From contig CANKYO010000003.1 of NCBI GenBank assembly GCA_947488175.1, positions 1 through 64,000 of the forward strand: a DNA stretch of 64,000 bases, written 5' to 3'. Shown one piece after another: positions 1 through 64,000 of this stretch. How positions within the stretch are numbered: position 1 is the stretch's first letter; each line of letters starts with the position of its first letter. The position numbers and the translations under genes were made by a program. The DNA is from an uncultured Paracoccaceae bacterium (GTDB lineage Bacteria > Pseudomonadota > Alphaproteobacteria > Rhodobacterales > Rhodobacteraceae). The notes below the pieces were generated by a model. The model was not told where the DNA came from and did not search any database. It saw nothing but the letters and a program-made list of their open reading frames with translations.

Positions 1-147
1 ATCAAACCCCAACAACTCACCCTCAATCGACATCTCAGCATTCAACGCCGTCAACGTCACAGTCTGTGCAAAGGCCGGCAGCGTCGTTGCTGCTAAGACC
101 AAAAATGTGGACGCGTATAGGCGCGTTTTCGTGCTTATGGTCATCAT
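1..147 (-). CDS. Exported protein, N-terminal fragment, probably OmpA-family/phosphate-binding type
   Basis: Only the first 49 codons are inside the window; the gene runs off the left edge. The start is placed at 147 because a GAGGA motif lies about five bases upstream. A second in-frame ATG follows directly at 144. The product opens with a charged stretch, a hydrophobic core and an A-F-A cleavage site before QTVTLTALNAE, a clear Sec signal peptide. The mature start (strand-like residues, then GELLGFD) resembles the Rhodobacterales proteins annotated as phosphate-binding/OmpA-family periplasmic proteins; that identification is from memory of the family and rests on few residues. The gene is divergent from the LysR gene at 401. 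Confidence 0.5.
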   Translation of the reverse strand, partial: MMTISTKTRLYASTFLVLAATTLPAFAQTVTLTALNAEMSIEGELLGFD

Positions 148-281
148 CTATGTCCTCGTTAACCAGTCTGAAAAAGCGCCCGGACAGTCGTCCGTATGCG
201 ACCGTGGCGGGCATTGCAGATGGATCATTGCGGTCCAAGTTGTCAAAGATGAGGCGCACTCATCGCAGTTTTTTATAAGTT

Positions 282-298
282 AATTATTATTAATAATT
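282..298. promoter_or_regulatory. AT-only perfect inverted repeat in divergent promoter region
   Basis: Eight-base arms (AATTATTA / TAATAATT) flank a single T. The repeat sits in the 253-base gap between the exported protein and the LysR gene, where divergent promoters must lie. It could be a regulator site or simply promoter-associated AT-rich DNA; no factor can be named. Confidence 0.3.
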
Positions 299-383
299 TC
301 GAAGTTACCCATTCTGCTTGAAAACACTGGCCTAAGTGCGGAATTCGGAGAATTAATCAACCCCTCTATATAAATAGGCTTTC

Positions 384-399
384 CATGCTAAATTGCATG
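384..399. promoter_or_regulatory. Inverted repeat directly upstream of LysR start
   Basis: CATGC-TAAATT-GCATG has five-base perfect arms and ends two bases before the LysR start codon at 401. A TATATAAAT stretch lies just upstream (367-375). The position suits an autoregulatory LysR operator, but it also overlaps the place where a ribosome binding site should be; no clear Shine-Dalgarno is seen. Confidence 0.3.
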
Positions 400-400
400 T

Positions 401-1294
401 ATGAAACTCAAGCAATTCCGCATCTTTGTTGTGTTGGCCGACGAACTCCATTTCGGACGTGCGGCCGAACGTTTGCATCTTGCCCAGCCCGCCCTTTCTG
501 CTCAGATCAAGATGCTGGAGTATGATTTGGGCGTTCCGCTCTTTATTCGCACGACGCGGCGTGTCCGCCTCACCTCTGCCGGAGAGGCATTTCTGCCAGA
601 GGCATTGGCCACGATTGCCCAGTCTGAGGCCGCAGTGCGTGTAGCGCGATCCGCCGGAGAAGAAGGGGCACATATTCTAAAGATCGGGGGGGTGGATTCA
701 GCGACGGCAGGGCTTTTGCCGCGCGTGGTCCGTCGTTTCAGAGAGATCAATCCGAACGTCAATCTGAAAGTGTTTGAAATGCTCTCGGCCCCCGCATTGA
801 ACATGTTGGAAAACCGCTCGCTCGACATTGCGTTCGTGCGCAAACCACCCAATGATGAACATTTGCAGTCACGGTTTATTCTATCCGAACCTATCGTCGC
901 AGCGCTTCCGAAAAGTCACCCGCTTGCAAGTTCATCTGAAATAGCGATTTCCGATATTGCGCATGAACCGCTCGTCATTTCTGGGCGCAGCAGCCGCCCC
1001 ATCATGTTTGATGTCGTTCTCGACTATCTGCGTTCAAACGGGATCGAACCCAATATCCTGCAAGAAGCAAATGAAAGGCACATGATTATCGCAATGGTCG
1101 CGTCAGGTCTTGGTGTCTCGTTGGTTCCGTCATGGGTCAGCGACTTCAGGCGGGATGATGTCGTTTTCCTGCCGCTGAAAGGCGGCGGTCCGACCGTTGA
1201 CGTACATGCGGCGTGGCGAGAAAATGAGCAAATGTCGGTTGTCACCGATTTTTTAGAGCACTTGCCGAATGCATCAGTACCTCTCGGCCTTTGA
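401..1294 (+). CDS. LysR-family transcriptional regulator
   Basis: A 297-residue protein of normal LysR length. The N-terminal winged helix-turn-helix is clear: MKLKQFRIFVVLADELHF, then RAAERLHLAQPALSAQIKMLE at about residues 20-40 and the linker sequence LGVPLFIRTTRRVRLT. The rest fits the periplasmic-binding-protein-like effector domain, with a BenM/CatM flavour (the VDSATAGLLPRVVRRFRE stretch). Its target is unknown. It lies upstream of, and in the same direction as, the antiporter and Rieske-fusion operon that starts 474 bases further on, so it may control that operon, but it may equally control the divergent exported protein. The effector cannot be predicted. Confidence 0.9.
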   Translation: MKLKQFRIFVVLADELHFGRAAERLHLAQPALSAQIKMLEYDLGVPLFIRTTRRVRLTSAGEAFLPEALATIAQSEAAVRVARSAGEEGAHILKIGGVDSATAGLLPRVVRRFREINPNVNLKVFEMLSAPALNMLENRSLDIAFVRKPPNDEHLQSRFILSEPIVAALPKSHPLASSSEIAISDIAHEPLVISGRSSRPIMFDVVLDYLRSNGIEPNILQEANERHMIIAMVASGLGVSLVPSWVSDFRRDDVVFLPLKGGGPTVDVHAAWRENEQMSVVTDFLEHLPNASVPLGL

Positions 1295-1768
1295 TGAAGA
1301 CCACCCCTTGCCGCTATGCTTAAACATCAAGACTAAGCTCTGTTTATCAAAAGTGGCGAATGTCGAAACGCAAATTGGTATGAGGCGAAATACCTCTATC
1401 GAGTACCGTTTTCCGTATACCGCTATTTGAATTGTCCGGTAAGAACTACATTCGTTATGACGACTACTTCCGCTTAATCAAACATTGGCGCAAAAGCAGC
1501 GAAATGTTGCTTCTCGCGCATAGCGGTCATCCAGGTTGCTGAAATGCCGCACAATGCGCGCATGGCAGCTACGACGAGCCGCAGCGTAGCATCCAGTGAC
1601 ATTGCTCAAAGTCCGGTTAGGGCCGTCAGTATCTAAGATCGGCCGCGTATAGCGGTTATCGGAAACATGTAGGGCTATTCAGGGTAAGTACGACCGTCCG
1701 GCAGAGTTTGGTCAGGCGGAGTTTTGTACAGGTAGACAGAGGCCGTGAATGAATGAAAGGGTATAAAC
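1295..1768. other. 474-base stretch without a gene
   Basis: Neither strand shows a reading frame with protein-like composition, and no tRNA, strong terminator or insertion-sequence end was recognised. It holds scattered GC-rich words (around 1485-1600) that resemble decayed coding or insertion-sequence DNA. It must contain the promoter of the antiporter/Rieske operon. Confidence 0.5.
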
Positions 1769-3019
1769 GTGTTGGGACTGCTCATCATATGCGCTGTCAC
1801 GATAGTGTTTTGCATGACCGGCAAGCGCTTGGCATCGACCATTGTGACGGCGCCGATGGTCTTTTTGGCCCTTGGCGCTGTCATCGCTGTCACCGGACTG
1901 GTTCCACATGACAGCGCTGAGGTTCTGCTGCACCCTGTTTCGGAAATCGCGTTGGTCATCTTACTTTTTCTGGACGCGGCCCAGACAGATCTGCCTGCGC
2001 TCAGAATGCGACGCGTGTGGCCTGCACGCATGCTGCTATTTGGCCTGCCTCTGGCTATCGTCTTCGGCGCTCTGGCAGGTTGGCTATTTTTGCCAGAGTG
2101 GCCGCTGGCCGCTATCTTGCTGCTGGCCGCAATCATGGCACCAACCGATGCCGCCCTTGGACAGGCGGTTGTGTCAAATACGGATGTCCCGATCCGTCCG
2201 CGTCGCGCGCTTGTGGTTGAGAGCGGGCTGAATGATGGCCTTGCCCTGCCGATTGTCTTGTTTTTTGCCAGTCTGACCGCACAGACGATGACGCAAAACA
2301 ATGATAATTGGATCGCCTTCGCATCCAAGCAACTGGTCCTTGGCCCATTGGCCGGTGTGGCGTTGGGGTGGATGGGCGGCCGGGTCCTCATCTATGCCAA
2401 AGATCACGCATTGACGTCAGAAGCATTTGAAGGGATCGCGGCGCTCGCCTTGGCCGGTGCATCCTATCTTCTTGCCACCCAAATCGGTGGGAACGGCTTT
2501 ATTGCGGCCTTTTCTGCCGGGCTGGCCTTTGGCGCGGTCGTGCAGGGGCGTTGCAAATTCATCTATGAATTTGTTGAGGGCGATGGACGGCTCTTGGCGT
2601 GGTCGGCTTTCTTGTTGCTTGCCATTGCCCTTGTTCCAGACGCAATCACACATCTTACGTTGCCCATGTTTGGCTTGATCATGATCAGCTTGTTTATCGT
2701 ACGGCCACTGGCGATCTGGCTTTCGTTGCTTGGCACGGACGCGTCATTCTTAACACGGCTGTTTTTTGGCTGGTTTGGACCTAGGGGCCTTGCTACGGCA
2801 CTCTTTGCCCTGCTTGTTGTTGAGTTGATCCCGCATGAACTGGGTGTTCAAATCCTGCATATAGCCGTGAACACGGTTTGGATCAGTGCACTCCTCCATG
2901 GTGTTACTGCAGCACCTGGGGCAAAGTGGTACGGTCGGAAGGTCGCACACATGGGCAGCTGCCCCGAAACGCAGCCAATCGAAGACAGAGTAAGGCCGGT
3001 AACGATGCATAAAATCTGA
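1769..3019 (+). CDS. Cation:proton antiporter, CPA1 (NhaP/KefB-like) family
   Basis: A 416-residue very hydrophobic protein with about 11-12 membrane segments starting at the N terminus. The residues APTDAALGQAVV and, about 40 residues on, RRALVVESGLNDGLALP are the typical CPA1 exchanger signature around the ion-binding aspartate, so Na+ or K+/H+ exchange at the inner membrane is the likely activity. The start is a GTG with AAAGGG seven bases upstream. The hydrophilic tail after the last segment is short (about 40 residues) and carries no obvious RCK or cyclic-nucleotide domain. Only about 24 bases separate it from the Rieske-glutamate-synthase fusion, so the two are probably co-transcribed; that would place an ion exchanger in the redox operon. 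Confidence 0.88.
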   Translation: MLGLLIICAVTIVFCMTGKRLASTIVTAPMVFLALGAVIAVTGLVPHDSAEVLLHPVSEIALVILLFLDAAQTDLPALRMRRVWPARMLLFGLPLAIVFGALAGWLFLPEWPLAAILLLAAIMAPTDAALGQAVVSNTDVPIRPRRALVVESGLNDGLALPIVLFFASLTAQTMTQNNDNWIAFASKQLVLGPLAGVALGWMGGRVLIYAKDHALTSEAFEGIAALALAGASYLLATQIGGNGFIAAFSAGLAFGAVVQGRCKFIYEFVEGDGRLLAWSAFLLLAIALVPDAITHLTLPMFGLIMISLFIVRPLAIWLSLLGTDASFLTRLFFGWFGPRGLATALFALLVVELIPHELGVQILHIAVNTVWISALLHGVTAAPGAKWYGRKVAHMGSCPETQPIEDRVRPVTMHKI

Positions 3020-3043
3020 CGGTGAAAAACGGTGGGGACTGCC

Positions 3044-4651
3044 ATGAATAAGACGACCATTTTTAAGTATAGTGAACTTGCCGATCGCAAGCCAGAATAT
3101 GCCATTGTGGGCGAGGTAGATCTGGTTGTTGTGCGTTTTGATGACGAAGTCTCAGTCTTCTATGGCCGCTGCTTGCACCGTGGTGCGCTGATGTCTGATG
3201 GACATGTGCGGGGCGATGATCTGATTTGCGGCGTCCACAACTGGGACTACCGTCTAGACAGTGGTGTATCGGCATACGCCAACGATGAGAAGCTGCCGAA
3301 GTTCGTTTCATGGGTTGAAGGTGACGACATCTGTGTTGATGCAGATGAGATTAACGCATGGGGTCATGACAACCCACAGCCTTATAATCGTGATGCTTAT
3401 CTGGGCCTTTATGCCGACCCCAGCCATGGTACAGACGCAGAACCCTATAATGGCATGATCCAGAATTATGCCAAGAGTGGACTAACGAAGACGGGTCATC
3501 ACGGCATCGTTGAATCAATGGGTGTTCCTCGGGCCAAGCTGCCGGATTGGGACGATATTCAGCTATTGACGGCGCAATTGGCCAAGTCGCCGCTGCTTGA
3601 TGATGACCCGGTGGGGACCGAAGTAATAATCGGACCAAATGCTCAGAAGCCGCTGAAACTGAAAATCCCGCTGTTCGTCTCTGACATGAGTTTTGGGGCA
3701 CTATCGGAATCTGCCAAGGTGGCACTTGCAAGGGGCGCAGAGCTGGCGGGCACGGGCATCTGCTCGGGGGAGGGCGGCATGCTGCCTGAAGAGCAGGCAG
3801 AGAATTCGCGTTATTTTTACGAGCTGGCATCCGCCCGGTTTGGCTTTAGCTGGGACAAGCTCGACAAGGTGCAAGCCTTTCATTTCAAAGGTGGACAAGG
3901 TGCCAAGACCGGAACCGGTGGTCATCTGCCGGGCAACAAGGTGAAGGGCAAGATCGCCAAAGTGCGCGAGCTTGAGGAAGGGACCCCCGCCGTATCGCCC
4001 CCCCGGTTCCCTGAATGGACAGACGTGAGCCAGATCAAAGATTTCGCCGATGAGGTGCGCGACAGGACCGGCGGTATTCCCATCGGTTATAAACTCTCTG
4101 CCCAGCATATTGAAAAAGATATCGACGCGGCACTTGCTGTGGGCGTCGATTACATCATTCTGGACGGACGCGGCGGCGGAACTGGGGCGGCCCCAATCAT
4201 TTTCCGCGACAATATCTCGGTCCCGACGATCCCGGCGCTCGCCCGTGCCCGCCGGCATCTTGATAAGTTGGGGCGCGGGGATATCTCGCTCGTGATCACA
4301 GGCGGTTTGCGAAAACCTGCGGACTTCATCAAGGCGATGGCGCTGGGGGCGGATGCGATTGCGGTGTCAAACGCGGCCATGCAGGCGATTGGTTGTTTGG
4401 CTATGCGCGCGTGCCACACCAACAATTGCCCTGTCGGGATCGCAACGCAAAAACCGCATCTGGTCAACCGCCTGATTGCTGACAAGTCTGCCCAGCAACT
4501 GGCCAATTTCTTTGACGCCTCAGTGGAGCTGATGCAGGTGATGGCCCGTGCCTGCGGCCATGACCATTTGTCCAAGTTCAACCATGAGGATCTGACGACC
4601 TGGAAGAAAGATATGTCCGACCTGTCGGGCGTTGCTTTTGGGGGCATGTGA
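3044..4651 (+). CDS. Rieske [2Fe-2S] domain fused to glutamate-synthase-type FMN/[3Fe-4S] domain
   Basis: A 535-residue cytoplasmic-looking protein with two parts. Residues 1-110 are a Rieske ferredoxin domain with ligands C43-x-H45 and C62-x2-H65. From about residue 125 to the end it matches the FMN-binding domain of the large subunit of glutamate synthase: SDMSFGALS, KGGQGAKTGTGGHLPG, the phosphate-binding GRGGGTGAAP near 375-385, and C451-x5-C457-x4-C462, the spacing of the [3Fe-4S] cysteines. The N-terminal glutaminase domain of GltB is absent, so ammonia from glutamine is not expected. The ATG at 3044 is preferred over the in-frame GTG at 3032 because GGGGA lies five bases before it. It overlaps the next gene by one base. 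Probable role: FMN and Fe-S electron transfer enzyme of the operon; the substrate is unknown. Confidence 0.88.
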   Translation: MNKTTIFKYSELADRKPEYAIVGEVDLVVVRFDDEVSVFYGRCLHRGALMSDGHVRGDDLICGVHNWDYRLDSGVSAYANDEKLPKFVSWVEGDDICVDADEINAWGHDNPQPYNRDAYLGLYADPSHGTDAEPYNGMIQNYAKSGLTKTGHHGIVESMGVPRAKLPDWDDIQLLTAQLAKSPLLDDDPVGTEVIIGPNAQKPLKLKIPLFVSDMSFGALSESAKVALARGAELAGTGICSGEGGMLPEEQAENSRYFYELASARFGFSWDKLDKVQAFHFKGGQGAKTGTGGHLPGNKVKGKIAKVRELEEGTPAVSPPRFPEWTDVSQIKDFADEVRDRTGGIPIGYKLSAQHIEKDIDAALAVGVDYIILDGRGGGTGAAPIIFRDNISVPTIPALARARRHLDKLGRGDISLVITGGLRKPADFIKAMALGADAIAVSNAAMQAIGCLAMRACHTNNCPVGIATQKPHLVNRLIADKSAQQLANFFDASVELMQVMARACGHDHLSKFNHEDLTTWKKDMSDLSGVAFGGM

Positions 4652-5028
4652 TGAATCAGGCCGAACTCATCCTGTTCATCGTCAAGCTATGGGGGGCAGC
4701 AGGTGCGCTGGTGGCCATTCCTTTTCTGATTTTTGGCATTGATCGTCTGGATGAGGATGCGCGTGGCGCCTACGTTTTTCGGCCGCTGCTGGTACCGGGC
4801 ATCCTGTTGATCTGGCCGTTGATCCTATGGCGCTGGTATATCCTTGCTGATGGCAAGGATGAGTGGTCGCATCGCTATCGTCCCCGCAGGCATAACCACC
4901 AATGGTTTGCCATGATCATGCCGGTGGCGATTATTGTGATCATCGTAGCCGGGCTGTCCGTTCGGCAAAGCTGGCCCGCTGATATCCTGCCCGAGCGTCT
5001 GGCCCCACCGGCGGAGGTATCCGAATGA
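4651..5028 (+). CDS. Small membrane protein of the Rieske-fusion operon
   Basis: 125 residues with three likely membrane helices (about 5-30, 44-62 and 85-105) separated by a charged loop rich in Arg, Asp and His (YRPRRHNHQW). No known domain is recognised. The start ATG overlaps the upstream stop as TGATG; a GTG one codon earlier is also possible. Its 3' end overlaps the ferric-reductase-like gene by four bases (ATGA), so translation is coupled on both sides. It may be a membrane anchor or subunit for the neighbouring redox proteins; this rests only on position. Confidence 0.8.
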   Translation: MNQAELILFIVKLWGAAGALVAIPFLIFGIDRLDEDARGAYVFRPLLVPGILLIWPLILWRWYILADGKDEWSHRYRPRRHNHQWFAMIMPVAIIVIIVAGLSVRQSWPADILPERLAPPAEVSE

Positions 5029-6077
5029 GTGTCAAATACATCCCCGTCCAGTGGAACCGGAATAAATGGCTTTATGATGCGGTGATGCTGGTCGGGGTTG
5101 TCCTGTTTTTGTGGCTGTTCATTTTTGTCAGCCCCGAACTGCTGAGCCATGAATTCCCCATCAATCCGCAGGTGCACAATGCCCGCGCGTTTGGGGCTTG
5201 CGCCTTTGTGATGCTGACGGTGATCTTGTGCATTGGGCCGCTTGCCCGGATCGACCGTCGTTTTCTGCCGCTATTGTACAATCGCAGACACTTTGGGGTG
5301 ATGACGGTTTTTGTGGCGATCACGCACGCGAGTTACATCCTGAACTGGTATTTCGCCTTTTCCAGTTCCGACAAGTACGAGGCACTGCTGTTTGCCAATA
5401 CCAGCTACGGCCAGCTGGCGGGCTTTCCGTTTGAAATATTTGGGGTTTTCGCGCTGCTGTGCCTGGCTGTTCTGGCCGCCACCAGTCACGATTTCTGGAT
5501 GAAATTCCTGACCCCACCGGTCTGGAAACGGATTCATAGCCTGATCTATTTCGCCTATCTGGCGGTTGTTGCCCACGTCAGTCTGGGCATTTTACAAGAT
5601 CAACAGAACCATACCTTTACGGTGATCTTTATCGGCGGAGCCTTGGCGGTTGCAGGCCTTCATGCCTATGCTGCAATGCTGGATTGGCGGGGTGGGGATG
5701 AGCGTGGCGCTGATATCGACGGTTGGATTGACATCTGTGATGCGGGCGATATTCGCGAAGGCTTTGCCAAGATCAAGATACTGCCCAGCGGTGACCGGGT
5801 CGCTGTGTTCCGACAAGATGGCAGGTTGAGCGCCATTTCAAATGCCTGCGCCCACCAAAACGGGCCATTGGGCGAAGGTCGCGTGATTGATTGTCTGGTG
5901 ACATGTCCATGGCACGGCTTCCAATATGATGTGACCAATGGGCGGTCGCCCGCGCCCTTCACCGAAATGGTGCCCACCTACAACATCCGGCTGAACGGGG
6001 CCGGCGTGCAAGTTCACCGCGATGCCAACCCGCCCGGCACCTATGTCGAACCTGTCCAGATCGAGGTGACAGCATGA
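5025..6077 (+). CDS. Ferric-reductase-like (MsrQ-type) haem membrane domain fused to C-terminal Rieske domain
   Basis: 350 residues. About residues 15-222 hold six or so membrane helices with three helix-borne histidines, H101 (AITHASY), H171 (KRIHSLIY) and H184 (VVAHVSLG), the arrangement of the ferric-reductase/YedZ-MsrQ family, which binds b-type haem. Residues 232-340 are a Rieske domain with C275-x-H277 and C294-x2-H297. In classical NADPH oxidases and ferric reductases the membrane domain is followed by FAD/NAD(P)H domains; here a [2Fe-2S] domain takes that place, so electrons could pass between haem and Rieske centre across or at the membrane face. It overlaps both neighbours by four bases. 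The direction of electron flow is not deducible. Confidence 0.87.
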   Translation: MSVKYIPVQWNRNKWLYDAVMLVGVVLFLWLFIFVSPELLSHEFPINPQVHNARAFGACAFVMLTVILCIGPLARIDRRFLPLLYNRRHFGVMTVFVAITHASYILNWYFAFSSSDKYEALLFANTSYGQLAGFPFEIFGVFALLCLAVLAATSHDFWMKFLTPPVWKRIHSLIYFAYLAVVAHVSLGILQDQQNHTFTVIFIGGALAVAGLHAYAAMLDWRGGDERGADIDGWIDICDAGDIREGFAKIKILPSGDRVAVFRQDGRLSAISNACAHQNGPLGEGRVIDCLVTCPWHGFQYDVTNGRSPAPFTEMVPTYNIRLNGAGVQVHRDANPPGTYVEPVQIEVTA

Positions 6078-6838
6078 GCGATAAGAACAACCCGTTTTTT
6101 GTGGGCTACCTGCCCGTGCCTGGACCGCTGCGCCGATTTTTGCTGCTGGCGTCCGTGTTGGTGGTGGCGACGTTCCTGCTTACGGGACTGCTGATTGGCA
6201 GCACGCAAGATGAACCGCCTGCGTCTGGTTTCCGGTTCGACTACGGTCGTCAGACGGTCACTGGGGTGATCGAGCTAACACCCTACCCCCTGCTTCGCGT
6301 GACTCAAGGCAATGATCTGATCAAACCGGGCAAGACGCTCATGCTTACCAGTGGGGGAAAAGCTGGGGTCGATATGCGGGCGATGGGGTTAGAGGGGCAA
6401 CTGGCGACCGTCTCGGGCATTATCCTGCAAAGGGGCACCATCGACATGATGCAGTTGCGCGGCGGCAGGCAAGGGCTGGCAGCCGCTGAAGGCGATCCGC
6501 CGGAAATGGTGACTGAACAGCTTGGCCGCTGGAAAGTCGCAGGCGAGATTTGTGATGGAAAATGCCTGAATGGGGCGATGCGCCCGGGCAGAGGACTGGC
6601 CCATAAGGCCTGCGCAAACCTGTGTTTGCTGGGTGATGTGCCCCCGGTATTTGTGTCGACCCAACCGATTGAAGGATCTGACTTCATGCTGATCACAGGG
6701 CCCGATGGCACCCGTTTGCCGGATGCCGCTTATAACTACATAGGGCAGTTTATCAGTTTGGAAGGTGATTTGGAACGCCGTGGCGATATCCTTGTATTGC
6801 GCATGGACACCACCACAATGGAACTGATCGACGGATGA
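6074..6838 (+). CDS. Membrane-anchored protein with Cys/His motif, unknown function
   Basis: 254 residues. One membrane helix lies at about 20-42 (LLLASVLVVATFLLTGLLIG); the remainder is hydrophilic with a beta-rich look and is probably periplasmic. A distinctive motif holds C160-x3-C164, then H177-x2-C180-x3-C184, followed by GDVPPVFV. This could bind a metal or haem or form redox disulphides, but it is not a CxxCH cytochrome motif. I recall the pattern from unassigned proteins near redox operons and cannot name a family. It starts by a four-base ATGA overlap with the Rieske-haem gene and overlaps the next gene the same way, so it is almost certainly part of the same complex or pathway. Confidence 0.78.
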   Translation: MSDKNNPFFVGYLPVPGPLRRFLLLASVLVVATFLLTGLLIGSTQDEPPASGFRFDYGRQTVTGVIELTPYPLLRVTQGNDLIKPGKTLMLTSGGKAGVDMRAMGLEGQLATVSGIILQRGTIDMMQLRGGRQGLAAAEGDPPEMVTEQLGRWKVAGEICDGKCLNGAMRPGRGLAHKACANLCLLGDVPPVFVSTQPIEGSDFMLITGPDGTRLPDAAYNYIGQFISLEGDLERRGDILVLRMDTTTMELIDG

Positions 6839-7125
6839 AACGGATTGCCCTTCTCGTACTGATCCTTCTGGTTGGCACAATCATGCTTTACCTGTCCCGC
6901 TTCTGGTTTCTCGACCTCTGGCCGCGCAGTGGGTTGTTCGGGTGGGAGGCGCTGCGCCCCGGCGGCGGCCTGCTTGGCCGCTGGCTACGCGGCACACCCT
7001 TTGCCCCGTTTGAGCTGTTGATCTGGGCGATCGGCGTTTTCCTGATTTTGACCTACTTGCAAAAGTTCATCGATTTTCTCCTTCCCGCCGACCCATCCGA
7101 AAAGGATAATTATCATGAGCAATGA
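6835..7125 (+). CDS. Small membrane protein of the Rieske-fusion operon
   Basis: 96 residues with two predicted helices (about 3-23 and 57-78) and a glycine- and arginine-rich loop between them (RPGGGLLGRWLRG). No family is recognised. It overlaps the gene before by four bases and the Rieske-ThDP gene after by eleven, which supports a real, translated gene despite its size. The role is inferred only from position: a membrane subunit of the neighbouring redox system. Confidence 0.75.
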   Translation: MKRIALLVLILLVGTIMLYLSRFWFLDLWPRSGLFGWEALRPGGGLLGRWLRGTPFAPFELLIWAIGVFLILTYLQKFIDFLLPADPSEKDNYHEQ

Positions 7126-9094
7126 AAACCTGGATTGGATATCGGTTGGTCGGATCGAAGACCTTCCCGAAGGCCGCGTGAAAACTGTCACCGCGCGTAC
7201 GACCTCCATTTGTCTGGTGCATTTTGATGGCCAATGGGCTGCAATGAACAACCATTGTCCGCACCAAAAAGGACCGCTTGGCGAAGGATCCATCGAGAAA
7301 GGGATCGACGACAAATGCTGGATCCGCTGTCCGTGGCATGGTTGGGACTTTGATCCGCTCACTGGTAAACCGCCCGGCGGGCACGAAGATTCTGGCCAAG
7401 AGTTGTATCCCATCGACATCCGCGAAGGCGAGATTTTCGTGGGGCTAGACCCCGAACCCCCACACGAACGAACCGTGACGGACGTGATGGTCGAGACAAT
7501 GACCAACTGGGGCGTGCAATCGGTGTTTGGCATGGTGGGCCACTCGAACCTTGGGTTGGCCGACGCGATCCGCCGCGCGGTCATTGACAAGAAGCTGAAA
7601 TACTACGGTATCCGGCATGAAGGTGTGGCGGCATTCGCGGCCTCTGCCTACGGCAAATTGACCGGACAGCCTGCGGCATGTTTGACCATCGCTGGCCCCG
7701 GGGCCACGAACCTGCTGACCGGCATGTGGGACGCCAAGGTTGACCGCGCGCCCGTGCTGGCCTTGACCGGTCAGGTTCAGACCCAAGTCTTTGGTCCCGG
7801 CGCGTTTCAGGACATCGATCTGAAATCGGCCTTTCAAGCCGTGTCCACCTTCTCGCAACCGGTCCTGAGCAGTTCCAATCATGCAGAGCTGATGTCGCTG
7901 GCATGCAAGAACGCCATTGTTGAACAAAACGTGGCGCATCTGATCTTTCCCGACGACGTACAGACCTTGCCATCCAACAAGCCAGCTGGCAACCCGACCG
8001 GTCGGATGGGCGGCACAAGGGTCACCCCTGCGCAGACCGATATTGATGCAGCCCTTGCCCTGCTGAATGGTGCAAAACGCCCCATGATTGTTGTCGGACA
8101 CGGTGCCTACGCAGCCCGCGATCAGATCGTGGCCATAGCGGAAAAAATCGGAGCACCTGTGGTGACGACCTTCAAGGCCAAAGGTTTGGTCCCGGACAGC
8201 CATCCGCTTGGGGCCGGGGTGCTTGGCCGCTCTGGCACACCCATTGCAAGCTGGTTCATGAATGAGGCCGACGTGCTGGTGGCCTTTGGTGCAAGCTTTT
8301 CAAATCACACTGGCATCGCGCTGAAAGAAAACATTATTCAGGTCGATTATGACCGGATGCAGCTGGGCAAGTTTCATCCCGTAAAAGTCCCCGTCTGGGG
8401 CGAGATCGGAGCGTTTTGTGATGCGGCACTGCACGCATTAAAGCCCAATGCAGATGCTGTGGATCAGCGCCCGGAGCTGGCCGATCGCTGGCAGATATGG
8501 CGCAACGAGAAGCGGCGGCGCTTGGCGGAGGAACATGGTAGCGGCATCCATTCTTTCGCCATCTTCGACGCGCTTGGGCAGCTTGCCCCGGACGACGCCA
8601 TCTTTGCCGTGGATGTGGGCAACAACACTTATTCCTTTGGACGCTATCTGGAAACCAAAGGGGATCAGCGCGTTTTGATGTCCGGTTATCTGGGGTCCAT
8701 CGGTTACGGTTTTCCGGCCGGGATTGGCGCATGGGCCGCCACGCAGGATATCGACGCGCTGCGCGGGCGCAAAGTCATTTCGATCTCTGGCGACGGGGGC
8801 TTCGGGCAATACCCGATGGATTTCACTACAGCTGTTAAATACGGAATGGATATCACTCACATCCTTTTGCACAACGGTGAGCTCGGCAAAATCTCGAAGG
8901 AGCAGCGATCGGGCGAATGGCCTGTATGGGAGACCGATCTGCACAATCCATCATTCGCGGCCTTCACCAAGCTGTGCGGTGGGCACGGACAGAAGGTGAC
9001 TAAGACCGAAGACATTGAAGGTGCAATTAGAAAGGCTCTTGGCGTCCGTGGTCCTGCATTGGTCGAGATCATGACTGATGCTGATCTCGTATAA
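7115..9094 (+). CDS. Rieske domain fused to thiamine-diphosphate-dependent (acetolactate-synthase-like) enzyme
   Basis: 659 residues. Residues 1-112 form a Rieske domain with C48-x-H50 and C72-x2-H75. From about 118 onward there are the three domains of the acetolactate synthase/pyruvate oxidase/benzoylformate decarboxylase superfamily: the pyrimidine-binding domain with the catalytic glutamate E169 (YGIRHEGVAAF) and AGPGATNLLTG; a central domain with KAKG and GRSG; and the pyrophosphate domain with G559-D560-G561 and N587, the GDG-(about 25)-N metal/ThDP motif. A ThDP enzyme would cleave or form a bond next to a carbonyl, and electrons from the enamine intermediate could pass to the attached [2Fe-2S] centre, as in pyruvate oxidases. 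The substrate is unknown. It is the last gene of the operon and overlaps its predecessor by eleven bases. Confidence 0.87.
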   Translation: MSNENLDWISVGRIEDLPEGRVKTVTARTTSICLVHFDGQWAAMNNHCPHQKGPLGEGSIEKGIDDKCWIRCPWHGWDFDPLTGKPPGGHEDSGQELYPIDIREGEIFVGLDPEPPHERTVTDVMVETMTNWGVQSVFGMVGHSNLGLADAIRRAVIDKKLKYYGIRHEGVAAFAASAYGKLTGQPAACLTIAGPGATNLLTGMWDAKVDRAPVLALTGQVQTQVFGPGAFQDIDLKSAFQAVSTFSQPVLSSSNHAELMSLACKNAIVEQNVAHLIFPDDVQTLPSNKPAGNPTGRMGGTRVTPAQTDIDAALALLNGAKRPMIVVGHGAYAARDQIVAIAEKIGAPVVTTFKAKGLVPDSHPLGAGVLGRSGTPIASWFMNEADVLVAFGASFSNHTGIALKENIIQVDYDRMQLGKFHPVKVPVWGEIGAFCDAALHALKPNADAVDQRPELADRWQIWRNEKRRRLAEEHGSGIHSFAIFDALGQLAPDDAIFAVDVGNNTYSFGRYLETKGDQRVLMSGYLGSIGYGFPAGIGAWAATQDIDALRGRKVISISGDGGFGQYPMDFTTAVKYGMDITHILLHNGELGKISKEQRSGEWPVWETDLHNPSFAAFTKLCGGHGQKVTKTEDIEGAIRKALGVRGPALVEIMTDADLV

Positions 9095-9337
9095 ATGACC
9101 GCTGCTTCTGACCGGTTGGCCCGATTTTTGCATTGCAGAGGATCAAAACCAGCAGAACGTTTTGTTGGGCTGATGCTGGTAATTCGAGATGGTGCTGCAA
9201 GATGCGCGAATGACCGTAATGCGAAAGCTGCGCCGCAGCACCCGACTGGTTGGTTAAGGTCTGAAATAGGCCGTGGATCCACCTTTCAAACACGGTCTTA
9301 ACTTCAATTCGCGACACCCGCCTATACGTCATGGTCG

Positions 9338-12300
9338 TCATTTGAAATGAAGTTTCAGGGTCACGATCTCATGAGCGCGCAAAGTCAGTGAGACCTCACG
9401 ACCGTCGAAATTCGCAAGCCCCACAAGTGTTTCATCGAATGACACTCGTTCCACCTTGGCAATTCTGCGCCCTACCGTAACCATCGTTTTCGTCGCAGTG
9501 CCGTAGGCTTCGTACAGGCGCAAGACGGCTCCGGTCCCGTCTTCGGCGGGCTTGATCGTTTCGATGATGACGTTGGACGGATTGGATACCGCGAACTGCA
9601 TGGCAGTGGCGGCACCGCGGGGTGAAAGGTAACGAACCGGGGTATTGAGCGCATAGGCTTCGTGATCCAACATATCTCGATCAGCGGCGGGTTTCGGAAG
9701 GAGACTATAGGTGAACAGATGCCTGCCTTGGTCGGCTTGTGGATCAGGAGAGGTCGATGACTTGATCAAGGTGATCCGAATCGTATCGTCCTTGACGTCG
9801 TAGCCATACTTGCAGTCGTTCAACACGGCGACCGAGTATTCATCGTCACAAAGCCGCGCCCATTTCTGTGCCGGGACCTCGAAGCGGGCCGCGTCGAACG
9901 ACGTCTCCCGCTTGGTCGAACGCCGGACGCTGCCCCACTGGATGTCGAATTCGGCGTGGGGAGCCGAAATGAACGTTGGGAAGGCGGCCTTCAGCAATGT
10001 ATGTTGCTCGTGCCAATCGACTTCGGTGAAGAAATCGACGCGGCGCGACTGGGCGGTCAGTCTGATGGTTTGCGTCAGCGTGCTGTTCCGCCATCCTGTC
10101 GTCACACGCAGCGCCGCGCGGAGCGGACCAGTCTCGACGATCTCGCAAGTGCTTTTCCCGCTGACGATCTCCATTCGGTCTTCGAACGACGGGTCGATGT
10201 CCCACGCGTCCCAGCAGATCGGACGATCCTCAAAGGCTTGCAGGACGTTGCCGGACTGGCCGCGTTTCAGAACGTTCTTTCCCAATTCCTTATCGAAGAC
10301 CTCTGTCAATGTACCGTCATTCCCGACGCTCACGCGAAGGTAAGCGTTTTCAAGGATAGCACCGTCCTCCAGAACCGAGATGCTGACCGGTGTCTCCGGC
10401 GTCGACGCATAGGCCACGGGTACGGTCGCATAGGCCGGAAGGTCCGCGAAGTAGAGAAGCTGGCCCGTTTCCGTAACTTGGCCTCCAACCTCGGCCTCAA
10501 CGGCAATCACGCGCGGACCTGATGTTGGGGCGGTATTGGCCACCATCGGCGTGGGACCTTCAAGGGCCGCCGCGGCCTCTATCGCCACGGCCTCGACGAT
10601 CTGTCTGATGCAAGCAAAATCCCTGCGCGAGTCCTCGAAAACGACCGGCACTGACGTTCCTGTCACAATGTCATGGAATTGTTGCAGGCAAAGGAGTTGC
10701 CATGCTTCGGTCAGGTCCGGCGCGAGGCCCGCCATCGCGGCGAGTGCCTCGGCCTCATGAAGCGCGCGTTCAGCCAGCCTATTAGCGCGCTTGATCCAGC
10801 CTTGTGACGTCAGCACACCACGATGGCCTTCCATATAATGCTCGCCCGTCCAGACCGCGAGACTTTCGGCGGTCTTCTCGATTGCGGCAAATGCCTCGCG
10901 CACCGTCGACATCCGCAGACGGGGCATGCCTGGCATCTCGGCGAAGGCATGTGCCTTGTAAAGCAGGTCGTCCGTAGGCCCGCCGCCACCATCCCCGTAT
11001 CCATAGCAGATCGGCAGATCGTTTATACTCTCCGGAACGGTTTCGTCAGTAACTGTGCCAAGCACCTCCCCCGCGCTCAGGTCGCTTTTGTAGTTCGTCG
11101 GGAACGGCAGGTATTGCACCTCGCGCGGTGTGGTCAGGATATGCGCCAGAACACGGCTGCCGTCCAGCGCCTCCCAAAGATGGGTGGACCATGGTACCTT
11201 GTTCTTCTGGTTCCAGTTCAGCTTGTTCGTGACGAAGTATTTCAGCCCCGCGTGCCGCATCAGCTGCGGGATTTGCGCGGGGAACCCGAAGGTATCGGGC
11301 AGCCAAAGCACCGGCGTCTCCACATCGCCAAACCGATCCTTGAAGTAGGCCCGCCCCAGCATAAGCTGCCGCACCAGCGATTCAGGCCCCGGAATGTTCA
11401 GGTCCGGCTCCACCCACATGCCACCCATGACCTCCCAACGACCTTCCGCGATCCGGGCCTTCATTCTGGTGAAGATGTCGGGATAGTCCTTTTCGACCAT
11501 TGCATAGAGTTGCGGCTGGGAATGAGAGAATTTGAAATCTGGATCCTGATCCATCAGGCGTAAGACATTCGAATAGGTTCGGGCGTTCTTCAGCCGGATC
11601 TGATCGACGGGCCACAGGTAGGCGATATCCATGTGCGCATGACCGATCCCGTGCAGAGTCTCGCCCCGGGCCTCACCCGCCTGCGGAACGCCTTCGTCCA
11701 GCACCCATTGTGCCTCCTCGACCGTTTCGCGCAGCCGATCCCCCAGCGGCGCGCGCGTGTCCAGAGCCTTGAACGCCTGATCCAGCGCGTGGATCAATCC
11801 CTCATGTTTGTTGTTGTCAGGGGCAAGCATCCGCGCGGCATCCAAAACGGCCGAGGCTTTGGCATGAAAGGCGCGCAACACGGGGTCAATCGCGACTAGC
11901 ATCGGCTCTCCCATGAAGAGTTTGCTTCTGCTGTCGGGATCGGGCGGCCAACCTGCAAGCCCTGTCCAACCATGCAATGAGACAACATGCGTCTGTCCGT
12001 CGGCCACTGCAGGATCAAGCGGTATCGTGTGATGATATCGGTCCGCCGACCCGATGGGCTTGGAATCCACGTGAAGCAGGGCCTCTGGGTGGTTGAAGAT
12101 ATCGCCCATCAAGCCAAGCGGCAGGTGCAACGCAAGGTCGTGCGATCCCCAATCCTCCGGCACCATAAAGCGCGACTTTATGACGAAATTGAGATCGGCG
12201 CTGCCCCAGTAGGACCGATGCGGGATCTCATCCCATCCCGACGGGTCGGCACAGATGGGCGCATCAACCATCGCGGCCGGAAGCGGCAAAATCCGAAACG

Positions 12301-12394
12301 GCGGCAGGACCAGCGTTCGGCGGAATATATGCGGTGCGATCAGCGCCAGCCGCGACGCGATCTTTTCAGCTGTAAAAGGCCAGCGCCCAGCCAT
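9338..12394 (-). CDS. Alpha-mannosidase, glycoside hydrolase family 38
   Basis: About 1018 residues, normal for bacterial GH38. The zinc and catalytic motifs are visible: H252-x-H254-x-D256 in GHAHMDIAYLWP, the GGMWVEPDLN stretch, nucleophile D367 in WLPDTFGFP, and HDIVTGTS further on, followed by the beta-rich C-terminal domains. It hydrolyses alpha-linked mannose from oligosaccharides. No signal peptide is present, so it should act on imported sugar in the cytoplasm. The start at 12394 is preferred over an upstream ATG at 12493 because it lies four bases after the stop of the ABC ATPase gene and gives the expected N terminus. It is the last gene of the importer operon. Confidence 0.92.
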   Translation of the reverse strand: MAGRWPFTAEKIASRLALIAPHIFRRTLVLPPFRILPLPAAMVDAPICADPSGWDEIPHRSYWGSADLNFVIKSRFMVPEDWGSHDLALHLPLGLMGDIFNHPEALLHVDSKPIGSADRYHHTIPLDPAVADGQTHVVSLHGWTGLAGWPPDPDSRSKLFMGEPMLVAIDPVLRAFHAKASAVLDAARMLAPDNNKHEGLIHALDQAFKALDTRAPLGDRLRETVEEAQWVLDEGVPQAGEARGETLHGIGHAHMDIAYLWPVDQIRLKNARTYSNVLRLMDQDPDFKFSHSQPQLYAMVEKDYPDIFTRMKARIAEGRWEVMGGMWVEPDLNIPGPESLVRQLMLGRAYFKDRFGDVETPVLWLPDTFGFPAQIPQLMRHAGLKYFVTNKLNWNQKNKVPWSTHLWEALDGSRVLAHILTTPREVQYLPFPTNYKSDLSAGEVLGTVTDETVPESINDLPICYGYGDGGGGPTDDLLYKAHAFAEMPGMPRLRMSTVREAFAAIEKTAESLAVWTGEHYMEGHRGVLTSQGWIKRANRLAERALHEAEALAAMAGLAPDLTEAWQLLCLQQFHDIVTGTSVPVVFEDSRRDFACIRQIVEAVAIEAAAALEGPTPMVANTAPTSGPRVIAVEAEVGGQVTETGQLLYFADLPAYATVPVAYASTPETPVSISVLEDGAILENAYLRVSVGNDGTLTEVFDKELGKNVLKRGQSGNVLQAFEDRPICWDAWDIDPSFEDRMEIVSGKSTCEIVETGPLRAALRVTTGWRNSTLTQTIRLTAQSRRVDFFTEVDWHEQHTLLKAAFPTFISAPHAEFDIQWGSVRRSTKRETSFDAARFEVPAQKWARLCDDEYSVAVLNDCKYGYDVKDDTIRITLIKSSTSPDPQADQGRHLFTYSLLPKPAADRDMLDHEAYALNTPVRYLSPRGAATAMQFAVSNPSNVIIETIKPAEDGTGAVLRLYEAYGTATKTMVTVGRRIAKVERVSFDETLVGLANFDGREVSLTLRAHEIVTLKLHFK

Positions 12395-12398
12395 CGGC

Positions 12399-14129
12399 TC
12401 AGGCCCGGACCAGATCGAAACCGGGAACCTCTCCGCGGAATTCACTACCGGCACGCTGGGCTTCTGCCTCAAGGTGGGACGGGTTCCAATCATCGCGCCC
12501 GTCGCCCCACGACCGTTCCAGATCGGGCCAAGGGATTGATGAGATCAGAAGGCGAGTGTAGGGATGCTGCGGCGCACCGATGACCTCTTTGGGCGGTCCT
12601 GCTTCAACCACCTGCCCCTTATAGAGCACCATGACGAAATCGCTGACATGATAAGCCGTCGCAAGGTCGTGCGTGATGTAGAGGATGGAAATGCCGTATT
12701 TGTCCTTTAGGTCGTAGATGTTGGACAGGATGGTTGCCCTCAGCGACGCATCCACCATCGACACGGGCTCATCCGCGATCAGCAGTTTGGGCGACAGCAT
12801 CAGTGCGCGCGCCACGATCAAACGCTGGCGTTGGCCGCCGGACAGCTGATGGGGATAGCGCGACAGCACCATATCGGGATCAAGCCCGACTGCTGCACAG
12901 GCCTCTTCCATCGCCTGCCGGGTATGGGCCTCTGATTTTGCCAGCCCGAAACGCCTGAACGGGAAACGCAGGGCGTGATCGACGCGGTAGAATGGATTGA
13001 AGCAGGCGTAAGGGTCCTGAAAGACAGCCTGCACGTTCTTCCGAAATTCGAGGGATTGTGTCGCCCCCATGCCGGCGATGTCCTGTCCTTCGTATAGAAC
13101 GCGGCCCTGACTGGGCGGGTTGAAGCCGAGCATAATGGAACCCATCGTCGACTTGCCTGATCCCGATTGCCCGACGATTGAGATGATCTGCGGAGTGTCG
13201 CCCTGAAGGGTGAAAGACAGCGGGTGCAGGGCGGTCACCGCGCCATAATCCTTTCGCACCCCGTCGAACCGCAAAAGCGGCTCACGGCTGTCTCTCTTTG
13301 GTGCCGCCGCCCGTGTATCGGGGTTGAGAAAGCTCTCTCCGCCCACCAGCGGCACCGACGAAATTAGGTCTTTTGTGTAAGGGTGTTTCGGCGCTTCAAG
13401 TATCTGTTTGACGGTGCCGTGTTCGACCAGTTCCCCATCCTTCAGCACCGCAAGCTCATCCACCGTCTGGGCCATTAGCCCCATGTCGTGACCGATCATC
13501 ATCAGGCCAGACCCAATCCTGCTCTGGATGTTCTTCAACGTCTGGATCACCTGCCGCTGTGTCACCACATCAAGCGCCGAGGTCGGCTCGTCGGCGATCA
13601 TCAGATCAGGGTTCAGAATGATGCCTATCGCGATACAGACCCGCTGCTTCATCCCGCCTGACAATTCGTGCGGGTAAAGCTTGCCCGCTCGCGCAGGCAG
13701 GCCAACGCTTTCCAGCGCCTCATCGGAGCGCCTTTGCAATTCTGCGCGATTGGTGTGGCCTTCGTGAGCGATGATCGCATCCCACATCTGCGGCTCCACA
13801 CGCATGATCGGGTTGAGCGAATTCATCGCGCCTTGCGGAATATAGGCCACGCGGCTCAGCCGGGTGCGGCGCATCTGCTCTTCGCCCAGCGAAAGGATGT
13901 CCGTGTCGCCCAGCTGGATCGTCCCGCCAGAAACGCGCCCTGGTTCTGCCAGCATCTGCATAACAGCCAGCGCGGTCGTTGTCTTGCCGGACCCGCTTTC
14001 GCCGATGAACCCAACGCGCCGCCCCTTGTGGATGCCGAGGCTCAACGATTTGACCGCCTGTACCACGCCCTTGGGCGTCGGAAATTCAATGGACAGGTCC
14101 TTTAGGGTCAGAACAGGTTTGTCCGTCAT
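12399..14129 (-). CDS. ABC transporter double ATPase, oligopeptide/oligosaccharide (DppD-DppF fused) type
   Basis: 576 residues with two complete ATPase halves in one chain. The first has Walker A GESGSGKT at 43-50 and signature LSGGMKQR; the second has Walker A GQSGSGKS near 318 and LSGGQRQR. Each is followed by an IADEP Walker B. This is the fused form of the DppD/DppF pair that drives family-5 binding-protein importers. It overlaps the DppC-like permease by four bases upstream and ends four bases before the mannosidase start. With the mannosidase next to it, the substrate may be a mannose-containing oligosaccharide rather than a peptide; this is inference from context. Confidence 0.93.
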   Translation of the reverse strand: MTDKPVLTLKDLSIEFPTPKGVVQAVKSLSLGIHKGRRVGFIGESGSGKTTTALAVMQMLAEPGRVSGGTIQLGDTDILSLGEEQMRRTRLSRVAYIPQGAMNSLNPIMRVEPQMWDAIIAHEGHTNRAELQRRSDEALESVGLPARAGKLYPHELSGGMKQRVCIAIGIILNPDLMIADEPTSALDVVTQRQVIQTLKNIQSRIGSGLMMIGHDMGLMAQTVDELAVLKDGELVEHGTVKQILEAPKHPYTKDLISSVPLVGGESFLNPDTRAAAPKRDSREPLLRFDGVRKDYGAVTALHPLSFTLQGDTPQIISIVGQSGSGKSTMGSIMLGFNPPSQGRVLYEGQDIAGMGATQSLEFRKNVQAVFQDPYACFNPFYRVDHALRFPFRRFGLAKSEAHTRQAMEEACAAVGLDPDMVLSRYPHQLSGGQRQRLIVARALMLSPKLLIADEPVSMVDASLRATILSNIYDLKDKYGISILYITHDLATAYHVSDFVMVLYKGQVVEAGPPKEVIGAPQHPYTRLLISSIPWPDLERSWGDGRDDWNPSHLEAEAQRAGSEFRGEVPGFDLVRA

Positions 14130-15058
14130 GACAGCTTCCTCAGACGCGGGTTCGACACCTCATCAAGCCCCAGATTGATCAGCAACAATCCGATGAACAT
14201 GACCCCCAAAAGCAACGTGGGAATGCCCCACCACCACCACAGGTTTTGGATCAGCGCACCGGCATTGATCGCCTCATAGATCGTGCGGCCCAATGTCGGG
14301 ATGCGCTGTGGACCAAGGCCCAACACCTCAAGGCCTACGGCGGTGACGATTGACGTGGTGACAGACGCGATGAACGACCCGAAGAGATAAGGCACGAGAT
14401 TGGGCAACATCTCGCGGAACATGATGTGGGTGGTCGATGCGCCCGACAGCTGCGCCATCTGCACGTAGCCCGATTGCTTCATCGACAGCACCTGCGCCCG
14501 GATCAGGCGCGTCGGCGATTGCCAGACAAACCCGGCGATCAGCAGGGCCATCATTGTCAACGTCACATCCCCGAAAGCGGACTGAAAGACGACCAGGATC
14601 AACAGCGGCGGAATGGTGATCATCACATCGGCCCCTACTCGGATCACGTCGTCGACCCGCCCCCCGATAAAGCCCGCCGAAAAGCCAAGGAATATCCCGA
14701 TCGACATCCCTATGAGGGACGCCAGAAGCCCCACGAACAAGGTGTTCGGCGCACCAACAATGATGAGCGCCAGCATATCGCGTCCAGCACCGTCTGTCCC
14801 CAATGGGTACTCCATGACTCCCGGCTGCCCGCGCAGGTTCTCAGCCCCGAGAGGCGGCAGTTTCAGGGGGGCGGACCCCGTAAAGACCAGATCGAGGTTC
14901 CAGACAAATCGCCCGATGATACCGATAGCAACAATCCCCAGCAGGATTGCCACACCCCAGGTCAGCTTGGGATTCATCCACGGATTGTCGAACCGTCGAA
15001 TACGGCGCGCCTGCCGCTTTTCGGCACGTGTCATCGGCATGTTGTCTTGCGAGGTCAT
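14126..15058 (-). CDS. ABC transporter permease, DppC-like
   Basis: 310 residues. A basic cytoplasmic N terminus (TRAEKRQARRIRRFD) precedes the first helix, and about six membrane segments follow. The EAA-like loop is at GASTTHIMFREMLPNLVPYL, typical of BPD-type permeases contacting the ATPase. The ATG at 15058 is chosen because it follows the previous stop by one base with AGGTGG upstream; longer readings into the DppB gene are unlikely. It is the inner-membrane channel subunit paired with the gene that follows in the list. Confidence 0.92.
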   Translation of the reverse strand: MTSQDNMPMTRAEKRQARRIRRFDNPWMNPKLTWGVAILLGIVAIGIIGRFVWNLDLVFTGSAPLKLPPLGAENLRGQPGVMEYPLGTDGAGRDMLALIIVGAPNTLFVGLLASLIGMSIGIFLGFSAGFIGGRVDDVIRVGADVMITIPPLLILVVFQSAFGDVTLTMMALLIAGFVWQSPTRLIRAQVLSMKQSGYVQMAQLSGASTTHIMFREMLPNLVPYLFGSFIASVTTSIVTAVGLEVLGLGPQRIPTLGRTIYEAINAGALIQNLWWWWGIPTLLLGVMFIGLLLINLGLDEVSNPRLRKLS

Positions 15059-15059
15059 A

Positions 15060-16070
15060 TCACGCCACCTCATGCCGGATACGAGGATCGATGAATGGGT
15101 AGAGTAGATCGACAAGGAAAACTGAAAGCGCGGTGATCAGGATAATGACGAAAGACACACCCTGGATCACCGGGAAATCCTGATTGAGGATCGCGTCATA
15201 CAAGAGCTTGCCCATACCGTTGTAGGCAAAGATGCGCTCCACCAGCACTTGCCCCGCGATCAACAGCCCGATCTTGAGCGCGAAGGCCGTGATCTGCGGC
15301 AAGATCGCGTTGCGGATCATGTAGCGATAAAGGATATAGCGCGGGAGTAGCCCCTTGGCCTCGGCCAGTTTGACATAGTCTTCGCCCTGCACACCGATCA
15401 TCAACCCCCGCATGCCTAGGGCCCAGAACCCAAACGTCACCACGACAATCGAGAGGGCAGGGAGGAAGCCGTGGTGTAGTACGGATTTGACGAACTCCCA
15501 CGTCCACCCCGGTTCGACGAAAATCGAATAGGCCCCGGTCAGCGGGAACCACTGTAGCTTGGCCGCGAAGATCCACATCAACAGCAGCCCCGACAAAATG
15601 GGCGGGATCGACGTAAAGACCATCGCCGCCGGGATCGCCACCTTCACCAGCTTTGGTGAGCGGTCCCACACCATCAATGCCCCCAAAAGGTTGCCGATGA
15701 AAAAGGTGATAAGCAGTGATAGGATCATCAGCCCAAGCGTCCACGGCAGAGCATTCAGGATCAAAGTCGAAACAGGCGTCGGAAAGGCCGCCGTGGACAG
15801 GCCAAAATCGAAGGTCAGCGCCCCAGTGATGAACTTGAAATACTGAACGATCAGCGGCTGATCGATGCCCATATTGGCCCGCAACTGGGCAAGGATTTCT
15901 TCGGAATTCGCGACCGACCCGGCGCCCGCGGCCATGCGACCCAGCGCGATCTCGGCCGGATCGACCGGCGAAAGACGCGGAATTATCCAGATGATCGTCG
16001 CTGCGATCAGAATGGTCAGCACAAGCGTCACCAACCGGTTGATCAGATAGTCGCGCGGGATGCGTCCCAT
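15060..16070 (-). CDS. ABC transporter permease, DppB-like
   Basis: 336 residues, six membrane helices, with the first periplasmic loop long as in DppB/OppB proteins and a permease loop at KGLLPRYILYRYMIRNAILPQIT. The ATG at 16070 has AAGGA eight bases upstream, so an in-frame start at 16130 is rejected. It forms the channel together with the DppC-like protein. It is separated from the binding-protein gene by about 160 bases that contain a strong hairpin, which probably lowers its expression relative to the binding protein. Confidence 0.92.
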   Translation of the reverse strand: MGRIPRDYLINRLVTLVLTILIAATIIWIIPRLSPVDPAEIALGRMAAGAGSVANSEEILAQLRANMGIDQPLIVQYFKFITGALTFDFGLSTAAFPTPVSTLILNALPWTLGLMILSLLITFFIGNLLGALMVWDRSPKLVKVAIPAAMVFTSIPPILSGLLLMWIFAAKLQWFPLTGAYSIFVEPGWTWEFVKSVLHHGFLPALSIVVVTFGFWALGMRGLMIGVQGEDYVKLAEAKGLLPRYILYRYMIRNAILPQITAFALKIGLLIAGQVLVERIFAYNGMGKLLYDAILNQDFPVIQGVSFVIILITALSVFLVDLLYPFIDPRIRHEVA

Positions 16071-16188
16071 GGTCAGTTCCTTCTTGCCAAAGGCGATGAA
16101 GGGAGGGCGCTGATTGTGCGCGGACGGCAATCGCGCACGGCGCGTGCCCCCTCTCCATACCGCCCTTTCAATACTTGAACAGTCAAGA

Positions 16189-16218
16189 GGGCTGGCGCAG
16201 CAGGTGCCACGCCAGCCC
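16189..16218 (-). terminator. Intercistronic hairpin between binding-protein and permease genes
   Basis: Nine-base perfect arms (GGGCTGGCG / CGCCAGCCC) with a twelve-base loop lie 12 bases after the binding-protein stop. No strong T-run follows on the minus strand. Such hairpins after importer binding-protein genes commonly stabilise the upstream message or cause partial termination, giving more binding protein than permease. Confidence 0.6.
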
Positions 16219-16229
16219 CCTTCGGGAGG

Positions 16230-17957
16230 TTAGTTTCCAGCTGGCTCCAGATTGTGGATGATCTGGTGGGTATGGTTCCACCAGAAGAACGGGTGGTTGT
16301 AGTAGTTTTCGGCCGTGGGCCAGCCTGTCCAATAGGTTTCGTTCATCGGCAGCAGTTTCGCCGCTTGAACCAGCGGAATGAACGGTGTGCCGGCGTCCAG
16401 ATGGCCATAGGCTTCGGCCACCAGCGCAGGCACCTCTGGATCGCCCAGTGCCCGCGTCGCGATTTCATCGACTACGGCCGAATAGGCCTCTGCACGGTCG
16501 CCATCCCAACGGGCGGTGTTGTTAAAACCCGGGCTGCGTTCGCCGACCGGCACCAAGTCCTTGACTGTATAACGGCCCATGGACGCCCAAGGTTCATTCA
16601 CCGATCCGCACGACAACCAGCTATAGGACATCTCGTAGGTACCGAACGGCAGAACCTCGCCCCAGAACACGCCGTTTTCGACCGGCACCGCCCTGGCATC
16701 GATGCCTGCGCGCTGAAGCTGTTCTACCACCACGTCAATCGTGCGCGTATATTCGGTGGAGGCGGAATTAACGTGAATATCTACAGAAAGCGTTTCGCCG
16801 TCCTTGGTGTAGTAATCACCGTCACGGGTCCAGCCCGTTGCTTCGATCAGGGTTTGTCCAGCGGCCACATCAGCGGACGCTGGCAGACCATAGCCCGCCT
16901 CGACCACAGCATCGATGAAAGGCGCCATGGAGCCGTAGTTCGCAAACATCGTCTCAGAGGCGGTTGTCGTGCCTTCGTAGGCCACATTCACGATCTGGTT
17001 GCGGTCGATGATATGAGCGACCGCCTTGCGCATGTTGGCATCATCCCATGGCGCGACCGTGGTATTGATTTCCAACTGACGCGCACAGGGGTCTGCGGCG
17101 GAATAGGGATAATCGGCATACCACGCGATGACATTGGGGTTCTGTGCGGCGATCGCCTCGAACGTGCCGATGGAGACGTTCTGTGCGGCATCCAACTGGT
17201 TCGATGCCATCAGCTGCGCGCGGCTTTCTTCGCCCCCGCTTTCAAGGAAGATCACACGCTGGGGCGCGGGCAGGCCTAGGAACCCAGTCTTTGCTCCCCA
17301 CCAGTCGTCGTTGCGATCCCAGATCGCGCGGTTCGATGCGGCAGAGGTAAATGTATATGGCCCGGTCCCGATGGGCGGATTGAACGCGAAGGTGGCCGCG
17401 TCTTCACCGTTCCAGATGTGTTCCGGCATGATCAGGAACGACCCGAAGATCCGCACACCGAAGTTTTCGACGATAAAGCGGGGGTTTGGATTTTGCAGTG
17501 TGAAACGCACGGTCAGGTCATCGACCTTCTCGACGCTTGCAACCTGTGCCCGGATCGTCGCGGCCTCACGGCTGGAAATTTCCTCGTTGGTCATCGCCAG
17601 ATTGACGGTAAAGATCACATCATCGGCGTTGAACGCCTCCCCATCGGACCATTCGACGCCTTCGCGCAAAGCGATCGTGAATTCCGTGCTGTCGTCGTTC
17701 TGGTCAAAACCGGTGGCTAACCACGGATCAAGATCGCCGGTGCCGTAGTTCAGAATGAAAAGCGGCTCCCACATAGTCTGGTGCGCGCCATGCATCCGCT
17801 TGGTGCCGGGGGTCATCCAGTTGAAGTTTTCGGGATCCTGGATCGTACGATCGAGGTCGAAGATAACCGTATTTTCGCGCGATACATCCTGCGCCCATGA
17901 GACCGACGCAACCACCGCAAGCGCCGAAGACGCCAAGAGTTTCCTGGTGAATTTCAT
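16230..17957 (-). CDS. ABC transporter substrate-binding protein, family 5
   Basis: 575 residues with a Sec signal peptide (MKFTRKLLASSALAVVASVSWA, cleavage before QDVSR). The mature protein has the family 5 pattern: the early TMWEPLFILN region, EFTIALREGVEWSDGEAFNADDVIFT and GTGPYTF, as in peptide-, nickel- and oligosaccharide-binding proteins. The N-terminal PENFNWMTPGTKR variant is one I associate with sugar-binding members, which would agree with the adjacent mannosidase, but sequence alone does not settle peptide versus sugar. It begins 45 bases after the metallo-hydrolase stop. Confidence 0.92.
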   Translation of the reverse strand: MKFTRKLLASSALAVVASVSWAQDVSRENTVIFDLDRTIQDPENFNWMTPGTKRMHGAHQTMWEPLFILNYGTGDLDPWLATGFDQNDDSTEFTIALREGVEWSDGEAFNADDVIFTVNLAMTNEEISSREAATIRAQVASVEKVDDLTVRFTLQNPNPRFIVENFGVRIFGSFLIMPEHIWNGEDAATFAFNPPIGTGPYTFTSAASNRAIWDRNDDWWGAKTGFLGLPAPQRVIFLESGGEESRAQLMASNQLDAAQNVSIGTFEAIAAQNPNVIAWYADYPYSAADPCARQLEINTTVAPWDDANMRKAVAHIIDRNQIVNVAYEGTTTASETMFANYGSMAPFIDAVVEAGYGLPASADVAAGQTLIEATGWTRDGDYYTKDGETLSVDIHVNSASTEYTRTIDVVVEQLQRAGIDARAVPVENGVFWGEVLPFGTYEMSYSWLSCGSVNEPWASMGRYTVKDLVPVGERSPGFNNTARWDGDRAEAYSAVVDEIATRALGDPEVPALVAEAYGHLDAGTPFIPLVQAAKLLPMNETYWTGWPTAENYYNHPFFWWNHTHQIIHNLEPAGN

Positions 17958-18002
17958 TTTGTACCTCCCAATTGTGGGCTTTCCGCCCGTTCGGCGCCCG
18001 CG

Positions 18003-18683
18003 TTAGCGGACGTAGTCCATGACCAGAACGCGCGTGCGGTCCGGCAAATCCTCCTTCTTCAGCTCGTGGATCGCGCCAAAGGCGAAATCCACGTCTTCAT
18101 CTTTGAAATGACTTAGAAAACTTTCGATCCACATGGTATTACGCGGTCGATAGGTCAGCGTGCGGAAATGCATCGGTATGACCAACTTGGGCCGAGTCCG
18201 ATGGATCATTTCCATTAGGTCAGGCAGCTCCAGCGTCAGGTATCCGCCCGCCAGTGCAAACAGAACGTCGGTGTCTTCGAAAAATGACTGCTGTGCGTCG
18301 GTCAACGGATTGCCGACATCCCCCATATGGGCGCATCTCATCCCGTCGAGTGTGAACCGATACATGCCGTTTTGCCCCGGGACTTCGTGTTCGGGGTGGT
18401 GGTCCCATTCTGCCGCCTCGATCGCGGTGATCTCGATCCCGCAGGCGGTCGTGCGGCCCCCGTCCTGCGCCACGGCCAATGCGTTGACGACCTCCGGTTC
18501 GCCTCGGATCAGATCGGCCCGGCAATGAGCATCGTCGTCATCGGAAGAAATCAGAACCAAATCTGCACTATCCTTGATGGGGGCATATCCCACACCTTCG
18601 GGCGTGTAAGGATCGGTAATGATCCGCGGCCCCGTTTCGGAATCAAGCCCAAAGGCTGCATGCCCATACCAGGTGATTTTCAT
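18003..18683 (-). CDS. Metallo-beta-lactamase-fold (UlaG-like) protein with altered metal motif
   Basis: 226 residues. MKITWYGHAAFGLDSETGPRIITDPY is the start seen in UlaG/MBL-fold hydrolases, and later elements such as MGDVGNPLT and KLVIPMHFRTLTY fit the fold. The central metal motif, normally T/S-H-x-H-x-D-H, reads ISSDDDDAHC here, so the first two histidines are missing. Either it binds metal differently or it has lost hydrolase activity. In UlaG the activity is a sugar-lactone hydrolysis. The gene abuts the dioxygenase gene with no gap and precedes the importer genes, so it belongs to the same operon. Confidence 0.78.
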   Translation of the reverse strand: MKITWYGHAAFGLDSETGPRIITDPYTPEGVGYAPIKDSADLVLISSDDDDAHCRADLIRGEPEVVNALAVAQDGGRTTACGIEITAIEAAEWDHHPEHEVPGQNGMYRFTLDGMRCAHMGDVGNPLTDAQQSFFEDTDVLFALAGGYLTLELPDLMEMIHRTRPKLVIPMHFRTLTYRPRNTMWIESFLSHFKDEDVDFAFGAIHELKKEDLPDRTRVLVMDYVR

Positions 18684-19511
18684 TCAGTTATTCCCGACGA
18701 CATGCGGCGACGCCGTCTTAGTAATATCATCATTTTCAGGGCGCGGATGAGTGCGCCAGCTTCCAGCCTCGCCGCGGCACAGAATCGCCTCCACCCCGCG
18801 GGCCCACGCCTCATCGGTGATCTGGACCTCCGGCGGGCAATACCGGAGTGTCAGGCCGCAGCGGCGGCGATCGCTGGCATTGGCCATGGATCCGTGAACC
18901 AGCATGTCCGCATGCATCGACATCTGGCCGGCCCTCAGACTGTTGGTGAAGGGCGGGCCCAACGCGCCAGCATCCGCCGTGCCCTTGTGAAACACGTACC
19001 CGCTGCCTTCTGTCTTGGCCACGGGCAAAGCGCCCTTGTTGTGCGTGCCGGGGATGAACCGCATGGCGGAATTGCCCTCGTCCGCATCATCAATGGCAAG
19101 CCATACAGTCACCGTCCGCGCTGGGCTCAATGCCCAAAACGACGCATCCTGATGCCAAGGAACGGCCCGCAGATCGCGCGGGGCCTTCGACAGAACAGCC
19201 GTAGCCCAGCACAGGATATTCGGACCAATCAGATCCTCGACATGATCCAGAATGCGCGGGTCAGTCGCGATGTCCCAAAGGCGTGACAATCGGGCCTGAT
19301 AGCAATTCACACCATAGGCACCATCGGGGCCAAGGTCAGCCATGTAGCGGTCAACGACCCAACGAATGTTGGCGATCTCGCGATCTGTGAAGGCATCAAG
19401 CGGCTGCACGAACCCCTGTTCATTGTACTGTGCGATCTGCGCCGTGGTCAGCCGCTTTGGGCGAACGTTGCGCACAGGTGCAAAGCTCAGATCAAGATCC
19501 GCATCCAACAT
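18684..19511 (-). CDS. Phytanoyl-CoA dioxygenase (PhyH) family protein
   Basis: 275 residues. It carries the iron-binding facial triad of Fe(II)/2-oxoglutarate dioxygenases: H120-x-D122 in PWHQDASFW and distal H206 in LVHGSMAN, with arginines at 215-217 suited to bind 2-oxoglutarate, and the VTVWLAIDDADEGNSAM strand typical of PhyH proteins. Likely reaction: hydroxylation of a small molecule coupled to 2-oxoglutarate decarboxylation; the substrate is unknown. It is the first gene of the importer/mannosidase operon, divergent from the AraC regulator. Its stop is directly followed by the start of the MBL-fold gene. Confidence 0.9.
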   Translation of the reverse strand: MLDADLDLSFAPVRNVRPKRLTTAQIAQYNEQGFVQPLDAFTDREIANIRWVVDRYMADLGPDGAYGVNCYQARLSRLWDIATDPRILDHVEDLIGPNILCWATAVLSKAPRDLRAVPWHQDASFWALSPARTVTVWLAIDDADEGNSAMRFIPGTHNKGALPVAKTEGSGYVFHKGTADAGALGPPFTNSLRAGQMSMHADMLVHGSMANASDRRRCGLTLRYCPPEVQITDEAWARGVEAILCRGEAGSWRTHPRPENDDITKTASPHVVGNN

Positions 19512-19589
19512 CTGAAAAGGTCCTCCGTGCTCACTAGCATGCGCAATGCGGACGTAAGGTCAGTGGCGCAATTTGACTATTTATTGTAC

Positions 19590-19605
19590 TATGTTGATTA
19601 ACATA
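19590..19605. promoter_or_regulatory. Inverted repeat in AraC/dioxygenase divergent promoter region
   Basis: TATGTT-GATT-AACATA has perfect six-base arms and lies in the AT-rich 131-base gap between the divergent AraC gene and the importer operon. The location is right for a shared operator. AraC proteins often prefer direct repeats, so the factor is uncertain. Confidence 0.35.
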
Positions 19606-19642
19606 TCCGAATAATCTCCATTTTATTGACGAATATTGCTGC

Positions 19643-20503
19643 ATGTACAAAACAACCTTCCTGATCGAAAACTATATAACCGCGGCGGAAAGCTTCCATT
19701 TCGCCCGTAAGCAACTGGCGAAACGATTTCCGGACACCTCCCACGACCATGACTATTTCGAGGTCTTCCTGATCGAGACCGGCCGAACCCAGCACTGGAT
19801 AAACGGCACAAACCAGACCCTAGAAGCCGGACAACTCGTCTTCATCCGGCCGGGCGACGTTCATGCCTTTCGCGCAGATCGCAAACTCGGCTGTCAGATC
19901 ATCAATGTGATGTTCCGGACAGAAACCGCGAGGCATCTGGCGACGCGCTACGCCGATACGATCGCCGGTCGGTTCTTCGATGGAAGGGACCCGCTGCCCG
20001 ATCTGCATACGCTCGGGCCCACCCGCTTCGCGAGGGCCGTGGCCGTGGCAGAGCAACTGCAGACAGCGGACCGCTCACTGGCACGAATAGAGGAATTTCT
20101 TTTGGTGCTGGTCAACCGGGTGGCCCACGCATCCAGCGGTGTAACGGGCACCACGCCCCGTTGGTTCGCCAAGGCTTGCAGTGCGGCCCTCTCGCCGGAT
20201 CTGTTCCGCAAAGGCGGGGCAGGACTTGTTGCCGCCGCGGGCCGATCTCACGAACACGTCTGCCGGACCTGCAAAGGCATCACCGGCTATACGCCGTCGG
20301 AATACGTCAATCGCATCCGGATCGAGCACGCAGCCCACCTGTTGCGCAGCTCCGAACTGGCCGTCGACGACGTCATCGAAAGTTGCGGCTTCGAAAACGT
20401 AAGTTACTTCTACCGCCTCTTTCGAAAACAAATGGGCGCAACCCCAAAGGCGTACCGCCTCACAAATCAGCAAGACCCGTTCGAGCAAGGGCCCCTTAAT
20501 TGA
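19643..20503 (+). CDS. AraC-family transcriptional regulator
   Basis: 286 residues. The N-terminal part has a cupin sensor domain (HDHDYFEVFLIETGRTQHWING, then GDVHAF), and the C-terminal hundred residues contain the two AraC helix-turn-helices: ITGYTPSEYVNRIRIEHAAHLL and VDDVIESCGFENVSYFYRLFRKQMGATPKAYR. It is divergently placed upstream of the dioxygenase/importer/mannosidase operon and is its most likely regulator, probably sensing the imported sugar or a product. Similarity to an IS5-type transposase begins within a few bases of its stop codon, so the last residues may be altered by the insertion; the DNA-binding domain is complete. Confidence 0.92.
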   Translation: MYKTTFLIENYITAAESFHFARKQLAKRFPDTSHDHDYFEVFLIETGRTQHWINGTNQTLEAGQLVFIRPGDVHAFRADRKLGCQIINVMFRTETARHLATRYADTIAGRFFDGRDPLPDLHTLGPTRFARAVAVAEQLQTADRSLARIEEFLLVLVNRVAHASSGVTGTTPRWFAKACSAALSPDLFRKGGAGLVAAAGRSHEHVCRTCKGITGYTPSEYVNRIRIEHAAHLLRSSELAVDDVIESCGFENVSYFYRLFRKQMGATPKAYRLTNQQDPFEQGPLN

Positions 20504-20507
20504 CCGC

Positions 20508-21028
20508 TTTGCGCGGGGTAGCTTCTCAGACTTGCCTCTGGCCGCCCAGCACGGCGAAGAGAAGACCGTGATAATCGACGGAGTTATCTGAAGCCTACAG
20601 AACTGCGACCAGCATGGGCGTCAAAAAGTGGGATGAGCCATTGGAACGCCATTGGTCCGAGAGACAATGGCGAATGCCGACCACTCGACTTGTTTGTCAC
20701 CGCCGGGCAGGTCAGCGACTACATCGGGACGAGGGCGCTTCTGAGTAGCCTGCCAAATGTCGACTGGCTGCTTGGGGATCGAGGGTTTGACGTCAACTGG
20801 TTCAGAGAAGCGTTGAAAGACAAAGTGATACGCGCCTGCACCCCAGGTCGTAAGTTGCGCAAGGTAGCCGTGAAATACGACAAGCGCCGTCACAAACGCC
20901 GCAATCGGGTTGAGATCAGGTTTGGCAGAGTCAAAGACTGGCGACTGGTTGCGACACGATACGACTGGTGCCCAAAGGTCTTCCTCTCCGCCATCGCACT
21001 CGCCGCAACCGTCATCTATTGGCTATGA
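20508..21028 (+). pseudogene. IS5-family transposase remnant
   Basis: The C-terminal half of an IS5-type DDE transposase can be followed through at least three frames. FARGSFSDLPLAAQHGEEKTVIID starts at 20508; the TATCTGAAG words follow in a second frame; then YRTATSMGVKK in a third; and a longer open stretch from about 20672 to 21028 has GQVSDYIGTRALLSSLP, DRGFD and the terminal KYDKRRHKRRNRVEIRFGR region. The N-terminal half is missing and no inverted repeats were identified, so this is a dead fragment. One deleted base after the AAG codon accounts for one of the shifts. Confidence 0.82.
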
Positions 21029-21258
21029 GTCCCTACACTAAGCCTTGTTGATCGTTTCAAACGGAACGCGATTGCCAACAATCGACTTGCAGGACCAGCA
21101 AATTCGCCTACAAAAGGTGACCGCGCAGAGCTTACACAGTTCAAGACATATTAAGAAAACCTGCATGGAAGCAGTTTGACTTTGGAGTGCGTTTTCAGTT
21201 TGGAAAAGTCACCCGTGGCGACTTGGTCGGCGATTTTGAGAGGGAGGGACGCCAAAGC
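21029..21258. other. Gap between transposase remnant and DUF2848 gene
   Basis: About 230 bases without a recognisable gene. It should contain the promoter of the DUF2848 gene. No target-site duplication or terminal repeat could be assigned to the IS5-like remnant. Confidence 0.4.
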
Positions 21259-21918
21259 ATGGACGTTGCATTCAGCATTGGTAACACGCGCATCTCTGTG
21301 ACGATCAAGTCGATTGTCGTGGCCGGTTGGACGGGTCGAAATAGTGAGGCGGTTCGACATCATATCGACGAACTGGCAGCTTTGGGCATTGCCCCACCAA
21401 GTCAGGTTCCTCTTTACTACCGGGTCTCAAATGCGTTGTTGACTCAGTCCGAAACCATCGAGGTGTTGGGGGATGGCACATCGGGGGAAATTGAGCCAAT
21501 GCTGATTCAGGCAGGGGGCAGGTTATATTTTGGCCTGGCGTCAGATCATACCGACCGAGATCTGGAACGACACTCGGTTGCGGCTTCCAAACAGGCCTGT
21601 GCCAAACCTGTCGCAACTCCGCTCTGGGATTTTGAGGAGATCAAAGATCACCTTGATGAGATCACTTTGAAATGCTGGATCGAGGAGAACGGCCGCGAAG
21701 TTCTTTATCAGGACGGCACTCTGGCCGGAATTCGCCCACTGACGGAACTTTGCGTTGGGGCCGATATGGCGGACGGGACGGTGATGTTGTGCGGCACATT
21801 GGCGGCCATTGGCGGCGTGCGCCCAGCCAAGAAATACCGGATGGAGGTTTCTGACCCGACGAACGGAAAGGCCATCACATTGTCTTACGACGTCAGGACG
21901 CTGCCAATCATATCTTAA
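21259..21918 (+). CDS. DUF2848 family protein
   Basis: 219 residues. Family traits seen: an early strand-rich region ending SIVVAGWTGRN, LAALGIAPPSQVPLYYRVS, and the motif GLASDHTDRDLERHSVAASKQACAKPVA, which I recognise from DUF2848 proteins of Roseobacters. The SDHTDR-like element suggests a small-molecule enzyme, but no activity is known to me. The ATG at 21259 has GGGAGGGA upstream and gives the usual N terminus; an in-frame GTG at 21187 is less likely. It converges on pxpC with only 14 bases between the stops, which associates it with the 5-oxoproline module. Confidence 0.8.
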   Translation: MDVAFSIGNTRISVTIKSIVVAGWTGRNSEAVRHHIDELAALGIAPPSQVPLYYRVSNALLTQSETIEVLGDGTSGEIEPMLIQAGGRLYFGLASDHTDRDLERHSVAASKQACAKPVATPLWDFEEIKDHLDEITLKCWIEENGREVLYQDGTLAGIRPLTELCVGADMADGTVMLCGTLAAIGGVRPAKKYRMEVSDPTNGKAITLSYDVRTLPIIS

Positions 21919-21932
21919 CGCTGCCATGTAAG

Positions 21933-22934
21933 CTATTCATAGACGCAGCCGTGGATCAGGTTCTCGCGCATCAGGCGTTGCTCGAGTGACCCGCGCGGAA
22001 CAGAGATGTCTTTCAGGTATTCAACCTTTTGGCTTTGGAAGGCTCGGACCACTTCAATGGCCTGTGGGCTTGAGATGGACGCAAATCGCACGGCCTCGCC
22101 CGCGCGGAATTGGACCAACCTATCGGTATCACAGGAGATGACAGTGGCAATCTTCGGATAGCCACCCGTCGTCTGATGATCCGCAAGGAGCACCGTAGGA
22201 ACACCATCCCCCGACACTTGAACCGATCCGCGCACGATGGGTTCAGACGGGATAGAGAGGGCAGCGTCAAGGTCCAGTGGTGGACCGCTCAACCGCATAC
22301 CCATCCGGTCATAGGCCCCTGTAACCTTGAATGTCTCCGAGACAAAACGCGCGAAAGAATCGTCGGCGAAATGCTGATCCTGTGGCCCGGAGACAACGCG
22401 CATGGCCCCGTCGGGCATAAAGCCGGGCCGTGGCATGTCTCCCAGTCGATCATCGCAGATGGCGGCATCCAAAACCTTGATCGTCTGCCCTGCCTGCAAG
22501 ACCCCACCACCAAACCCAGAGGTTGAATGCGTCGCATGACTGCCCAGCCATTCCGATGCGTCCAACCTGCCGGAAAAGGCCAGATAGGCCCAGCTTCCGG
22601 TCGTTCCGGCGCTGATCGACAACTGTTCGCCCGTGCGGATGGTCAGGACCGTCCAGGATGCGGTTTTCTGTCCGCCGTGTTTGACGACAAAATCCCCGCC
22701 GGTGATTGCAACCGTGGCGGCACCGGTCGTGCAATGCAGGATCAAACCGCCAAGCGAGATTTCGATTGCTGTCAAACCTGCCGCATTGCCAAGGGCCGCG
22801 TGGGCGGCGTCAAAGGCCAGACGGTCCATCGGACCAGACGTTGCCACGCCGTAGCGCATGTTGCCGGGCCGGCCTGCGTCCTGAAATGTGACAAGGGGGC
22901 CAGCAAATGAAACGTTGAAGTCAGCCTCACCCAT
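21933..22934 (-). CDS. pxpC: 5-oxoprolinase subunit C (KipA/AHS2 family)
   Basis: 333 residues. The start FNVSFAGPLVTFQDAGRPGNMRYGVATSGPMDRLAF is the hallmark of the biotin-dependent-carboxyltransferase-like AHS2 domain (KipA/PxpC). With PxpA and PxpB it forms the ATP-dependent bacterial 5-oxoprolinase that opens pyroglutamate to glutamate. The ATG at 22934 overlaps the pxpB stop by eight bases; the in-frame start at 23033 would reach far into pxpB and is rejected. It is the last gene of the transporter/oxoprolinase operon. Confidence 0.92.
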   Translation of the reverse strand: MGEADFNVSFAGPLVTFQDAGRPGNMRYGVATSGPMDRLAFDAAHAALGNAAGLTAIEISLGGLILHCTTGAATVAITGGDFVVKHGGQKTASWTVLTIRTGEQLSISAGTTGSWAYLAFSGRLDASEWLGSHATHSTSGFGGGVLQAGQTIKVLDAAICDDRLGDMPRPGFMPDGAMRVVSGPQDQHFADDSFARFVSETFKVTGAYDRMGMRLSGPPLDLDAALSIPSEPIVRGSVQVSGDGVPTVLLADHQTTGGYPKIATVISCDTDRLVQFRAGEAVRFASISSPQAIEVVRAFQSQKVEYLKDISVPRGSLEQRLMRENLIHGCVYE

Positions 22935-23622
22935 GATTGCCGCCTTTACAAAGACGTTCGAATGCCGCGGTGTCGATTCGTTCGAACGCGAGGCAATCTC
23001 CGACGTCGAACAGAAAGGGGTGTTCAGGGTCACCGGTGAACACAGATGTGGGGGAGCGGCCGATGATCGACCAGCCGGTCGGCATGGTAAGTGTCGTGAT
23101 CAGGCATTGCGCCCCCGCGATGATGACGCTACCTGCAGGCACATCGCGCACGGGCTTTGATTTGCGCGGCACCTGTATCTGCTCCCGCACTCCTGACAGA
23201 TAAGCATAGCCGGGCGCGAACCCGTACATCAGAACCTGAAAGTTGCTGGCGAGATGGGCGTTGATCACCGCCTCGGTCGTCAGGCCGGTTGCTGACGCGA
23301 CAGCGTCCAAATCGGGCGCAAAGGGAGCCTCATAGCAGACTTGCACGCTGCGTTGAACGCCTGCCACCTTGGTAACTTCCAACCTATCGAGGCAGTCACG
23401 GACGTGTCCTTCTACGGTGACATGGTCCGTTTGTGTTGGATCGAAAGAAACCAGAAGGTTTACCAAGGCAGGCACTGTCTCGATCACGCCGGGCGGCGTG
23501 TCAGCACAGATTGCCTTGTCCAATGCGACGACATAGGCGTGTGCGGTCTCAGAAATCTCCTGCGCGAAACTGACCAGCAAGGCGTGGTCGGCGATGGCTG
23601 TAAACGCGGCGCCCATTGGCAT
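22927..23622 (-). CDS. pxpB: 5-oxoprolinase subunit B (KipI/AHS1 family)
   Basis: 231 residues with the AHS1 domain: YGFAPGYAYLSGV, then PRKSKPVRDVPAGSVIIAG and TGWSIIGRSP, which are the conserved KipI/PxpB blocks. It partners PxpC in 5-oxoproline cleavage. The start is at 23622, one base after the pxpA stop; an ATG two codons downstream is an alternative. Spacing and overlap show translational coupling with both pxpA and pxpC. Confidence 0.92.
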   Translation of the reverse strand: MPMGAAFTAIADHALLVSFAQEISETAHAYVVALDKAICADTPPGVIETVPALVNLLVSFDPTQTDHVTVEGHVRDCLDRLEVTKVAGVQRSVQVCYEAPFAPDLDAVASATGLTTEAVINAHLASNFQVLMYGFAPGYAYLSGVREQIQVPRKSKPVRDVPAGSVIIAGAQCLITTLTMPTGWSIIGRSPTSVFTGDPEHPFLFDVGDCLAFERIDTAAFERLCKGGNHG

Positions 23623-23623
23623 C

Positions 23624-24385
23624 TCAGGCCTCTATGAACCCGGTGATCTGAATACTGTGCGCCGTCAGCTGCCGGCGTATCTCGCGCGCCATGTCGACCG
23701 CCCCAGGGGAGTCCCCGTGCACACAAATCGATTGCGCGGCCAGCTTGATCGGCGGCCCGTCGATCACAGGCATCAGTCCGGTTTCAAGAAAGGACAAAAG
23801 TCGCGCCACCGCTTCAGCGGCATCGTGGATCATCGCGCCGTCCTGACCACGCGGGACAAGTTGACCGGATAATATATAGCCGCGGTCGGCGAAAATCTCG
23901 GAATAGACCGGAGCATTCGCCGCGCGGGCCGCCTGTTTTGTATGCGTGCCAGAAATCGCAAGGATCGCTAGTTCGGGATCGATCATCAGCGCTGCTTTGA
24001 CGATGGCCGCCGCGACCTCTGCGTCACGGGCGGCAAGATTGCCAAGCGCCCCGTGCGGCTTGACGTAGGTGATGGGCACACCGACCTGCGCGGCAATACC
24101 CTTGAGCGCACCAATCTGGGCGGCACACAGGCGTCCGATCTCTGCGGGCGACATGGGTATGACGCGCCGCCCAAAGCCTTCGCGATCGTTATATCCGGGA
24201 TGCGCTCCCACGTTGACGCCATTCTCTTTTGCCAGACTAAGCGTATGAAACATCGTTTCGAGATCACTCGCATGGCCGCCACAGGCGACGTTGGCAGAGC
24301 TGACGATGGACAACATCCCGGCATCGTCCCCCATGGACCAAGGTCCGAATCCTCCACCAAGATCAGAGTTCAGATCGATGCGCAT
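23624..24385 (-). CDS. pxpA: 5-oxoprolinase subunit A (LamB/YcsF family)
   Basis: 253 residues. The conserved N terminus RIDLNSDLGGGFGPW, the SSANVACGGHASD block and VGAHPGYNDREGFGRR define the LamB/YcsF (PxpA) family. It is the third component of 5-oxoprolinase. The ATG at 24385 has AGGTG nine bases upstream; a GTG at 24397 directly following the TRAP permease stop is the alternative. The position after the TRAP genes suggests that the imported substrate is 5-oxoproline or something converted to it. Confidence 0.92.
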   Translation of the reverse strand: MRIDLNSDLGGGFGPWSMGDDAGMLSIVSSANVACGGHASDLETMFHTLSLAKENGVNVGAHPGYNDREGFGRRVIPMSPAEIGRLCAAQIGALKGIAAQVGVPITYVKPHGALGNLAARDAEVAAAIVKAALMIDPELAILAISGTHTKQAARAANAPVYSEIFADRGYILSGQLVPRGQDGAMIHDAAEAVARLLSFLETGLMPVIDGPPIKLAAQSICVHGDSPGAVDMAREIRRQLTAHSIQITGFIEA

Positions 24386-24397
24386 TTGATTTGACAC

Positions 24398-25681
24398 CTA
24401 CTGCAGTGCGTTTGGCAGAAAGAGCGCGATGCTGGGGAAGGCGATTAGCAGGAACGCCATGGCCAACATTGTCAGACAATAGGGTAGCGCGCCTAGCATG
24501 ACTTCGTTCAAGGTCCCTGACTTGCGCGCCCCTTGCACGACATAAAGGTTCAACCCGACAGGCGGGGTGATCAAAGCCATTTCAATCAATACGATCATCA
24601 GGATGCCAAACCAGATCACGTCGTAGCCCTGCACCAGAACCATCGGCACGATGATCGGGATCGTGACCACCATCAGCGACAGGGTTTCGATGAAGAACCC
24701 CAGCACGATATAAAGCACCACGACCACGAGGATGAAGCCCAAGGGCGACAGGCCCAGACCTTCCATGAAGGTCGTCAATTCGCGCCCCAGCCCCGCTGAG
24801 GCCAGTGTGAAGTTCAGAAAAGAGGCTCCGATCACAATCAGCATGATCATTGATGTGATTTTGACCGTCCCCGTCAGGCTTTGAGTCAACATGTCCCAAG
24901 TCACGCCACCAAAGGCAAGGGCGATGACAAATGCACCAGCGACACCAACCGCTGCGGCCTCTGTCGGTGTCGCCCAGCCACGGTAGATCGACCCAACGAT
25001 CAGACCGAACAAGATCAGGATCGGGATCAAATCGATCAGGGCCCGCAACATCTGTGCGAAGGGAAATGTCCGGCGCACTCCCCCTAGTTCGGGGCGAATG
25101 ACACAGATGACGGCTGTGACCACCATGAAGGCAATCGCCAATGCGATGCCGGGGACCAAACCCGCCAAAAACAACTGTGGGATCGAGGATTGGGTCAGGA
25201 AGCCATAAACGATCAGATTGATCGAGGGGGGGATCATGATGCCCAGGGTCCCGCCAGCAGCAATCGCACCCGAGAACAGTTTGGGATCATAGCCCAGCTT
25301 TTCCGCCTGTGGCATGGCGACGGTGGCAACCGTCGCCGCTGTCGCCACTGATGATCCGGAAGTTGCGGAAAACATTGTGGCCGTTGCGATATTGGCATGA
25401 ACCAACCCGCCGGGCAGCCATGATACCCAACGGTCAAGGGCTGCATAGGTGCGTGTGGCCACGCCGCTGCGTACCAGTATTTCTCCCAGCAGGACAAAAA
25501 ACGGGATTGCGATCAGCGTTGCCGAATTCGATGACGACCAAACCATATTCCCAAGCCCGCGGGTCAGCGGAAAGCTGGAAAAGAACGCATCAATCCCGAA
25601 GCCCAGAAGGAACAGAACGATGCCGACGGGGATGGACAGGGCCAGCAGTCCAAGAAGCCCGATTGAGACATACCCGATCAC
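24398..25681 (-). CDS. TRAP transporter large permease (DctM-like)
   Basis: 427 residues with about twelve membrane segments and typical DctM features: NMVWSSSNSATLIAIPFFVLLGEI, ATMFSATSGSSVATAATVATVAMP and the second-half repeat with ALITPPVGLNLYVVQG. It is the sodium-driven translocation subunit of a tripartite periplasmic transporter. The start overlaps the small-permease stop by four bases (ATGA). The substrate is predicted from context to be a carboxylate such as 5-oxoproline. Confidence 0.94.
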   Translation of the reverse strand: MIGYVSIGLLGLLALSIPVGIVLFLLGFGIDAFFSSFPLTRGLGNMVWSSSNSATLIAIPFFVLLGEILVRSGVATRTYAALDRWVSWLPGGLVHANIATATMFSATSGSSVATAATVATVAMPQAEKLGYDPKLFSGAIAAGGTLGIMIPPSINLIVYGFLTQSSIPQLFLAGLVPGIALAIAFMVVTAVICVIRPELGGVRRTFPFAQMLRALIDLIPILILFGLIVGSIYRGWATPTEAAAVGVAGAFVIALAFGGVTWDMLTQSLTGTVKITSMIMLIVIGASFLNFTLASAGLGRELTTFMEGLGLSPLGFILVVVVLYIVLGFFIETLSLMVVTIPIIVPMVLVQGYDVIWFGILMIVLIEMALITPPVGLNLYVVQGARKSGTLNEVMLGALPYCLTMLAMAFLLIAFPSIALFLPNALQ

Positions 25682-26226
25682 TGCAGCGTCTCCTGCTCGG
25701 CGAAGGCGCCAACAATGGCTTCGATCTCTTCATGGCGCCGTTTCAACAGAAGGCTGAGCGCCGCAAGTGTTGTGAGGGTCGACATCAAGGCAAACCAGAC
25801 CCAGCCCGCAAACCACGGCAATTGCACCCAAGCCAGTGGTGTTTCAAGCGGTGTATTGGCGCGCGACCCGTTGGTCAGGGAACGTTCGAGTACCGGCCAT
25901 GCCTTGATTGCGATTGTAATGACGACCCCCGACATCACGATCATGGAAAAGACATCGAACAGCGCCCGCCAAAAGCTTTGAAATTTGGATCTCAGCAGAT
26001 CAATTCGGACGTGACCCAGTTCCAGTAAGGTGTATGACATGCCCCAAGAGGTGGCGAGCGCCATGGCATAGCCCGCGATCTCTTCGGTGCCGCCAAGGGA
26101 CGTACCGACCTGGCGCATGATGATATCGGTCAGCACAAAGGCTGCACAGGACAGAAGGCCAAAACCAACGACCAGCGCCACCCCTCTGTTGATTGCCCTC
26201 AGGCTATCTATCATCTTGCGTTCCAT
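25678..26226 (-). CDS. TRAP transporter small permease (DctQ-like)
   Basis: 182 residues with four membrane helices. The loop pattern GTSLGGTEEIAGYAMALATSWGMSYTLLELGHVRID is characteristic of DctQ subunits, which support the large permease and contact the binding protein. Starts at 26226 or at an ATG four codons on (26214) are both possible; neither has a strong ribosome site. It lies 27 bases after the binding-protein stop. Confidence 0.92.
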   Translation of the reverse strand: MERKMIDSLRAINRGVALVVGFGLLSCAAFVLTDIIMRQVGTSLGGTEEIAGYAMALATSWGMSYTLLELGHVRIDLLRSKFQSFWRALFDVFSMIVMSGVVITIAIKAWPVLERSLTNGSRANTPLETPLAWVQLPWFAGWVWFALMSTLTTLAALSLLLKRRHEEIEAIVGAFAEQETLQ

Positions 26227-26253
26227 GGTCGGTACGTTCCCCGAACTAGCTTC

Positions 26254-27285
26254 TTAGTTGATTGTGACGCCGACAACCTTGCCGACGCTTTCGTTCCAGC
26301 GAGCAGACCAGTCACCACCTGCGCGCTCTGCCCATTCAGGAAGCACTTCGGTGGTCAGGATGTCACGGGCACGGTCGAAATCTGCGTCACTGACCTCGAC
26401 CAGCGTCATTGAACGTGCGTCGCCCGATGGGCAGTCGCCGTTGCCGGTCAGACAGGCGATATCATTGACCAGTGCGTCCTGGGCACTTGCCCAAGCGGGG
26501 TCTTCAAAGCCGCTCCTGATCTCGCTGGTGATCAGCGCCTGCGTCTCCGCATTCAGCCCATTCCATTTGTCCAGATTGATCGCGGTGACAACGGAATCCC
26601 AGCCGCCGAGCGGAATGGGCAGCAAATGTGTGGACACTTCCCACCAGCCCGCGCTGTAGCCCGAACCGGCTCCCGTCACGGCACAATCCACGACACCATT
26701 TTGCAGTGCGCCCGGCACTTCAGCGAAAGAGACATTGACCCCTTCTGCGCCCAAGGCCTCAAGCAGTTTTGCCGTCATGCGGCCAGAGGCTCGGACTTTG
26801 AGACCTTCAAGGTCGGCAAGGTTCGTGATCTCATGGTTACAAAAGACGACTTGGGGCGGATAGGGTGCGATGGCCAAAACGTGGGAATTGAAGCGGTCGC
26901 GATAGATATCTGCAACCATCGGGCGCGCCGCGTCGACCATTGCGCGGGCTTCGTCCGCCGACAGCGCCACCAGCGGCACATCCAATCCTTCAAGCTCGGG
27001 CGCGTCTGCGACCGCGTAATCTGCCACGGTCATCGCCACATCGTACACACCCTGTCCCAGCAGGGGATAGATGTCGCCCAGCCCGAGGCTCATCTGGTTG
27101 TGGGTGGTCAATTCAACGGTGACCTCGCCACCCGAGGCCTCTGGCAGGGTCTTACTCCAGAAAGGGGCTTCATATTGGTTGTGCAGCGGCAAGCTGGACC
27201 AGCTGCCCACGACAGACAGATTTTCCGCAACGGCCGGAGCGGCCAGCGCGGTGCTTGCGGCGAGGATGGCAAGTGTGCGTTTCAT
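26254..27285 (-). CDS. TRAP transporter substrate-binding protein (DctP-like)
   Basis: 343 residues with a Sec signal peptide (MKRTLAILAASTALAAPAVA before ENLSVVG). The DctP fold is evident from KVRASGRMTAKLLEALGAEGVNVSFAEVPGALQNGVVDC, which includes the arginine that usually holds the substrate carboxylate. AAGGAG lies upstream of the ATG. Cysteines late in the chain (ACLTGNGDC) may form a disulphide. The presence of the oxoprolinase subunits in the same operon points to 5-oxoproline or a related lactam or amino acid as ligand. Confidence 0.93.
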   Translation of the reverse strand: MKRTLAILAASTALAAPAVAENLSVVGSWSSLPLHNQYEAPFWSKTLPEASGGEVTVELTTHNQMSLGLGDIYPLLGQGVYDVAMTVADYAVADAPELEGLDVPLVALSADEARAMVDAARPMVADIYRDRFNSHVLAIAPYPPQVVFCNHEITNLADLEGLKVRASGRMTAKLLEALGAEGVNVSFAEVPGALQNGVVDCAVTGAGSGYSAGWWEVSTHLLPIPLGGWDSVVTAINLDKWNGLNAETQALITSEIRSGFEDPAWASAQDALVNDIACLTGNGDCPSGDARSMTLVEVSDADFDRARDILTTEVLPEWAERAGGDWSARWNESVGKVVGVTIN

Positions 27286-27309
27286 GATTTGATCTCCTTG
27301 TTGGTCGTT

Positions 27310-28134
27310 TCAGGTCTTTGTAAGAATTGTTGTTTCGGCGTCTTCCGCCACATCACTGATCAGCATGTGGCCGGGTGAATGGGTGATGCAAATCGGCAGC
27401 CCCGCATCCAGCAGAACGTTCTGGGGCGTTACGCCACAGGCCCAATAGACAGGCACTTCACCGGATTTGATCTCGACCGGATCGCCCCAGTCCGGGTGCG
27501 CAAGGTCCAGGATGCCGATGTCGGCAGGATCCCCTGCGGCAATCGGCGCGCCGTGCGCTTGGGGAAAGCGGCGGCTAATCTCGCGGGCCCGTTCGACCTG
27601 TGCTGAGGGGATCGGGCGCATGGTCACGACCATCTTACCCCCAAATCGCCCTGCAGGCACAAGATCGATGTTGGTCCGGAACATGGGCACGTTCAGCCCC
27701 GATTCCATATGGCGGACCGGAATGCCGTTGTGCAAGAGCGCATTCTCGAATGTGAAAGAACAGCCAAGTGCCACCGTCACAAGATCGTCGGTCCAGACAT
27801 TGGTGATGTCAGTGACCTCTTCGCTAAGGCCGCCATTGCGAAAGATCCGATATTTGGGAGCATCTGTCCGGATGTCGATGTCATGCCCCAGCGTAGGCAA
27901 GGTCGGATCGCCGCTGTCGCCGACACCGACAATAGGACAGGGCTTGGGATTGCGCTGGCAAAAGCGCAGGAAATCCAGCGCGCATTCTTCAGGTAGGATC
28001 GCCAGATTGCACTGCAGCTTACCGGCTGCCAGGCCTGCAGTGTGACCAGCATAAGATGCACTCCGAATGGCCGCTCTGACCGCCGCCGCAGGCATGCCGA
28101 CCAGATCGGAATGATGAATTGCTGTTGGCGTCAT
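27310..28134 (-). CDS. Putative hydro-lyase, DUF1445/UPF0317 (YcsI-like) family
   Basis: 274 residues. Family blocks seen are YAGHTAGLAAGKLQCNLAILP, CSFTFENALLHNGIPVRHME, NVPMFRTNI and a C-terminal VYWACGVTPQNVL followed by ITHSPGHMLISD. DUF1445 genes sit beside pxp genes in Bacillus (ycsI in the ycsF-kip operon), and the human D-glutamate cyclase contains a UPF0317 domain, so a role in 5-oxoproline/D-glutamate chemistry is reasonable, though not shown. The ATG at 28134 is chosen over a TTG at 28182, as it gives the normal family length. It is the first structural gene after the LysR regulator. Confidence 0.9.
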   Translation of the reverse strand: MTPTAIHHSDLVGMPAAAVRAAIRSASYAGHTAGLAAGKLQCNLAILPEECALDFLRFCQRNPKPCPIVGVGDSGDPTLPTLGHDIDIRTDAPKYRIFRNGGLSEEVTDITNVWTDDLVTVALGCSFTFENALLHNGIPVRHMESGLNVPMFRTNIDLVPAGRFGGKMVVTMRPIPSAQVERAREISRRFPQAHGAPIAAGDPADIGILDLAHPDWGDPVEIKSGEVPVYWACGVTPQNVLLDAGLPICITHSPGHMLISDVAEDAETTILTKT

Positions 28135-28198
28135 CTGGCCCCCCAAACTTCGGAGAAGCTTTGCACGGGGGTCGGCCTTCAATCAAATTATCAATTTA

Positions 28199-28212
28199 TA
28201 TCAATGGTGATA
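28199..28212. promoter_or_regulatory. Inverted repeat upstream of the DUF1445-TRAP-pxp operon
   Basis: TATCA-ATGG-TGATA, five-base perfect arms, lies in the AT-rich 90-base gap between the LysR gene and the DUF1445 gene. It fits the T-N11-A form of LysR sites, so the neighbouring LysR protein is a candidate binder. Confidence 0.35.
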
Positions 28213-28224
28213 GATTTCTTGAAT

Positions 28225-29103
28225 TCACATCGGATGCGTTCGGGTCCATACCTCAGCCACCTCGCGGGCGATATCCGCACTGTTCTCAACAAGAAAACTA
28301 CGCGGTTCGGACAAGTAAGATGCCGTGAACGACAGAGGTTGCGGTCGAAAGCCCGGATCAAACTCCACAATTTGACCAGCCTCCAGGAAATTGTTGGCCA
28401 AAGCGCGGGGATAGGGGCCAACCGCGATTCCCGCAGCGATCATCTTAAGACTCGCCGACAACGATGCAGAAGAATAGACCCGCAGCTTTGGCCCGATCCT
28501 GCGCGACAATTCTGACATCAGCTCTCGGTAGGGTCGGGTTTTGCTGGAATAGGAAATGACCGGTATCTTGCTTAGATCCGTTTGCTGATTTTCCGTTGAT
28601 CGATACCAATGCAGATCGAAAGACGGCAGAACGACGTTCTCGACCGTGAATTCCGAAACGGGGCCCATCAAGAGCGCCAGATCAAGCTTTCGTTCAAGCA
28701 GTTCCGCGCGCAGGTTCAGCGAGATATCGACCGTAAGATCAACATTCACGCGCGGATATTGCGCACTGAATGCCATAAGAAAGTCAGGTAACCACGCTTG
28801 CGCGATCGTCTCGGAGGCACCAATACGAAACAAACCTTCCGCTTCAGACGGATTTGCGACGCGCTGCTTGATCTCTTCCTCGACGAACAACATCTGCTCC
28901 GCATAAGACAGCAGAAGCGTACCGTGTTTGGTCAGGACAAGTTCTCCAGGCCCACGCTCAAACAAGGGTACGCGCAACTCTTGTTCCAAGTTGGCGATAC
29001 GGGTCGAAACGGCCGGTTGGGAAAGATTGAGCCGGTCAGCCGCTTTGCGAAAACCCCCGAGCCGCGCCACCAACAGGAAGGTCTTGATTTGATCAAATGT
29101 CAT
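28225..29103 (-). CDS. LysR-family transcriptional regulator
   Basis: 292 residues. The helix-turn-helix region reads TFDQIKTFLLVARLGGFRKAADRLNLSQPAVSTRIANLEQELRVPLFERG, followed by the effector domain. The start at 29103 yields the classic N terminus; an upstream in-frame start at 29172 adds an unlikely hydrophobic leader. It is upstream of, and on the same strand as, the DUF1445-TRAP-oxoprolinase genes and is their likely regulator, with 5-oxoproline, D-glutamate or a relative as possible effector (inference from context). Confidence 0.92.
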   Translation of the reverse strand: MTFDQIKTFLLVARLGGFRKAADRLNLSQPAVSTRIANLEQELRVPLFERGPGELVLTKHGTLLLSYAEQMLFVEEEIKQRVANPSEAEGLFRIGASETIAQAWLPDFLMAFSAQYPRVNVDLTVDISLNLRAELLERKLDLALLMGPVSEFTVENVVLPSFDLHWYRSTENQQTDLSKIPVISYSSKTRPYRELMSELSRRIGPKLRVYSSASLSASLKMIAAGIAVGPYPRALANNFLEAGQIVEFDPGFRPQPLSFTASYLSEPRSFLVENSADIAREVAEVWTRTHPM

Positions 29104-29172
29104 GATCCATCCATAATCTGGATCTGTGATGGCGCAAATCCATAAACACAATTGCCGCGCCAGAAGCATCAA

Positions 29173-29603
29173 AGTCTGAATTCGAAGGCCCGCTCTTGAT
29201 GGCCTGCCGGACCCTATTTCTGAAGTTCACGTCAAGGCGGACATTGGTCTAGCGTAGTTAGTGACTGGCTTGTCTCGCATTATGTATGCTCAACGACACT
29301 AGGATCGTGCGACCGCAGTCACCCCCAAAGCTTCTGTGCCACGACAGAAGAACGGCTTCATGGCAATAGCTAGAAGCTTGCACTATTAACCCTTCATGTG
29401 CTTGCGAAATTGCCCACGGCACCGCAACTGGACCAAACCCAAGAACTGGATGCAATTTCAGATACGTTATGGGCGAAAGAACCGCGACCATACTCATTGC
29501 AAATAACAAAGAAGCCGCGATGCACGCGCTCTATTTCAATACTTTCAAGATCAATCGAAGACCTCCGCTTTGGGTCAGGACTCATAACCAATAAATTGTG
29601 GTT
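29173..29603. other. Gap between LysR gene and grpE, outside the IS3 fragment
   Basis: About 430 bases with no convincing coding region; open frames here have no protein-like signature. Together with the IS3-type fragment that follows, it looks like a decayed insertion scar at the border between the accessory region and the core gene block. Confidence 0.4.
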
Positions 29604-29696
29604 ACTGAGGTAAAACCAACCCCAGCCGATGACCTTGAGATAGGTGAAGTCGGCTGGCCACAACTGGTTCGAGCGCGAAGTCTTGTCCTTGAACTC
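29604..29696 (-). pseudogene. IS3-family transposase (OrfB) fragment
   Basis: About 31 codons read FKDKTSRSNQLW, DFTYLKVIGWGWFYLS. This is the start of the integrase core in IS3-type OrfB proteins, around the first catalytic aspartate (TDFTYLK in intact copies, ADFTYLK here). The similarity stops abruptly on both sides. It touches the last codons of grpE, so the element or its deletion endpoint reached the grpE stop. Confidence 0.7.
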
Positions 29697-30252
29697 AGCC
29701 CACTGGGGTCGACGACACCCCAACTTGCGCAGGTCTCAGCAGTCGGTCGTGCAGCATGAAACCTTCGGCGGCGACCTGGATGATATCGCCGGCTTTGGTG
29801 CCGGGCACGGGGGCTTCGAACATGGCTTGGTGCAATTGCGGGTCGAATTTGTCGCCGACTTCTGGCGTGATCGGGTCTATCCCGTGCTTTTTGAAGACGC
29901 TGATCAGTTCGCGCATGGTCAGTTCCACGCCTTCGAGCAGGGCCTTGTTCACCTCTTGCTCGGATTCGTCGGCTGAGTTCAGGGCGCGGCGCATGTTGTC
30001 GTACACCGGCAGCATGTCGCGGGCGAGTTTGGAGCCGCCGTAGTTTTCCGCCTCGCGCCGGTCGCGGTCGGCCCGTTTGCGGGTGTTTTCCGCATCCGCC
30101 AGTGCGCGCATGAATTTGTCGCGGAAATCATCGCGTTCAGCGCGCAGTGCCTCGATTTCATCAAAGCCTGCGGCGGCCTGATCGAAATCAGGTTCATCGC
30201 TTTCGGCGGCAAGTTCATCAAGGCTTTGCAGTTCTTCTTCTTTTTCGGACAT
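29695..30252 (-). CDS. grpE: GrpE nucleotide exchange factor of DnaK
   Basis: 185 residues: an acidic variable N terminus, a long coiled coil (about 30-90, RDKFMRALADAENTRKRADRD) and the GrpE signature in the beta-wing part (DPITPEVGDKFDPQLHQAMFE, then AAEGFMLHDRLLRPAQVGV). It releases ADP from DnaK in the cytosolic chaperone cycle. The ATG at 30252 is preferred to a TTG one codon earlier. It is 14 bases downstream of hrcA, an arrangement common in alphaproteobacteria. The final residues STPVG overlap the edge of the IS3 fragment but the conserved domain is complete. Confidence 0.96.
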   Translation of the reverse strand: MSEKEEELQSLDELAAESDEPDFDQAAAGFDEIEALRAERDDFRDKFMRALADAENTRKRADRDRREAENYGGSKLARDMLPVYDNMRRALNSADESEQEVNKALLEGVELTMRELISVFKKHGIDPITPEVGDKFDPQLHQAMFEAPVPGTKAGDIIQVAAEGFMLHDRLLRPAQVGVSSTPVG

Positions 30253-30265
30253 CAAATGGTTCCTG

Positions 30266-31324
30266 TCATGAGCGGTCGGCGATGATTTTGCCCACCAGCT
30301 GGGCGGTGTAATTCACGATTGGCACGATCCGCCCATAATTGAGGCGGGTCGGGCCGATGACGCCCACGGCGCCGATGATCTTGCGGTCGGCGTTCATATA
30401 AGGGGAAACGACGAGAGAGGAACCCGAAAGTGAGAACAATTTGTTCTCTGAGCCGATAAAAATGCGCACACCGTCGCCTTCTTCGGCGAGATCGAGAAAT
30501 TGGGCGATGTCGCGTTTACGTTCAAGGTCGTCAAAGAGGGTCCGGATCCGTTCCAGATCAGCCTCGTTGTCGCTGAGCAGGTTGCCGCGGCCGCGCACGA
30601 TCAGCCGTTCGGTCGCTTCGCCTTCGTTTTCCCAGAGCGCGAAGCCGTTTTCGACGAGATCAGCGGCCACGCTGTCAATCTCCTGACGTCGCGCGGCGAT
30701 TTCGCGGGCGATGACCTGCCCGAGTTCGGAAAGTGTGTGCCCCTCGGCGATGGCGTTGAGGAAATTTGCGGCCTCGCGCATGGATGATGGCGTTTGTCCG
30801 GGTGGTGGAGTGAAGATGCGGTTTTCGACATGCCCGTCGGCGAAGACCAGAACAACCAGTGCCCGGTCGCGCGAGAGCGACACGAATTCGATATGTTTGA
30901 TTGCGGCCTCGTGTTTGGGGGTCAGCACGAGGCTGGCCCCTTGGGTGACGCCAGACAACGCCTCGCCCACGTGATCCAATACGGTTGTGACATCGTGGTC
31001 GTTGGCCCCGACCGTGTCGTCGATTTTTTGCCGGTCTTCGCCGTCCAGATCGCCAACCTCCAGCAGCCCATCGACGAACATCCGCAGGCCCAGCTGTGTG
31101 GGGATACGCCCGGCGCTGACATGGGGGCTGTCGAGAAGGCCCAGATATTCGAGGTCCTGCATGGTGTTTCGGATTGTCGCCGCGCTGACCTTTTCCGAGA
31201 AATCGCGGGTCAGCGTCCGTGAGCCGACCGGTGCCCCGCTGGCCAGGTAGCCTTCGACCACGCGCCGGAATACCTCGCGCGAGCGTTCATTCATCTCTTC
31301 GATGTTGGGCTGCTGGTCGGGCAT
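30266..31324 (-). CDS. hrcA: HrcA heat-shock repressor
   Basis: 352 residues with a winged-helix N terminus (RSREVFRRVVEGYLASGAPVGSRTL, then VSAATIRNTMQDLEYLGLLDSPHVSAGRIPT) and the GAF-like and dimerisation regions of HrcA; the C-terminal part has VVSPYMNADRKIIGAVGVIGPTRLNYGRIVPIV. It normally represses groESL through CIRCE sites. GAGGATCAT before the ATG supports the start. No CIRCE sequence was found upstream of its own gene. It is divergent from rph. Confidence 0.96.
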   Translation of the reverse strand: MPDQQPNIEEMNERSREVFRRVVEGYLASGAPVGSRTLTRDFSEKVSAATIRNTMQDLEYLGLLDSPHVSAGRIPTQLGLRMFVDGLLEVGDLDGEDRQKIDDTVGANDHDVTTVLDHVGEALSGVTQGASLVLTPKHEAAIKHIEFVSLSRDRALVVLVFADGHVENRIFTPPPGQTPSSMREAANFLNAIAEGHTLSELGQVIAREIAARRQEIDSVAADLVENGFALWENEGEATERLIVRGRGNLLSDNEADLERIRTLFDDLERKRDIAQFLDLAEEGDGVRIFIGSENKLFSLSGSSLVVSPYMNADRKIIGAVGVIGPTRLNYGRIVPIVNYTAQLVGKIIADRS

Positions 31325-31439
31325 ATGATCCTCGGTTCAAGGCGATGCAATTAAAACGAAGTTGGATACCGCGTCAATCGGGGTTGGATTTCATATGTGG
31401 GCAGCGTATCCCCACGCTGCAACCAACAGGAGTGATCCC

Positions 31440-32147
31440 ATGCGTCCATCCGGCCGTCAGACGAACGAAATGCGCGAAGTGTCGATTGAGACCGGTGTGA
31501 CGATGCATGCCGAAGGGTCCTGTCTGATCAAATGCGGCAATACGCATGTGCTGTGTACCGCCAGTATTGATGAACGTGTGCCCCCGTTTTTGAAGAATAC
31601 GGGTCTGGGCTGGGTGACGGCAGAATACGGTATGCTGCCCCGTGCGACGAATACGCGCATGCGCCGCGAGGCCAAGAATGGTCAGTCCGGCCGCACGCAG
31701 GAAATCCAGCGTCTGATTGGGCGGTCGTTGCGGGCCGGGGTGGATCGTGTCGCGCTGGGCGAACGGCAGATCGTCGTGGATTGCGATGTGATTCAGGCTG
31801 ATGGCGGCACCCGCTGCGCGTCTATTACGGGCGGCTGGGTTGCGCTGAAGCTGGCGGTGCAGAAGCTGATGAAGGCAGGGGATGTGATTTCCGACCCGCT
31901 GTTGGACCCTGTTGCTGCGATTTCCTGTGGGATTTATGCCGGGCAAGAGGTGCTTGATCTGGACTATCCTGAGGATAGCGAGGCCGGTGTAGACGGCAAT
32001 TTCGTCATGACCGGCGGTCGTTTGATCGAAGTGCAGATGTCTGCCGAAGGGTCGACCTATAGCCGGGCGCAGATGGATGCACTGCTGGATCTGGCTGAGA
32101 AGGGTGCGGCGGAGTTGACCGCGGCCCAAATGGCGGCTGTTGCCTGA
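31440..32147 (+). CDS. rph: Ribonuclease PH
   Basis: 235 residues, full length. [18 protein letters not shown] is the standard N terminus, followed by [14 protein letters not shown] and [36 protein letters not shown] contains the phosphate-binding site. It trims tRNA 3' ends by phosphorolysis. The frame stays open upstream to 31362 but the ATG at 31440, with CAGGAG upstream, gives the family start. The stop overlaps the rdgB ATG by one base (TGATG). Confidence 0.97.
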
Positions 32148-32752
32148 TGCGCAAGTTTTCTGGCGATCGTCTGGTTGTGGCGACCCATAATCAGGGCAAG
32201 CTGGAAGAGATTGCCGATCTGCTGGCGCCTTATGGTGTGAGCCTTTCGTCAAATGCGGAATTGGGGCTGCCAGAGCCGGACGAAACCGAGACAACATTTG
32301 TGGGTAATGCCCGAATCAAGGCGCATGCAGCGGCGCAGGCCACCGGGTTGCCTGCCTTGGCGGATGATAGCGGGATCGAGATTGACGGATTGGATGGTGC
32401 GCCCGGCGTGCATACGGCCGATTGGGCCGAAACGCCGGATGGCCGGGATTTTGCGATGGCGATAGAGCGCGCTTGGGCAGAGCTGGAGGCGGCAGACGCA
32501 CCCTACCCCCGGACGGCCCGGTTTTGCTGTACGCTGGTGCTCGCTTGGCCGGATGGTCACGACGAGGTGTTTCCCGGTGTCATGCCTGGTCAGGTCGTGT
32601 GGCCGATGCGCGGCGATCAGGGCCACGGCTATGACCCGATATTCCAGCCTGATGGCTATGATGTGACATTTGGTGAAATGGATCGCTGGGAAAAAAACAG
32701 GATCAGCCACCGGGCAGATGCGTTTGCCAAGCTGAAGGCCTGCTTTGCCTGA
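32147..32752 (+). CDS. rdgB: XTP/dITP diphosphatase (HAM1/RdgB)
   Basis: 201 residues. The HAM1 motifs are THNQGKLEEI near the N terminus (nucleotide contact), LADDSGIEIDGLDGAPGV and, at the C-terminal part, GYDPIFQPDGYDVTFGEM. It hydrolyses non-canonical purine triphosphates and so keeps inosine and xanthine out of DNA. It is translationally coupled with rph upstream and hemW downstream. Confidence 0.96.
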   Translation: MRKFSGDRLVVATHNQGKLEEIADLLAPYGVSLSSNAELGLPEPDETETTFVGNARIKAHAAAQATGLPALADDSGIEIDGLDGAPGVHTADWAETPDGRDFAMAIERAWAELEAADAPYPRTARFCCTLVLAWPDGHDEVFPGVMPGQVVWPMRGDQGHGYDPIFQPDGYDVTFGEMDRWEKNRISHRADAFAKLKACFA

Positions 32753-33902
32753 GGATTGGGAGCATGGTGGCTTTGGCCTGTATATCCACTGGCCGTTTTG
32801 TCAGGCGAAATGCCCCTATTGCGATTTCAATTCTCATGTGGCCGCCCGGATTGATCAGACGGCGTGGCAGGCGGCCTATCTGAGCGAGATTGATCGGGTT
32901 GGTGCCGAAACGTCGGGCAGGATCTTACGGTCGGTGTTTTTTGGTGGTGGTACGCCGAGCATGATGGACCCGGACGTTGTTGATGCGATCTTAACCAAGG
33001 TGCGCGCAACCTGGAGCTGTGCAAACGATATTGAAGTGACGTTGGAGGCTAATCCGACATCAGTCGAGGCGGGTCGCTTTGCCGGGTATCGTGATGCCGG
33101 AGTGAACCGGGTTTCCATGGGTATTCAGGCCCTGAACGATCCTGATCTGAAGGCGCTGGGCCGGCTGCATACCGCAGCTGAGGCGATGGCGGCTTTTGAT
33201 ATGGCGCGGTCGGTGTTTGACCGGGTCAGTTTTGATCTGATCTATGCAAGGCAAGGGCAGTCATTGGATGCGTGGCAGGCAGAGTTGGGCCAGGCCCTGT
33301 CGATGGCGATTGATCATCTGTCGTTGTATCAGCTGACGATTGAGGACGGCACTGCCTTTGGCGATCGCTACGCGGCGGGTAAGCTGCGGGGGCTGCCTGA
33401 TGATGATCTGGCGGCGGACATGTATGCAGTCACGCAGGAGCTGTGTGATGCGGCGGGATTACCGGGGTATGAAGTATCCAATCATGCGGCTGCGGGGTCG
33501 GAAAGCCGCCACAACCAGATTTATTGGCGCTATGGCGATTACGCCGGGATTGGCCCGGGGGCACATGGCCGTTTGACTTTGAGCGGGGTGCGATTGGCGA
33601 CGGAGGCGCCGCTTGCCCCCGGAGCCTGGCTGGCGCAGGTGCGTGACGGCGGCAATGGCGATCTGCAGCGGGTGCCATTGACAATGGCCGAGCAACGGGC
33701 AGAGTTTCTGCTGATGGGTTTGCGGTTGTCGGAAGGGGTTTCGCTGGATCGGATTGGACTAAGTCAAGATCAGCATTTTATAAATAAAATCAAAGGTTTA
33801 GTTGAAATATCCATGCTTTCGATGGATGATGATCACCTGCGTTTGACGCCGCAGGGCCGACCTGTTCTGAATGCTGTGCTGCGTCAGCTTTTGGATGTTT
33901 AG
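32745..33902 (+). CDS. hemW: HemW radical-SAM haem chaperone
   Basis: 385 residues. The radical-SAM cluster is C19-x3-C23-x2-C26 in FCQAKCPYCDF, with GGGTPSMMDP and GIQALNDPDLKALGR as further family blocks. The family was long annotated as oxygen-independent coproporphyrinogen oxidase but HemW is a haem-transfer protein. A TTG start at 32745, overlapping the rdgB stop by eight bases with GAAGG six bases before it, is the only sensible start. The end overlaps parB (convergent), sharing stop bases. Confidence 0.94.
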   Translation: MPEDWEHGGFGLYIHWPFCQAKCPYCDFNSHVAARIDQTAWQAAYLSEIDRVGAETSGRILRSVFFGGGTPSMMDPDVVDAILTKVRATWSCANDIEVTLEANPTSVEAGRFAGYRDAGVNRVSMGIQALNDPDLKALGRLHTAAEAMAAFDMARSVFDRVSFDLIYARQGQSLDAWQAELGQALSMAIDHLSLYQLTIEDGTAFGDRYAAGKLRGLPDDDLAADMYAVTQELCDAAGLPGYEVSNHAAAGSESRHNQIYWRYGDYAGIGPGAHGRLTLSGVRLATEAPLAPGAWLAQVRDGGNGDLQRVPLTMAEQRAEFLLMGLRLSEGVSLDRIGLSQDQHFINKIKGLVEISMLSMDDDHLRLTPQGRPVLNAVLRQLLDV

Positions 33903-34786
33903 TGGCCCGAGAGCGCCCGCAGCAGATCATCGAGTTGATCAAGTGATTTATAGCTGATCGACATCTTGCCCCCCTCTTCGCTGGGCTTGTGGTCAATGGT
34001 CACCTTCATGTCCAGTGTGGCAGATAACTCGTTTTCGATCTGCACGGTGTCGGCGTCCTTTGGAACAGGCGCGCCTGGGACCGCGCGTTTCTTGATGGCG
34101 GGTCCTTTCTTTGCCAGTTTTTCTGTTTCACGCACGGAGAGTTTGCGCTGGATGACTTCCCGCGCCAACTGCACCGCCTGATCATGACCGATCAGCGCAC
34201 GGGCGTGCCCGGCGGAAAGGGCGCCACTGATCAGGTAGTTCCGGATCTCATCAGGCAGGGATAATAGCCGCATCAGATTGGCGATGTGGCTGCGGCTTTT
34301 GCCCAGCGCCGTGGCCAGTTGGTCCTGCGTGTGGCCAAACCTGTCCATCAGCTGGCGATAACCTGCGGCCTCATCAATGGGGTTGAGGTCGGCGCGCTGG
34401 ATATTTTCGATGATCGCGATTTCGAGGACTTCAGTATCGCTATAGTCCCGCACAAGGATCGGCAATTCATGTTGCTTGGCGATCTGGGCGGCCCGCCAGC
34501 GCCGTTCGCCCGCGACAATTTCATAGGTGCCGGGTTTCTCTGAGGATTTACGTACAATCAGTGGTTGAATTATCCCCTTTTCCGCGATCGAAGCAGCGAG
34601 CTCATCAAGCGCGTCCTGGGCAAAGGTGCGGCGCGGCTGGTCTGGGTTGGGATGGACCTGTTCGATCGGGACCATCAGATCGGCGCGCGGAGGTGTGGCG
34701 GCCGGTGTTTCGTCCTGGGTCACATCCGACATGAGGGCGGACAGGCCGCGGCCGAGGCCTCGGGTTTTTTTTGTGCTACGCGCCAT
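33899..34786 (-). CDS. parB: Chromosome-partitioning protein ParB
   Basis: 295 residues. The start is the classic lysine- and arginine-rich RGLGRGLSALM; the CTP-binding motif GERRWRAAQIA and the IENIQRADLNPIDEA segment are intact, with a helix-turn-helix around TQDQLATALGKSRSHIANLMRL. The C-terminal dimerisation domain follows. It binds the two parS sites inside rsmG and mnmG and spreads as a CTP-dependent clamp. It overlaps the parA stop by eleven bases, as a single parAB operon with rsmG and mnmG. Confidence 0.97.
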   Translation of the reverse strand: MARSTKKTRGLGRGLSALMSDVTQDETPAATPPRADLMVPIEQVHPNPDQPRRTFAQDALDELAASIAEKGIIQPLIVRKSSEKPGTYEIVAGERRWRAAQIAKQHELPILVRDYSDTEVLEIAIIENIQRADLNPIDEAAGYRQLMDRFGHTQDQLATALGKSRSHIANLMRLLSLPDEIRNYLISGALSAGHARALIGHDQAVQLAREVIQRKLSVRETEKLAKKGPAIKKRAVPGAPVPKDADTVQIENELSATLDMKVTIDHKPSEEGGKMSISYKSLDQLDDLLRALSGH

Positions 34787-35597
34787 GGGAGCTGGCCCTT
34801 ACTGGTTTTGATTTGTTGATGACTTCGCGCGCCAGCGACCGATAGGCAATGCTGCCTTTTGATGTCGGGTCGTATTCGAGGACAGGAATGGCGAAGGATG
34901 GTGCCTCGCTTAGCCGGACATTGCGGGGGATGACGGTTTTGAAGACCATGTCGCCCATGTTTTCGCGAGCGTCATCCTCCACCTGGAGCGACAGGTTGTT
35001 GCGCCGGTCATACATGGTGAGCGCGATGCCTTCGATCCGCAAGTTCGGGTTTGCGGTCTGGCGGACATCGCGGACCGACAGGATGAGCTGCGACAGACCT
35101 TCGAGTGCGAAGAATTCGCTTTGCAGCGGAACGATGAGAGAATGCGCCGCCACCATGGCATTGACCGTCAATATGTTGAGGGATGGCGGACAGTCAATCA
35201 ATATGTAGTCAAATTTGGCCAGTGTTTTATCGTCGCTACGCAGGGCGTCCCGCAACAGGAAGCTGCGTTTCTGGTTCGCGATCAGGTCGATATCGGCTGA
35301 ACTGAGGTCGGTCGTGGCGGGGATGATCGACAGGTTTTTGACAGTCGTGGCCATGATTGCGGTGCCAACGGCAGCGTCACCTGTCAGAAGATCATAGGTG
35401 GTCACCTTGCGATCCTTGGTGTCGATACCAAGACCGGTGGATGCGTTGCCTTGGGGGTCGAGATCGATGAGCAGGACATTCTTGTTTTTCTCGGCCAGGG
35501 CCGCGCCGAGGTTGATGGTTGTGGTCGTTTTGCCGACCCCACCCTTCTGGTTTGCGATCGCGATGATTTTTGGTGTTTTCACAGTACTCTTATCCAA
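34776..35597 (-). CDS. parA: Chromosome-partitioning ATPase ParA
   Basis: 273 residues. The deviant Walker A is KGGVGKTTT (near residue 18), with LLIDLDPQGNAST as the A' box and DYILIDCPPSL as Walker B. ParA drives ParB-parS complexes over the nucleoid. The start shown is a TTG at 35597, with AAGGGA upstream; the GTG at 35582, five codons on, is as plausible and gives the short N terminus MKTPKIIAIANQ. The TTG reading overlaps rsmG by eight bases. Confidence 0.97.
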   Translation of the reverse strand: MDKSTVKTPKIIAIANQKGGVGKTTTTINLGAALAEKNKNVLLIDLDPQGNASTGLGIDTKDRKVTTYDLLTGDAAVGTAIMATTVKNLSIIPATTDLSSADIDLIANQKRSFLLRDALRSDDKTLAKFDYILIDCPPSLNILTVNAMVAAHSLIVPLQSEFFALEGLSQLILSVRDVRQTANPNLRIEGIALTMYDRRNNLSLQVEDDARENMGDMVFKTVIPRNVRLSEAPSFAIPVLEYDPTSKGSIAYRSLAREVINKSKPVRASSHGA

Positions 35598-36201
35598 CGC
35601 GACGGATCCCTTTGATGACGAGGAGTCGGCCGTCAGGATCAGTCAAACTTTGATGGTCTTCAAGGTCAAAGAACCATGATTGGCGTGCTTCTGCAATTTC
35701 TTCGGCATGGCGTTTGCCTTTGTGCAGCAGAGCCTGGCCGGTGGGTGACAAATGTGTTTCCAGATATGGCATGAGCGCAGATAATGAGGTTAATGCGCGT
35801 GCCGACACAATATCGGCTAGTTGAGGGGGTGCGTCTTCAATCCTGGTGGCGATCACGGATGCATTCAGATCAAGTTCGCGGATGACTGTACGCAGAAATG
35901 TGCACTTTCTTTGGTCACTTTCCAGCAATACGAATGTCGCTTCCGGATTTTTCGCCTTTGCAAGAATGGCCACGACGAGGCCGGGGAAACCGCCCCCGCT
36001 GCCGATATCTACCCATTTTCTGAAGTTTTCCGGAGCAAACGGATAAATCTGCGCCGAATCGGTGATGTGCCGTGCCCAGATGTCGCTGATTGTCGCTGGC
36101 GAGATCAGGTTGATCTTCTTCGTCCATTTCTGAACGAGATCTGATAATTGCTTCAGTTGTTCATATGTTTCACGTGAAACATCCTGCCCGGCAATAGTCA
36201 T
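35590..36201 (-). CDS. rsmG: 16S rRNA (guanine-527-N7) methyltransferase RsmG
   Basis: 203 residues. SAM-binding region VDIGSGGGFPGLVVAI and FVLLESDQRKCTFLRTV are typical of RsmG (GidB). It methylates N7 of G527 in 16S rRNA, which affects streptomycin sensitivity. The N-terminal codons DVSRETYEQ are encoded across a perfect parS site. A GTG at 36207 is an alternative start; the mnmG stop lies just upstream. Confidence 0.95.
   Translation of the reverse strand: MTIAGQDVSRETYEQLKQLSDLVQKWTKKINLISPATISDIWARHITDSAQIYPFAPENFRKWVDIGSGGGFPGLVVAILAKAKNPEATFVLLESDQRKCTFLRTVIRELDLNASVIATRIEDAPPQLADIVSARALTSLSALMPYLETHLSPTGQALLHKGKRHAEEIAEARQSWFFDLEDHQSLTDPDGRLLVIKGIRRVG
36166..36181. promoter_or_regulatory. 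parS site inside rsmG
   Basis: TGTTTCACGTGAAACA, a perfect match to the 16-base palindromic parS consensus, lies in the N-terminal coding part of rsmG, about 5.4 kb from the candidate oriC. ParB from the same operon is the expected binder. Confidence 0.95.
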
Positions 36202-36210
36202 GCCCACTGG

Positions 36211-38091
36211 TCAGGTTCCTGTCATCTTGCTGTCTTGCCGTTTGAGCGCACCGATGATCAACACCATCGCCGCAGGTGTCATGCCATCGATCCGGTTCGC
36301 CTGGGCGACTGTCGCTGGCCGCGCCAACTGGAGTTTGCCGGCGAGTTCGTTTGAAAGCCCATTGACGGTGGTGTAGTTGAAATCATCCGGAATCGCTTTT
36401 TGTTCGTCCCTCGCCATCGCAGCGATATCGCGTTCCTGGCGCGCGACGTAGTGAATATAGAGCGCATCCCTTTTGATCTGGTCCCTGATATCCGGAGCGA
36501 TCTGTGCCGTATCCGGGGCAAGTTCAGCCAGATGCGCGAAATCGAAATCCGCCAGAGAAAGCGCGTCCAGTGCCGTTCTGCGTGGACCGTCAGCGTTCAG
36601 ATTGACGCCCTTGGACGCAATATCGCGCGCTGACAGGTTGATCTGGCCGAGTTGAGCCTTGGCTTTCGCCATATCCTCCATCTTGGATGAAAAGACCGAC
36701 CACCGGTTATCACTCACAATCCCGACTTGCCGCCCTGTTTCCGTTAGCCGCTGATCTGCATTATCAGCCCGCAGAGAAAGCCGGAATTCGGCACGCGATG
36801 TGAACATGCGATAGGGTTCAGACACCCCCCGCGTAATCAGATCATCAATCATCACACCGATGTAGGAGTCTCGCCTGCTGAAATGCACAGGTTCATTATC
36901 TTTTGTCTGTGCAGCCGCGTTCAGACCAGCGACGAGACCCTGCGCTGCCGCCTCTTCATAGCCTGTTGTCCCGTTGATCTGTCCTGCGAGGTAAAGGCCC
37001 GGAACATCGCGCAGCTCCAGCGTCTGACGCAGTGCGCGGGGGTCGACATAGTCGTATTCTATGGCATAGCCGGGCTGTAAAATGCTGGCGTTTTCAAGGC
37101 CATAGATCGAATGCACGTAGTCATGCTGCACATCCTCGGGCAATGATGTTGAGATCCCGTTGGGGTATACCGTGTGGTCGTTCACGCCCTCAGGTTCCAG
37201 GAAAATCTGGTGCGATGTCTTGTCTGCGAAACGCACAATTTTGTCTTCTATGGAGGGGCAGTACCGCGGCCCGATCCCCTCGATATGCCCACCATACATG
37301 GCCGATCGATCAAGGTTGGCGCGGATGATATCATGTGTCCGGGTATTGGTGTGCGTGATCCCGCAATCTACCTGCGGCGAAGAAACTCCCTTGGATAGAA
37401 AGGAAAACAGGCTTGGATCAGCATCCGTGGGTTGCGCTTCAAGCTTGTCCCAGGCGATGGTTCGTCCGTCCAATCGTGGCGGCGTACCGGTTTTCAACCG
37501 CCCAAGCGGAAGTGCGAAGCTGTCCAAACGCTCTGCCATGCGAACAGAAGGTTTATCGCCCATTCGTCCGCCAGGTCGCGATACATCCCCGATATGGATG
37601 ACGCCGCGCAGGAACGTCCCCGTCGTCAATACAACATTGCGGGCATGGACAGCGGTATCATCGGCCAACATGACGCCAGCGACCCTGTCGCCTTTCATGA
37701 TCAGATCAACGGCTTCCCCTTCGACGATAGTCAGATCTTGCAGGCCGGCCAGCTCTACCTGCATAGCGGTCTTATAGATCGCCCGATCCGCCTGGGCGCG
37801 CGGCCCTTGGACCGCCGGGCCCTTTTTTCGGTTCAACAGGCGAAATTGAATACCGGCCCGATCCGCCACGCGGCCCATGACCCCATCAAGCGCATCAATT
37901 TCGCGCACTAGATGTCCTTTTCCCAGGCCACCAATCGCAGGATTACAAGACATCACACCAATAGAGTCGCGCGTCAGGGTAATCAGCGCCGTACGCGCAC
38001 CGTAGCGCGCAGACACATGCGCCGCTTCTGCACCCGCGTGGCCACCACCAATGACAATGACGTCAAAGTCGGAATGTTTCACGTGAAACAC
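36211..38091 (-). CDS. mnmG: tRNA uridine-34 modification enzyme MnmG (GidA)
   Basis: 626 residues. The FAD-binding Rossmann motif [19 protein letters not shown] opens the protein; [17 protein letters not shown] and [17 protein letters not shown] follow, and the C-terminal GidA-associated domain is present. With MnmE it forms cmnm5U at tRNA wobble position 34. The start codon is a GTG at 38091 that lies within a parS palindrome; an alternative GTG at 38082 has GAAAGG eight bases before it and would give [10 protein letters not shown]. Operon order mnmE, mnmG, rsmG, parA, parB is the conserved one. Confidence 0.97.
38075..38090. promoter_or_regulatory. parS site at the mnmG start
   Basis: A second perfect TGTTTCACGTGAAACA palindrome covers the first codons of mnmG, encoding FHVKH. 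It is about 1.9 kb from the rsmG site and about 3.3 kb from the candidate oriC. Confidence 0.95.
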
Positions 38092-38094
38092 CTT

Positions 38095-39375
38095 TCATTT
38101 CCCGATGCAAAAACTGCGAAATATCTCATCAAGCACATCTTCTACATCAACCCGTCCAACAAGGCTATCCACTGCCCGAATGGCTGACCAAAGCTGTTCT
38201 GCTATCAATTCCACCATCTCGTGACCGTCGGCGATCATATCCTGCGCCTTGGTCAGATCGTCCACAGCCCTTATCAGCGCAAGCCTGTGTCGCTCCCGCA
38301 TTGCGGTTCCTATGGAGGATACCTGTTCTTTCAATCTGGCAGCGATTTCGGCGATCAGTTCGTCAACGCCTTGGCCGGTCTTGCCAGAGACGGCGTTTGG
38401 CTGATTGTTCAGCAAATCCGCCTTGCTGTAGATATAAATATCTGAAGGGCCTACATCTGGTATATCGAATGCATCTACCGACATCATATGGACACGTATA
38501 TCCGCTTGCTTGGCCCGCTCCCTAGCTCGTTCCACACCAATCCCTTCGACGACATCATCAGTATCCCGCAGCCCTGCGGTATCCAGAAGCGTCACCGGGA
38601 TCCCATCGATATCCATCCGAACTTCGATCACATCGCGTGTCGTTCCTGCAACCTCGGACGTGATTGCCACGTCTCGCCCTGCCAGTCGGTTGAGCAATGT
38701 GGATTTTCCAACATTTGGTTCGCCGATGATCGCCACTTCGAACCCTTCACGAACCCGTTCTGCCGCACGCACCCCTGCTGATTCCCGGTTCATCTGGTCC
38801 AGTACCCCAACGATCAGCGCCGTGACCTCTGGCGTCACGTCAACCGGGACATCTTCATCCGCGAAATCAATCGTGGCTTCCAATAGCGCGACCGACCGGA
38901 TCAGGTCAGTTCGCCATACTTCAACCATCTCTCCCAAGGCACCTGAAAAGACGCGCACCGCCTGTTTGCGCTGCTGTTCGGTTTCGGCGTCGATCAGATC
39001 GGCAAGTCCTTCGACCTGCGCCAAATCCAGCCTGCCGTTTTCCAATGCGCGTCGGGTGAATTCACCTGCTTCGGCCGGCCGCAGTCGCCGGTCTGTGCCC
39101 AACCGTCTGAGCACCGCCGCAACCACGGCTGGACTACCATGCAGATGCAGTTCGACCACCGTTTCCCCGGTGAAACTTCTGCCCCGCGGGAAATGCAGCA
39201 CAAGTGCTTCGTCCAGAAGTGCCCCATCCGCATCGTGGAGCTGTCTAACGCCCCGGTTGTTGGGCAGCGATTCCATCATTTGCCCCGCAGCATCTGCCGC
39301 GTCAGGACCGGAAATACGGATCACCGCAACCCCGGCCCGCCCATGGGCTGTTGCCAGCGCAAATATCGTCTGCAT
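38095..39375 (-). CDS. mnmE: tRNA modification GTPase MnmE (TrmE)
   Basis: 426 residues. The N-terminal formyl-THF-binding domain is [23 protein letters not shown]; the G domain has G1 GEPNVGKS, G3 DTAG and a G4-like SKAD in place of the usual NKxD; the end is FCIGK with the conserved cysteine. It works with MnmG on tRNA wobble uridines. Start: ATG at 39375 after a 30-base gap from rho that contains a 16-base palindrome. Confidence 0.97.
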
Positions 39376-39386
39376 TACATCAACCC

Positions 39387-39402
39387 ATTGTTTATAAACA
39401 AT
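39387..39402. promoter_or_regulatory. Perfect 16-base palindrome between rho and mnmE
   Basis: ATTGTTTATAAACAAT is fully self-complementary, with no loop, and lies 12 bases before the mnmE start and 3 bases after the rho stop. It is too AT-rich for a good terminator and could be an operator or a weak promoter element. No binder is known. Confidence 0.35.
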
Positions 39403-39405
39403 AAG

Positions 39406-40677
39406 TTACGTGTTCATCGAATCGAAGAAGTCCGAGTTGGTCTTGGTCTGTTTCAGTTTTCCGATGAGGAATTCGATGGCATCCGTTGTTCCCATAGGGT
39501 TCAGGATACGCCGCAATACATAGGTTTTCGCCAGATCGCCCTTGTCGACCAGCAGCTCTTCCTTCCGCGTCCCGGACTTGAGGATATCCATCGCAGGGAA
39601 GACCCGTTTGTCGGCGACCTTCCGGTCCAGCACAATCTCGCTATTGCCGGTGCCTTTGAATTCTTCAAAGATCACTTCGTCCATCCGCGACCCGGTATCG
39701 ATCAGCGCTGTAGCGATGATCGTCAGCGATCCGCCCTCTTCAATGTTCCGTGCCGCACCGAAAAACCGTTTGGGTCGCTGCAGCGCGTTGGCATCAACAC
39801 CACCGGTCAACACCTTACCCGATGACGGCACGGTTGTATTGAACGCTCGCCCCAGTCGCGTGATCGAATCCAGCAGGATCACCACGTCGCGTTTGTGTTC
39901 CACAAGCCGCTTGGCCTTTTCGATGACCATCTCTGACACCGCCACGTGCCGTGTTGCCGGTTCATCAAATGTGGACGATACAACCTCACCCTTCACGGAT
40001 CGCTGCATGTCGGTAACCTCTTCGGGCCGTTCATCAATCAGCAGCACAATCAGGTAACACTCCGGGTGGTTCTTTTCGATTGAGTTGGCGATGTTCTGCA
40101 GCAGAACGGTCTTACCTGTCCGCGGCGGTGCCACGATCAGTGATCGCTGGCCTTTGCCGATTGGTGCCACCAGATCGATGATCCGTGCTGACCTGTCCTT
40201 GATGGTCGGATCCTCGACCTCCATGTTCAGCCGCTCATCGGGGTAAAGCGGCGTCAGGTTGTCAAAGGCAACCTTGTGTTTGGCTTTTTCAGGTTCTTCG
40301 AAATTGATCCGCTCGACCGATGTCAGCGCGAAATACCGTTCGCTGTCATTGGGTTCCTTCATCACCCCTTCGACAGTATCCCCTGTCCGCAGCGAGTGGA
40401 TCCGGATCATCTCGGGCGAGACATAGATGTCATCGGGGCCCGGCAGATAGTTGGCCTCTGGCGATCGCAGGAAACCGAAACCATCCTGCAAAACCTCGAG
40501 CACACCATCGCCACCGATGATCCATTCTTCATCCGCCCGTTCCTTGAGGATGGCGAACATCATGTCGCCTTTGCGCATGGTGGATGCGTTTTCGATCTCC
40601 AGCTCTTCGGCCAGGGACAACAGATCCTTTGGGCTTTGCGCCTTCAGATCAGCGAGGTTCAGACGGTGTTGGGACAT
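39406..40677 (-). CDS. rho: Transcription termination factor Rho
   Basis: 423 residues: RNA-binding N-terminal domain ([39 protein letters not shown]), the cold-shock-like primary RNA site, and the RecA-type ATPase domain with [12 protein letters not shown], plus [11 protein letters not shown]. It terminates RNA synthesis as a hexameric helicase. The start at 40677 gives MSQHRLNL, the usual N terminus; an ATG at 40689 is possible and an earlier one at 40761 unlikely. Confidence 0.97.
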
Positions 40678-40796
40678 GGTGAAATCCATCGCCGACGGGT
40701 TGGTCGACGCTTTCTCGAACAGGAATGGAAAATCGCTATCCCGGACGGGTAGCGACAGCACACATAGGCAAGAGCGTGGCGTGAGTCAACGTGTCG

Positions 40797-41246
40797 CTAG
40801 AATGGCCGTACCACAACAGCCACAACGATCAGGAACATCAAGACAGTGGGTACTTCGTTAAAGAGCCTGTAAGTCCGTCCTGATCGCGTGTTCCGTCCAG
40901 CCGCAAACTCCTTGCGCCGTGCCGCCATCCACATATGCGCGGCTGTCATCAGGATTACCGATACGATCTTGACCCAGGCCCAGACCGATCCGAAATCGAA
41001 CGCCCCAAGCCCCAGCATGATCAATCCAGCCACCCAGGCCACGATCATGGATGGGTTCATGATCACTCGCAGCAGCTTTTCTTCCATGATCTGGAATGTC
41101 TTGTCGAGTTCTGAACCGATCGATGCCCTTTCTGCGTGATAAACAAACAGCCTTGGCAGATAGAACAACCCCGCCATCCATGCGATGACGGACATGATAT
41201 GAACCGCCTTGATCCATGGGTAGATGCCTATCAGTAGGTCCGTCAT
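40797..41246 (-). CDS. hemJ: Protoporphyrinogen oxidase HemJ
   Basis: 149 residues, four membrane helices. The conserved YPWIKAVHIMSVIAWMAGLFYLPRLFVYH has the histidine and the LPRLFVYH segment of HemJ (UPF0093); the final NEVPTVLMFLIVVAVVV is also typical. It oxidises protoporphyrinogen IX at the inner membrane. It lies between rho and the candidate oriC, the same place as in other alphaproteobacteria where hem genes flank the origin. Confidence 0.95.
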   Translation of the reverse strand: MTDLLIGIYPWIKAVHIMSVIAWMAGLFYLPRLFVYHAERASIGSELDKTFQIMEEKLLRVIMNPSMIVAWVAGLIMLGLGAFDFGSVWAWVKIVSVILMTAAHMWMAARRKEFAAGRNTRSGRTYRLFNEVPTVLMFLIVVAVVVRPF

Positions 41247-41650
41247 ACAATTCGCCTTCTTTGGTCCTCTCTTCCTAATAAATATTAAGAGAAAAGAAAG
41301 ATGATGATGTTTCTTGTCAGCGCCATTTCTGTGGTTTTCTTTTTCATCCGCAGAGTTATCCCATGGTCTGACACGATAAGAAGCTTATGAGTCCAGTTAG
41401 ACCTCTCACCTAAAACTATTGTAAATCAGCGTATTACTATCACCTGACCTCTACCACTGTTTCTGATGCCGCGCCTTGACCGCCGCAAGCACCCTGATTC
41501 TTCCACAAGGTCGACTTATGCTTTCCCACCGTGGATAAACCAGCCTGAATTTCATGAAACTGGCGGGTTCCCCACAGGTCCGGGCTGCGGCATAAGTATC
41601 AACGAAGTGACACTCAGACTGACACCGGATTTTTCCCTAAGGTTATCCAC
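41247..41650. other. Candidate chromosome replication origin (oriC)
   Basis: This 404-base gap between hemJ and maf matches the alphaproteobacterial origin location (hem gene / origin / maf-aroE-coaE-dnaQ). It contains a perfect DnaA-box sequence TTATCCACA at 41643-41651, TTATCCACG read on the minus strand at 41530-41538, the weaker words TTATCCCAT (41356-41364) and TTCCCCACA (41568-41576), and an AT-rich, purine-rich stretch around 41275-41305 that could unwind. A GATTC (GANTC, CcrM-type) lies near 41496. parAB and two parS sites are 3-7 kb away. Identification is by position and motifs only. Confidence 0.7.
41530..41538 (-). promoter_or_regulatory. DnaA box (TTATCCACG) in candidate oriC
   Basis: One base away from the TTATCCACA consensus, read on the minus strand. 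It is one of the stronger DnaA-box-like words in the hemJ-maf gap. Confidence 0.6.
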
Positions 41651-41651
41651 A
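41643..41651 (+). promoter_or_regulatory. DnaA box (TTATCCACA) at maf start
   Basis: A perfect DnaA-box consensus. Its last base is the first base of the maf ATG codon, so DnaA binding here could affect both initiation at the candidate origin and maf expression. Confidence 0.65.
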
Positions 41652-42250
41652 TGACCGACCAGATCATTCTTGCCTCCGGGTCTGATATCCGGGCCACATT
41701 GTTGCGCAACGCAGGTGTTGAATTTGCCGTACAGGTCGCCCGCGTCGATGAAGATACCGTGCGTCAGTCGCTATTGGCGGCAGATGCCTCGCCCCGCGAT
41801 ATTGCCGATGCTTTGGCTGAAATGAAAGCGCAACGCGTAGCTGCGAAAGATCCGGATGCGCTGGTGATCGGGTGTGATCAGGTATTGGCACAGGGTCGGA
41901 CATTACTTTCCAAGCCCACATCCAAGGAGGAGGCCCTGGCGCAGTTGCGTACGATGCGAGGGCAATCCCATCAATTGCTCTCGGCCGCCGTGATCTATGA
42001 TGACGGCGCACCTGTCTGGCGCCATGTCGGGATTGTCCGTCTTCATATGAGGGATGCGTCCGATGACTATCTAGAGGGCTACGTTGATCGAAATTGGGAC
42101 AGCATCCGGCATTCGGTTGGCGCTTATAAGCTTGAAGAAGAAGGAGTGCGACTTTTTACACGCATAGAGGGAGATTATTTCAATGTGCTTGGCTTGCCGC
42201 TGCTTGAACTCTTGTCTTATCTGACCTTGCGCGGAACACTGCCAGCATGA
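41651..42250 (+). CDS. maf: Maf family nucleoside-triphosphate pyrophosphatase
   Basis: 199 residues. ILASGSDIRATLLRNAGVEF is the conserved Maf opening, GCDQVLAQGRTLLSKP and LEGYVDRNWDSIRHSVGAYKLEEEGVRLF the later blocks. Maf proteins hydrolyse modified nucleotides or UTP and dTTP. First gene after the candidate origin; it overlaps aroE by four bases (ATGA). Confidence 0.93.
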   Translation: MTDQIILASGSDIRATLLRNAGVEFAVQVARVDEDTVRQSLLAADASPRDIADALAEMKAQRVAAKDPDALVIGCDQVLAQGRTLLSKPTSKEEALAQLRTMRGQSHQLLSAAVIYDDGAPVWRHVGIVRLHMRDASDDYLEGYVDRNWDSIRHSVGAYKLEEEGVRLFTRIEGDYFNVLGLPLLELLSYLTLRGTLPA

Positions 42251-43074
42251 CCCAGATTCCGCATGCCGGTGTTATCGGAAACCCGATCAGCCACTCACTG
42301 TCCCCGAAGCTTCACGGTCATTGGCTTGAGCGCTATGGCCTTGCGGGTGATTACGCTGCTCTGCAGGTGGCTGAGGATGCGTTGGAACAAACCCTTCGGT
42401 CATTGCCCGCACAAGGTTTCGTTGGGGTAAATGTGACCTTGCCGCACAAGGTTGAGGTGTTGAAATATGCTGATCAGGTATCGGATCGTGCGACCCTGAT
42501 CGGTGCTGCAAATACCCTGACTTTCCGAGAGGATGGCCGTATTTTCGCAGATAATACAGATGGTTATGGTTTCATGGCCAATCTGCGACAGGGTGCGCCG
42601 GATTGGGATCCAGAGGCAGGACCGGCGGCCATTTTTGGCGCTGGTGGTGCTGCGCGCGCGATTATTGTGGCACTGGCGGATGCCGGTGTGCCGGAGATTA
42701 TCCTGTCCAACCGGACCCGCCCCAAGGCAGAGGCGCTGCGCGCCGATTTTGGCCCGCGCATCCGCGTTGTCGATTGGGTGCAAGCGGGATCCATGTTGGA
42801 GGATGCGACCACTGTCATCAACACCACATCATTAGGGATGAAAGGGGCGCAACCGTTCAAGGTGCCGCTTGATGCGCTGCGCCCTGATGCGGTGGTGACT
42901 GACATTGTTTACAATCCGCTGCGGACCCCGTTTCTGGATACTGCCGCCCGGATGGGTTGTGTCGCAGTTGATGGTCTGGGGATGCTGCTGCATCAGGGTG
43001 TGCCTGGTTTTGAGCGCTGGTTTGGTCATCGTCCTGAGGTTGATGATGAAACCCGTCGGGCCGTTCTGGCATGA
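42247..43074 (+). CDS. aroE: Shikimate dehydrogenase
   Basis: 275 residues. NPISHSLSPKLHGHWL is the shikimate-binding motif, followed by GVNVTLPHKVEVL with the catalytic lysine, then NTDGYG and the NADP-binding GAGGAARAI with NRTRPKAEAL. It reduces 3-dehydroshikimate in aromatic amino acid synthesis. Four-base overlaps link it to maf and coaE. Confidence 0.97.
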   Translation: MTQIPHAGVIGNPISHSLSPKLHGHWLERYGLAGDYAALQVAEDALEQTLRSLPAQGFVGVNVTLPHKVEVLKYADQVSDRATLIGAANTLTFREDGRIFADNTDGYGFMANLRQGAPDWDPEAGPAAIFGAGGAARAIIVALADAGVPEIILSNRTRPKAEALRADFGPRIRVVDWVQAGSMLEDATTVINTTSLGMKGAQPFKVPLDALRPDAVVTDIVYNPLRTPFLDTAARMGCVAVDGLGMLLHQGVPGFERWFGHRPEVDDETRRAVLA

Positions 43075-43661
43075 GCCATTTTCTGGGGCTGACCGGGTCC
43101 ATTGGCATGGGCAAATCGACAACAGCACAAATGTTCCGTGATGAGGGCGTTCCGGTTTGGGATGCGGATGCGGTTGTTCATGCGCTTTATGCAAAAGGCG
43201 GTGCGGCTGTTCCAGTGATTGCGGCCACATTTCCGGACGCTGTTGTTGATGAGGCGGTGTCGCGGCAGGTTCTGAAGACGATAATTGCCGCCGACCCGAC
43301 CGCGTTGCAGACCATTGAGCGCATTGCGCATCCGCTTGTTGCCGCGCATCGTCAACGCTTTATTGATGATCACGATGACCCGCTTGTCCTGTTTGATATT
43401 CCGTTGTTGTTCGAGACCGGTGCAGAGGCATGGCTGGATTCGGTGCTGGTTGTGTCGGTTCCCGCCGATGTTCAGCGTGAACGCGTCTTGGCCCGTCCTG
43501 GTATGAGCACGGCGCAACTCGACACTATTCTGTCCCGCCAGATGCCGGATGCCGAGAAACGCGCCCGCGCGGATTATGTCATCGAAACGCTGACGCTGGA
43601 CGATACCCGCAATGCCGTGCGAAAACTGATTGCGACGATCGAAGAGGCCGAAAATGCGTGA
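43071..43661 (+). CDS. coaE: Dephospho-CoA kinase
   Basis: 196 residues. P-loop GSIGMGKSTTAQM near residue 10, followed by VPVWDADAVVH, is the CoaE start; LFDIPLLFETGAE is the lid region. It phosphorylates dephospho-CoA in the last step of CoA synthesis. It overlaps aroE by four bases and dnaQ by eight. Confidence 0.96.
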   Translation: MSHFLGLTGSIGMGKSTTAQMFRDEGVPVWDADAVVHALYAKGGAAVPVIAATFPDAVVDEAVSRQVLKTIIAADPTALQTIERIAHPLVAAHRQRFIDDHDDPLVLFDIPLLFETGAEAWLDSVLVVSVPADVQRERVLARPGMSTAQLDTILSRQMPDAEKRARADYVIETLTLDDTRNAVRKLIATIEEAENA

Positions 43662-44385
43662 GATTGTTCTGGATACAGAGACGACCGGTTTTGAACCCGC
43701 CGAGGGCGATCGCATTGTCGAGATTGGCGCGGTTGAGCTGATGGGCCATGTGCCCACCGGACGCACCTATCATCAATATATCAACCCGCAGCGGTCGATG
43801 CCGGCCGAGGCATTTGGCGTGCATGGCATCGGTCCCGATCTGCTGGAACCGCCACAAGAGCCGAAACCGGGGCAGGAAACATTGCGCGACAAGCCGCTTT
43901 TCACGGATATCGCGCAGGATTTTGTGGATTTTGTGGGTGATGCAAAGCTTGTCATTCATAATGCTGCCTTTGACATGAAATTCCTGAATGCAGAGCTTGG
44001 CTGGCTGAACCGACCGCTTTTGCCGATGGATCAGGCTGTCGATACGCTGGCAATTGCCCGGCGGAAATTTCCAGGATCGCCAGCGTCGCTGGATGCGCTG
44101 TGCCGCCGGTTCGGGATCGACAACTCGTCGCGTACCCTGCATGGCGCGTTGCTGGATAGTGAGATTCTGGCAGAGGTGTATCTGGAACTAATCGGTGGTC
44201 GTCAGCCGGATTTTGCTTTGGCGGCAGATACCCGGACTGTGACGGCAGGTGGCGTTTCGGATGATTGGCGGCCTACGCCGCGCCCGCAACCGTTGCCCCC
44301 AAAACTGACCGAGGAAGAGGCCGCCGCCCATTCTGCGTTTGTGGAAAAGCTGGGCGACGACGCTGTCTGGAAAAAGCTGGCTTAG
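43654..44385 (+). CDS. dnaQ: DNA polymerase III epsilon subunit (3'-5' proofreading exonuclease)
   Basis: 243 residues. Exo I motif DTETTG with D and E, then HNAAFDMKFLN (Exo II) and the LHGALLDSEILAEVY (Exo III epsilon) region with the catalytic histidine and aspartate. The ATG at 43654 overlaps the coaE stop and gives MREIVLDTETTG; the earlier ATG at 43630 is not used in homologues I know. The end overlaps secB by four bases, convergent. Confidence 0.96.
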   Translation: MREIVLDTETTGFEPAEGDRIVEIGAVELMGHVPTGRTYHQYINPQRSMPAEAFGVHGIGPDLLEPPQEPKPGQETLRDKPLFTDIAQDFVDFVGDAKLVIHNAAFDMKFLNAELGWLNRPLLPMDQAVDTLAIARRKFPGSPASLDALCRRFGIDNSSRTLHGALLDSEILAEVYLELIGGRQPDFALAADTRTVTAGGVSDDWRPTPRPQPLPPKLTEEEAAAHSAFVEKLGDDAVWKKLA

Positions 44386-44876
44386 TTCGCCGCTGCTTTT
44401 TCTGCTTCTGCCCGGCGCGCCAGTTCGGACCGGTAAAGCGCCAAAAAATCAATGGTTTCGAGGTTCAGTGGCGGGAAGCCACCGTCGCGGGTGACGTCAC
44501 TGACGATACGCCGCAGGAAGGGGAAGGTGATCCGCGGACATTCGATCAGCAGATAGGGGTGCATCTGTTCTTCTGGCACGCCTTCGACGTGGAACACGCC
44601 GGCATATTCGATTTCGAGGATAAAGAGCGGTTCGCCCTTTTCCTTGGTTTTGCTGTTGATGTTCAGCTTGGTGATGATTTCGTACTGGTTGTCCGCAGAC
44701 CGTTTACGCGCGTCCAGGTTCACCTGCACCTGAATTTCCGGCTGTGCGTCACCTTGAACACCCTTCTGGGCCAAGATGTTTTCGAAGGACATGTCGCGGA
44801 TATATTGGGCGAGGACCCGGCTGGTGACCTGAGGGGCCTGTGCGGGCGCTGCGCCATTTTCGGGGGTGTCGGACAT
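44382..44876 (-). CDS. secB: Protein-export chaperone SecB
   Basis: 164 residues with the SecB core: YIRDMSFENILAQKG, EIQVQVNLDARK and a FHVEGVPEEQMHPYLLIECPRITFPFLRRIVSDVTRDGGFPPL stretch that is strongly conserved. It holds precursors unfolded for SecA in the cytoplasm. Convergent with dnaQ, sharing four bases. Confidence 0.97.
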   Translation of the reverse strand: MSDTPENGAAPAQAPQVTSRVLAQYIRDMSFENILAQKGVQGDAQPEIQVQVNLDARKRSADNQYEIITKLNINSKTKEKGEPLFILEIEYAGVFHVEGVPEEQMHPYLLIECPRITFPFLRRIVSDVTRDGGFPPLNLETIDFLALYRSELARRAEAEKAAAN

Positions 44877-44934
44877 TGGAAACTGCTCCAGTTAAATAAG
44901 GTTGGCGCGTTCCTAACAGCCTATTTCCTAAGGC

Positions 44935-45417
44935 TCAATGCTGTGTCCAACCGGATGGCCCGTGTGTCGGCTTTTTATTTGGTGTCAGATCTTCGAACTC
45001 CGCATCTATGACACGGTCATCGGGGTGGCTGCCGGGCGGGGGTGGTTGTTCACCCATGGTGAAGCTTTTCACCTTGATCCGGCTGCGCGCCCAAAGATAT
45101 GCGGCTTTGCGCACACCGGGGACCAAAAGCGATAGCCCGACGATATCGGTAAAAAAGCCGGGCGTCAGCAGAAGTGCCCCGGCGAACAGGATCATTGCCC
45201 CGTTGGCGAGCGGTTCTGTTGGGTCCCCGAGTTCTGAGAAGGATCGCTGCAGGTTCGCGATTTCACGCAGTCCCTGGCTGCGGACCAGATAGGACCCGGC
45301 GATGGCAGTGGCCAGCACGATCAGTAACGTCCACCAGATTCCGATCACGCCGCCAACCTGAATAAACAGGGCGATTTCAATCATTGGAACGGCAATAAAG
45401 GCGATAAGCAGCCACAT
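44935..45417 (-). CDS. FxsA family membrane protein
   Basis: 160 residues. Helices cover about 1-45 and 70-105; the sequence pattern MIEIALFIQVGGVIGIWWTLLIVLATAIAGSYLVRSQG is the FxsA signature (phage exclusion suppressor family), with a hydrophilic tail rich in proline. The biochemical role is unclear in general. It is next to secB and divergent from the Tim44-like gene. Confidence 0.9.
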   Translation of the reverse strand: MWLLIAFIAVPMIEIALFIQVGGVIGIWWTLLIVLATAIAGSYLVRSQGLREIANLQRSFSELGDPTEPLANGAMILFAGALLLTPGFFTDIVGLSLLVPGVRKAAYLWARSRIKVKSFTMGEQPPPPGSHPDDRVIDAEFEDLTPNKKPTHGPSGWTQH

Positions 45418-45527
45418 CTGGTAGGCCTTTCATAACATGTTCGGGGGCAAGGTGGACTCGGCCCTACCCCTGACCTACATAAGGAATGACTGGGCAATTA
45501 CCATGCCTTCCCCTGAACGAGGTCACG

Positions 45528-46187
45528 ATGAACTCTCCGATTATCCAGCTTTTGGTGCTTGCGGGCATTGCTGTTTTTCTGATCCTGCGCTTGCGCGGCG
45601 TTTTGGGGACTCGCGAGGGGTATGAAAAGCCTGCTGTAACACGGGCCGAGCCTGACCGGAGGCGCAAGCCTGAGTTCGATGTGATCGAGGGCGGTCCTGA
45701 TCTGGATATTACCGACCACGTTGCCGAAGATTCCGATGCGGCCAAAGCGCTGGCGGCGATGAAGCGCGTTGACCCGAGTTTCAATGTTGGGGAGTTTCTG
45801 GGTGGCGCACGCGGTGCCTATGAGATGATCCTGATGGCCTTTGAAAAGGGCGAGCTGGATGGGATCGTGCCTTATATTTCAGAGGATGTGTACGAAGCCT
45901 TTGCCACGGTGGTTGACGAACGCCAGCGCCAGGGTCTGACCATCGAGGCGAATTTTATCGGTATCAGCGATATGGCGCTGGTTGAGGCCGAGATGGATGA
46001 AACCACCAAGGAGGCGGAGGTTTCTGTGCGCTTCAAAAGCGAGATGACATCGATAGTGCGAGACAAAGGTGGCGATGTCATTGAAGGCAGCGATACCGAG
46101 ATCAAGCGCCAGAAAGATGTCTGGACCTTTGCCCGCAAGATGGATTCTGGTGATCCCAACTGGCGTCTTGTTGCCACGGGCGAATGA
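45528..46187 (+). CDS. Tim44/TimA-domain membrane-anchored protein
   Basis: 219 residues. One N-terminal helix (about 3-20, IIQLLVLAGIAVFLILRL), then a variable linker, then the Tim44-like domain (GGARGAYEMILMAFEKGELDGIVPYISEDVYEAF to the end DPNWRLVATG). In alphaproteobacteria this domain is related to the mitochondrial import factor Tim44 and has been linked to membrane-protein handling. The ATG at 45528 has GAGG six bases before it. It overlaps mltA by four bases. Confidence 0.9.
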   Translation: MNSPIIQLLVLAGIAVFLILRLRGVLGTREGYEKPAVTRAEPDRRRKPEFDVIEGGPDLDITDHVAEDSDAAKALAAMKRVDPSFNVGEFLGGARGAYEMILMAFEKGELDGIVPYISEDVYEAFATVVDERQRQGLTIEANFIGISDMALVEAEMDETTKEAEVSVRFKSEMTSIVRDKGGDVIEGSDTEIKRQKDVWTFARKMDSGDPNWRLVATGE

Positions 46188-47209
46188 TCCGTAGTTGGCT
46201 GGTCTGCTTTTTTCTGACACTGACGGGCAGCGCGATGGCCGAACCGACCTATAGCCAGCTTTTGTTTGATGACCTGAATGGATGGGCGGCTGATGATCAT
46301 CAGGCCGCCCTTGATGTTTTCCTGAATACTTGTGGCGACATGCGTGACCCGCAATGGGAGGTCTTGTGCGATTTCGCCCGTACCGGGCCGGAACCGCGGG
46401 GGTTTTTCGAGAAGTTTTTTCGCCCGGTGCTGATCGAGGATGGTGAGCCGATGCTGTTCACCGGATATTTTGAACCTGAACTGCCGGGATCGCGCGTGCG
46501 CGGCGATGCCTATCAGCATCCGATTTATGCCGTGCCCGACGATCTTGTCCCCGGAAAGCCGTATTTCACCCGGCGCGAGATTGAAGAGGAACAGCCGCTG
46601 GCGGGCAAGGGCCTGGAGCTGGCATGGCTGACGGATCCGGTTGATCTGTTTTTTTTGCAGGTGCAAGGGTCAGGCCGTATCAGTCTGCCGGACGGTACCA
46701 TGATACGTGTGGGGTATGGCGGCAAGAACGGCCGTAACTATTCGTCGGTGGGGATGGCGTTGGTGGATCGGGGTGAGTTTGAACCGCATCAGGTATCTGC
46801 CGCCGTGATCCGCAACTGGGTGCGCAAGAACCGGGCCGAGGGCCGTGCGTTGCTGTGGGAAAACGAGAGTTATGTGTTTTTCCGCGAGGTGAGCGAGGTT
46901 CCGGCGGAGCTAGGCCCGCTTGGTGCGATGAACCGGTCAATTACGCCGCACAGGTCCGTTGCGGTTGATCCGGCATTTGTGACCCTTGGTTCCCCAGTCT
47001 GGATCGAAAAGGAAGGGGCGGAACCGATCAATAGGTTGATGGTCGCACAGGATACCGGATCGGCGATCAAGGGTGCGCAGCGTGCTGATATCTTTTTCGG
47101 GACAGGTGATGATGCAGGCCGCGCAGCGGGCCGCATCAAGGATGGTGGTCGCATGATTGTACTGATGCCAGCGACCATGGCCCATCGTCTGGTTGTGGCG
47201 CAACGCTGA
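46184..47209 (+). CDS. mltA: Membrane-bound lytic transglycosylase A
   Basis: 341 residues. A signal peptide of about 19 residues ends at AMA before EPTYSQ; no lipobox cysteine is seen. The MltA domain (MLFTGYFEPELPGSRV, then DLFFLQVQGSGRISLPDG) precedes the 3D domain with AQDTGSAIKGAQRADIFFGTG, where the conserved aspartates are. It cleaves peptidoglycan to 1,6-anhydro-muropeptides, which connects with the AmgK/MurU recycling genes at the right end of the window. Overlaps the next gene by one base. Confidence 0.95.
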   Translation: MIRSWLVCFFLTLTGSAMAEPTYSQLLFDDLNGWAADDHQAALDVFLNTCGDMRDPQWEVLCDFARTGPEPRGFFEKFFRPVLIEDGEPMLFTGYFEPELPGSRVRGDAYQHPIYAVPDDLVPGKPYFTRREIEEEQPLAGKGLELAWLTDPVDLFFLQVQGSGRISLPDGTMIRVGYGGKNGRNYSSVGMALVDRGEFEPHQVSAAVIRNWVRKNRAEGRALLWENESYVFFREVSEVPAELGPLGAMNRSITPHRSVAVDPAFVTLGSPVWIEKEGAEPINRLMVAQDTGSAIKGAQRADIFFGTGDDAGRAAGRIKDGGRMIVLMPATMAHRLVVAQR

Positions 47210-47790
47210 TGCGCCGCCCCCGCCATCTGTCGACCGAGGAACGTGCCTTATGGGATCGTGTTGCGGAGCGAACCACCCCAATTGATCCCAAGCGGCCAGC
47301 GGTCACGCCGAACCGACCGGCACCCGCAAAAACAGTTGCTAAGCATGAGCCGTTGCCACGGTTCAGTGTTGGACAGTCGGCGAATGGGCATCGCCCGAAT
47401 GATGTGTTGCCGGGGATTTCCGACCGTCTGTCTGCCGCGCCGGTCAATATGGACCATAAGTCATTCGGCAAGATGAAGCGCGGCAAGTTGAAGCCGGAGG
47501 CGCGGATTGATTTGCATGGGATGACCGTGGCGGAGGCGCATCCGGAGCTTGTTGCGTTTATCCTTGGCTCGCAATCGCTGGGCCGTCGTCTGGTTCTGGT
47601 GATTACCGGCAAGGGCAAGGACCGCGATGATGGTGGCCCTATCCCGACCCGGCATGGCGTGTTGCGTCATCAGGTGCCGCAATGGCTGGCGCTGCCGCCG
47701 TTGGCGCAGGCGATCCTGCAGGTCACGCCCGCCCATCTGAAGCATGGCGGTCATGGTGCGTATTACGTCTATCTACGCCGCCGCCGGTAG
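47209..47790 (+). CDS. Smr/MutS2-domain DNA-binding endonuclease-like protein
   Basis: 193 residues. A proline-rich N-terminal half is followed by the Smr domain: RIDLHGMTVAEAHPEL with the DLHG motif and LVLVITGKGK. Smr domains nick DNA or RNA. Its 3' end overlaps the convergent MFS gene by 18 bases, so the final residues YLRRRR and the transporter tail are encoded on opposite strands of the same DNA. Confidence 0.92.
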   Translation: MRRPRHLSTEERALWDRVAERTTPIDPKRPAVTPNRPAPAKTVAKHEPLPRFSVGQSANGHRPNDVLPGISDRLSAAPVNMDHKSFGKMKRGKLKPEARIDLHGMTVAEAHPELVAFILGSQSLGRRLVLVITGKGKDRDDGGPIPTRHGVLRHQVPQWLALPPLAQAILQVTPAHLKHGGHGAYYVYLRRRR

Positions 47791-49008
47791 TTGCCGCGTG
47801 GCGTTGCGCAGAGGAATAACGCAGACCAGCGATGCGAAAGCGAAAGACAGGGCATAGCCGAGCAATTGCTGTTCGAACCCGATCCCGGCATCAATGAGCC
47901 AGCCTGATAGCCCCGGCCCGATGGCCGACCCAAGAACCATGCAGGCAGTCACCGCCGATTTGATCGAACCGAGGTTTTGTGTGCCATAGTAGCTGGCCCA
48001 GATCGCGGCAGGCAGTGTCGCGGCGCCGCCACCGGCCATGCCCATGAACACGACACCCGCTGCGGACCATGCAACGGTGGGGGCGTACCAATGCAGGGTG
48101 AACGCTATGCACAGGGGCAGCAGGTAGAAGGGGAACAGGCGCCCCGGCCCGAACCGGTCGATCCCCCAGCCGTAGACGAATGTGAATATCATGAAGGAAA
48201 ACGTGCCGAGCGGGAATATAGCGACGAGGCTGAGGTGATCCCATCCTTTGATTTCGGCAAAATGGACCTGATGGAACCAGAAGGCGGTGCCGAAGGCCGG
48301 AAAAAGCGAGATGGCGGGTACCAGCGCCCAGAAAAGCGGATGCCGTAGTGCCTCGGCCCGGGTCCAGTGCCGGTTGTTCATGCCCCTGGCCTCGTTTTCG
48401 GTTGAGACGGATTGCGGGGTGCGTTCAAGGCGGAGCAGGCGGTAAAGGATCGGGGTCATCAGAATGGCGAAGATGGCGGTGCCGATCCAGAGCGTTTGCC
48501 AGGCGAACCAGGTTTTCAGCCAGACGAAGAAGAGCGGCATTGTTGCCTCTGCCAGCATGAAGCCGAGCGATGCGGTGGCAAGCGCGCGTCCGCGTGTGGC
48601 GATGAACCACCGGCTCATCGCGACGATGGCGACGTGGTGGGTCATGCCCTGACCGAGGAATCGCAGGGCGAAGATGACGATTGGAAGGGCGGCGGCGTAA
48701 GGATTGAAGGCCATGGCGAGGCAGGCCATGGCGAGGAGAAGGATGACCCCGATGCCGATGATCCGCACGCGAAACCGGTCGACCAGACCACCGGCTGCCA
48801 GCATTGCCGCGGCTGACGCCGCGGTCCCGATCATGTAGATCAGCCCCCAATCGCCGTTGGACAACCCGAATTCTGCGCGGATGTCACCGCCGAAGATGGC
48901 GATGAAGAAAGTCTGGCCAAAGCTGGAGAGGAACATCAGCAGGAAGCCCACCCCGAGGAAGGGTGCGTTTTGCCTTATGAATTGGACATAGGAGGTCAGA
49001 CCCTGCAT
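47773..49008 (-). CDS. MFS transporter
   Basis: 411 residues with about twelve membrane segments. The first part has GDIRAEFGLSNGDWGLIYMIGTAASAAAMLAAGGLVDRFRVR, the MFS loop 2-3 pattern. The substrate is not identifiable; a monocarboxylate/oxalate-type carrier is one possibility. The start at 49008 is set by AAGGGCG upstream; an earlier ATG at 49116 would add an odd leader. It follows a small membrane gene. Confidence 0.9.
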   Translation of the reverse strand: MQGLTSYVQFIRQNAPFLGVGFLLMFLSSFGQTFFIAIFGGDIRAEFGLSNGDWGLIYMIGTAASAAAMLAAGGLVDRFRVRIIGIGVILLLAMACLAMAFNPYAAALPIVIFALRFLGQGMTHHVAIVAMSRWFIATRGRALATASLGFMLAEATMPLFFVWLKTWFAWQTLWIGTAIFAILMTPILYRLLRLERTPQSVSTENEARGMNNRHWTRAEALRHPLFWALVPAISLFPAFGTAFWFHQVHFAEIKGWDHLSLVAIFPLGTFSFMIFTFVYGWGIDRFGPGRLFPFYLLPLCIAFTLHWYAPTVAWSAAGVVFMGMAGGGAATLPAAIWASYYGTQNLGSIKSAVTACMVLGSAIGPGLSGWLIDAGIGFEQQLLGYALSFAFASLVCVIPLRNATRQLPAAA

Positions 49009-49051
49009 TCGCCCTTGATGATCTGCGGCGGACGGATGTGAAAGTGCAAAG

Positions 49052-49273
49052 TTACCGGTCTTGCCAGCGGCGGTAGCGTTGGACCAGCTCAGCCTCGCAA
49101 AGTTTGAAGCCGACATAACAGAGCAGGGCCGCGACGGCGCAGGCGATGATTTCGGCGAGTTGGATCAACCCACTTTCCATCACTGCGACCCAGCCGAATT
49201 GGCGCAGGAAACGCAGGTTTGCCATGCTCATTTCGAACAGGTTGAATGTGGCGAATGCGAAACCGATGATCAG
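49052..49273 (-). CDS. Small two-helix membrane protein, start codon uncertain
   Basis: A reading frame between hslU and the MFS gene encodes a protein-like sequence with two hydrophobic segments: GFAFATFNLFEMSMANLRFLR, then SGLIQLAEIIACAVAALLCYVGFKLCEAELVQRYRRWQDR at the end. The composition and the positively charged end look like a real gene of about 60-73 residues. There is no ATG, GTG or TTG before the internal ATG at 49231 in this frame; a CTG at 49273 is tentatively used because AGGGGG lies before it. If the ATG at 49231 is used, the protein has 59 residues and begins after the first helix. Function unknown. Confidence 0.5.
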   Translation of the reverse strand: MIIGFAFATFNLFEMSMANLRFLRQFGWVAVMESGLIQLAEIIACAVAALLCYVGFKLCEAELVQRYRRWQDR

Positions 49274-49329
49274 CCCGCCCCCTATAAGAGGACTACGAAC
49301 ACGGAATATCGGTTCAGCTTGAGCGTGGC

Positions 49330-50637
49330 CTACAGCACGTAGCGGCTGAGGTCGGTGGACCGCGACAGTTCGCCCAGATGTTCCTCGACAAAGGCGGCGT
49401 CGATGGTGATTTCGTCACCGGACCGGTCAGGAGCGTTGAAGGACAGATCCTCGAACACCCGTTCGATCACGGTGTAGAGCCTGCGCGCCCCGATGTTTTC
49501 GACGCTTTCGTTTACTTCGGCTGCGATTTTGGCCAGGGCCTTGATCCCGTCTTCGGCGAAGGTCACGGTCACCTCTTCGGTTTTCATCAGGGCCGAGTAT
49601 TGCAGGGTCAGGGCGTTGTCGGTTTCGGTCAGGATGCGTACGAAATCGTCTTCGGTCAGTGCCCGCAATTCGACCCGGATCGGTAGCCGCCCTTGCAGTT
49701 CCGGCAGCAGGTCGGATGGTTTTGCCACATGGAACGCGCCGGATGCGATGAACAGGATATAGTCGGTTTTGATCGGTCCGTGTTTGGTGGATACGGTAGT
49801 GCCTTCGATCAGGGGTAGCAGGTCGCGCTGCACGCCTTCGCGGCTAACATCGGCGCCACGGGCGTCGGCGCGGGCGCAGACCTTGTCGATTTCATCAAGG
49901 AAGACGATGCCGTTCTGTTCGACGGCCTCAAGTGCGGCCTTGGTCACTGTTTCGTCGTCGAGCAGTTTGTCCGCCTCGTCCGCTATGAGCGCATCATAGC
50001 TTTCGGCGACCGTCATGCGTTTCTTGACCATGCGCCCACCCATGGCTTTGGCGAAGAGATCGCCAAGGTTCATCATCCCGCCCATACCGCCGGGCTGGCC
50101 GGGGATTTCGAAACCGCCCATCGGGTTGGACGTTTCGGTCAGTTCCAGTTCGATGATGGTATTGTCGAGTTCACCGGATTTCAGTTTCTTGCGGAACATT
50201 TCGCGGGTGCCTTCGCGGGCATCGGTACCTGCGACGGCGGTGATCACCCGTTCTTCGGCGGCGTCATGTGCCTTGGCCTTGACGTCTTCGCGCATGTGTT
50301 CCCGGGTGTCGAGGATGGCTGTGTCGACCAGATCGCGCACAATTTGTTCCACGTCGCGGCCGACATAGCCGACTTCGGTGAATTTGGTGGCTTCGACCTT
50401 GATGAAAGGCGCGCGGGCGAGTTTGGCCAGGCGGCGGCTGATTTCGGTTTTACCGACGCCGGTGGGGCCGATCATCAGGATGTTCTTTGGATAGACCTCA
50501 TCTCGCAGGTCGTCGCCCAGTTGCTTGCGCCGCCAGCGATTGCGCAGGGCCACGGCGACGGCCCGCTTGGCATCTTTCTGGCCGATGATGAACCGGTCGA
50601 GTTCCGATACGATTTCACGCGGGGTGAGGTCAGTCAT
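49330..50637 (-). CDS. hslU: ATP-dependent protease ATPase subunit HslU
   Basis: 435 residues. The AAA+ elements are Walker [16 protein letters not shown] near 60 and Walker B VFLDEIDK; the intermediate I-domain follows, then sensor residues and the C-terminal RYVL tail, which inserts into HslV. It unfolds substrates for the HslV peptidase. AAGGACC lies before the ATG. The partner hslV lies about 1.6 kb away with two unrelated genes between, as seen in other Rhodobacterales. Confidence 0.97.
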
Positions 50638-50645
50638 GGTGGTCC

Positions 50646-51704
50646 TTATGCATGTGAAGGCGGCAGTTTGTCCAAAGGCAGGACGCCGCCAAGAAGGTGT
50701 AGGATGGTCGCGCGGATCTGTTCCCAGAGCGCGCCAAGAAGAAGCAGGCCGACCCCGAGGATCAGAACGGTCATGGCGATACCGCTGCCGTCAAAGACGG
50801 TGGCGGTGACGGCCACCACATAGCCGATGGCTGTGATCAGGAATGAGCGCCGGTCGATGATGATGGCGACGAGTGCAAAAAACCCGAGTATCCAGAGCAG
50901 AACCCCAAAGGCGTCCTGTTCCATGGCTGATAAGGCGATGGTGTTGATCAGCGCGGGTGCGGCCACGATATGAAGCCAGAACCCATTGGCGGATCGGCGG
51001 GTGACCCTGTGTGGATCGCTCATGTCGAAGATCATGGCGACGGCAAAGACAGCAAGGCCGAGCGCAAGTGTGATCCAGGCAAAGGGACCGTCGGCGGATA
51101 ACAGGAACAGATCGCTTGGGTCGCGGATTTCGCCGCCCTGCGCTGCGGTGAAGACGATTGTTGTCACGAACAGCCCGATGGCGATCATGGCCATGGCGAA
51201 AGGTACCCGGAACCGCCACCAGTAGATGACCAGTGATCCGGTCGCGAGCAGGAGGGGTAGCGGCACGCTGGACAGATCACCCTGCCCGAGCATGAAGAGT
51301 TGCGCCATGCCAGCGACAAACCCGAAGGCTGCATTCCCCGCGAACATGATGGATAGCGCGATGGCCGGTGCGACCATGCGCCGGTGGCGGACAAAATACT
51401 CCGACAATAGCCACAGTACAACGGCACCAATGCCGGTAACCATCACGGCATAGGTCTGGAGATTGACGATTTCGGACCCCAAGGACAGGCCGGTCACCCC
51501 GTACCAGCCGGTGGCGAGAATGATCAGGCCAATGACGATGAAAATCTCGTTGAAGCCTTTGAACAGCTCGAACGGTTCGTCGCCGACAGCCAGATTTTCG
51601 CGTGCGCCGCGCCTGCTGTCGGCAAAGCTGATCAGGGTGGCGGCCTGTTTTTCGGTCAGAAGCCCGCTGCTTACTGCCGCCCGAAGGTCATCACGTTCGA
51701 TCAT
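50646..51704 (-). CDS. Multi-pass membrane protein, unknown function
   Basis: 352 residues. An N-terminal helix pair ([32 protein letters not shown]) is followed by about ten membrane helices; the opening resembles DUF2157-like membrane proteins but the match is weak. GAGGAACC precedes the ATG. It sits 8 bases upstream of hslU on the same strand and may share its transcript. No enzymatic motif is seen. Confidence 0.8.
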
Positions 51705-51867
51705 CTGGTTCCTCTGGTTTGGCCAAACCTAGGGTGTGCCTTGCCCAAGTCCAAGGGCCTGTTCCGCCTTTTGCCTGAAATTGCAGTGCTTCACAAATGC
51801 GTGCAGCCGATTGCGTGGTGTCCGCTTGGGCGTAGTGTGGCCGCACCCAACCCGGAGGAGGTTCGAT

Positions 51868-52233
51868 ATGGACAGACGCGCATTCCTTGTTGCTGCTTTG
51901 GCAACCACTGCAACACCCTTGATCGCTGGTGGCCATGGTCGTCTTGGCACCTTTACCGGTGTGAATAATCATGTCGTGACCGGAACGGCAGAGATTGCCG
52001 GGACCGAGGTGAACCTGCTGGACGATTTCACCTTTGACGGTGCCCCTGATCCCAAGGTCGCGCTGGGCAAGGATGGCACATATGACCCTGCCACGATCAT
52101 GGCCCCGCTTGCCAGTGATGCGGGTGCGTCCAGCTATGCCGTGCCGGAAGGTATCAACAGCGATGACTATAACGAGGTCTGGATTTGGTGTGAGCGGTTC
52201 AATGTGGGCCTTGGTGTGGCGCCTATTGGCTGA
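51868..52233 (+). CDS. DM13-domain exported protein
   Basis: 121 residues. The ATG at 51868, preceded by GGAGGAGG, gives [20 protein letters not shown], a signal peptide with an RR pair that could be Tat type. The mature part has [17 protein letters not shown], then [18 protein letters not shown], and the C-terminal [21 protein letters not shown] with a single cysteine: this is the DM13 domain, proposed to act in electron transfer or protein hydroxylation. It converges with hslV, overlapping by eleven bases. Confidence 0.87.
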
Positions 52234-52780
52234 TCGTTTCGACCGTCAGGTTGCCGTTGGTATAAACGCAGATATCGGCGGCGATCGCCATTGCCTGTCT
52301 GGCGATGGTTTCGGCGTCAAGATCGGTGTCCATCATGGCCCGTCCGGCGGCGAGCGCGTAGTTGCCCCCTGACCCGATGGCGGTGACATCATGTTCGGGT
52401 TCCAACACATCGCCTGCTCCGGTTATGACAAAGAGTTCCTTGCCATCGCTGACGATCAGCATGGCCTCCAGCTTTTGCAGGTATTTGTCGGTGCGCCAGT
52501 CCTTAGCCAACTCAACAGAGGCGCGGGCGAGTTGCCCTGGCGTCGCCTCCAGCTTTTTCTCCAACCGTTCAAGCAGGGTGAACGCGTCAGCGGTGGACCC
52601 GGCGAAACCGGCGATCACATCGGTGCCGCCGGGTGACAGCCGCCGGACCTTGCGTGCGGTGCCCTTAATCACGGTCTGACCGAGGCTGACCTGACCGTCA
52701 CCGGCGATGACGACCTTCCCGCCTTTACGGACGCCAATGATGGTTGTGCCGTGCCATCCGGGGAATTCTTCTTTTGCCAT
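52223..52780 (-). CDS. hslV: ATP-dependent protease peptidase subunit HslV
   Basis: 185 residues. The catalytic N-terminal threonine is the first T of [22 protein letters not shown]. In this group it follows a propeptide of about ten residues ([11 protein letters not shown]), unlike enteric HslV, where Met-Thr starts the chain. [18 protein letters not shown] is also typical. The start is at 52780, with GGAG six bases upstream; an ATG directly before it is equally possible. It forms a double hexamer with HslU. Confidence 0.96.
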
Positions 52781-52881
52781 CATCCGCTCCATCACTGTTC
52801 GGGCATATATGGCGGGTGGGTTGCGGGCAGACAACCCCGTGGCGTCTTGTTCGGGTATTGCTGAACCGCTAGCGTCCCGCC

Positions 52882-53799
52882 ATGAGCGATGCGCAGACAG
52901 TCACGTTTTATTTGCACCCCAAGTTGCGCAAGCAGGCGAAGGCCGGGCATCATAATTTCATTGATAAGGTGAGCGCGGTGCTGGCTGAGGCAGGTTTGAC
53001 CGTGGCCTATGATGGTGACGATGAGGTCGCCCGATTGCGGGCGATGTCCCGTCCGGGCCGGGGCATGTTTTTCATGGATGAGCCGGTAAATGCGCGTGAT
53101 CTGACGTTTCGCAAGACGTATCTTTATCCGTTTTGGCACATCGAAAAGCATGGCAAGCGATGGGATTGGCCGGTTGCGCGTGCGTCTTTCGATTCGTCAA
53201 AGGTGGATGCCCGGAAGGCGGCCAATTTTCAGCGGTTCTGGCGCAATCGTTTATTGAATGATGTGTCCAAGGATATCCGACGGGACGGGTTCGTGTTAGT
53301 GCCGCTGCAGGGCCGTTTGACCGCACATCGTTCGTTTCAGTTTTGCAGCCCCATCGACATGATCAAGGCCGTACTGAAGCACGAGCCGAACAGGCACATC
53401 ATCCTGACCCTGCATCCGACCGAGGTTTATACGTTGGAAGAGCAGAAGTCGCTGGAACAGTTGCTGGATCAGCATGAACGCCTTTATGCGCTGGAGGGCG
53501 GGTCAGAGCGATATTTGCAGAATTGCGATTACGTGGTGACGCAGAATTCGAGCATTGGGTTCAGGGGGTATTTTTTTGAAAAACCGCTGATCCTGTTTGG
53601 TCAGATTGATTTCCATCACATCGCGTTGAATGTGGGTCAGTTGGGCTTAGCAAAGGCATTTGCAGCAGTAGAGGATCATGCCCCGGACTATGCTGCATAT
53701 TTGCACTGGTTTTTGCAGCACGAAGCGATCAACGCTGGCAGGCCCGAGGCGACGACACGGATCAGAGAGGTCTTAAAGGGTCATGGGTGGCCAGTTTGA
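52882..53799 (+). CDS. Capsule-polysaccharide-synthesis-like protein (KpsS/LipB-type fold, tentative)
   Basis: 305 residues, no signal or membrane helices. The second half ([15 protein letters not shown], then [26 protein letters not shown]) resembles the C-terminal nucleotide-sugar-binding part of capsule export/biosynthesis proteins of the KpsS/LipB group, where HP and NSS-G stretches are conserved. It may therefore be a glycosyltransferase acting on a lipid-linked or surface polysaccharide. It lies divergent from hslV and is followed by a terminator shared with trxA. The assignment is by pattern memory only. Confidence 0.6.
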
Positions 53800-53807
53800 A
53801 ATGAAAA

Positions 53808-53827
53808 GGGCGCCCTGTTGGGCGCCC
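53808..53827. terminator. Rho-independent terminator between convergent genes
   Basis: Eight-base perfect arms GGGCGCCC / GGGCGCCC (self-complementary) with a TGTT loop. On the minus strand it is followed by a TTTTC run, so it serves the trxA transcript best; on the plus strand the GATTTGG tail is weaker. It lies 8 bases after one stop and 23 bases after the trxA stop. Confidence 0.85.
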
Positions 53828-53850
53828 GATTTGGCTGGTGTTGCTAAATC

Positions 53851-54171
53851 TTAAGCGGATTCTTCGATCCAGCTTTGCAGCGCCGCTTTTGGTGCTGCGC
53901 CGGTTTTGTTGGAGACTACTTCGCCGCCTTTGAACATGAAGAGCGCTGGAATGCCGCGTACGCCCATCTGGGCCGGGGAATTCGGGTTTTCATCAACGTT
54001 CACTTTGACGATTTTGACCTTGCCTTCCATCTCGGCTGACAACTCTTCCAGGGCTGGGCCGATCTGTTTGCAGGGGCCGCACCATTCTGCCCAGAAGTCG
54101 ACCACGACTGGGATATCGGACTGGCGCACTTCGGCGTCAAAGGTTGCGTCGGTTACGGCTACGGTTGCCAT
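53851..54171 (-). CDS. trxA: Thioredoxin
   Basis: 106 residues. Active site [13 protein letters not shown] with the CGPC dithiol and cis-proline region [13 protein letters not shown]. The ATG at 54171 has AAGGAG eight bases upstream; an ATG at 54234 is a longer, unlikely reading. Located at the end of the tsaE-amgK-murU-addBA cluster, followed by the terminator. Confidence 0.97.
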
Positions 54172-54230
54172 CAGGTCACTCCTTGGCGAAAAACATTGGA
54201 CACTGAAGGTAGGCAGCCAGCGGTCCGGGG

Positions 54231-57200
54231 TCAAGCAACAGTAACAGAGTTCAGTGCTTCGTGAAGCAGGTCGGGTGGGAGCAGCATGAGTTTGGCGGTC
54301 TGGGTCCAGAGGATGGCCATTTCGATATGGCGGTTGGGGTAGGCTTGGGACAGCGCCGCGTGATAGGCCGCCATCTGCCGCAACAGGCCAAGCGGGGTTT
54401 GTGTGGGCTGATCCGGGACGAGCCGGTTTGATTTATAGTCGACAGCCAGGATGCTGTCCGGCCTGATAATCAGCCGGTCGATGGCACCGAGGATACGCCC
54501 GATTGGCGGGATATCGGCGGTGATATCAACTTCGGTCAGGGCGGCCTTGTCCCACAGATGTAAGAGCCCGGGCGTGGTGAGCAGAGTCATGACCTCTATG
54601 ATCAGTTCATCGTCATTTGGTCCGATCAGACGCCGGCCAAGGGCCATGCGGTTTTCTGGCTCTGCGAGTGGCAGGTGTTCGAGCAGCGAATGGATGCGCG
54701 TCCCGCGTTCCTTAGCCGCGTCCTGATCATCACCGCCGGGATCACCCGGCATGATCTTCGGCCCCGGCAGGTCTGAGGGAGAGACGGGCTTTGTGGTGAT
54801 AGCCTTTGGTGCTGGTGCAAAACCGGGAATGCTGACTTCTGACTTCTGGGTGGTTGTTTGGGTGATCAGATCGGGGGTGTCCCAGTCGAGATGCGCGACA
54901 CGTTTGATTTCCAGATCACCGGAGTTGGCATCAATATCGCCGCGCTGCTGCATGCCGTCCGCGACGATGTTGTACCAGCTGGCGTCGCCTTCGCCCACGT
55001 CACCGGCGGCCCCGACGATCAGCCATTTTTCCGCGCGGGTCATGGCGACATAAAGCAGCCGCAGCCGTTCCTGTGCCTGACGCGCGATGACCTGATCGCG
55101 TAGGGTGTTGACCGCGGGCGCGGATTCCGGAGCAGGTGTTTTCCAGATGAGCTGATCGCCTGCTGGCAGCAGTTCGTCATTGATGCGGATGGGGCGCTTT
55201 GCGGTGTCTGGCAGGATCACAATGGGGGCTTCCAGCCCTTTGGCCCCATGCACGGTCATGACCCGGATGCGGTCACCCTGATTGTCCATCTGTCGTTTGA
55301 TTTCCAGATCGTCTGTTTGCATCCAAGCCAGAAAGCCTGTCAGGCTGGGGACGCCGGTGCTTTCGTAGGCGAGCGCCTGCGTGAGGAGTGCGTCAATGCC
55401 GTCTTCGGCCTCTGGCCCGAGATGTGCCAGCAGTTTGCGCCGACCGTCGTGCCGGGTCAGGATGCGTGCGATCAGGTCGTAGGGGCGCAGGAAATCCGCG
55501 GCGCTGCGCAGGTCGTTCAGGATGTTCAGCGTTCTGGGATGGTCTGCATCGCGGAGTGCGGGCCAGAGAAAACCCTTTTCCGGGCGGTGATGGGCGAGCG
55601 TGAAGAGGTCCTGTTCTGACCATTCGAACAGCGGTGATCGCAAGGCGGCGGCCAGCGACAGGTCATCCTCTGGCAAGGCAAGGAAGTTAAGGAGTGCTGC
55701 CAGATCCTTGACTGCAAGTTCGGCACCGACGCGCAGCCTGTCGGCCCCGGCGATGCTGAGCCCGGCCTTTTTGCAGGCGCGAATGATTTCGGCAAACAGG
55801 TCTGACCGACGCTGAACGAGGATCAGAAAGTCACCTTCGGTAATAGGTCGCTTCTGATAGGTACCGCTGTCGCCGATCTCGACCGGGATCGTTTCACTGG
55901 CGATCATGTGCTTGATCTGGTCAGCCACGCGGTTGGCCATCAGGACGGTATGGTCGGTTTCGCTGGGTTCATCGACAGGGTCGTACCAGTTGCGCGTATC
56001 GGCTTTTTCCGACTTTTCGATCACCGGCCAAAGATCGACGCGGCCCGGCATGTTTTCCTTAAACGCGATATGGGTGAGCCGGTCATCCATGCCGGTCGCC
56101 CGGTCCCGCACGAAGGTTTCATCGACGACGGACAGAATGGCCTGTGATGAACGGAAAGAATGGTCGAGCGAGGTTTCTTCGAATGGTTTTGCCGCTGCCG
56201 CATGTGCGCCGGAAAACAGGGATTTCATTTTGTCGAAGGCTGCCGGATCAGCGCCTTGGAACGAGTAGATGGACTGTTTCTTGTCGCCGACGACAAAGAT
56301 TGTGCGTTTGCGTTCGGGTTGCGCACCTTCGCCTGCTGCGAATTCCTGCGTTAGCCGCTCAATTACGGCCCATTGGGTCGGGCTTGTGTCTTGCGCTTCA
56401 TCCACCAGAACGTGATCAATCCCGCCATCAAGCCGGAAGAGTACCCATTGCGCGACATCGCGTTCTGTCAGAAGCGCTTGTGTTTTGCGGATCAGGTCGT
56501 CGAAATCCAGCGCGCCCATTTTGAGTTTGCGCGCCTCGTAAGCGGGAACAAATGCTGCGCCGAAAGCGTGAATTGCCTTTGTGCGGGTCAGCGCGGCGAG
56601 AGCTAGCCTGTCGTTGCGTGCATCCTGCACGCGGATCATCAATGCCTCGATCTCTGTCATCAGATCGGGGTGGCTTTCCCGCAATGCCTTGGTAGGGAAA
56701 GAACCAACCTTGGCACCAAAAGGTGTCGCGGCCTTTTCACCGGTCAGGAACACGTTTTCCAGAAGTGCGAGGTCTGACGGTGTTGGCTGATCGCCGGTGG
56801 ACAGACCATCGAGTTTGGTCGCGGCCTTTTGATCATTCGTGCTGCCGGTGTGACAAATGGCGCGTAGCGATTTGACCCGCGCCAGATCGGTGTCTGACAG
56901 GGTGTGTTCCATGAGTATGTCGTGTGTCAGCCCCGGGTGTAGATCAAGCGTTTCCCGCAGTGCAGCTTCGTCTAGATGCTTTTCAAAGAATGCGCGTTTT
57001 GATGTGATTTCGGCTGTCAGTTGGCCCAGATCATCGCCTGAGAAATGAGTCAGCAGATCGTGAAGTAGATGTGCATCGTCGCCGCTGACCATCTGATCCA
57101 TCACATCGGCGCGCAGCAATTCAGCTGCGCGATCTTCCATTTCGCGGAATTGCGGGCTGACCCCGGACTCGAGCGGGAAGCGCCGCAGGACACCGGCGCA

Positions 57201-57575
57201 GAACGAATGGATCGTCTGGATTTTCAGGCCACCCGGCGTTTCGATGGCACGGGCGAAAAGCGTGCGTGCGTCGCGGAGTTGGGTCGCGTCGATTGTCCGA
57301 TCAACGCCAAGGTCTTTGAGGTCGTTCCGAAGGGCGTCGTCTGCCATCATCGCCCATGCACCGAGCCGCTTGAAAAGCCGGTTTTGCATCTCTGCCGCCG
57401 CGGCCTTGGTATAGGTCAGGCAGAGGATGTTCTGGGGCGAGACACCGTCGAGCAGAAGACGCGCCACCCTGTCGGTCAGAACGCGGGTTTTGCCGGAGCC
57501 CGCATTGGCCGACAGCCAGGTTGAGTTATGTGGATCGGCGGCATCCACTTGCCGCTGTGATGCCGGATTGCGCAT
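54231..57575 (-). CDS. addA: AddA, helicase-nuclease subunit (double-strand break repair)
   Basis: 1114 residues. UvrD-type helicase: Walker [14 protein letters not shown] near residue 24, [17 protein letters not shown], Walker [15 protein letters not shown], and later motifs [14 protein letters not shown]. The C-terminal nuclease domain has [12 protein letters not shown] with the catalytic DYK. With AddB it resects DNA ends for RecA. The ATG overlaps the addB stop as TGATG (57575); an in-frame earlier ATG at 57617 is not needed. Confidence 0.95.
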
Positions 57576-60502
57576 CACGTCAGGACCTCGGGATGTGGGG
57601 TATCGCTGGTGTCCCATTCGCCAAAGCGGGCGAGGTGATCATAGGGGCTGACATCGGTTTTGGAGAACAGGGCTAGGCGGGCGGTATAGCCACGCTGCGG
57701 GTTTTGCCAGTTGGTGAAAAGCGTTTCGAGCTCTGCCCAGACCTGATCCGGTGATTGTTTGTCGAATGGTGCCTTTGTGGTTTTCATGCTGGGGTTGATG
57801 CCGAGGAAGGCAGCTGATTTCACCGTTTTGCGCCCAAGCGCATTGAACGCGCCCCGTTCGAGCATCGCTGCCTCGAGCAGCAATTGCTTATCGAATTTTT
57901 CCTGCTGTGGCCCGGTTGGAACGACCCCGGTTTTATAGTCGTAGATCAGTGCCTGATCGTCATCGGTCAGGTCGATCCTGTCGGCTTTGCAGGTCAGGGA
58001 TACCTGGACATTCGGGACGACGATTGTGCCCTTCAGTTCTGTCAATTGTCGAATTGCTTTGGCCTGTCTTTCGGCCTCATCGCTCAGGAACCTGTCGGCG
58101 ATCCGGTCCATTCGTGCGATCCATTGCGCCCTGATCGTTGGCCAGGGGCAATGTTTTTCGAAATGAGCGCGCGTGATCTGCATCAGTGCCTCTCGATCCG
58201 TCGGGTCGTGCTGTTTGGCGATGAATTCCTCCAAAATCCCGTGAACGATGATCCCGCGGAGCGGCGCATCGGCTGTCGGGACAAGCGGATCCAGAGGATC
58301 AAGGCGCAAGGTTTTGCGGGCATAAATCGCAAACGGATCGCGGATCAGTGTCTTGATTTGGGTGACCGAAAGTTGCTTTGGTCTGGCCCTGACGGGGGGG
58401 CATGGTGATGGTCGTTTTGCGCCTGCCACGCTTTGGGTGGGTTCGGCGAGTTTGGCGGCCATGTCAGCCCATTGGTCGCCCCGCGCCCGCATCTCGTGCA
58501 AAGCCGCCGGCCCGTTCTGGTTTGTCAGTCCGCCCAAGAGGTTTGTCAGCCGGTTCACCCACCGCGAGGGCACGGTTTCAGAATCGGCAGATCGTTTCGC
58601 GCGGGTGATCCAGACTTCCTTTCCAGCGATGGCCTGCTGATAATCATGGGCCGACAGGCCGATCCGCCGTTCTGGCAGCAACAGACCCGCATCAGCCCGC
58701 ATTTTGCGGTTCAGCCACGGGTCGGGAGGCGGCGCCTCTGGCCAGATGCCATCATTCATCCCGCCGAGTATTGTCAGGTCGACTCCTTGCACCCGTGCCT
58801 CGAGCGTGCCCCAGATCAGGATATTGGGATGACCTGCGTCACGGTCGCGAACCACGCCATCGGCAAGAATTGCGTTGAACAGGGTGGTGTAGTCGGCGGT
58901 GCGCATGGTGCCGCCGGCATCTGCATCCTGGATCAGCATGTCGCAGATGCGGCGTGCTTCGCGGCCGGCGGTCTCGTCCCAAAGCCCACCCGTGCCGGTA
59001 TTGTTTGGACCAGCGCAGAGCTGTTCTGCCAGTTTCAAATGGGTTTCAATGTGTTTGCTCAGCGACTGAGATTTGTCGCTGCCATACGCGCCGAACAGGG
59101 TTGTGAGCCAGTCCGCCCATGGTTTCCTGTTCTCATCTTTTTTGGCCCAGTTCCGAAAGGTTTTGGCGTCTGGAAAAGGTGGACCGTATCGGCGCAGATG
59201 CAGTTCAAGTTCGCGCGTATGGCGCAGGTGGTCACCGCGATCATCCCGGTTTGAGTGACAAAGCGGGTGTTTGAGGATTGTGAGGAGTGTTTCGCCGGTC
59301 AGCGGCTCACCCAGTATGTCGGCGACATGGCGCAGAAAACGACCCGGCGGCGAAAGGGCCAGCGGTGTACCGGCGCTGTCGTCGGGTGTGATATTCCATC
59401 GGTCGAGCGCGGCTGCAACCTGTCGCGTCAGCATCCGGTCAGGCGAGATGAGCGCGGCAGTGATCCCTTCGTCCACGGCCTGTCGCAGGCGCAACGCGAT
59501 TGTCTCGGCCTCGGCCCGGGGCGATGATGCTTCGACCAGTGTCAGATTGCGGGTCGGGGTGATCAAATCGCCGAGGCGTGGCCCTTCATCCAGCCACTGG
59601 TTGGTCACGGGTGCGGGACGCAAGGACAAGGACACAAGGCGATTGCGTTCGGGATGAACGGGGGTTTGGGAAGACCACGGCCTGACGTCGCTGTGCTGAA
59701 ACCCGATCAGGTTCATGAGCTTGTAGAAACGGTATTGTGGATGATCTTCCGAGGTCATGGGGTCATCCATGCTTTCCCAGACCGCGCCGGGAAGATCAAA
59801 GTCATAACCGGGAAGGATTATTCCCCCTTGCGGGAGTTTGGATACGGCTCGCATGAAAAGTGCAGTTGACCCGCGCGAGCCTGTTGAGCCTGCAATGATG
59901 ATAGGATGCTGGGGAGGCTGCATGTTCCAGCGAGCGGCCAATGCGGTGATGCCCGCCCGTTGTCGGGCCTCTTTGTCGGGCGCATCCGTTTTGTCACCAA
60001 AAAACGGGGTGATGATCCGCAGAAACCGCAACGCCCTGTCCCAATGGCCGGATTGATCAGACACATCCAGATTGGCGATGGTTTCGGGGTCAACGCCTTC
60101 ACCATGCATTTCGTCCATCAAGTTGGCGAGGCTGTCCGACAGGTCGTAAAGTGCAGCGCGCGGGGCGAGGTCGGGTTGCTGTTCCAGCAGCTTGGCGACG
60201 AATTGCGACAGTTCCAGTCTGCGCCGCAAGGGCGATACCGGCGGCGGGATATCGACTGAAACGGGATCCTTGGCAAGGTCGGTGATTAGTCTGATCCGGG
60301 GCAGCAATTTTGCGGGGCCTGCGGCGAATACTTCTTTGATCCGGCGCTGCATTCGGTTGGTGTTGACGTAGATTTCGGTTCTTGCAAGGTCTTCGGGCGC
60401 AAAGTCGGCCGTTCGGCTTAGCAACCCATCCACCAGGCCTTGGGCGAAGTCCACGCCGGGGGGTGCGCCGAAGATTTGCGGTTTGGTAGAGGCGTCAAAC
60501 AT
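57575..60502 (-). CDS. addB: AddB, helicase-nuclease subunit
   Basis: 975 residues, a normal size for alphaproteobacterial AddB. The C-terminal nuclease domain includes ALIYDYKTGVVP. The protein starts FDASTKPQIFGAPPGVDFAQGLVDGLL, the usual opening, at ATG 60502, which overlaps the murU stop by eight bases; a reading from 60586 is rejected. It pairs with AddA in recombinational repair. Confidence 0.94.
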   Translation of the reverse strand: MFDASTKPQIFGAPPGVDFAQGLVDGLLSRTADFAPEDLARTEIYVNTNRMQRRIKEVFAAGPAKLLPRIRLITDLAKDPVSVDIPPPVSPLRRRLELSQFVAKLLEQQPDLAPRAALYDLSDSLANLMDEMHGEGVDPETIANLDVSDQSGHWDRALRFLRIITPFFGDKTDAPDKEARQRAGITALAARWNMQPPQHPIIIAGSTGSRGSTALFMRAVSKLPQGGIILPGYDFDLPGAVWESMDDPMTSEDHPQYRFYKLMNLIGFQHSDVRPWSSQTPVHPERNRLVSLSLRPAPVTNQWLDEGPRLGDLITPTRNLTLVEASSPRAEAETIALRLRQAVDEGITAALISPDRMLTRQVAAALDRWNITPDDSAGTPLALSPPGRFLRHVADILGEPLTGETLLTILKHPLCHSNRDDRGDHLRHTRELELHLRRYGPPFPDAKTFRNWAKKDENRKPWADWLTTLFGAYGSDKSQSLSKHIETHLKLAEQLCAGPNNTGTGGLWDETAGREARRICDMLIQDADAGGTMRTADYTTLFNAILADGVVRDRDAGHPNILIWGTLEARVQGVDLTILGGMNDGIWPEAPPPDPWLNRKMRADAGLLLPERRIGLSAHDYQQAIAGKEVWITRAKRSADSETVPSRWVNRLTNLLGGLTNQNGPAALHEMRARGDQWADMAAKLAEPTQSVAGAKRPSPCPPVRARPKQLSVTQIKTLIRDPFAIYARKTLRLDPLDPLVPTADAPLRGIIVHGILEEFIAKQHDPTDREALMQITRAHFEKHCPWPTIRAQWIARMDRIADRFLSDEAERQAKAIRQLTELKGTIVVPNVQVSLTCKADRIDLTDDDQALIYDYKTGVVPTGPQQEKFDKQLLLEAAMLERGAFNALGRKTVKSAAFLGINPSMKTTKAPFDKQSPDQVWAELETLFTNWQNPQRGYTARLALFSKTDVSPYDHLARFGEWDTSDTPHPEVLT

Positions 60503-61166
60503 GCAGCATCGCCTCGGCCAGTGGTATGCTGGAGGGCTGGCCAACATCGCACCATTGTCCATCATAGTGGACACCGTAAAGACCACCGCGTGCTGCGATC
60601 TGATCCCAGACGATGTTCATTGAAAAAACCGTGTCAGTGATGTCTGCCAGGGCTTCGGTCCGGATGATCTGGACGCCGGTATAGATGTCACCGGGCCCTC
60701 GATAGAGCTGACCCTTTTCGTTATAGAAAAAATCCCCTTTGCCCAAGTGACCGGAGACCTGTGCGCGGGGCACTGTGAGCAAAAGCGCCTCCATATCGTC
60801 ACGCCATGCCTTTGTGACGGCCTCAAGTGGGTTAGGCCCGTGCCAGACGGCGTCCGTGTTCATGGTGACCACTGGGCTGCTATCCAGAAGCGGCAGCGCA
60901 TTTTGCAATCCCCCCCCGGTTTCCAGCAGTTGATCGGTTTCGTCTGAAAACAGGATATCGGTTCCCGCAAGGTGGTCCCGGATCATGTCGTCCTTGTAAT
61001 GCAGGTTGACGACCCGCTGACCGATGGAAGTAATTTCGGTGAAGTCCAGTGCATGGTCGATGAGAGTCTTGCCAGCAACCTTGATCAGCGGTTTGGGCCT
61101 GTCCGCGACCATGTCGCCCATGCGGGTGCCTAAACCGGCTGCAAAAAGGAGAATTGGGAAGCTCAT
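60495..61166 (-). CDS. murU: N-acetylmuramate-1-phosphate uridylyltransferase MurU
   Basis: 223 residues. Sugar-nucleotidyltransferase signature LLFAAGLGTRMGDMVADRPKPLIKVAGKTLIDHAL, then VVTMNTDAVWHG with the metal-binding aspartate. The family converts MurNAc-1-phosphate plus UTP to UDP-MurNAc, the second step of the AmgK-MurU cell-wall recycling route. It overlaps amgK by four bases (ATGA), which supports the assignment over a general nucleotidyltransferase. Confidence 0.88.
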   Translation of the reverse strand: MSFPILLFAAGLGTRMGDMVADRPKPLIKVAGKTLIDHALDFTEITSIGQRVVNLHYKDDMIRDHLAGTDILFSDETDQLLETGGGLQNALPLLDSSPVVTMNTDAVWHGPNPLEAVTKAWRDDMEALLLTVPRAQVSGHLGKGDFFYNEKGQLYRGPGDIYTGVQIIRTEALADITDTVFSMNIVWDQIAARGGLYGVHYDGQWCDVGQPSSIPLAEAMLHV

Positions 61167-62134
61167 TGGCGTAGCTTTAAAATATGTGTGGCGTCGGGTT
61201 CCGGTAACGCGGTCAGCGCCGCCTGACGCAGGTCGGCAAGTGCCGGATGTCCAAGATCGCGCAGGAGGTTGTTCCAGACCCGCGGCAGCAGATCGATATA
61301 GCGTAGTTTATTCCGGGTCTTTGCCAGACGTGCGAAGACCCCAAGGATACGCAGATTACGCTGGGCACCAAGGCAGGAAAGCTGGGCGCGAAAATCGTGA
61401 CCCAGGCCGGTCTTTTGCATGAAATAGGTCGTGATTTCGGTGTTGAGCGATTCTGGCACATCTCGACGCACGTCGCGCAGGAGCGACACAAGATCGTAAC
61501 CCGCCGGTGCGATCAGTGCGTCCTGAAAGTCGAGCAGGCCGACCCGTGCGTCGCCCTTTTGGTCGCAGCGCCAGATCAGGTTCTCTGCATGGAAGTCCCG
61601 CAAGGCAATTGTGTCTGGTTCCGGTGCGAGTTCACGCATCGCCGCTGTCATCATGTTGACCAGTTCGGTGACGGGGTGGTCCGTGTAGTAGGGGTTCAGC
61701 AGCGCAATCATGTCTCCGCCGATTTCGGGTTTCAGGCGGTTGAGTGTAAAGTCCGGCTTTTGCCGGTGGAGTTTTGCCAGCACGTCTGCCGCAGCCGTAT
61801 AAAGCACGGTTGTGTCGTGTGGGCTGGTTCTGAGCCAGTTTGCGAAGTCGTGCGGGCCCAGGTCCGATATGACCATCAGGCCGCGGTCGGGATCATGTTT
61901 GAGGATGTCCGGCGGGCAGAGCCCCTGATCTGTCAGGTAGCTGCCGATTTGAGCGAAGGCCCGGGTGTCTTCACCGTTCTCGGGCGGTGCATCCATGAGG
62001 ATGACGCTTTGAGTCTTGTGGGTAAGTCGCGTATATTGACGTGCTGATGCGTCGCCAGCAAGCGGGTTTCGGCCCCAGTTCGCCCAGGTCGTTTCTGCCA
62101 GGAAACCGGTTATCAACTCGCCACGCTTAGACAT
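61163..62134 (-). CDS. amgK: Anomeric MurNAc/GlcNAc kinase AmgK
   Basis: 323 residues. The aminoglycoside-phosphotransferase fold is shown by TIALRDFHAENLIWR (catalytic D in the HxxN-type loop) and VGLLDFQDALIAPAGYDLVSLL (metal-binding D). In this position next to murU and tsaE it fits AmgK, which phosphorylates free MurNAc at C1 in peptidoglycan recycling that bypasses the fosfomycin target MurA. It overlaps tsaE by eight bases. Confidence 0.88.
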   Translation of the reverse strand: MSKRGELITGFLAETTWANWGRNPLAGDASARQYTRLTHKTQSVILMDAPPENGEDTRAFAQIGSYLTDQGLCPPDILKHDPDRGLMVISDLGPHDFANWLRTSPHDTTVLYTAAADVLAKLHRQKPDFTLNRLKPEIGGDMIALLNPYYTDHPVTELVNMMTAAMRELAPEPDTIALRDFHAENLIWRCDQKGDARVGLLDFQDALIAPAGYDLVSLLRDVRRDVPESLNTEITTYFMQKTGLGHDFRAQLSCLGAQRNLRILGVFARLAKTRNKLRYIDLLPRVWNNLLRDLGHPALADLRQAALTALPEPDATHILKLRQ

Positions 62135-62591
62135 GCAGGTTATTCAGTCGCTTTGCCCATTGCGGGGACATGTTGATTGTCAAATCGTGCCCATCTTTGC
62201 CAGCCTTGAATTCCATCTGCAATGCGTTGTCCGGGGCTTGTGGCCCCAGTCGATCAGGCCATTCAATGAGACAGATCGCCGTTTCAAAGGCGTCGTCGAG
62301 GCCAAGCTCAAAGACTTCATCAGGGTGGGTAAGCCGATAGAGGTCGCAATGCCAGATGTCGCCCTGCGGATGTTCATAGGTTTGGACCAGCGTGAAGGTT
62401 GGCGATGGCACATCCTCTGCCTGGCCGAGCCGCGCGCGGATCAGGGCACGTGCGAAGGCCGATTTGCCGGCACCAATCGGCCCGCTGAGCAGGAGCGTGT
62501 CACCGGGATAAAGTAGCGGCGCCATCTGCCCGGCAAGGGCGATGGTATCAGCCTCTTGCGGGAGGTGCAGATGAACGGAGTGCGCTGACAT
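62127..62591 (-). CDS. tsaE: tRNA threonylcarbamoyl-adenosine ATPase TsaE
   Basis: 154 residues. P-loop LSGPIGAGKSAFARALI near 37, then PSPTFTLVQTYE and WHCDLYRL, which is the TsaE pattern (formerly YjeE). With TsaB/TsaD it makes t6A in tRNA. The ATG at 62591 is used; a TTG two codons earlier exists. Coupled to amgK downstream and preceded by the PAS gene. Confidence 0.95.
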   Translation of the reverse strand: MSAHSVHLHLPQEADTIALAGQMAPLLYPGDTLLLSGPIGAGKSAFARALIRARLGQAEDVPSPTFTLVQTYEHPQGDIWHCDLYRLTHPDEVFELGLDDAFETAICLIEWPDRLGPQAPDNALQMEFKAGKDGHDLTINMSPQWAKRLNNLHV

Positions 62592-62631
62592 GCGCAAAGA
62601 CTATGGTCTGACGTCGTACCTGCAAGCCAAA

Positions 62632-64000
62632 TTAGCGTTTTGCCACCATCAAGGCCGGATCATGTTCGGTGAGTTTGCGGATAATCGGATGCGCCGGGGT
62701 GGCGATACTGAATTTGACCATCGTCATACCGCCTGCGATCGGGGTCGCATTGCAAAGGATCTGGCGCCCATCATCGAGGATTGCGGTATCAGACCACGCT
62801 TTGCGCGGTCCGATATTGCGGATGAAACCGCGCAAATCCGCCCACATCTGTGTCGGTGTGCAACGTGACTGCCAGGTCTGAATGGCGGTCTGTACCTCGT
62901 GTTGTTGTATCCGTTCGTCATTCACCGGCCCCCAGAGATCGGCATATGCCTTGTTGGACATGACCATGGTGCCAGCGCTGGAGAAGACGGCGATGGCATC
63001 AGAAAGCGTATCAAGGACGGCCTGACCAGTTTCGATGTCGGACCGAAAGCGCCTTGTCAGCGAAATCTCGGCGCTGATGTCTTCTAGCAAAAAGGCGATC
63101 GCTCCGTCAGGGTGTGGTCGGCCTGTGACACGGTAGGTCTGTCCGTCGGGCAGGTTCCATGTTTCCGAATAGCTGCCATCCTTGGCCGCCTGTTCCAGGG
63201 CCGTGAACTGTTCGCGCCAGGAGGCGTAATCCTTTGGTTCGGGTAGCATGCGAGATTCGCGTAACCGGTCCAGTACCGCATCTACCGTGGGCCGCGAGCT
63301 GAGAAACTGTATTGGCAGGTTCGTCATATCCAGCAAGGCCGGGTTGAACATGGCAAGCTGCCGCCGTTTGTCGAAAATGGCGAGCCCGATTGAGAGTTGT
63401 GCAAAGGTTTTGGTAAGGGTTTGTACAAAATTACGTCGATCCTGATCGGCCCGCACGATGGCATTTGCGTCATTGGCGAAGTGAAGCAGGCTGTCTTCGC
63501 GCCGGACGGTTGTTACATCGAACCATTGTTCGGCCTTTTGTTTGGGCAGGGTCACCGACATCCGCCGCAAGGATGGTGATCTGCCGACCGACGTTTCGAG
63601 AAGATCGGGCGTCAGCGGCCGGTTTGGCCATGTATCGGTATGCCTTTGATCATCCGGGCGCAGTTTATCGCAAAACGCCAGATAGGCATGATTGGCCCAA
63701 AGCAATCTGCCGGACAGGTCCTCTTGCCAGATAAGCTGCGGTGTGTGTTGCGTCAGGTCACGCAGCATCATGAGTTCTGACATGCGTACGTCACGTTCGA
63801 TAACGTCGGAAGGTCCGTTCAGATCGCTGCGCTGACGTCCGTTGACCTTGAGCCGCAGCTGCGTTTCGGACCGATCAATTTCGACCCAAAGGTTATCATC
63901 GCTTTCATCATCGACGCGATGTCTGCCGCATTGTTCACTGGCAAGCACCTTACCAAGGTTCGGAAAATGCTGACCAAGGACATGCACCGCGGCGTCATAT
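62632..64000 (-). CDS. PAS-domain protein, DivL-like without visible kinase domain (5' end outside window)
   Basis: At least 455 residues are visible; the frame is open to the right edge, so the N terminus is missing. Two or more PAS-like regions can be followed (MLRDLTQHTPQLIWQEDLSGRLLWANHAYLAFC and VLDTLSDAIAVFSSAGTMVMSNKAYADLWGP), and the end is KFSIATPAHPIIRKLTEHDPALMVAKR. No histidine-kinase dimerisation or ATPase motifs are seen before the stop. In Caulobacter the kinase-like cell-cycle regulator DivL is encoded beside tsaE, and gene order here is comparable, so this may be the Rhodobacterales counterpart with the kinase part lost. Confidence 0.75.
   Translation of the reverse strand, partial: YDAAVHVLGQHFPNLGKVLASEQCGRHRVDDESDDNLWVEIDRSETQLRLKVNGRQRSDLNGPSDVIERDVRMSELMMLRDLTQHTPQLIWQEDLSGRLLWANHAYLAFCDKLRPDDQRHTDTWPNRPLTPDLLETSVGRSPSLRRMSVTLPKQKAEQWFDVTTVRREDSLLHFANDANAIVRADQDRRNFVQTLTKTFAQLSIGLAIFDKRRQLAMFNPALLDMTNLPIQFLSSRPTVDAVLDRLRESRMLPEPKDYASWREQFTALEQAAKDGSYSETWNLPDGQTYRVTGRPHPDGAIAFLLEDISAEISLTRRFRSDIETGQAVLDTLSDAIAVFSSAGTMVMSNKAYADLWGPVNDERIQQHEVQTAIQTWQSRCTPTQMWADLRGFIRNIGPRKAWSDTAILDDGRQILCNATPIAGGMTMVKFSIATPAHPIIRKLTEHDPALMVAKR

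Follow-up and report, generated by a model that had tools for sequence, protein, structure and literature searches.

A conserved operon linking a PhyH oxygenase, a family-5 importer and a GH38 mannosidase may unshield O-methylated alpha-mannosides

We find that the window, a 64,000-nucleotide stretch of DNA from an uncultured marine Paracoccaceae bacterium, carries on its minus strand a seven-gene operon (PhyH – MBL – SBP5 – permease – permease – fused ATPase – GH38; Table 1) that recurs as a unit in other genomes of the order. In the reading that we favor, at a confidence that stops short of probable, this operon would import small alpha-mannosides bearing an O-substituent, most likely an O-methyl group, remove the substituent oxidatively, and hydrolyze the product with its GH38 enzyme. 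A sequence-only reading of the same DNA had described the operon, and every gene that it named lies at the place and in the order that it gave.

Table 1. Features of the operon and its divergent regulator, in window positions
Feature	Position	Strand	Support
PhyH-family Fe(II)/2-oxoglutarate oxygenase, 275 aa, operon gene 1	18684..19511	-	PF05721 82 bits
MBL-fold protein, 226 aa, altered first metal motif	18003..18683	-	PF13483 143 bits
Family-5 solute-binding protein (SBP), N-terminal signal peptide	16230..17957	-	PF00496 203 bits
RNA hairpin, 17-bp, directly 3' of SBP stop codon	16185..16222	-	folding of 16075-16232, z = -4.3
ABC permease 1, OppB/NikB-like	15060..16070	-	PF00528 108 bits
ABC permease 2, OppC-like	14126..15058	-	PF00528 87 bits
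Fused two-domain ABC ATPase, OppD-OppF-like	12399..14129	-	2x PF00005 + 2x PF08352 stretches
GH38 alpha-mannosidase (predicted), Ams1/MAN2C1 type, without signal peptide	9338..12394	-	PF01074, PF09261, PF07748, PF17677
AraC-family regulator, N-terminal cupin sensor, divergent	19643..20503	+	PF12833, PF02311
Predicted operator TCAA-N17-TCAA, in the PhyH–AraC intergenic region	19573..19597	-	

Adjoining genes of the operon overlap or are closely spaced, the widest gap being that between the SBP and permB. The hairpin after the SBP gene is possibly a partial terminator or an mRNA stabilizer. The longest open reading frame places the GH38 start at 12493; the ATPase stop codon lies 4 bp before 12394, and the start is most likely 12394, not 12493. 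Because the AraC gene is divergent, as it is at every complete locus, it is part of the locus and lies outside the operon transcript. The motif TCAA-N17-TCAA is present in 34 of 35 intergenic regions, compared with 0.17% of shuffled regions, and the copy listed in Table 1 is the only weight-matrix match within the 64-kb window. We predict an AraC-controlled operon with this motif as its operator.

The gene order is conserved far beyond chance, and the operon is a real unit. Among 293 genomes of the order, the orthologues of PhyH and GH38 occupy identical sets (24/24), a patchy distribution, and the operon is contiguous in 23 of the 24 genomes bearing the PhyH orthologue. In the remaining genome (G115) it is split: PhyH and its own AraC gene share a contig, and the rest of the operon, again with an AraC gene, lies on a second one; TCAA-N17-TCAA stands upstream of both halves. 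The full eight-gene arrangement was found again in 18 named contigs. The search for the same order elsewhere, suggested with the sequence-only reading, has thus succeeded, and the mannosidase does not sit in other operons of relatives, as each orthologue of the GH38 clade found in the order adjoins the transporter. Plasmid searches found no whole operon, and a class-wide search with the MBL protein (385 genomes) returned the window genome as its sole match.

Permease 1 is the most conserved gene of the operon, while GH38 and AraC are the fastest-evolving of the eight. The permeases are 94-97% identical, with median pS values of 0.57-0.71 and synonymous sites near saturation in all eight genes. 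This near-saturation rules out recent transfer as the cause of the high permease identity, which by this measure reflects strong constraint.

The transporter has the parts of a family-5 (Opp/Dpp/Nik-type) ABC importer, namely an SBP_bac_5 protein, two BPD permeases, and ATPase domains with an oligo_HPY tail. The generic annotation of this family, together with matches to NikA, Opp and Gsi models, would suit an ordinary peptide, nickel or opine importer with GH38 and PhyH as accidental neighbors. However, the identical PhyH and GH38 genome sets and the co-regulation of the split operon strongly disfavor such an assignment, and the SBP makes it scarcely credible. The nearest PDB relatives of this protein are the mannoside-binding 4pfu/5hm4, followed by 1vr5/4pft and the chitin-oligosaccharide-binding 1zty, and aromatic positions are common to the operon SBP and 4pfu. 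The Asp that binds the peptide N-terminus in OppA (WCADYNEP) and DppA (WTGDNGDP) is absent in an alignment with the two E. coli proteins, the operon SBPs reading WLSCGSVNEP. Because the nearest solved proteins bind mannosides or chito-oligosaccharides, the aromatics are shared and this Asp is missing, we predict a sugar-binding SBP and an importer of the sugar type. Consequently, the surprise voiced earlier at finding a sugar in a family-5 importer dissolves, since the closest relatives are themselves solved family-5 binders of mannosides and chitin oligosaccharides. We note that two more distant relatives of the SBP sit in sugar-catabolic operons.

The GH38 protein is the only one with a GH38 domain in the window genome; a second match of 39 residues, considered as a second operon, was rejected as an isolated 81-bp repeat. 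The protein has the N, middle and C domains, the HxHxD metal site and the nucleophilic Asp in DxFG of GH38 alpha-mannosidases, and its metal motif GHAHMD, nucleophile D367 of WLPDTFG, and QFHD are conserved in the 35 operon copies. Its best PDB match is 6lz1 (Ams1), and we predict a cytoplasmic, Ams1/MAN2C1-like alpha-mannosidase. A score of 78.2 bits against the mannosylglycerate hydrolase model NF007331, whose cut-off is 1138, speaks against that role. Neither GH92 nor GH76 was found in the 25 operon genomes, and therefore these bacteria probably take up preformed small mannosides.

The PhyH protein retains the HxD...H iron ligands, with H119, D121 and H205 invariant in a 19-row alignment and the motifs WHQDA and HADMLxHGS present in all 35 operon copies. 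Fe/2OG halogenases of the SyrB2 type have Ala or Gly in place of the iron-binding Asp; since Asp121 is invariant, we rejected a halogenase of this type. The AlphaFold models (mean pLDDT 44 for PhyH and 36 for the P450 described below) were too poor for use. The PDB relatives of PhyH (6zyk, SyrB2 and SnoK) come from natural-product pathways, and together with the patchy distribution they would fit an operon that disarms or scavenges a mannosylated antibiotic, siderophore or glycopeptide instead of a food sugar. We regard this as quite improbable, as the operon contains no exporter, resistance or biosynthesis gene, and the closest GH38 operons in Chloroflexota consist of transporter and GH38 only, under a sugar-sensing regulator.

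The MBL protein has 1vjn/TM0207 as its nearest PDB entry. Its HxHxDH metal motif is found in none of the 35 copies and is replaced by SSDDDxAHCR in 34, and on these grounds an ordinary zinc hydrolase was rejected. The loss of this first zinc motif also weighs against a proposal in which PhyH oxidizes the released hexose to a lactone or keto form and the MBL protein, as a member of a wider family to which the UlaG lactonase also belongs, opens it for sugar-acid catabolism. The direct adjacency of the PhyH and MBL genes and the gluconolactonase, enolase and SDR genes beside one relative of the transporter are consistent with such a route; we nevertheless judge it improbable, as the operon lacks a dehydratase or aldolase gene and an Fe/2OG enzyme that oxidizes free aldoses to lactones would be unusual.

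The clue to demethylation comes from a slot between the SBP and permease genes, which is empty in the window and holds in relatives either a P450 or a second PhyH enzyme (PhyH2). Across the 25 operon genomes the two share this one slot, never occur together and are found nowhere else. The P450 occupies it in G134 and G019, and the sister lineages L136 and L138 carry different slot enzymes (PhyH2 in L136, the P450 in L138). Core PhyH and PhyH2 are only about 22% identical. The best PDB matches of the slot P450 are 6g5o/6g5q (E 7e-92; next match 5e-40), of which we take 6g5o to be the structure of a Zobellia 6-O-methyl-galactose demethylase. The operon loci showed no ferredoxin reductase next to the slot P450. 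Plasmid-borne relatives of this P450, at 40% identity, adjoin ferredoxin and reductase genes, and the one on pSD15 also has alcohol dehydrogenase, hydrolase and beta-agarase genes nearby; such a neighborhood is one described for 6-O-methyl-galactose demethylation (PMC10033563).

Beyond the observed gene content and order, co-occurrence, operator motif, homologies and oxygenase swap, we infer a substrate class, a demethylation step, an order of steps, and an effector for the regulator. In the periplasm, the SBP would catch a mannoside whose sugar is blocked by a substituent, for which an O-methyl ether is the likeliest candidate, and the two permeases and the fused ATPase would import it. PhyH would then oxidize the substituent, a methyl ether passing through a hemiacetal to a free hydroxyl and formaldehyde, after which the cytoplasmic exo-alpha-mannosidase would release mannose. 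In some relatives, PhyH2 or the P450 may extend removal to another position. Oxidative removal is proposed because the slot P450 is nearest to a carbohydrate O-demethylase, and the clue is carried over from relatives to the core PhyH, as the window genome (G000) has neither P450 nor PhyH2; a sugar O-demethylase activity of PhyH is thus suggested by the P450/PhyH2 swap only. Several points count against the model: the window genome lacks both slot enzymes, core PhyH and PhyH2 have little identity, the slot P450 has no neighboring ferredoxin reductase in the operon loci, 40% identity to a galactose-ether demethylase fixes neither the sugar nor the position, and the model leaves the MBL protein, which all loci keep, without a role.

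The sugar-type SBP and GH38 are compatible with any small mannoside, and would thus also suit an alpha-mannoside that carries no methyl group but has a special aglycone (mannosylglycerate/digeneaside, a lipid head group, or a different mannosylated solute). GH38 would free mannose while PhyH and MBL process the aglycone, as PhyH enzymes oxidize many aglycones, and the retention of two non-glycosidase enzymes in the operon would be explained. Although a serious alternative, we consider it unlikely: it leaves the carbohydrate O-demethylase-type P450 in the slot unexplained, the operon has no glycerate gene, and GH38 falls far below the mannosylglycerate hydrolase cut-off. Thus, of the substrates raised by the sequence-only reading, a modified mannose-containing compound stands as the most economical one, an algal glycoconjugate gains some support from the slot, and mannosylglycerate is disfavored.

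Algal and microbial glycans commonly contain O-methylated sugars. In microalgal oligomannosides, mannose occurs with 3-O- and 6-O-methylation, and jack bean alpha-mannosidase is blocked by the methyl groups of those from Chlorella (PMC6344472; PMC12507850), which makes methylated oligomannosides a plausible natural substrate and supplies a plausible logic. We advance only tentatively the narrower proposal that the operon PhyH enzymes are Fe/2OG sugar O-demethylases, interchangeable with the algal-sugar P450, that unshield algal oligomannosides in marine bacteria before the cytoplasmic GH38 acts. PhyH might instead attack aminoethylphosphonate, carried by Euglena oligomannosides (PMC12507850), or another algal oligomannoside group, and PhyH2 does weakly match methylphosphonate hydroxylase (46 bits, cut-off 500); with no phosphonate gene in the operon and a slot P450 that suggests an ether, this is very improbable.

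If demethylation by the operon is correct, it would be a new way for bacteria to use sugars protected from ordinary digestion, and a testable account of how they pass methyl 'caps' that stop ordinary mannosidases. The P450 system was the only methyl-removal route found in the literature searched, and no paper on the operon turned up there; this widely conserved gene set, with its P450/PhyH exchange at one position, offers concrete candidates for a second demethylation chemistry.

Among known systems, the Thermotoga maritima mannoside binders 4pfu/4pfw/5hm4 and the related 4pft/1vr5 match the operon SBP over nearly its full length (E 2.5e-38), but the operon SBP is distant, at about a quarter identical. 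We know of no PhyH or MBL partner for these binders, and a literature search on TM1223/TM1226 and 6G5O gave nothing useful. The operon GH38 has its catalytic domain in common with the E. coli MngB-type mannosylglycerate hydrolase despite its low score, and shares domain layout, catalytic motifs and the absence of a signal peptide with the cytosolic Ams1/MAN2C1 enzymes (6lz1, 7ufr); unlike these, it belongs to a bacterial import operon. In the Chloroflexota loci L025 and L027 (SBP5-permease-permease-ATPase-ATPase-GH38), a homologous importer (about 50-64%) directly precedes a 44-45% identical GH38, with a GntR/periplasmic-binding-type regulator and without PhyH or MBL. Finally, the porphyran-degrader P450 that demethylates 6-O-methyl-D-galactose, as outlined in PMC10033563 (citing Reisky 2018 and Robb 2018), is the nearest solved homologue of the slot P450, and oxidative removal from an algal sugar, proposed on the operon side, would be common to both. 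Compared with that system as outlined there, the window genome does without a P450, and the operon combines an ABC importer and a predicted mannose substrate with a PhyH Fe/2OG enzyme as its core oxygenase.

The genes from PhyH to GH38 constitute a real, conserved unit. The sequence-only reading had described an importer operon running from PhyH to GH38, and both the operon and its gene order were borne out (table). Its genes overlap or are closely spaced; the gap between the binding protein (SBP) gene and permease 1 is the widest and holds a strong hairpin directly 3' of the SBP stop codon. The GH38 gene, which most likely starts at 12394, encodes the sole GH38 domain of the window genome. 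Elsewhere in the window, a DDE transposase fragment lies immediately past the AraC gene, a Rieske [2Fe-2S] domain is fused to a different partner in each of three neighbouring genes, the second and third of which flank a gene without a Pfam match, and a 5-oxoprolinase (PxpABC) set, comprising biotin-dependent carboxyltransferase halves and LamB/YcsF, bears no relation to the operon.

Coordinates of the operon and of other features in the window
Feature	Position	Strand
Rieske + glutamate-synthase FMN domain	3032-4651	+
Rieske + ferric-reductase membrane domain	5025-6077	+
Rieske + complete TPP enzyme	7115-9094	+
Seven-gene operon: PhyH, MBL-fold, family-5 binding protein, two permeases, fused ATPase, GH38	9338-19511	-
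TCAA-N17-TCAA matrix site	19573-19597	
AraC-type regulator gene	19643-20503	divergent from operon
DDE transposase fragment	20633-21028	+
5-oxoprolinase (PxpABC) set	21933-24397	-

Related GH38s were sought in 84,980 named genomes, yielding 80 loci, 18 of which carry the complete AraC / PhyH-MBL-SBP-permease-permease-ATPase-GH38 arrangement, in genera including Nereida, Cognatishimia, Litoreibacter, Tateyamaria, Boseongicola, Roseibium, Jannaschia and Oceaniglobus. A sample of 293 genomes of the order has PhyH orthologues (identity at least 60%; next class at most 36%) and GH38 orthologues (identity at least 52%; next matches, at 34-47%, partial or in a different context) in the identical 24 genomes, a 24/24 co-occurrence inflated by shared descent and joint transfer. 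The full gene order is kept in 23 of these. In the exception, genome G115, one contig carries PhyH with its own AraC gene and another carries AraC/MBL-SBP-permease-permease-ATPase-ATPase-GH38; this case shows that the operon parts are retained together even when unlinked.

Locus L156 (genome G248, contig C10, 9180-9765) is a decayed remnant of the operon, retaining only the C-terminal part of GH38 and ATPase codons 1-27. An 81-bp GH38 stretch (window about 9980-10060) is repeated in isolation on another contig of the window genome, C6:66466-66547 (L093), with 95% DNA identity and no other operon sequence nearby. In one genus (loci L021/L138, L136, L139 and L142), a second, convergent family-5 transporter operon, about 37% related, lies 3' of GH38. 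In the Oceaniglobus locus L026, AraC and PhyH are separated by an inserted xylose-isomerase-like TIM-barrel gene (1764-2609), possibly an additional sugar-processing gene.

The stretch separating AraC from the first gene of the operon contains, at 34 of 35 loci, a direct repeat spaced by two helical turns, TCAA-N17-TCAA; only 0.17% of shuffled regions have it. The weight matrix returned a single site in the 64-kb window, which is not independent because the matrix was derived from operon sites. The two sites in G115 are independent and precede both operon halves, one 5' of PhyH (L143), with a weak second half-repeat, and one 5' of MBL (L153).

No operon lacks the MBL protein, but its HxHxDH motif is lost, and 34 of 35 copies carry SSDDDxAHCR instead. 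The protein comes in two types, about 58% identical to each other, that alternate at one position in the operon; the operon tree shows at least five exchanges between them, and both retain SSDDDxAHCR (L089, L092, L124, L126, L130, L132, L026). Synonymous sites are near saturation in all operon genes, and the permeases are strongly constrained (median identity 81-82%), while GH38 (54%) and AraC (48%) are not. Two Chloroflexota loci have neither PhyH nor MBL but do carry the homologous importer and GH38. The pair of importer and mannosidase is thus the wider module, to which PhyH and MBL seem to have been added later, mainly in Rhodobacteraceae.

In the peptide binders OppA and DppA, an Asp in WCADYNEP / WTGDNGDP grips the peptide N-terminus. 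This Asp is absent from all operon SBPs checked and from their Chloroflexota relatives, which carry CGS(V/I)NEP there. The closest solved relatives of the SBP are 4pfu/5hm4, deposited as a mannoside-binding protein, with near kin 1vr5/4pft, and a chitin-oligosaccharide-binding protein; fifteen aromatic positions are common to the SBP and 4pfu, and two SBP relatives on annotated plasmids belong to sugar-catabolic operons. Consequently, the importer's "peptide-type" label reflects ancestry only.

The GH38 has all four GH38 domains, and the 35 operon copies all retain its GHxHxD metal motif, the nucleophile Asp367 and QFHD. It resembles yeast Ams1 and MAN2C1-type enzymes, the latter trimming free oligomannosides in the cytosol. 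By model comparison, the enzyme is not the mannosylglycerate hydrolase equivalog. The interpretation first proposed, import of a modified mannose-containing compound, is partly upheld. Neither GH92 nor GH76 was found in 25 operon genomes, and the substrate is therefore probably a small mannoside supplied by other organisms or enzymes.

Microalgal oligomannosides bear 3-O-, 6-O- and 3,6-di-O-methyl mannose; those of Chlorella owe their resistance to jack bean alpha-mannosidase to the methyl groups (PMC6344472; review PMC12507850). Judged by its genes, an importer, an oxygenase and a cytosolic alpha-mannosidase, the operon would suit such methyl-blocked oligomannosides, a fit rather than a demonstration; it would be equally suited to other mannosides with methyl groups or different substituents. 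For methyl-blocked oligomannosides, demethylation would come first and cleavage by the cytosolic alpha-mannosidase second.

Every PhyH copy keeps the HxD...H iron ligands; the enzyme is accordingly of the hydroxylase/dealkylase type rather than a SyrB2-type halogenase. The slot between SBP and permease 1 is empty in the window, holds a second PhyH enzyme (PhyH2), only about 22% identical to the core PhyH, in nine loci, and a P450 in two. The best PDB match of this P450 is 6g5o/6g5q (E 7e-92; next match 5e-40), which we take to be the Zobellia P450 demethylating 6-O-methyl-galactose. Across the 25 operon genomes, P450 and PhyH2 are confined to the slot and never occur together, and a phylogeny from a concatenation of five operon proteins places L136, which has PhyH2, and L138, which has the P450, as sisters on very short branches. 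The same position, the same partner genes and the swap between close relatives suggest that the two enzymes do the same job, putatively ether methyl removal. The core PhyH may catalyze a different reaction, since the window genome lacks a second oxygenase.

In sum, the operon is a new variant of sugar-utilisation operon, and a PhyH-type sugar O-demethylase is a testable prediction. On two marine plasmids, relatives of the P450 have ferredoxin and reductase genes behind them; one of these plasmids, the agarolytic pSD15, additionally carries an alcohol dehydrogenase, a hydrolase and a beta-agarase close by. This is the same gene neighbourhood as that described for 6-O-methyl-galactose demethylation, for which a P450 structure exists (PMC10033563).
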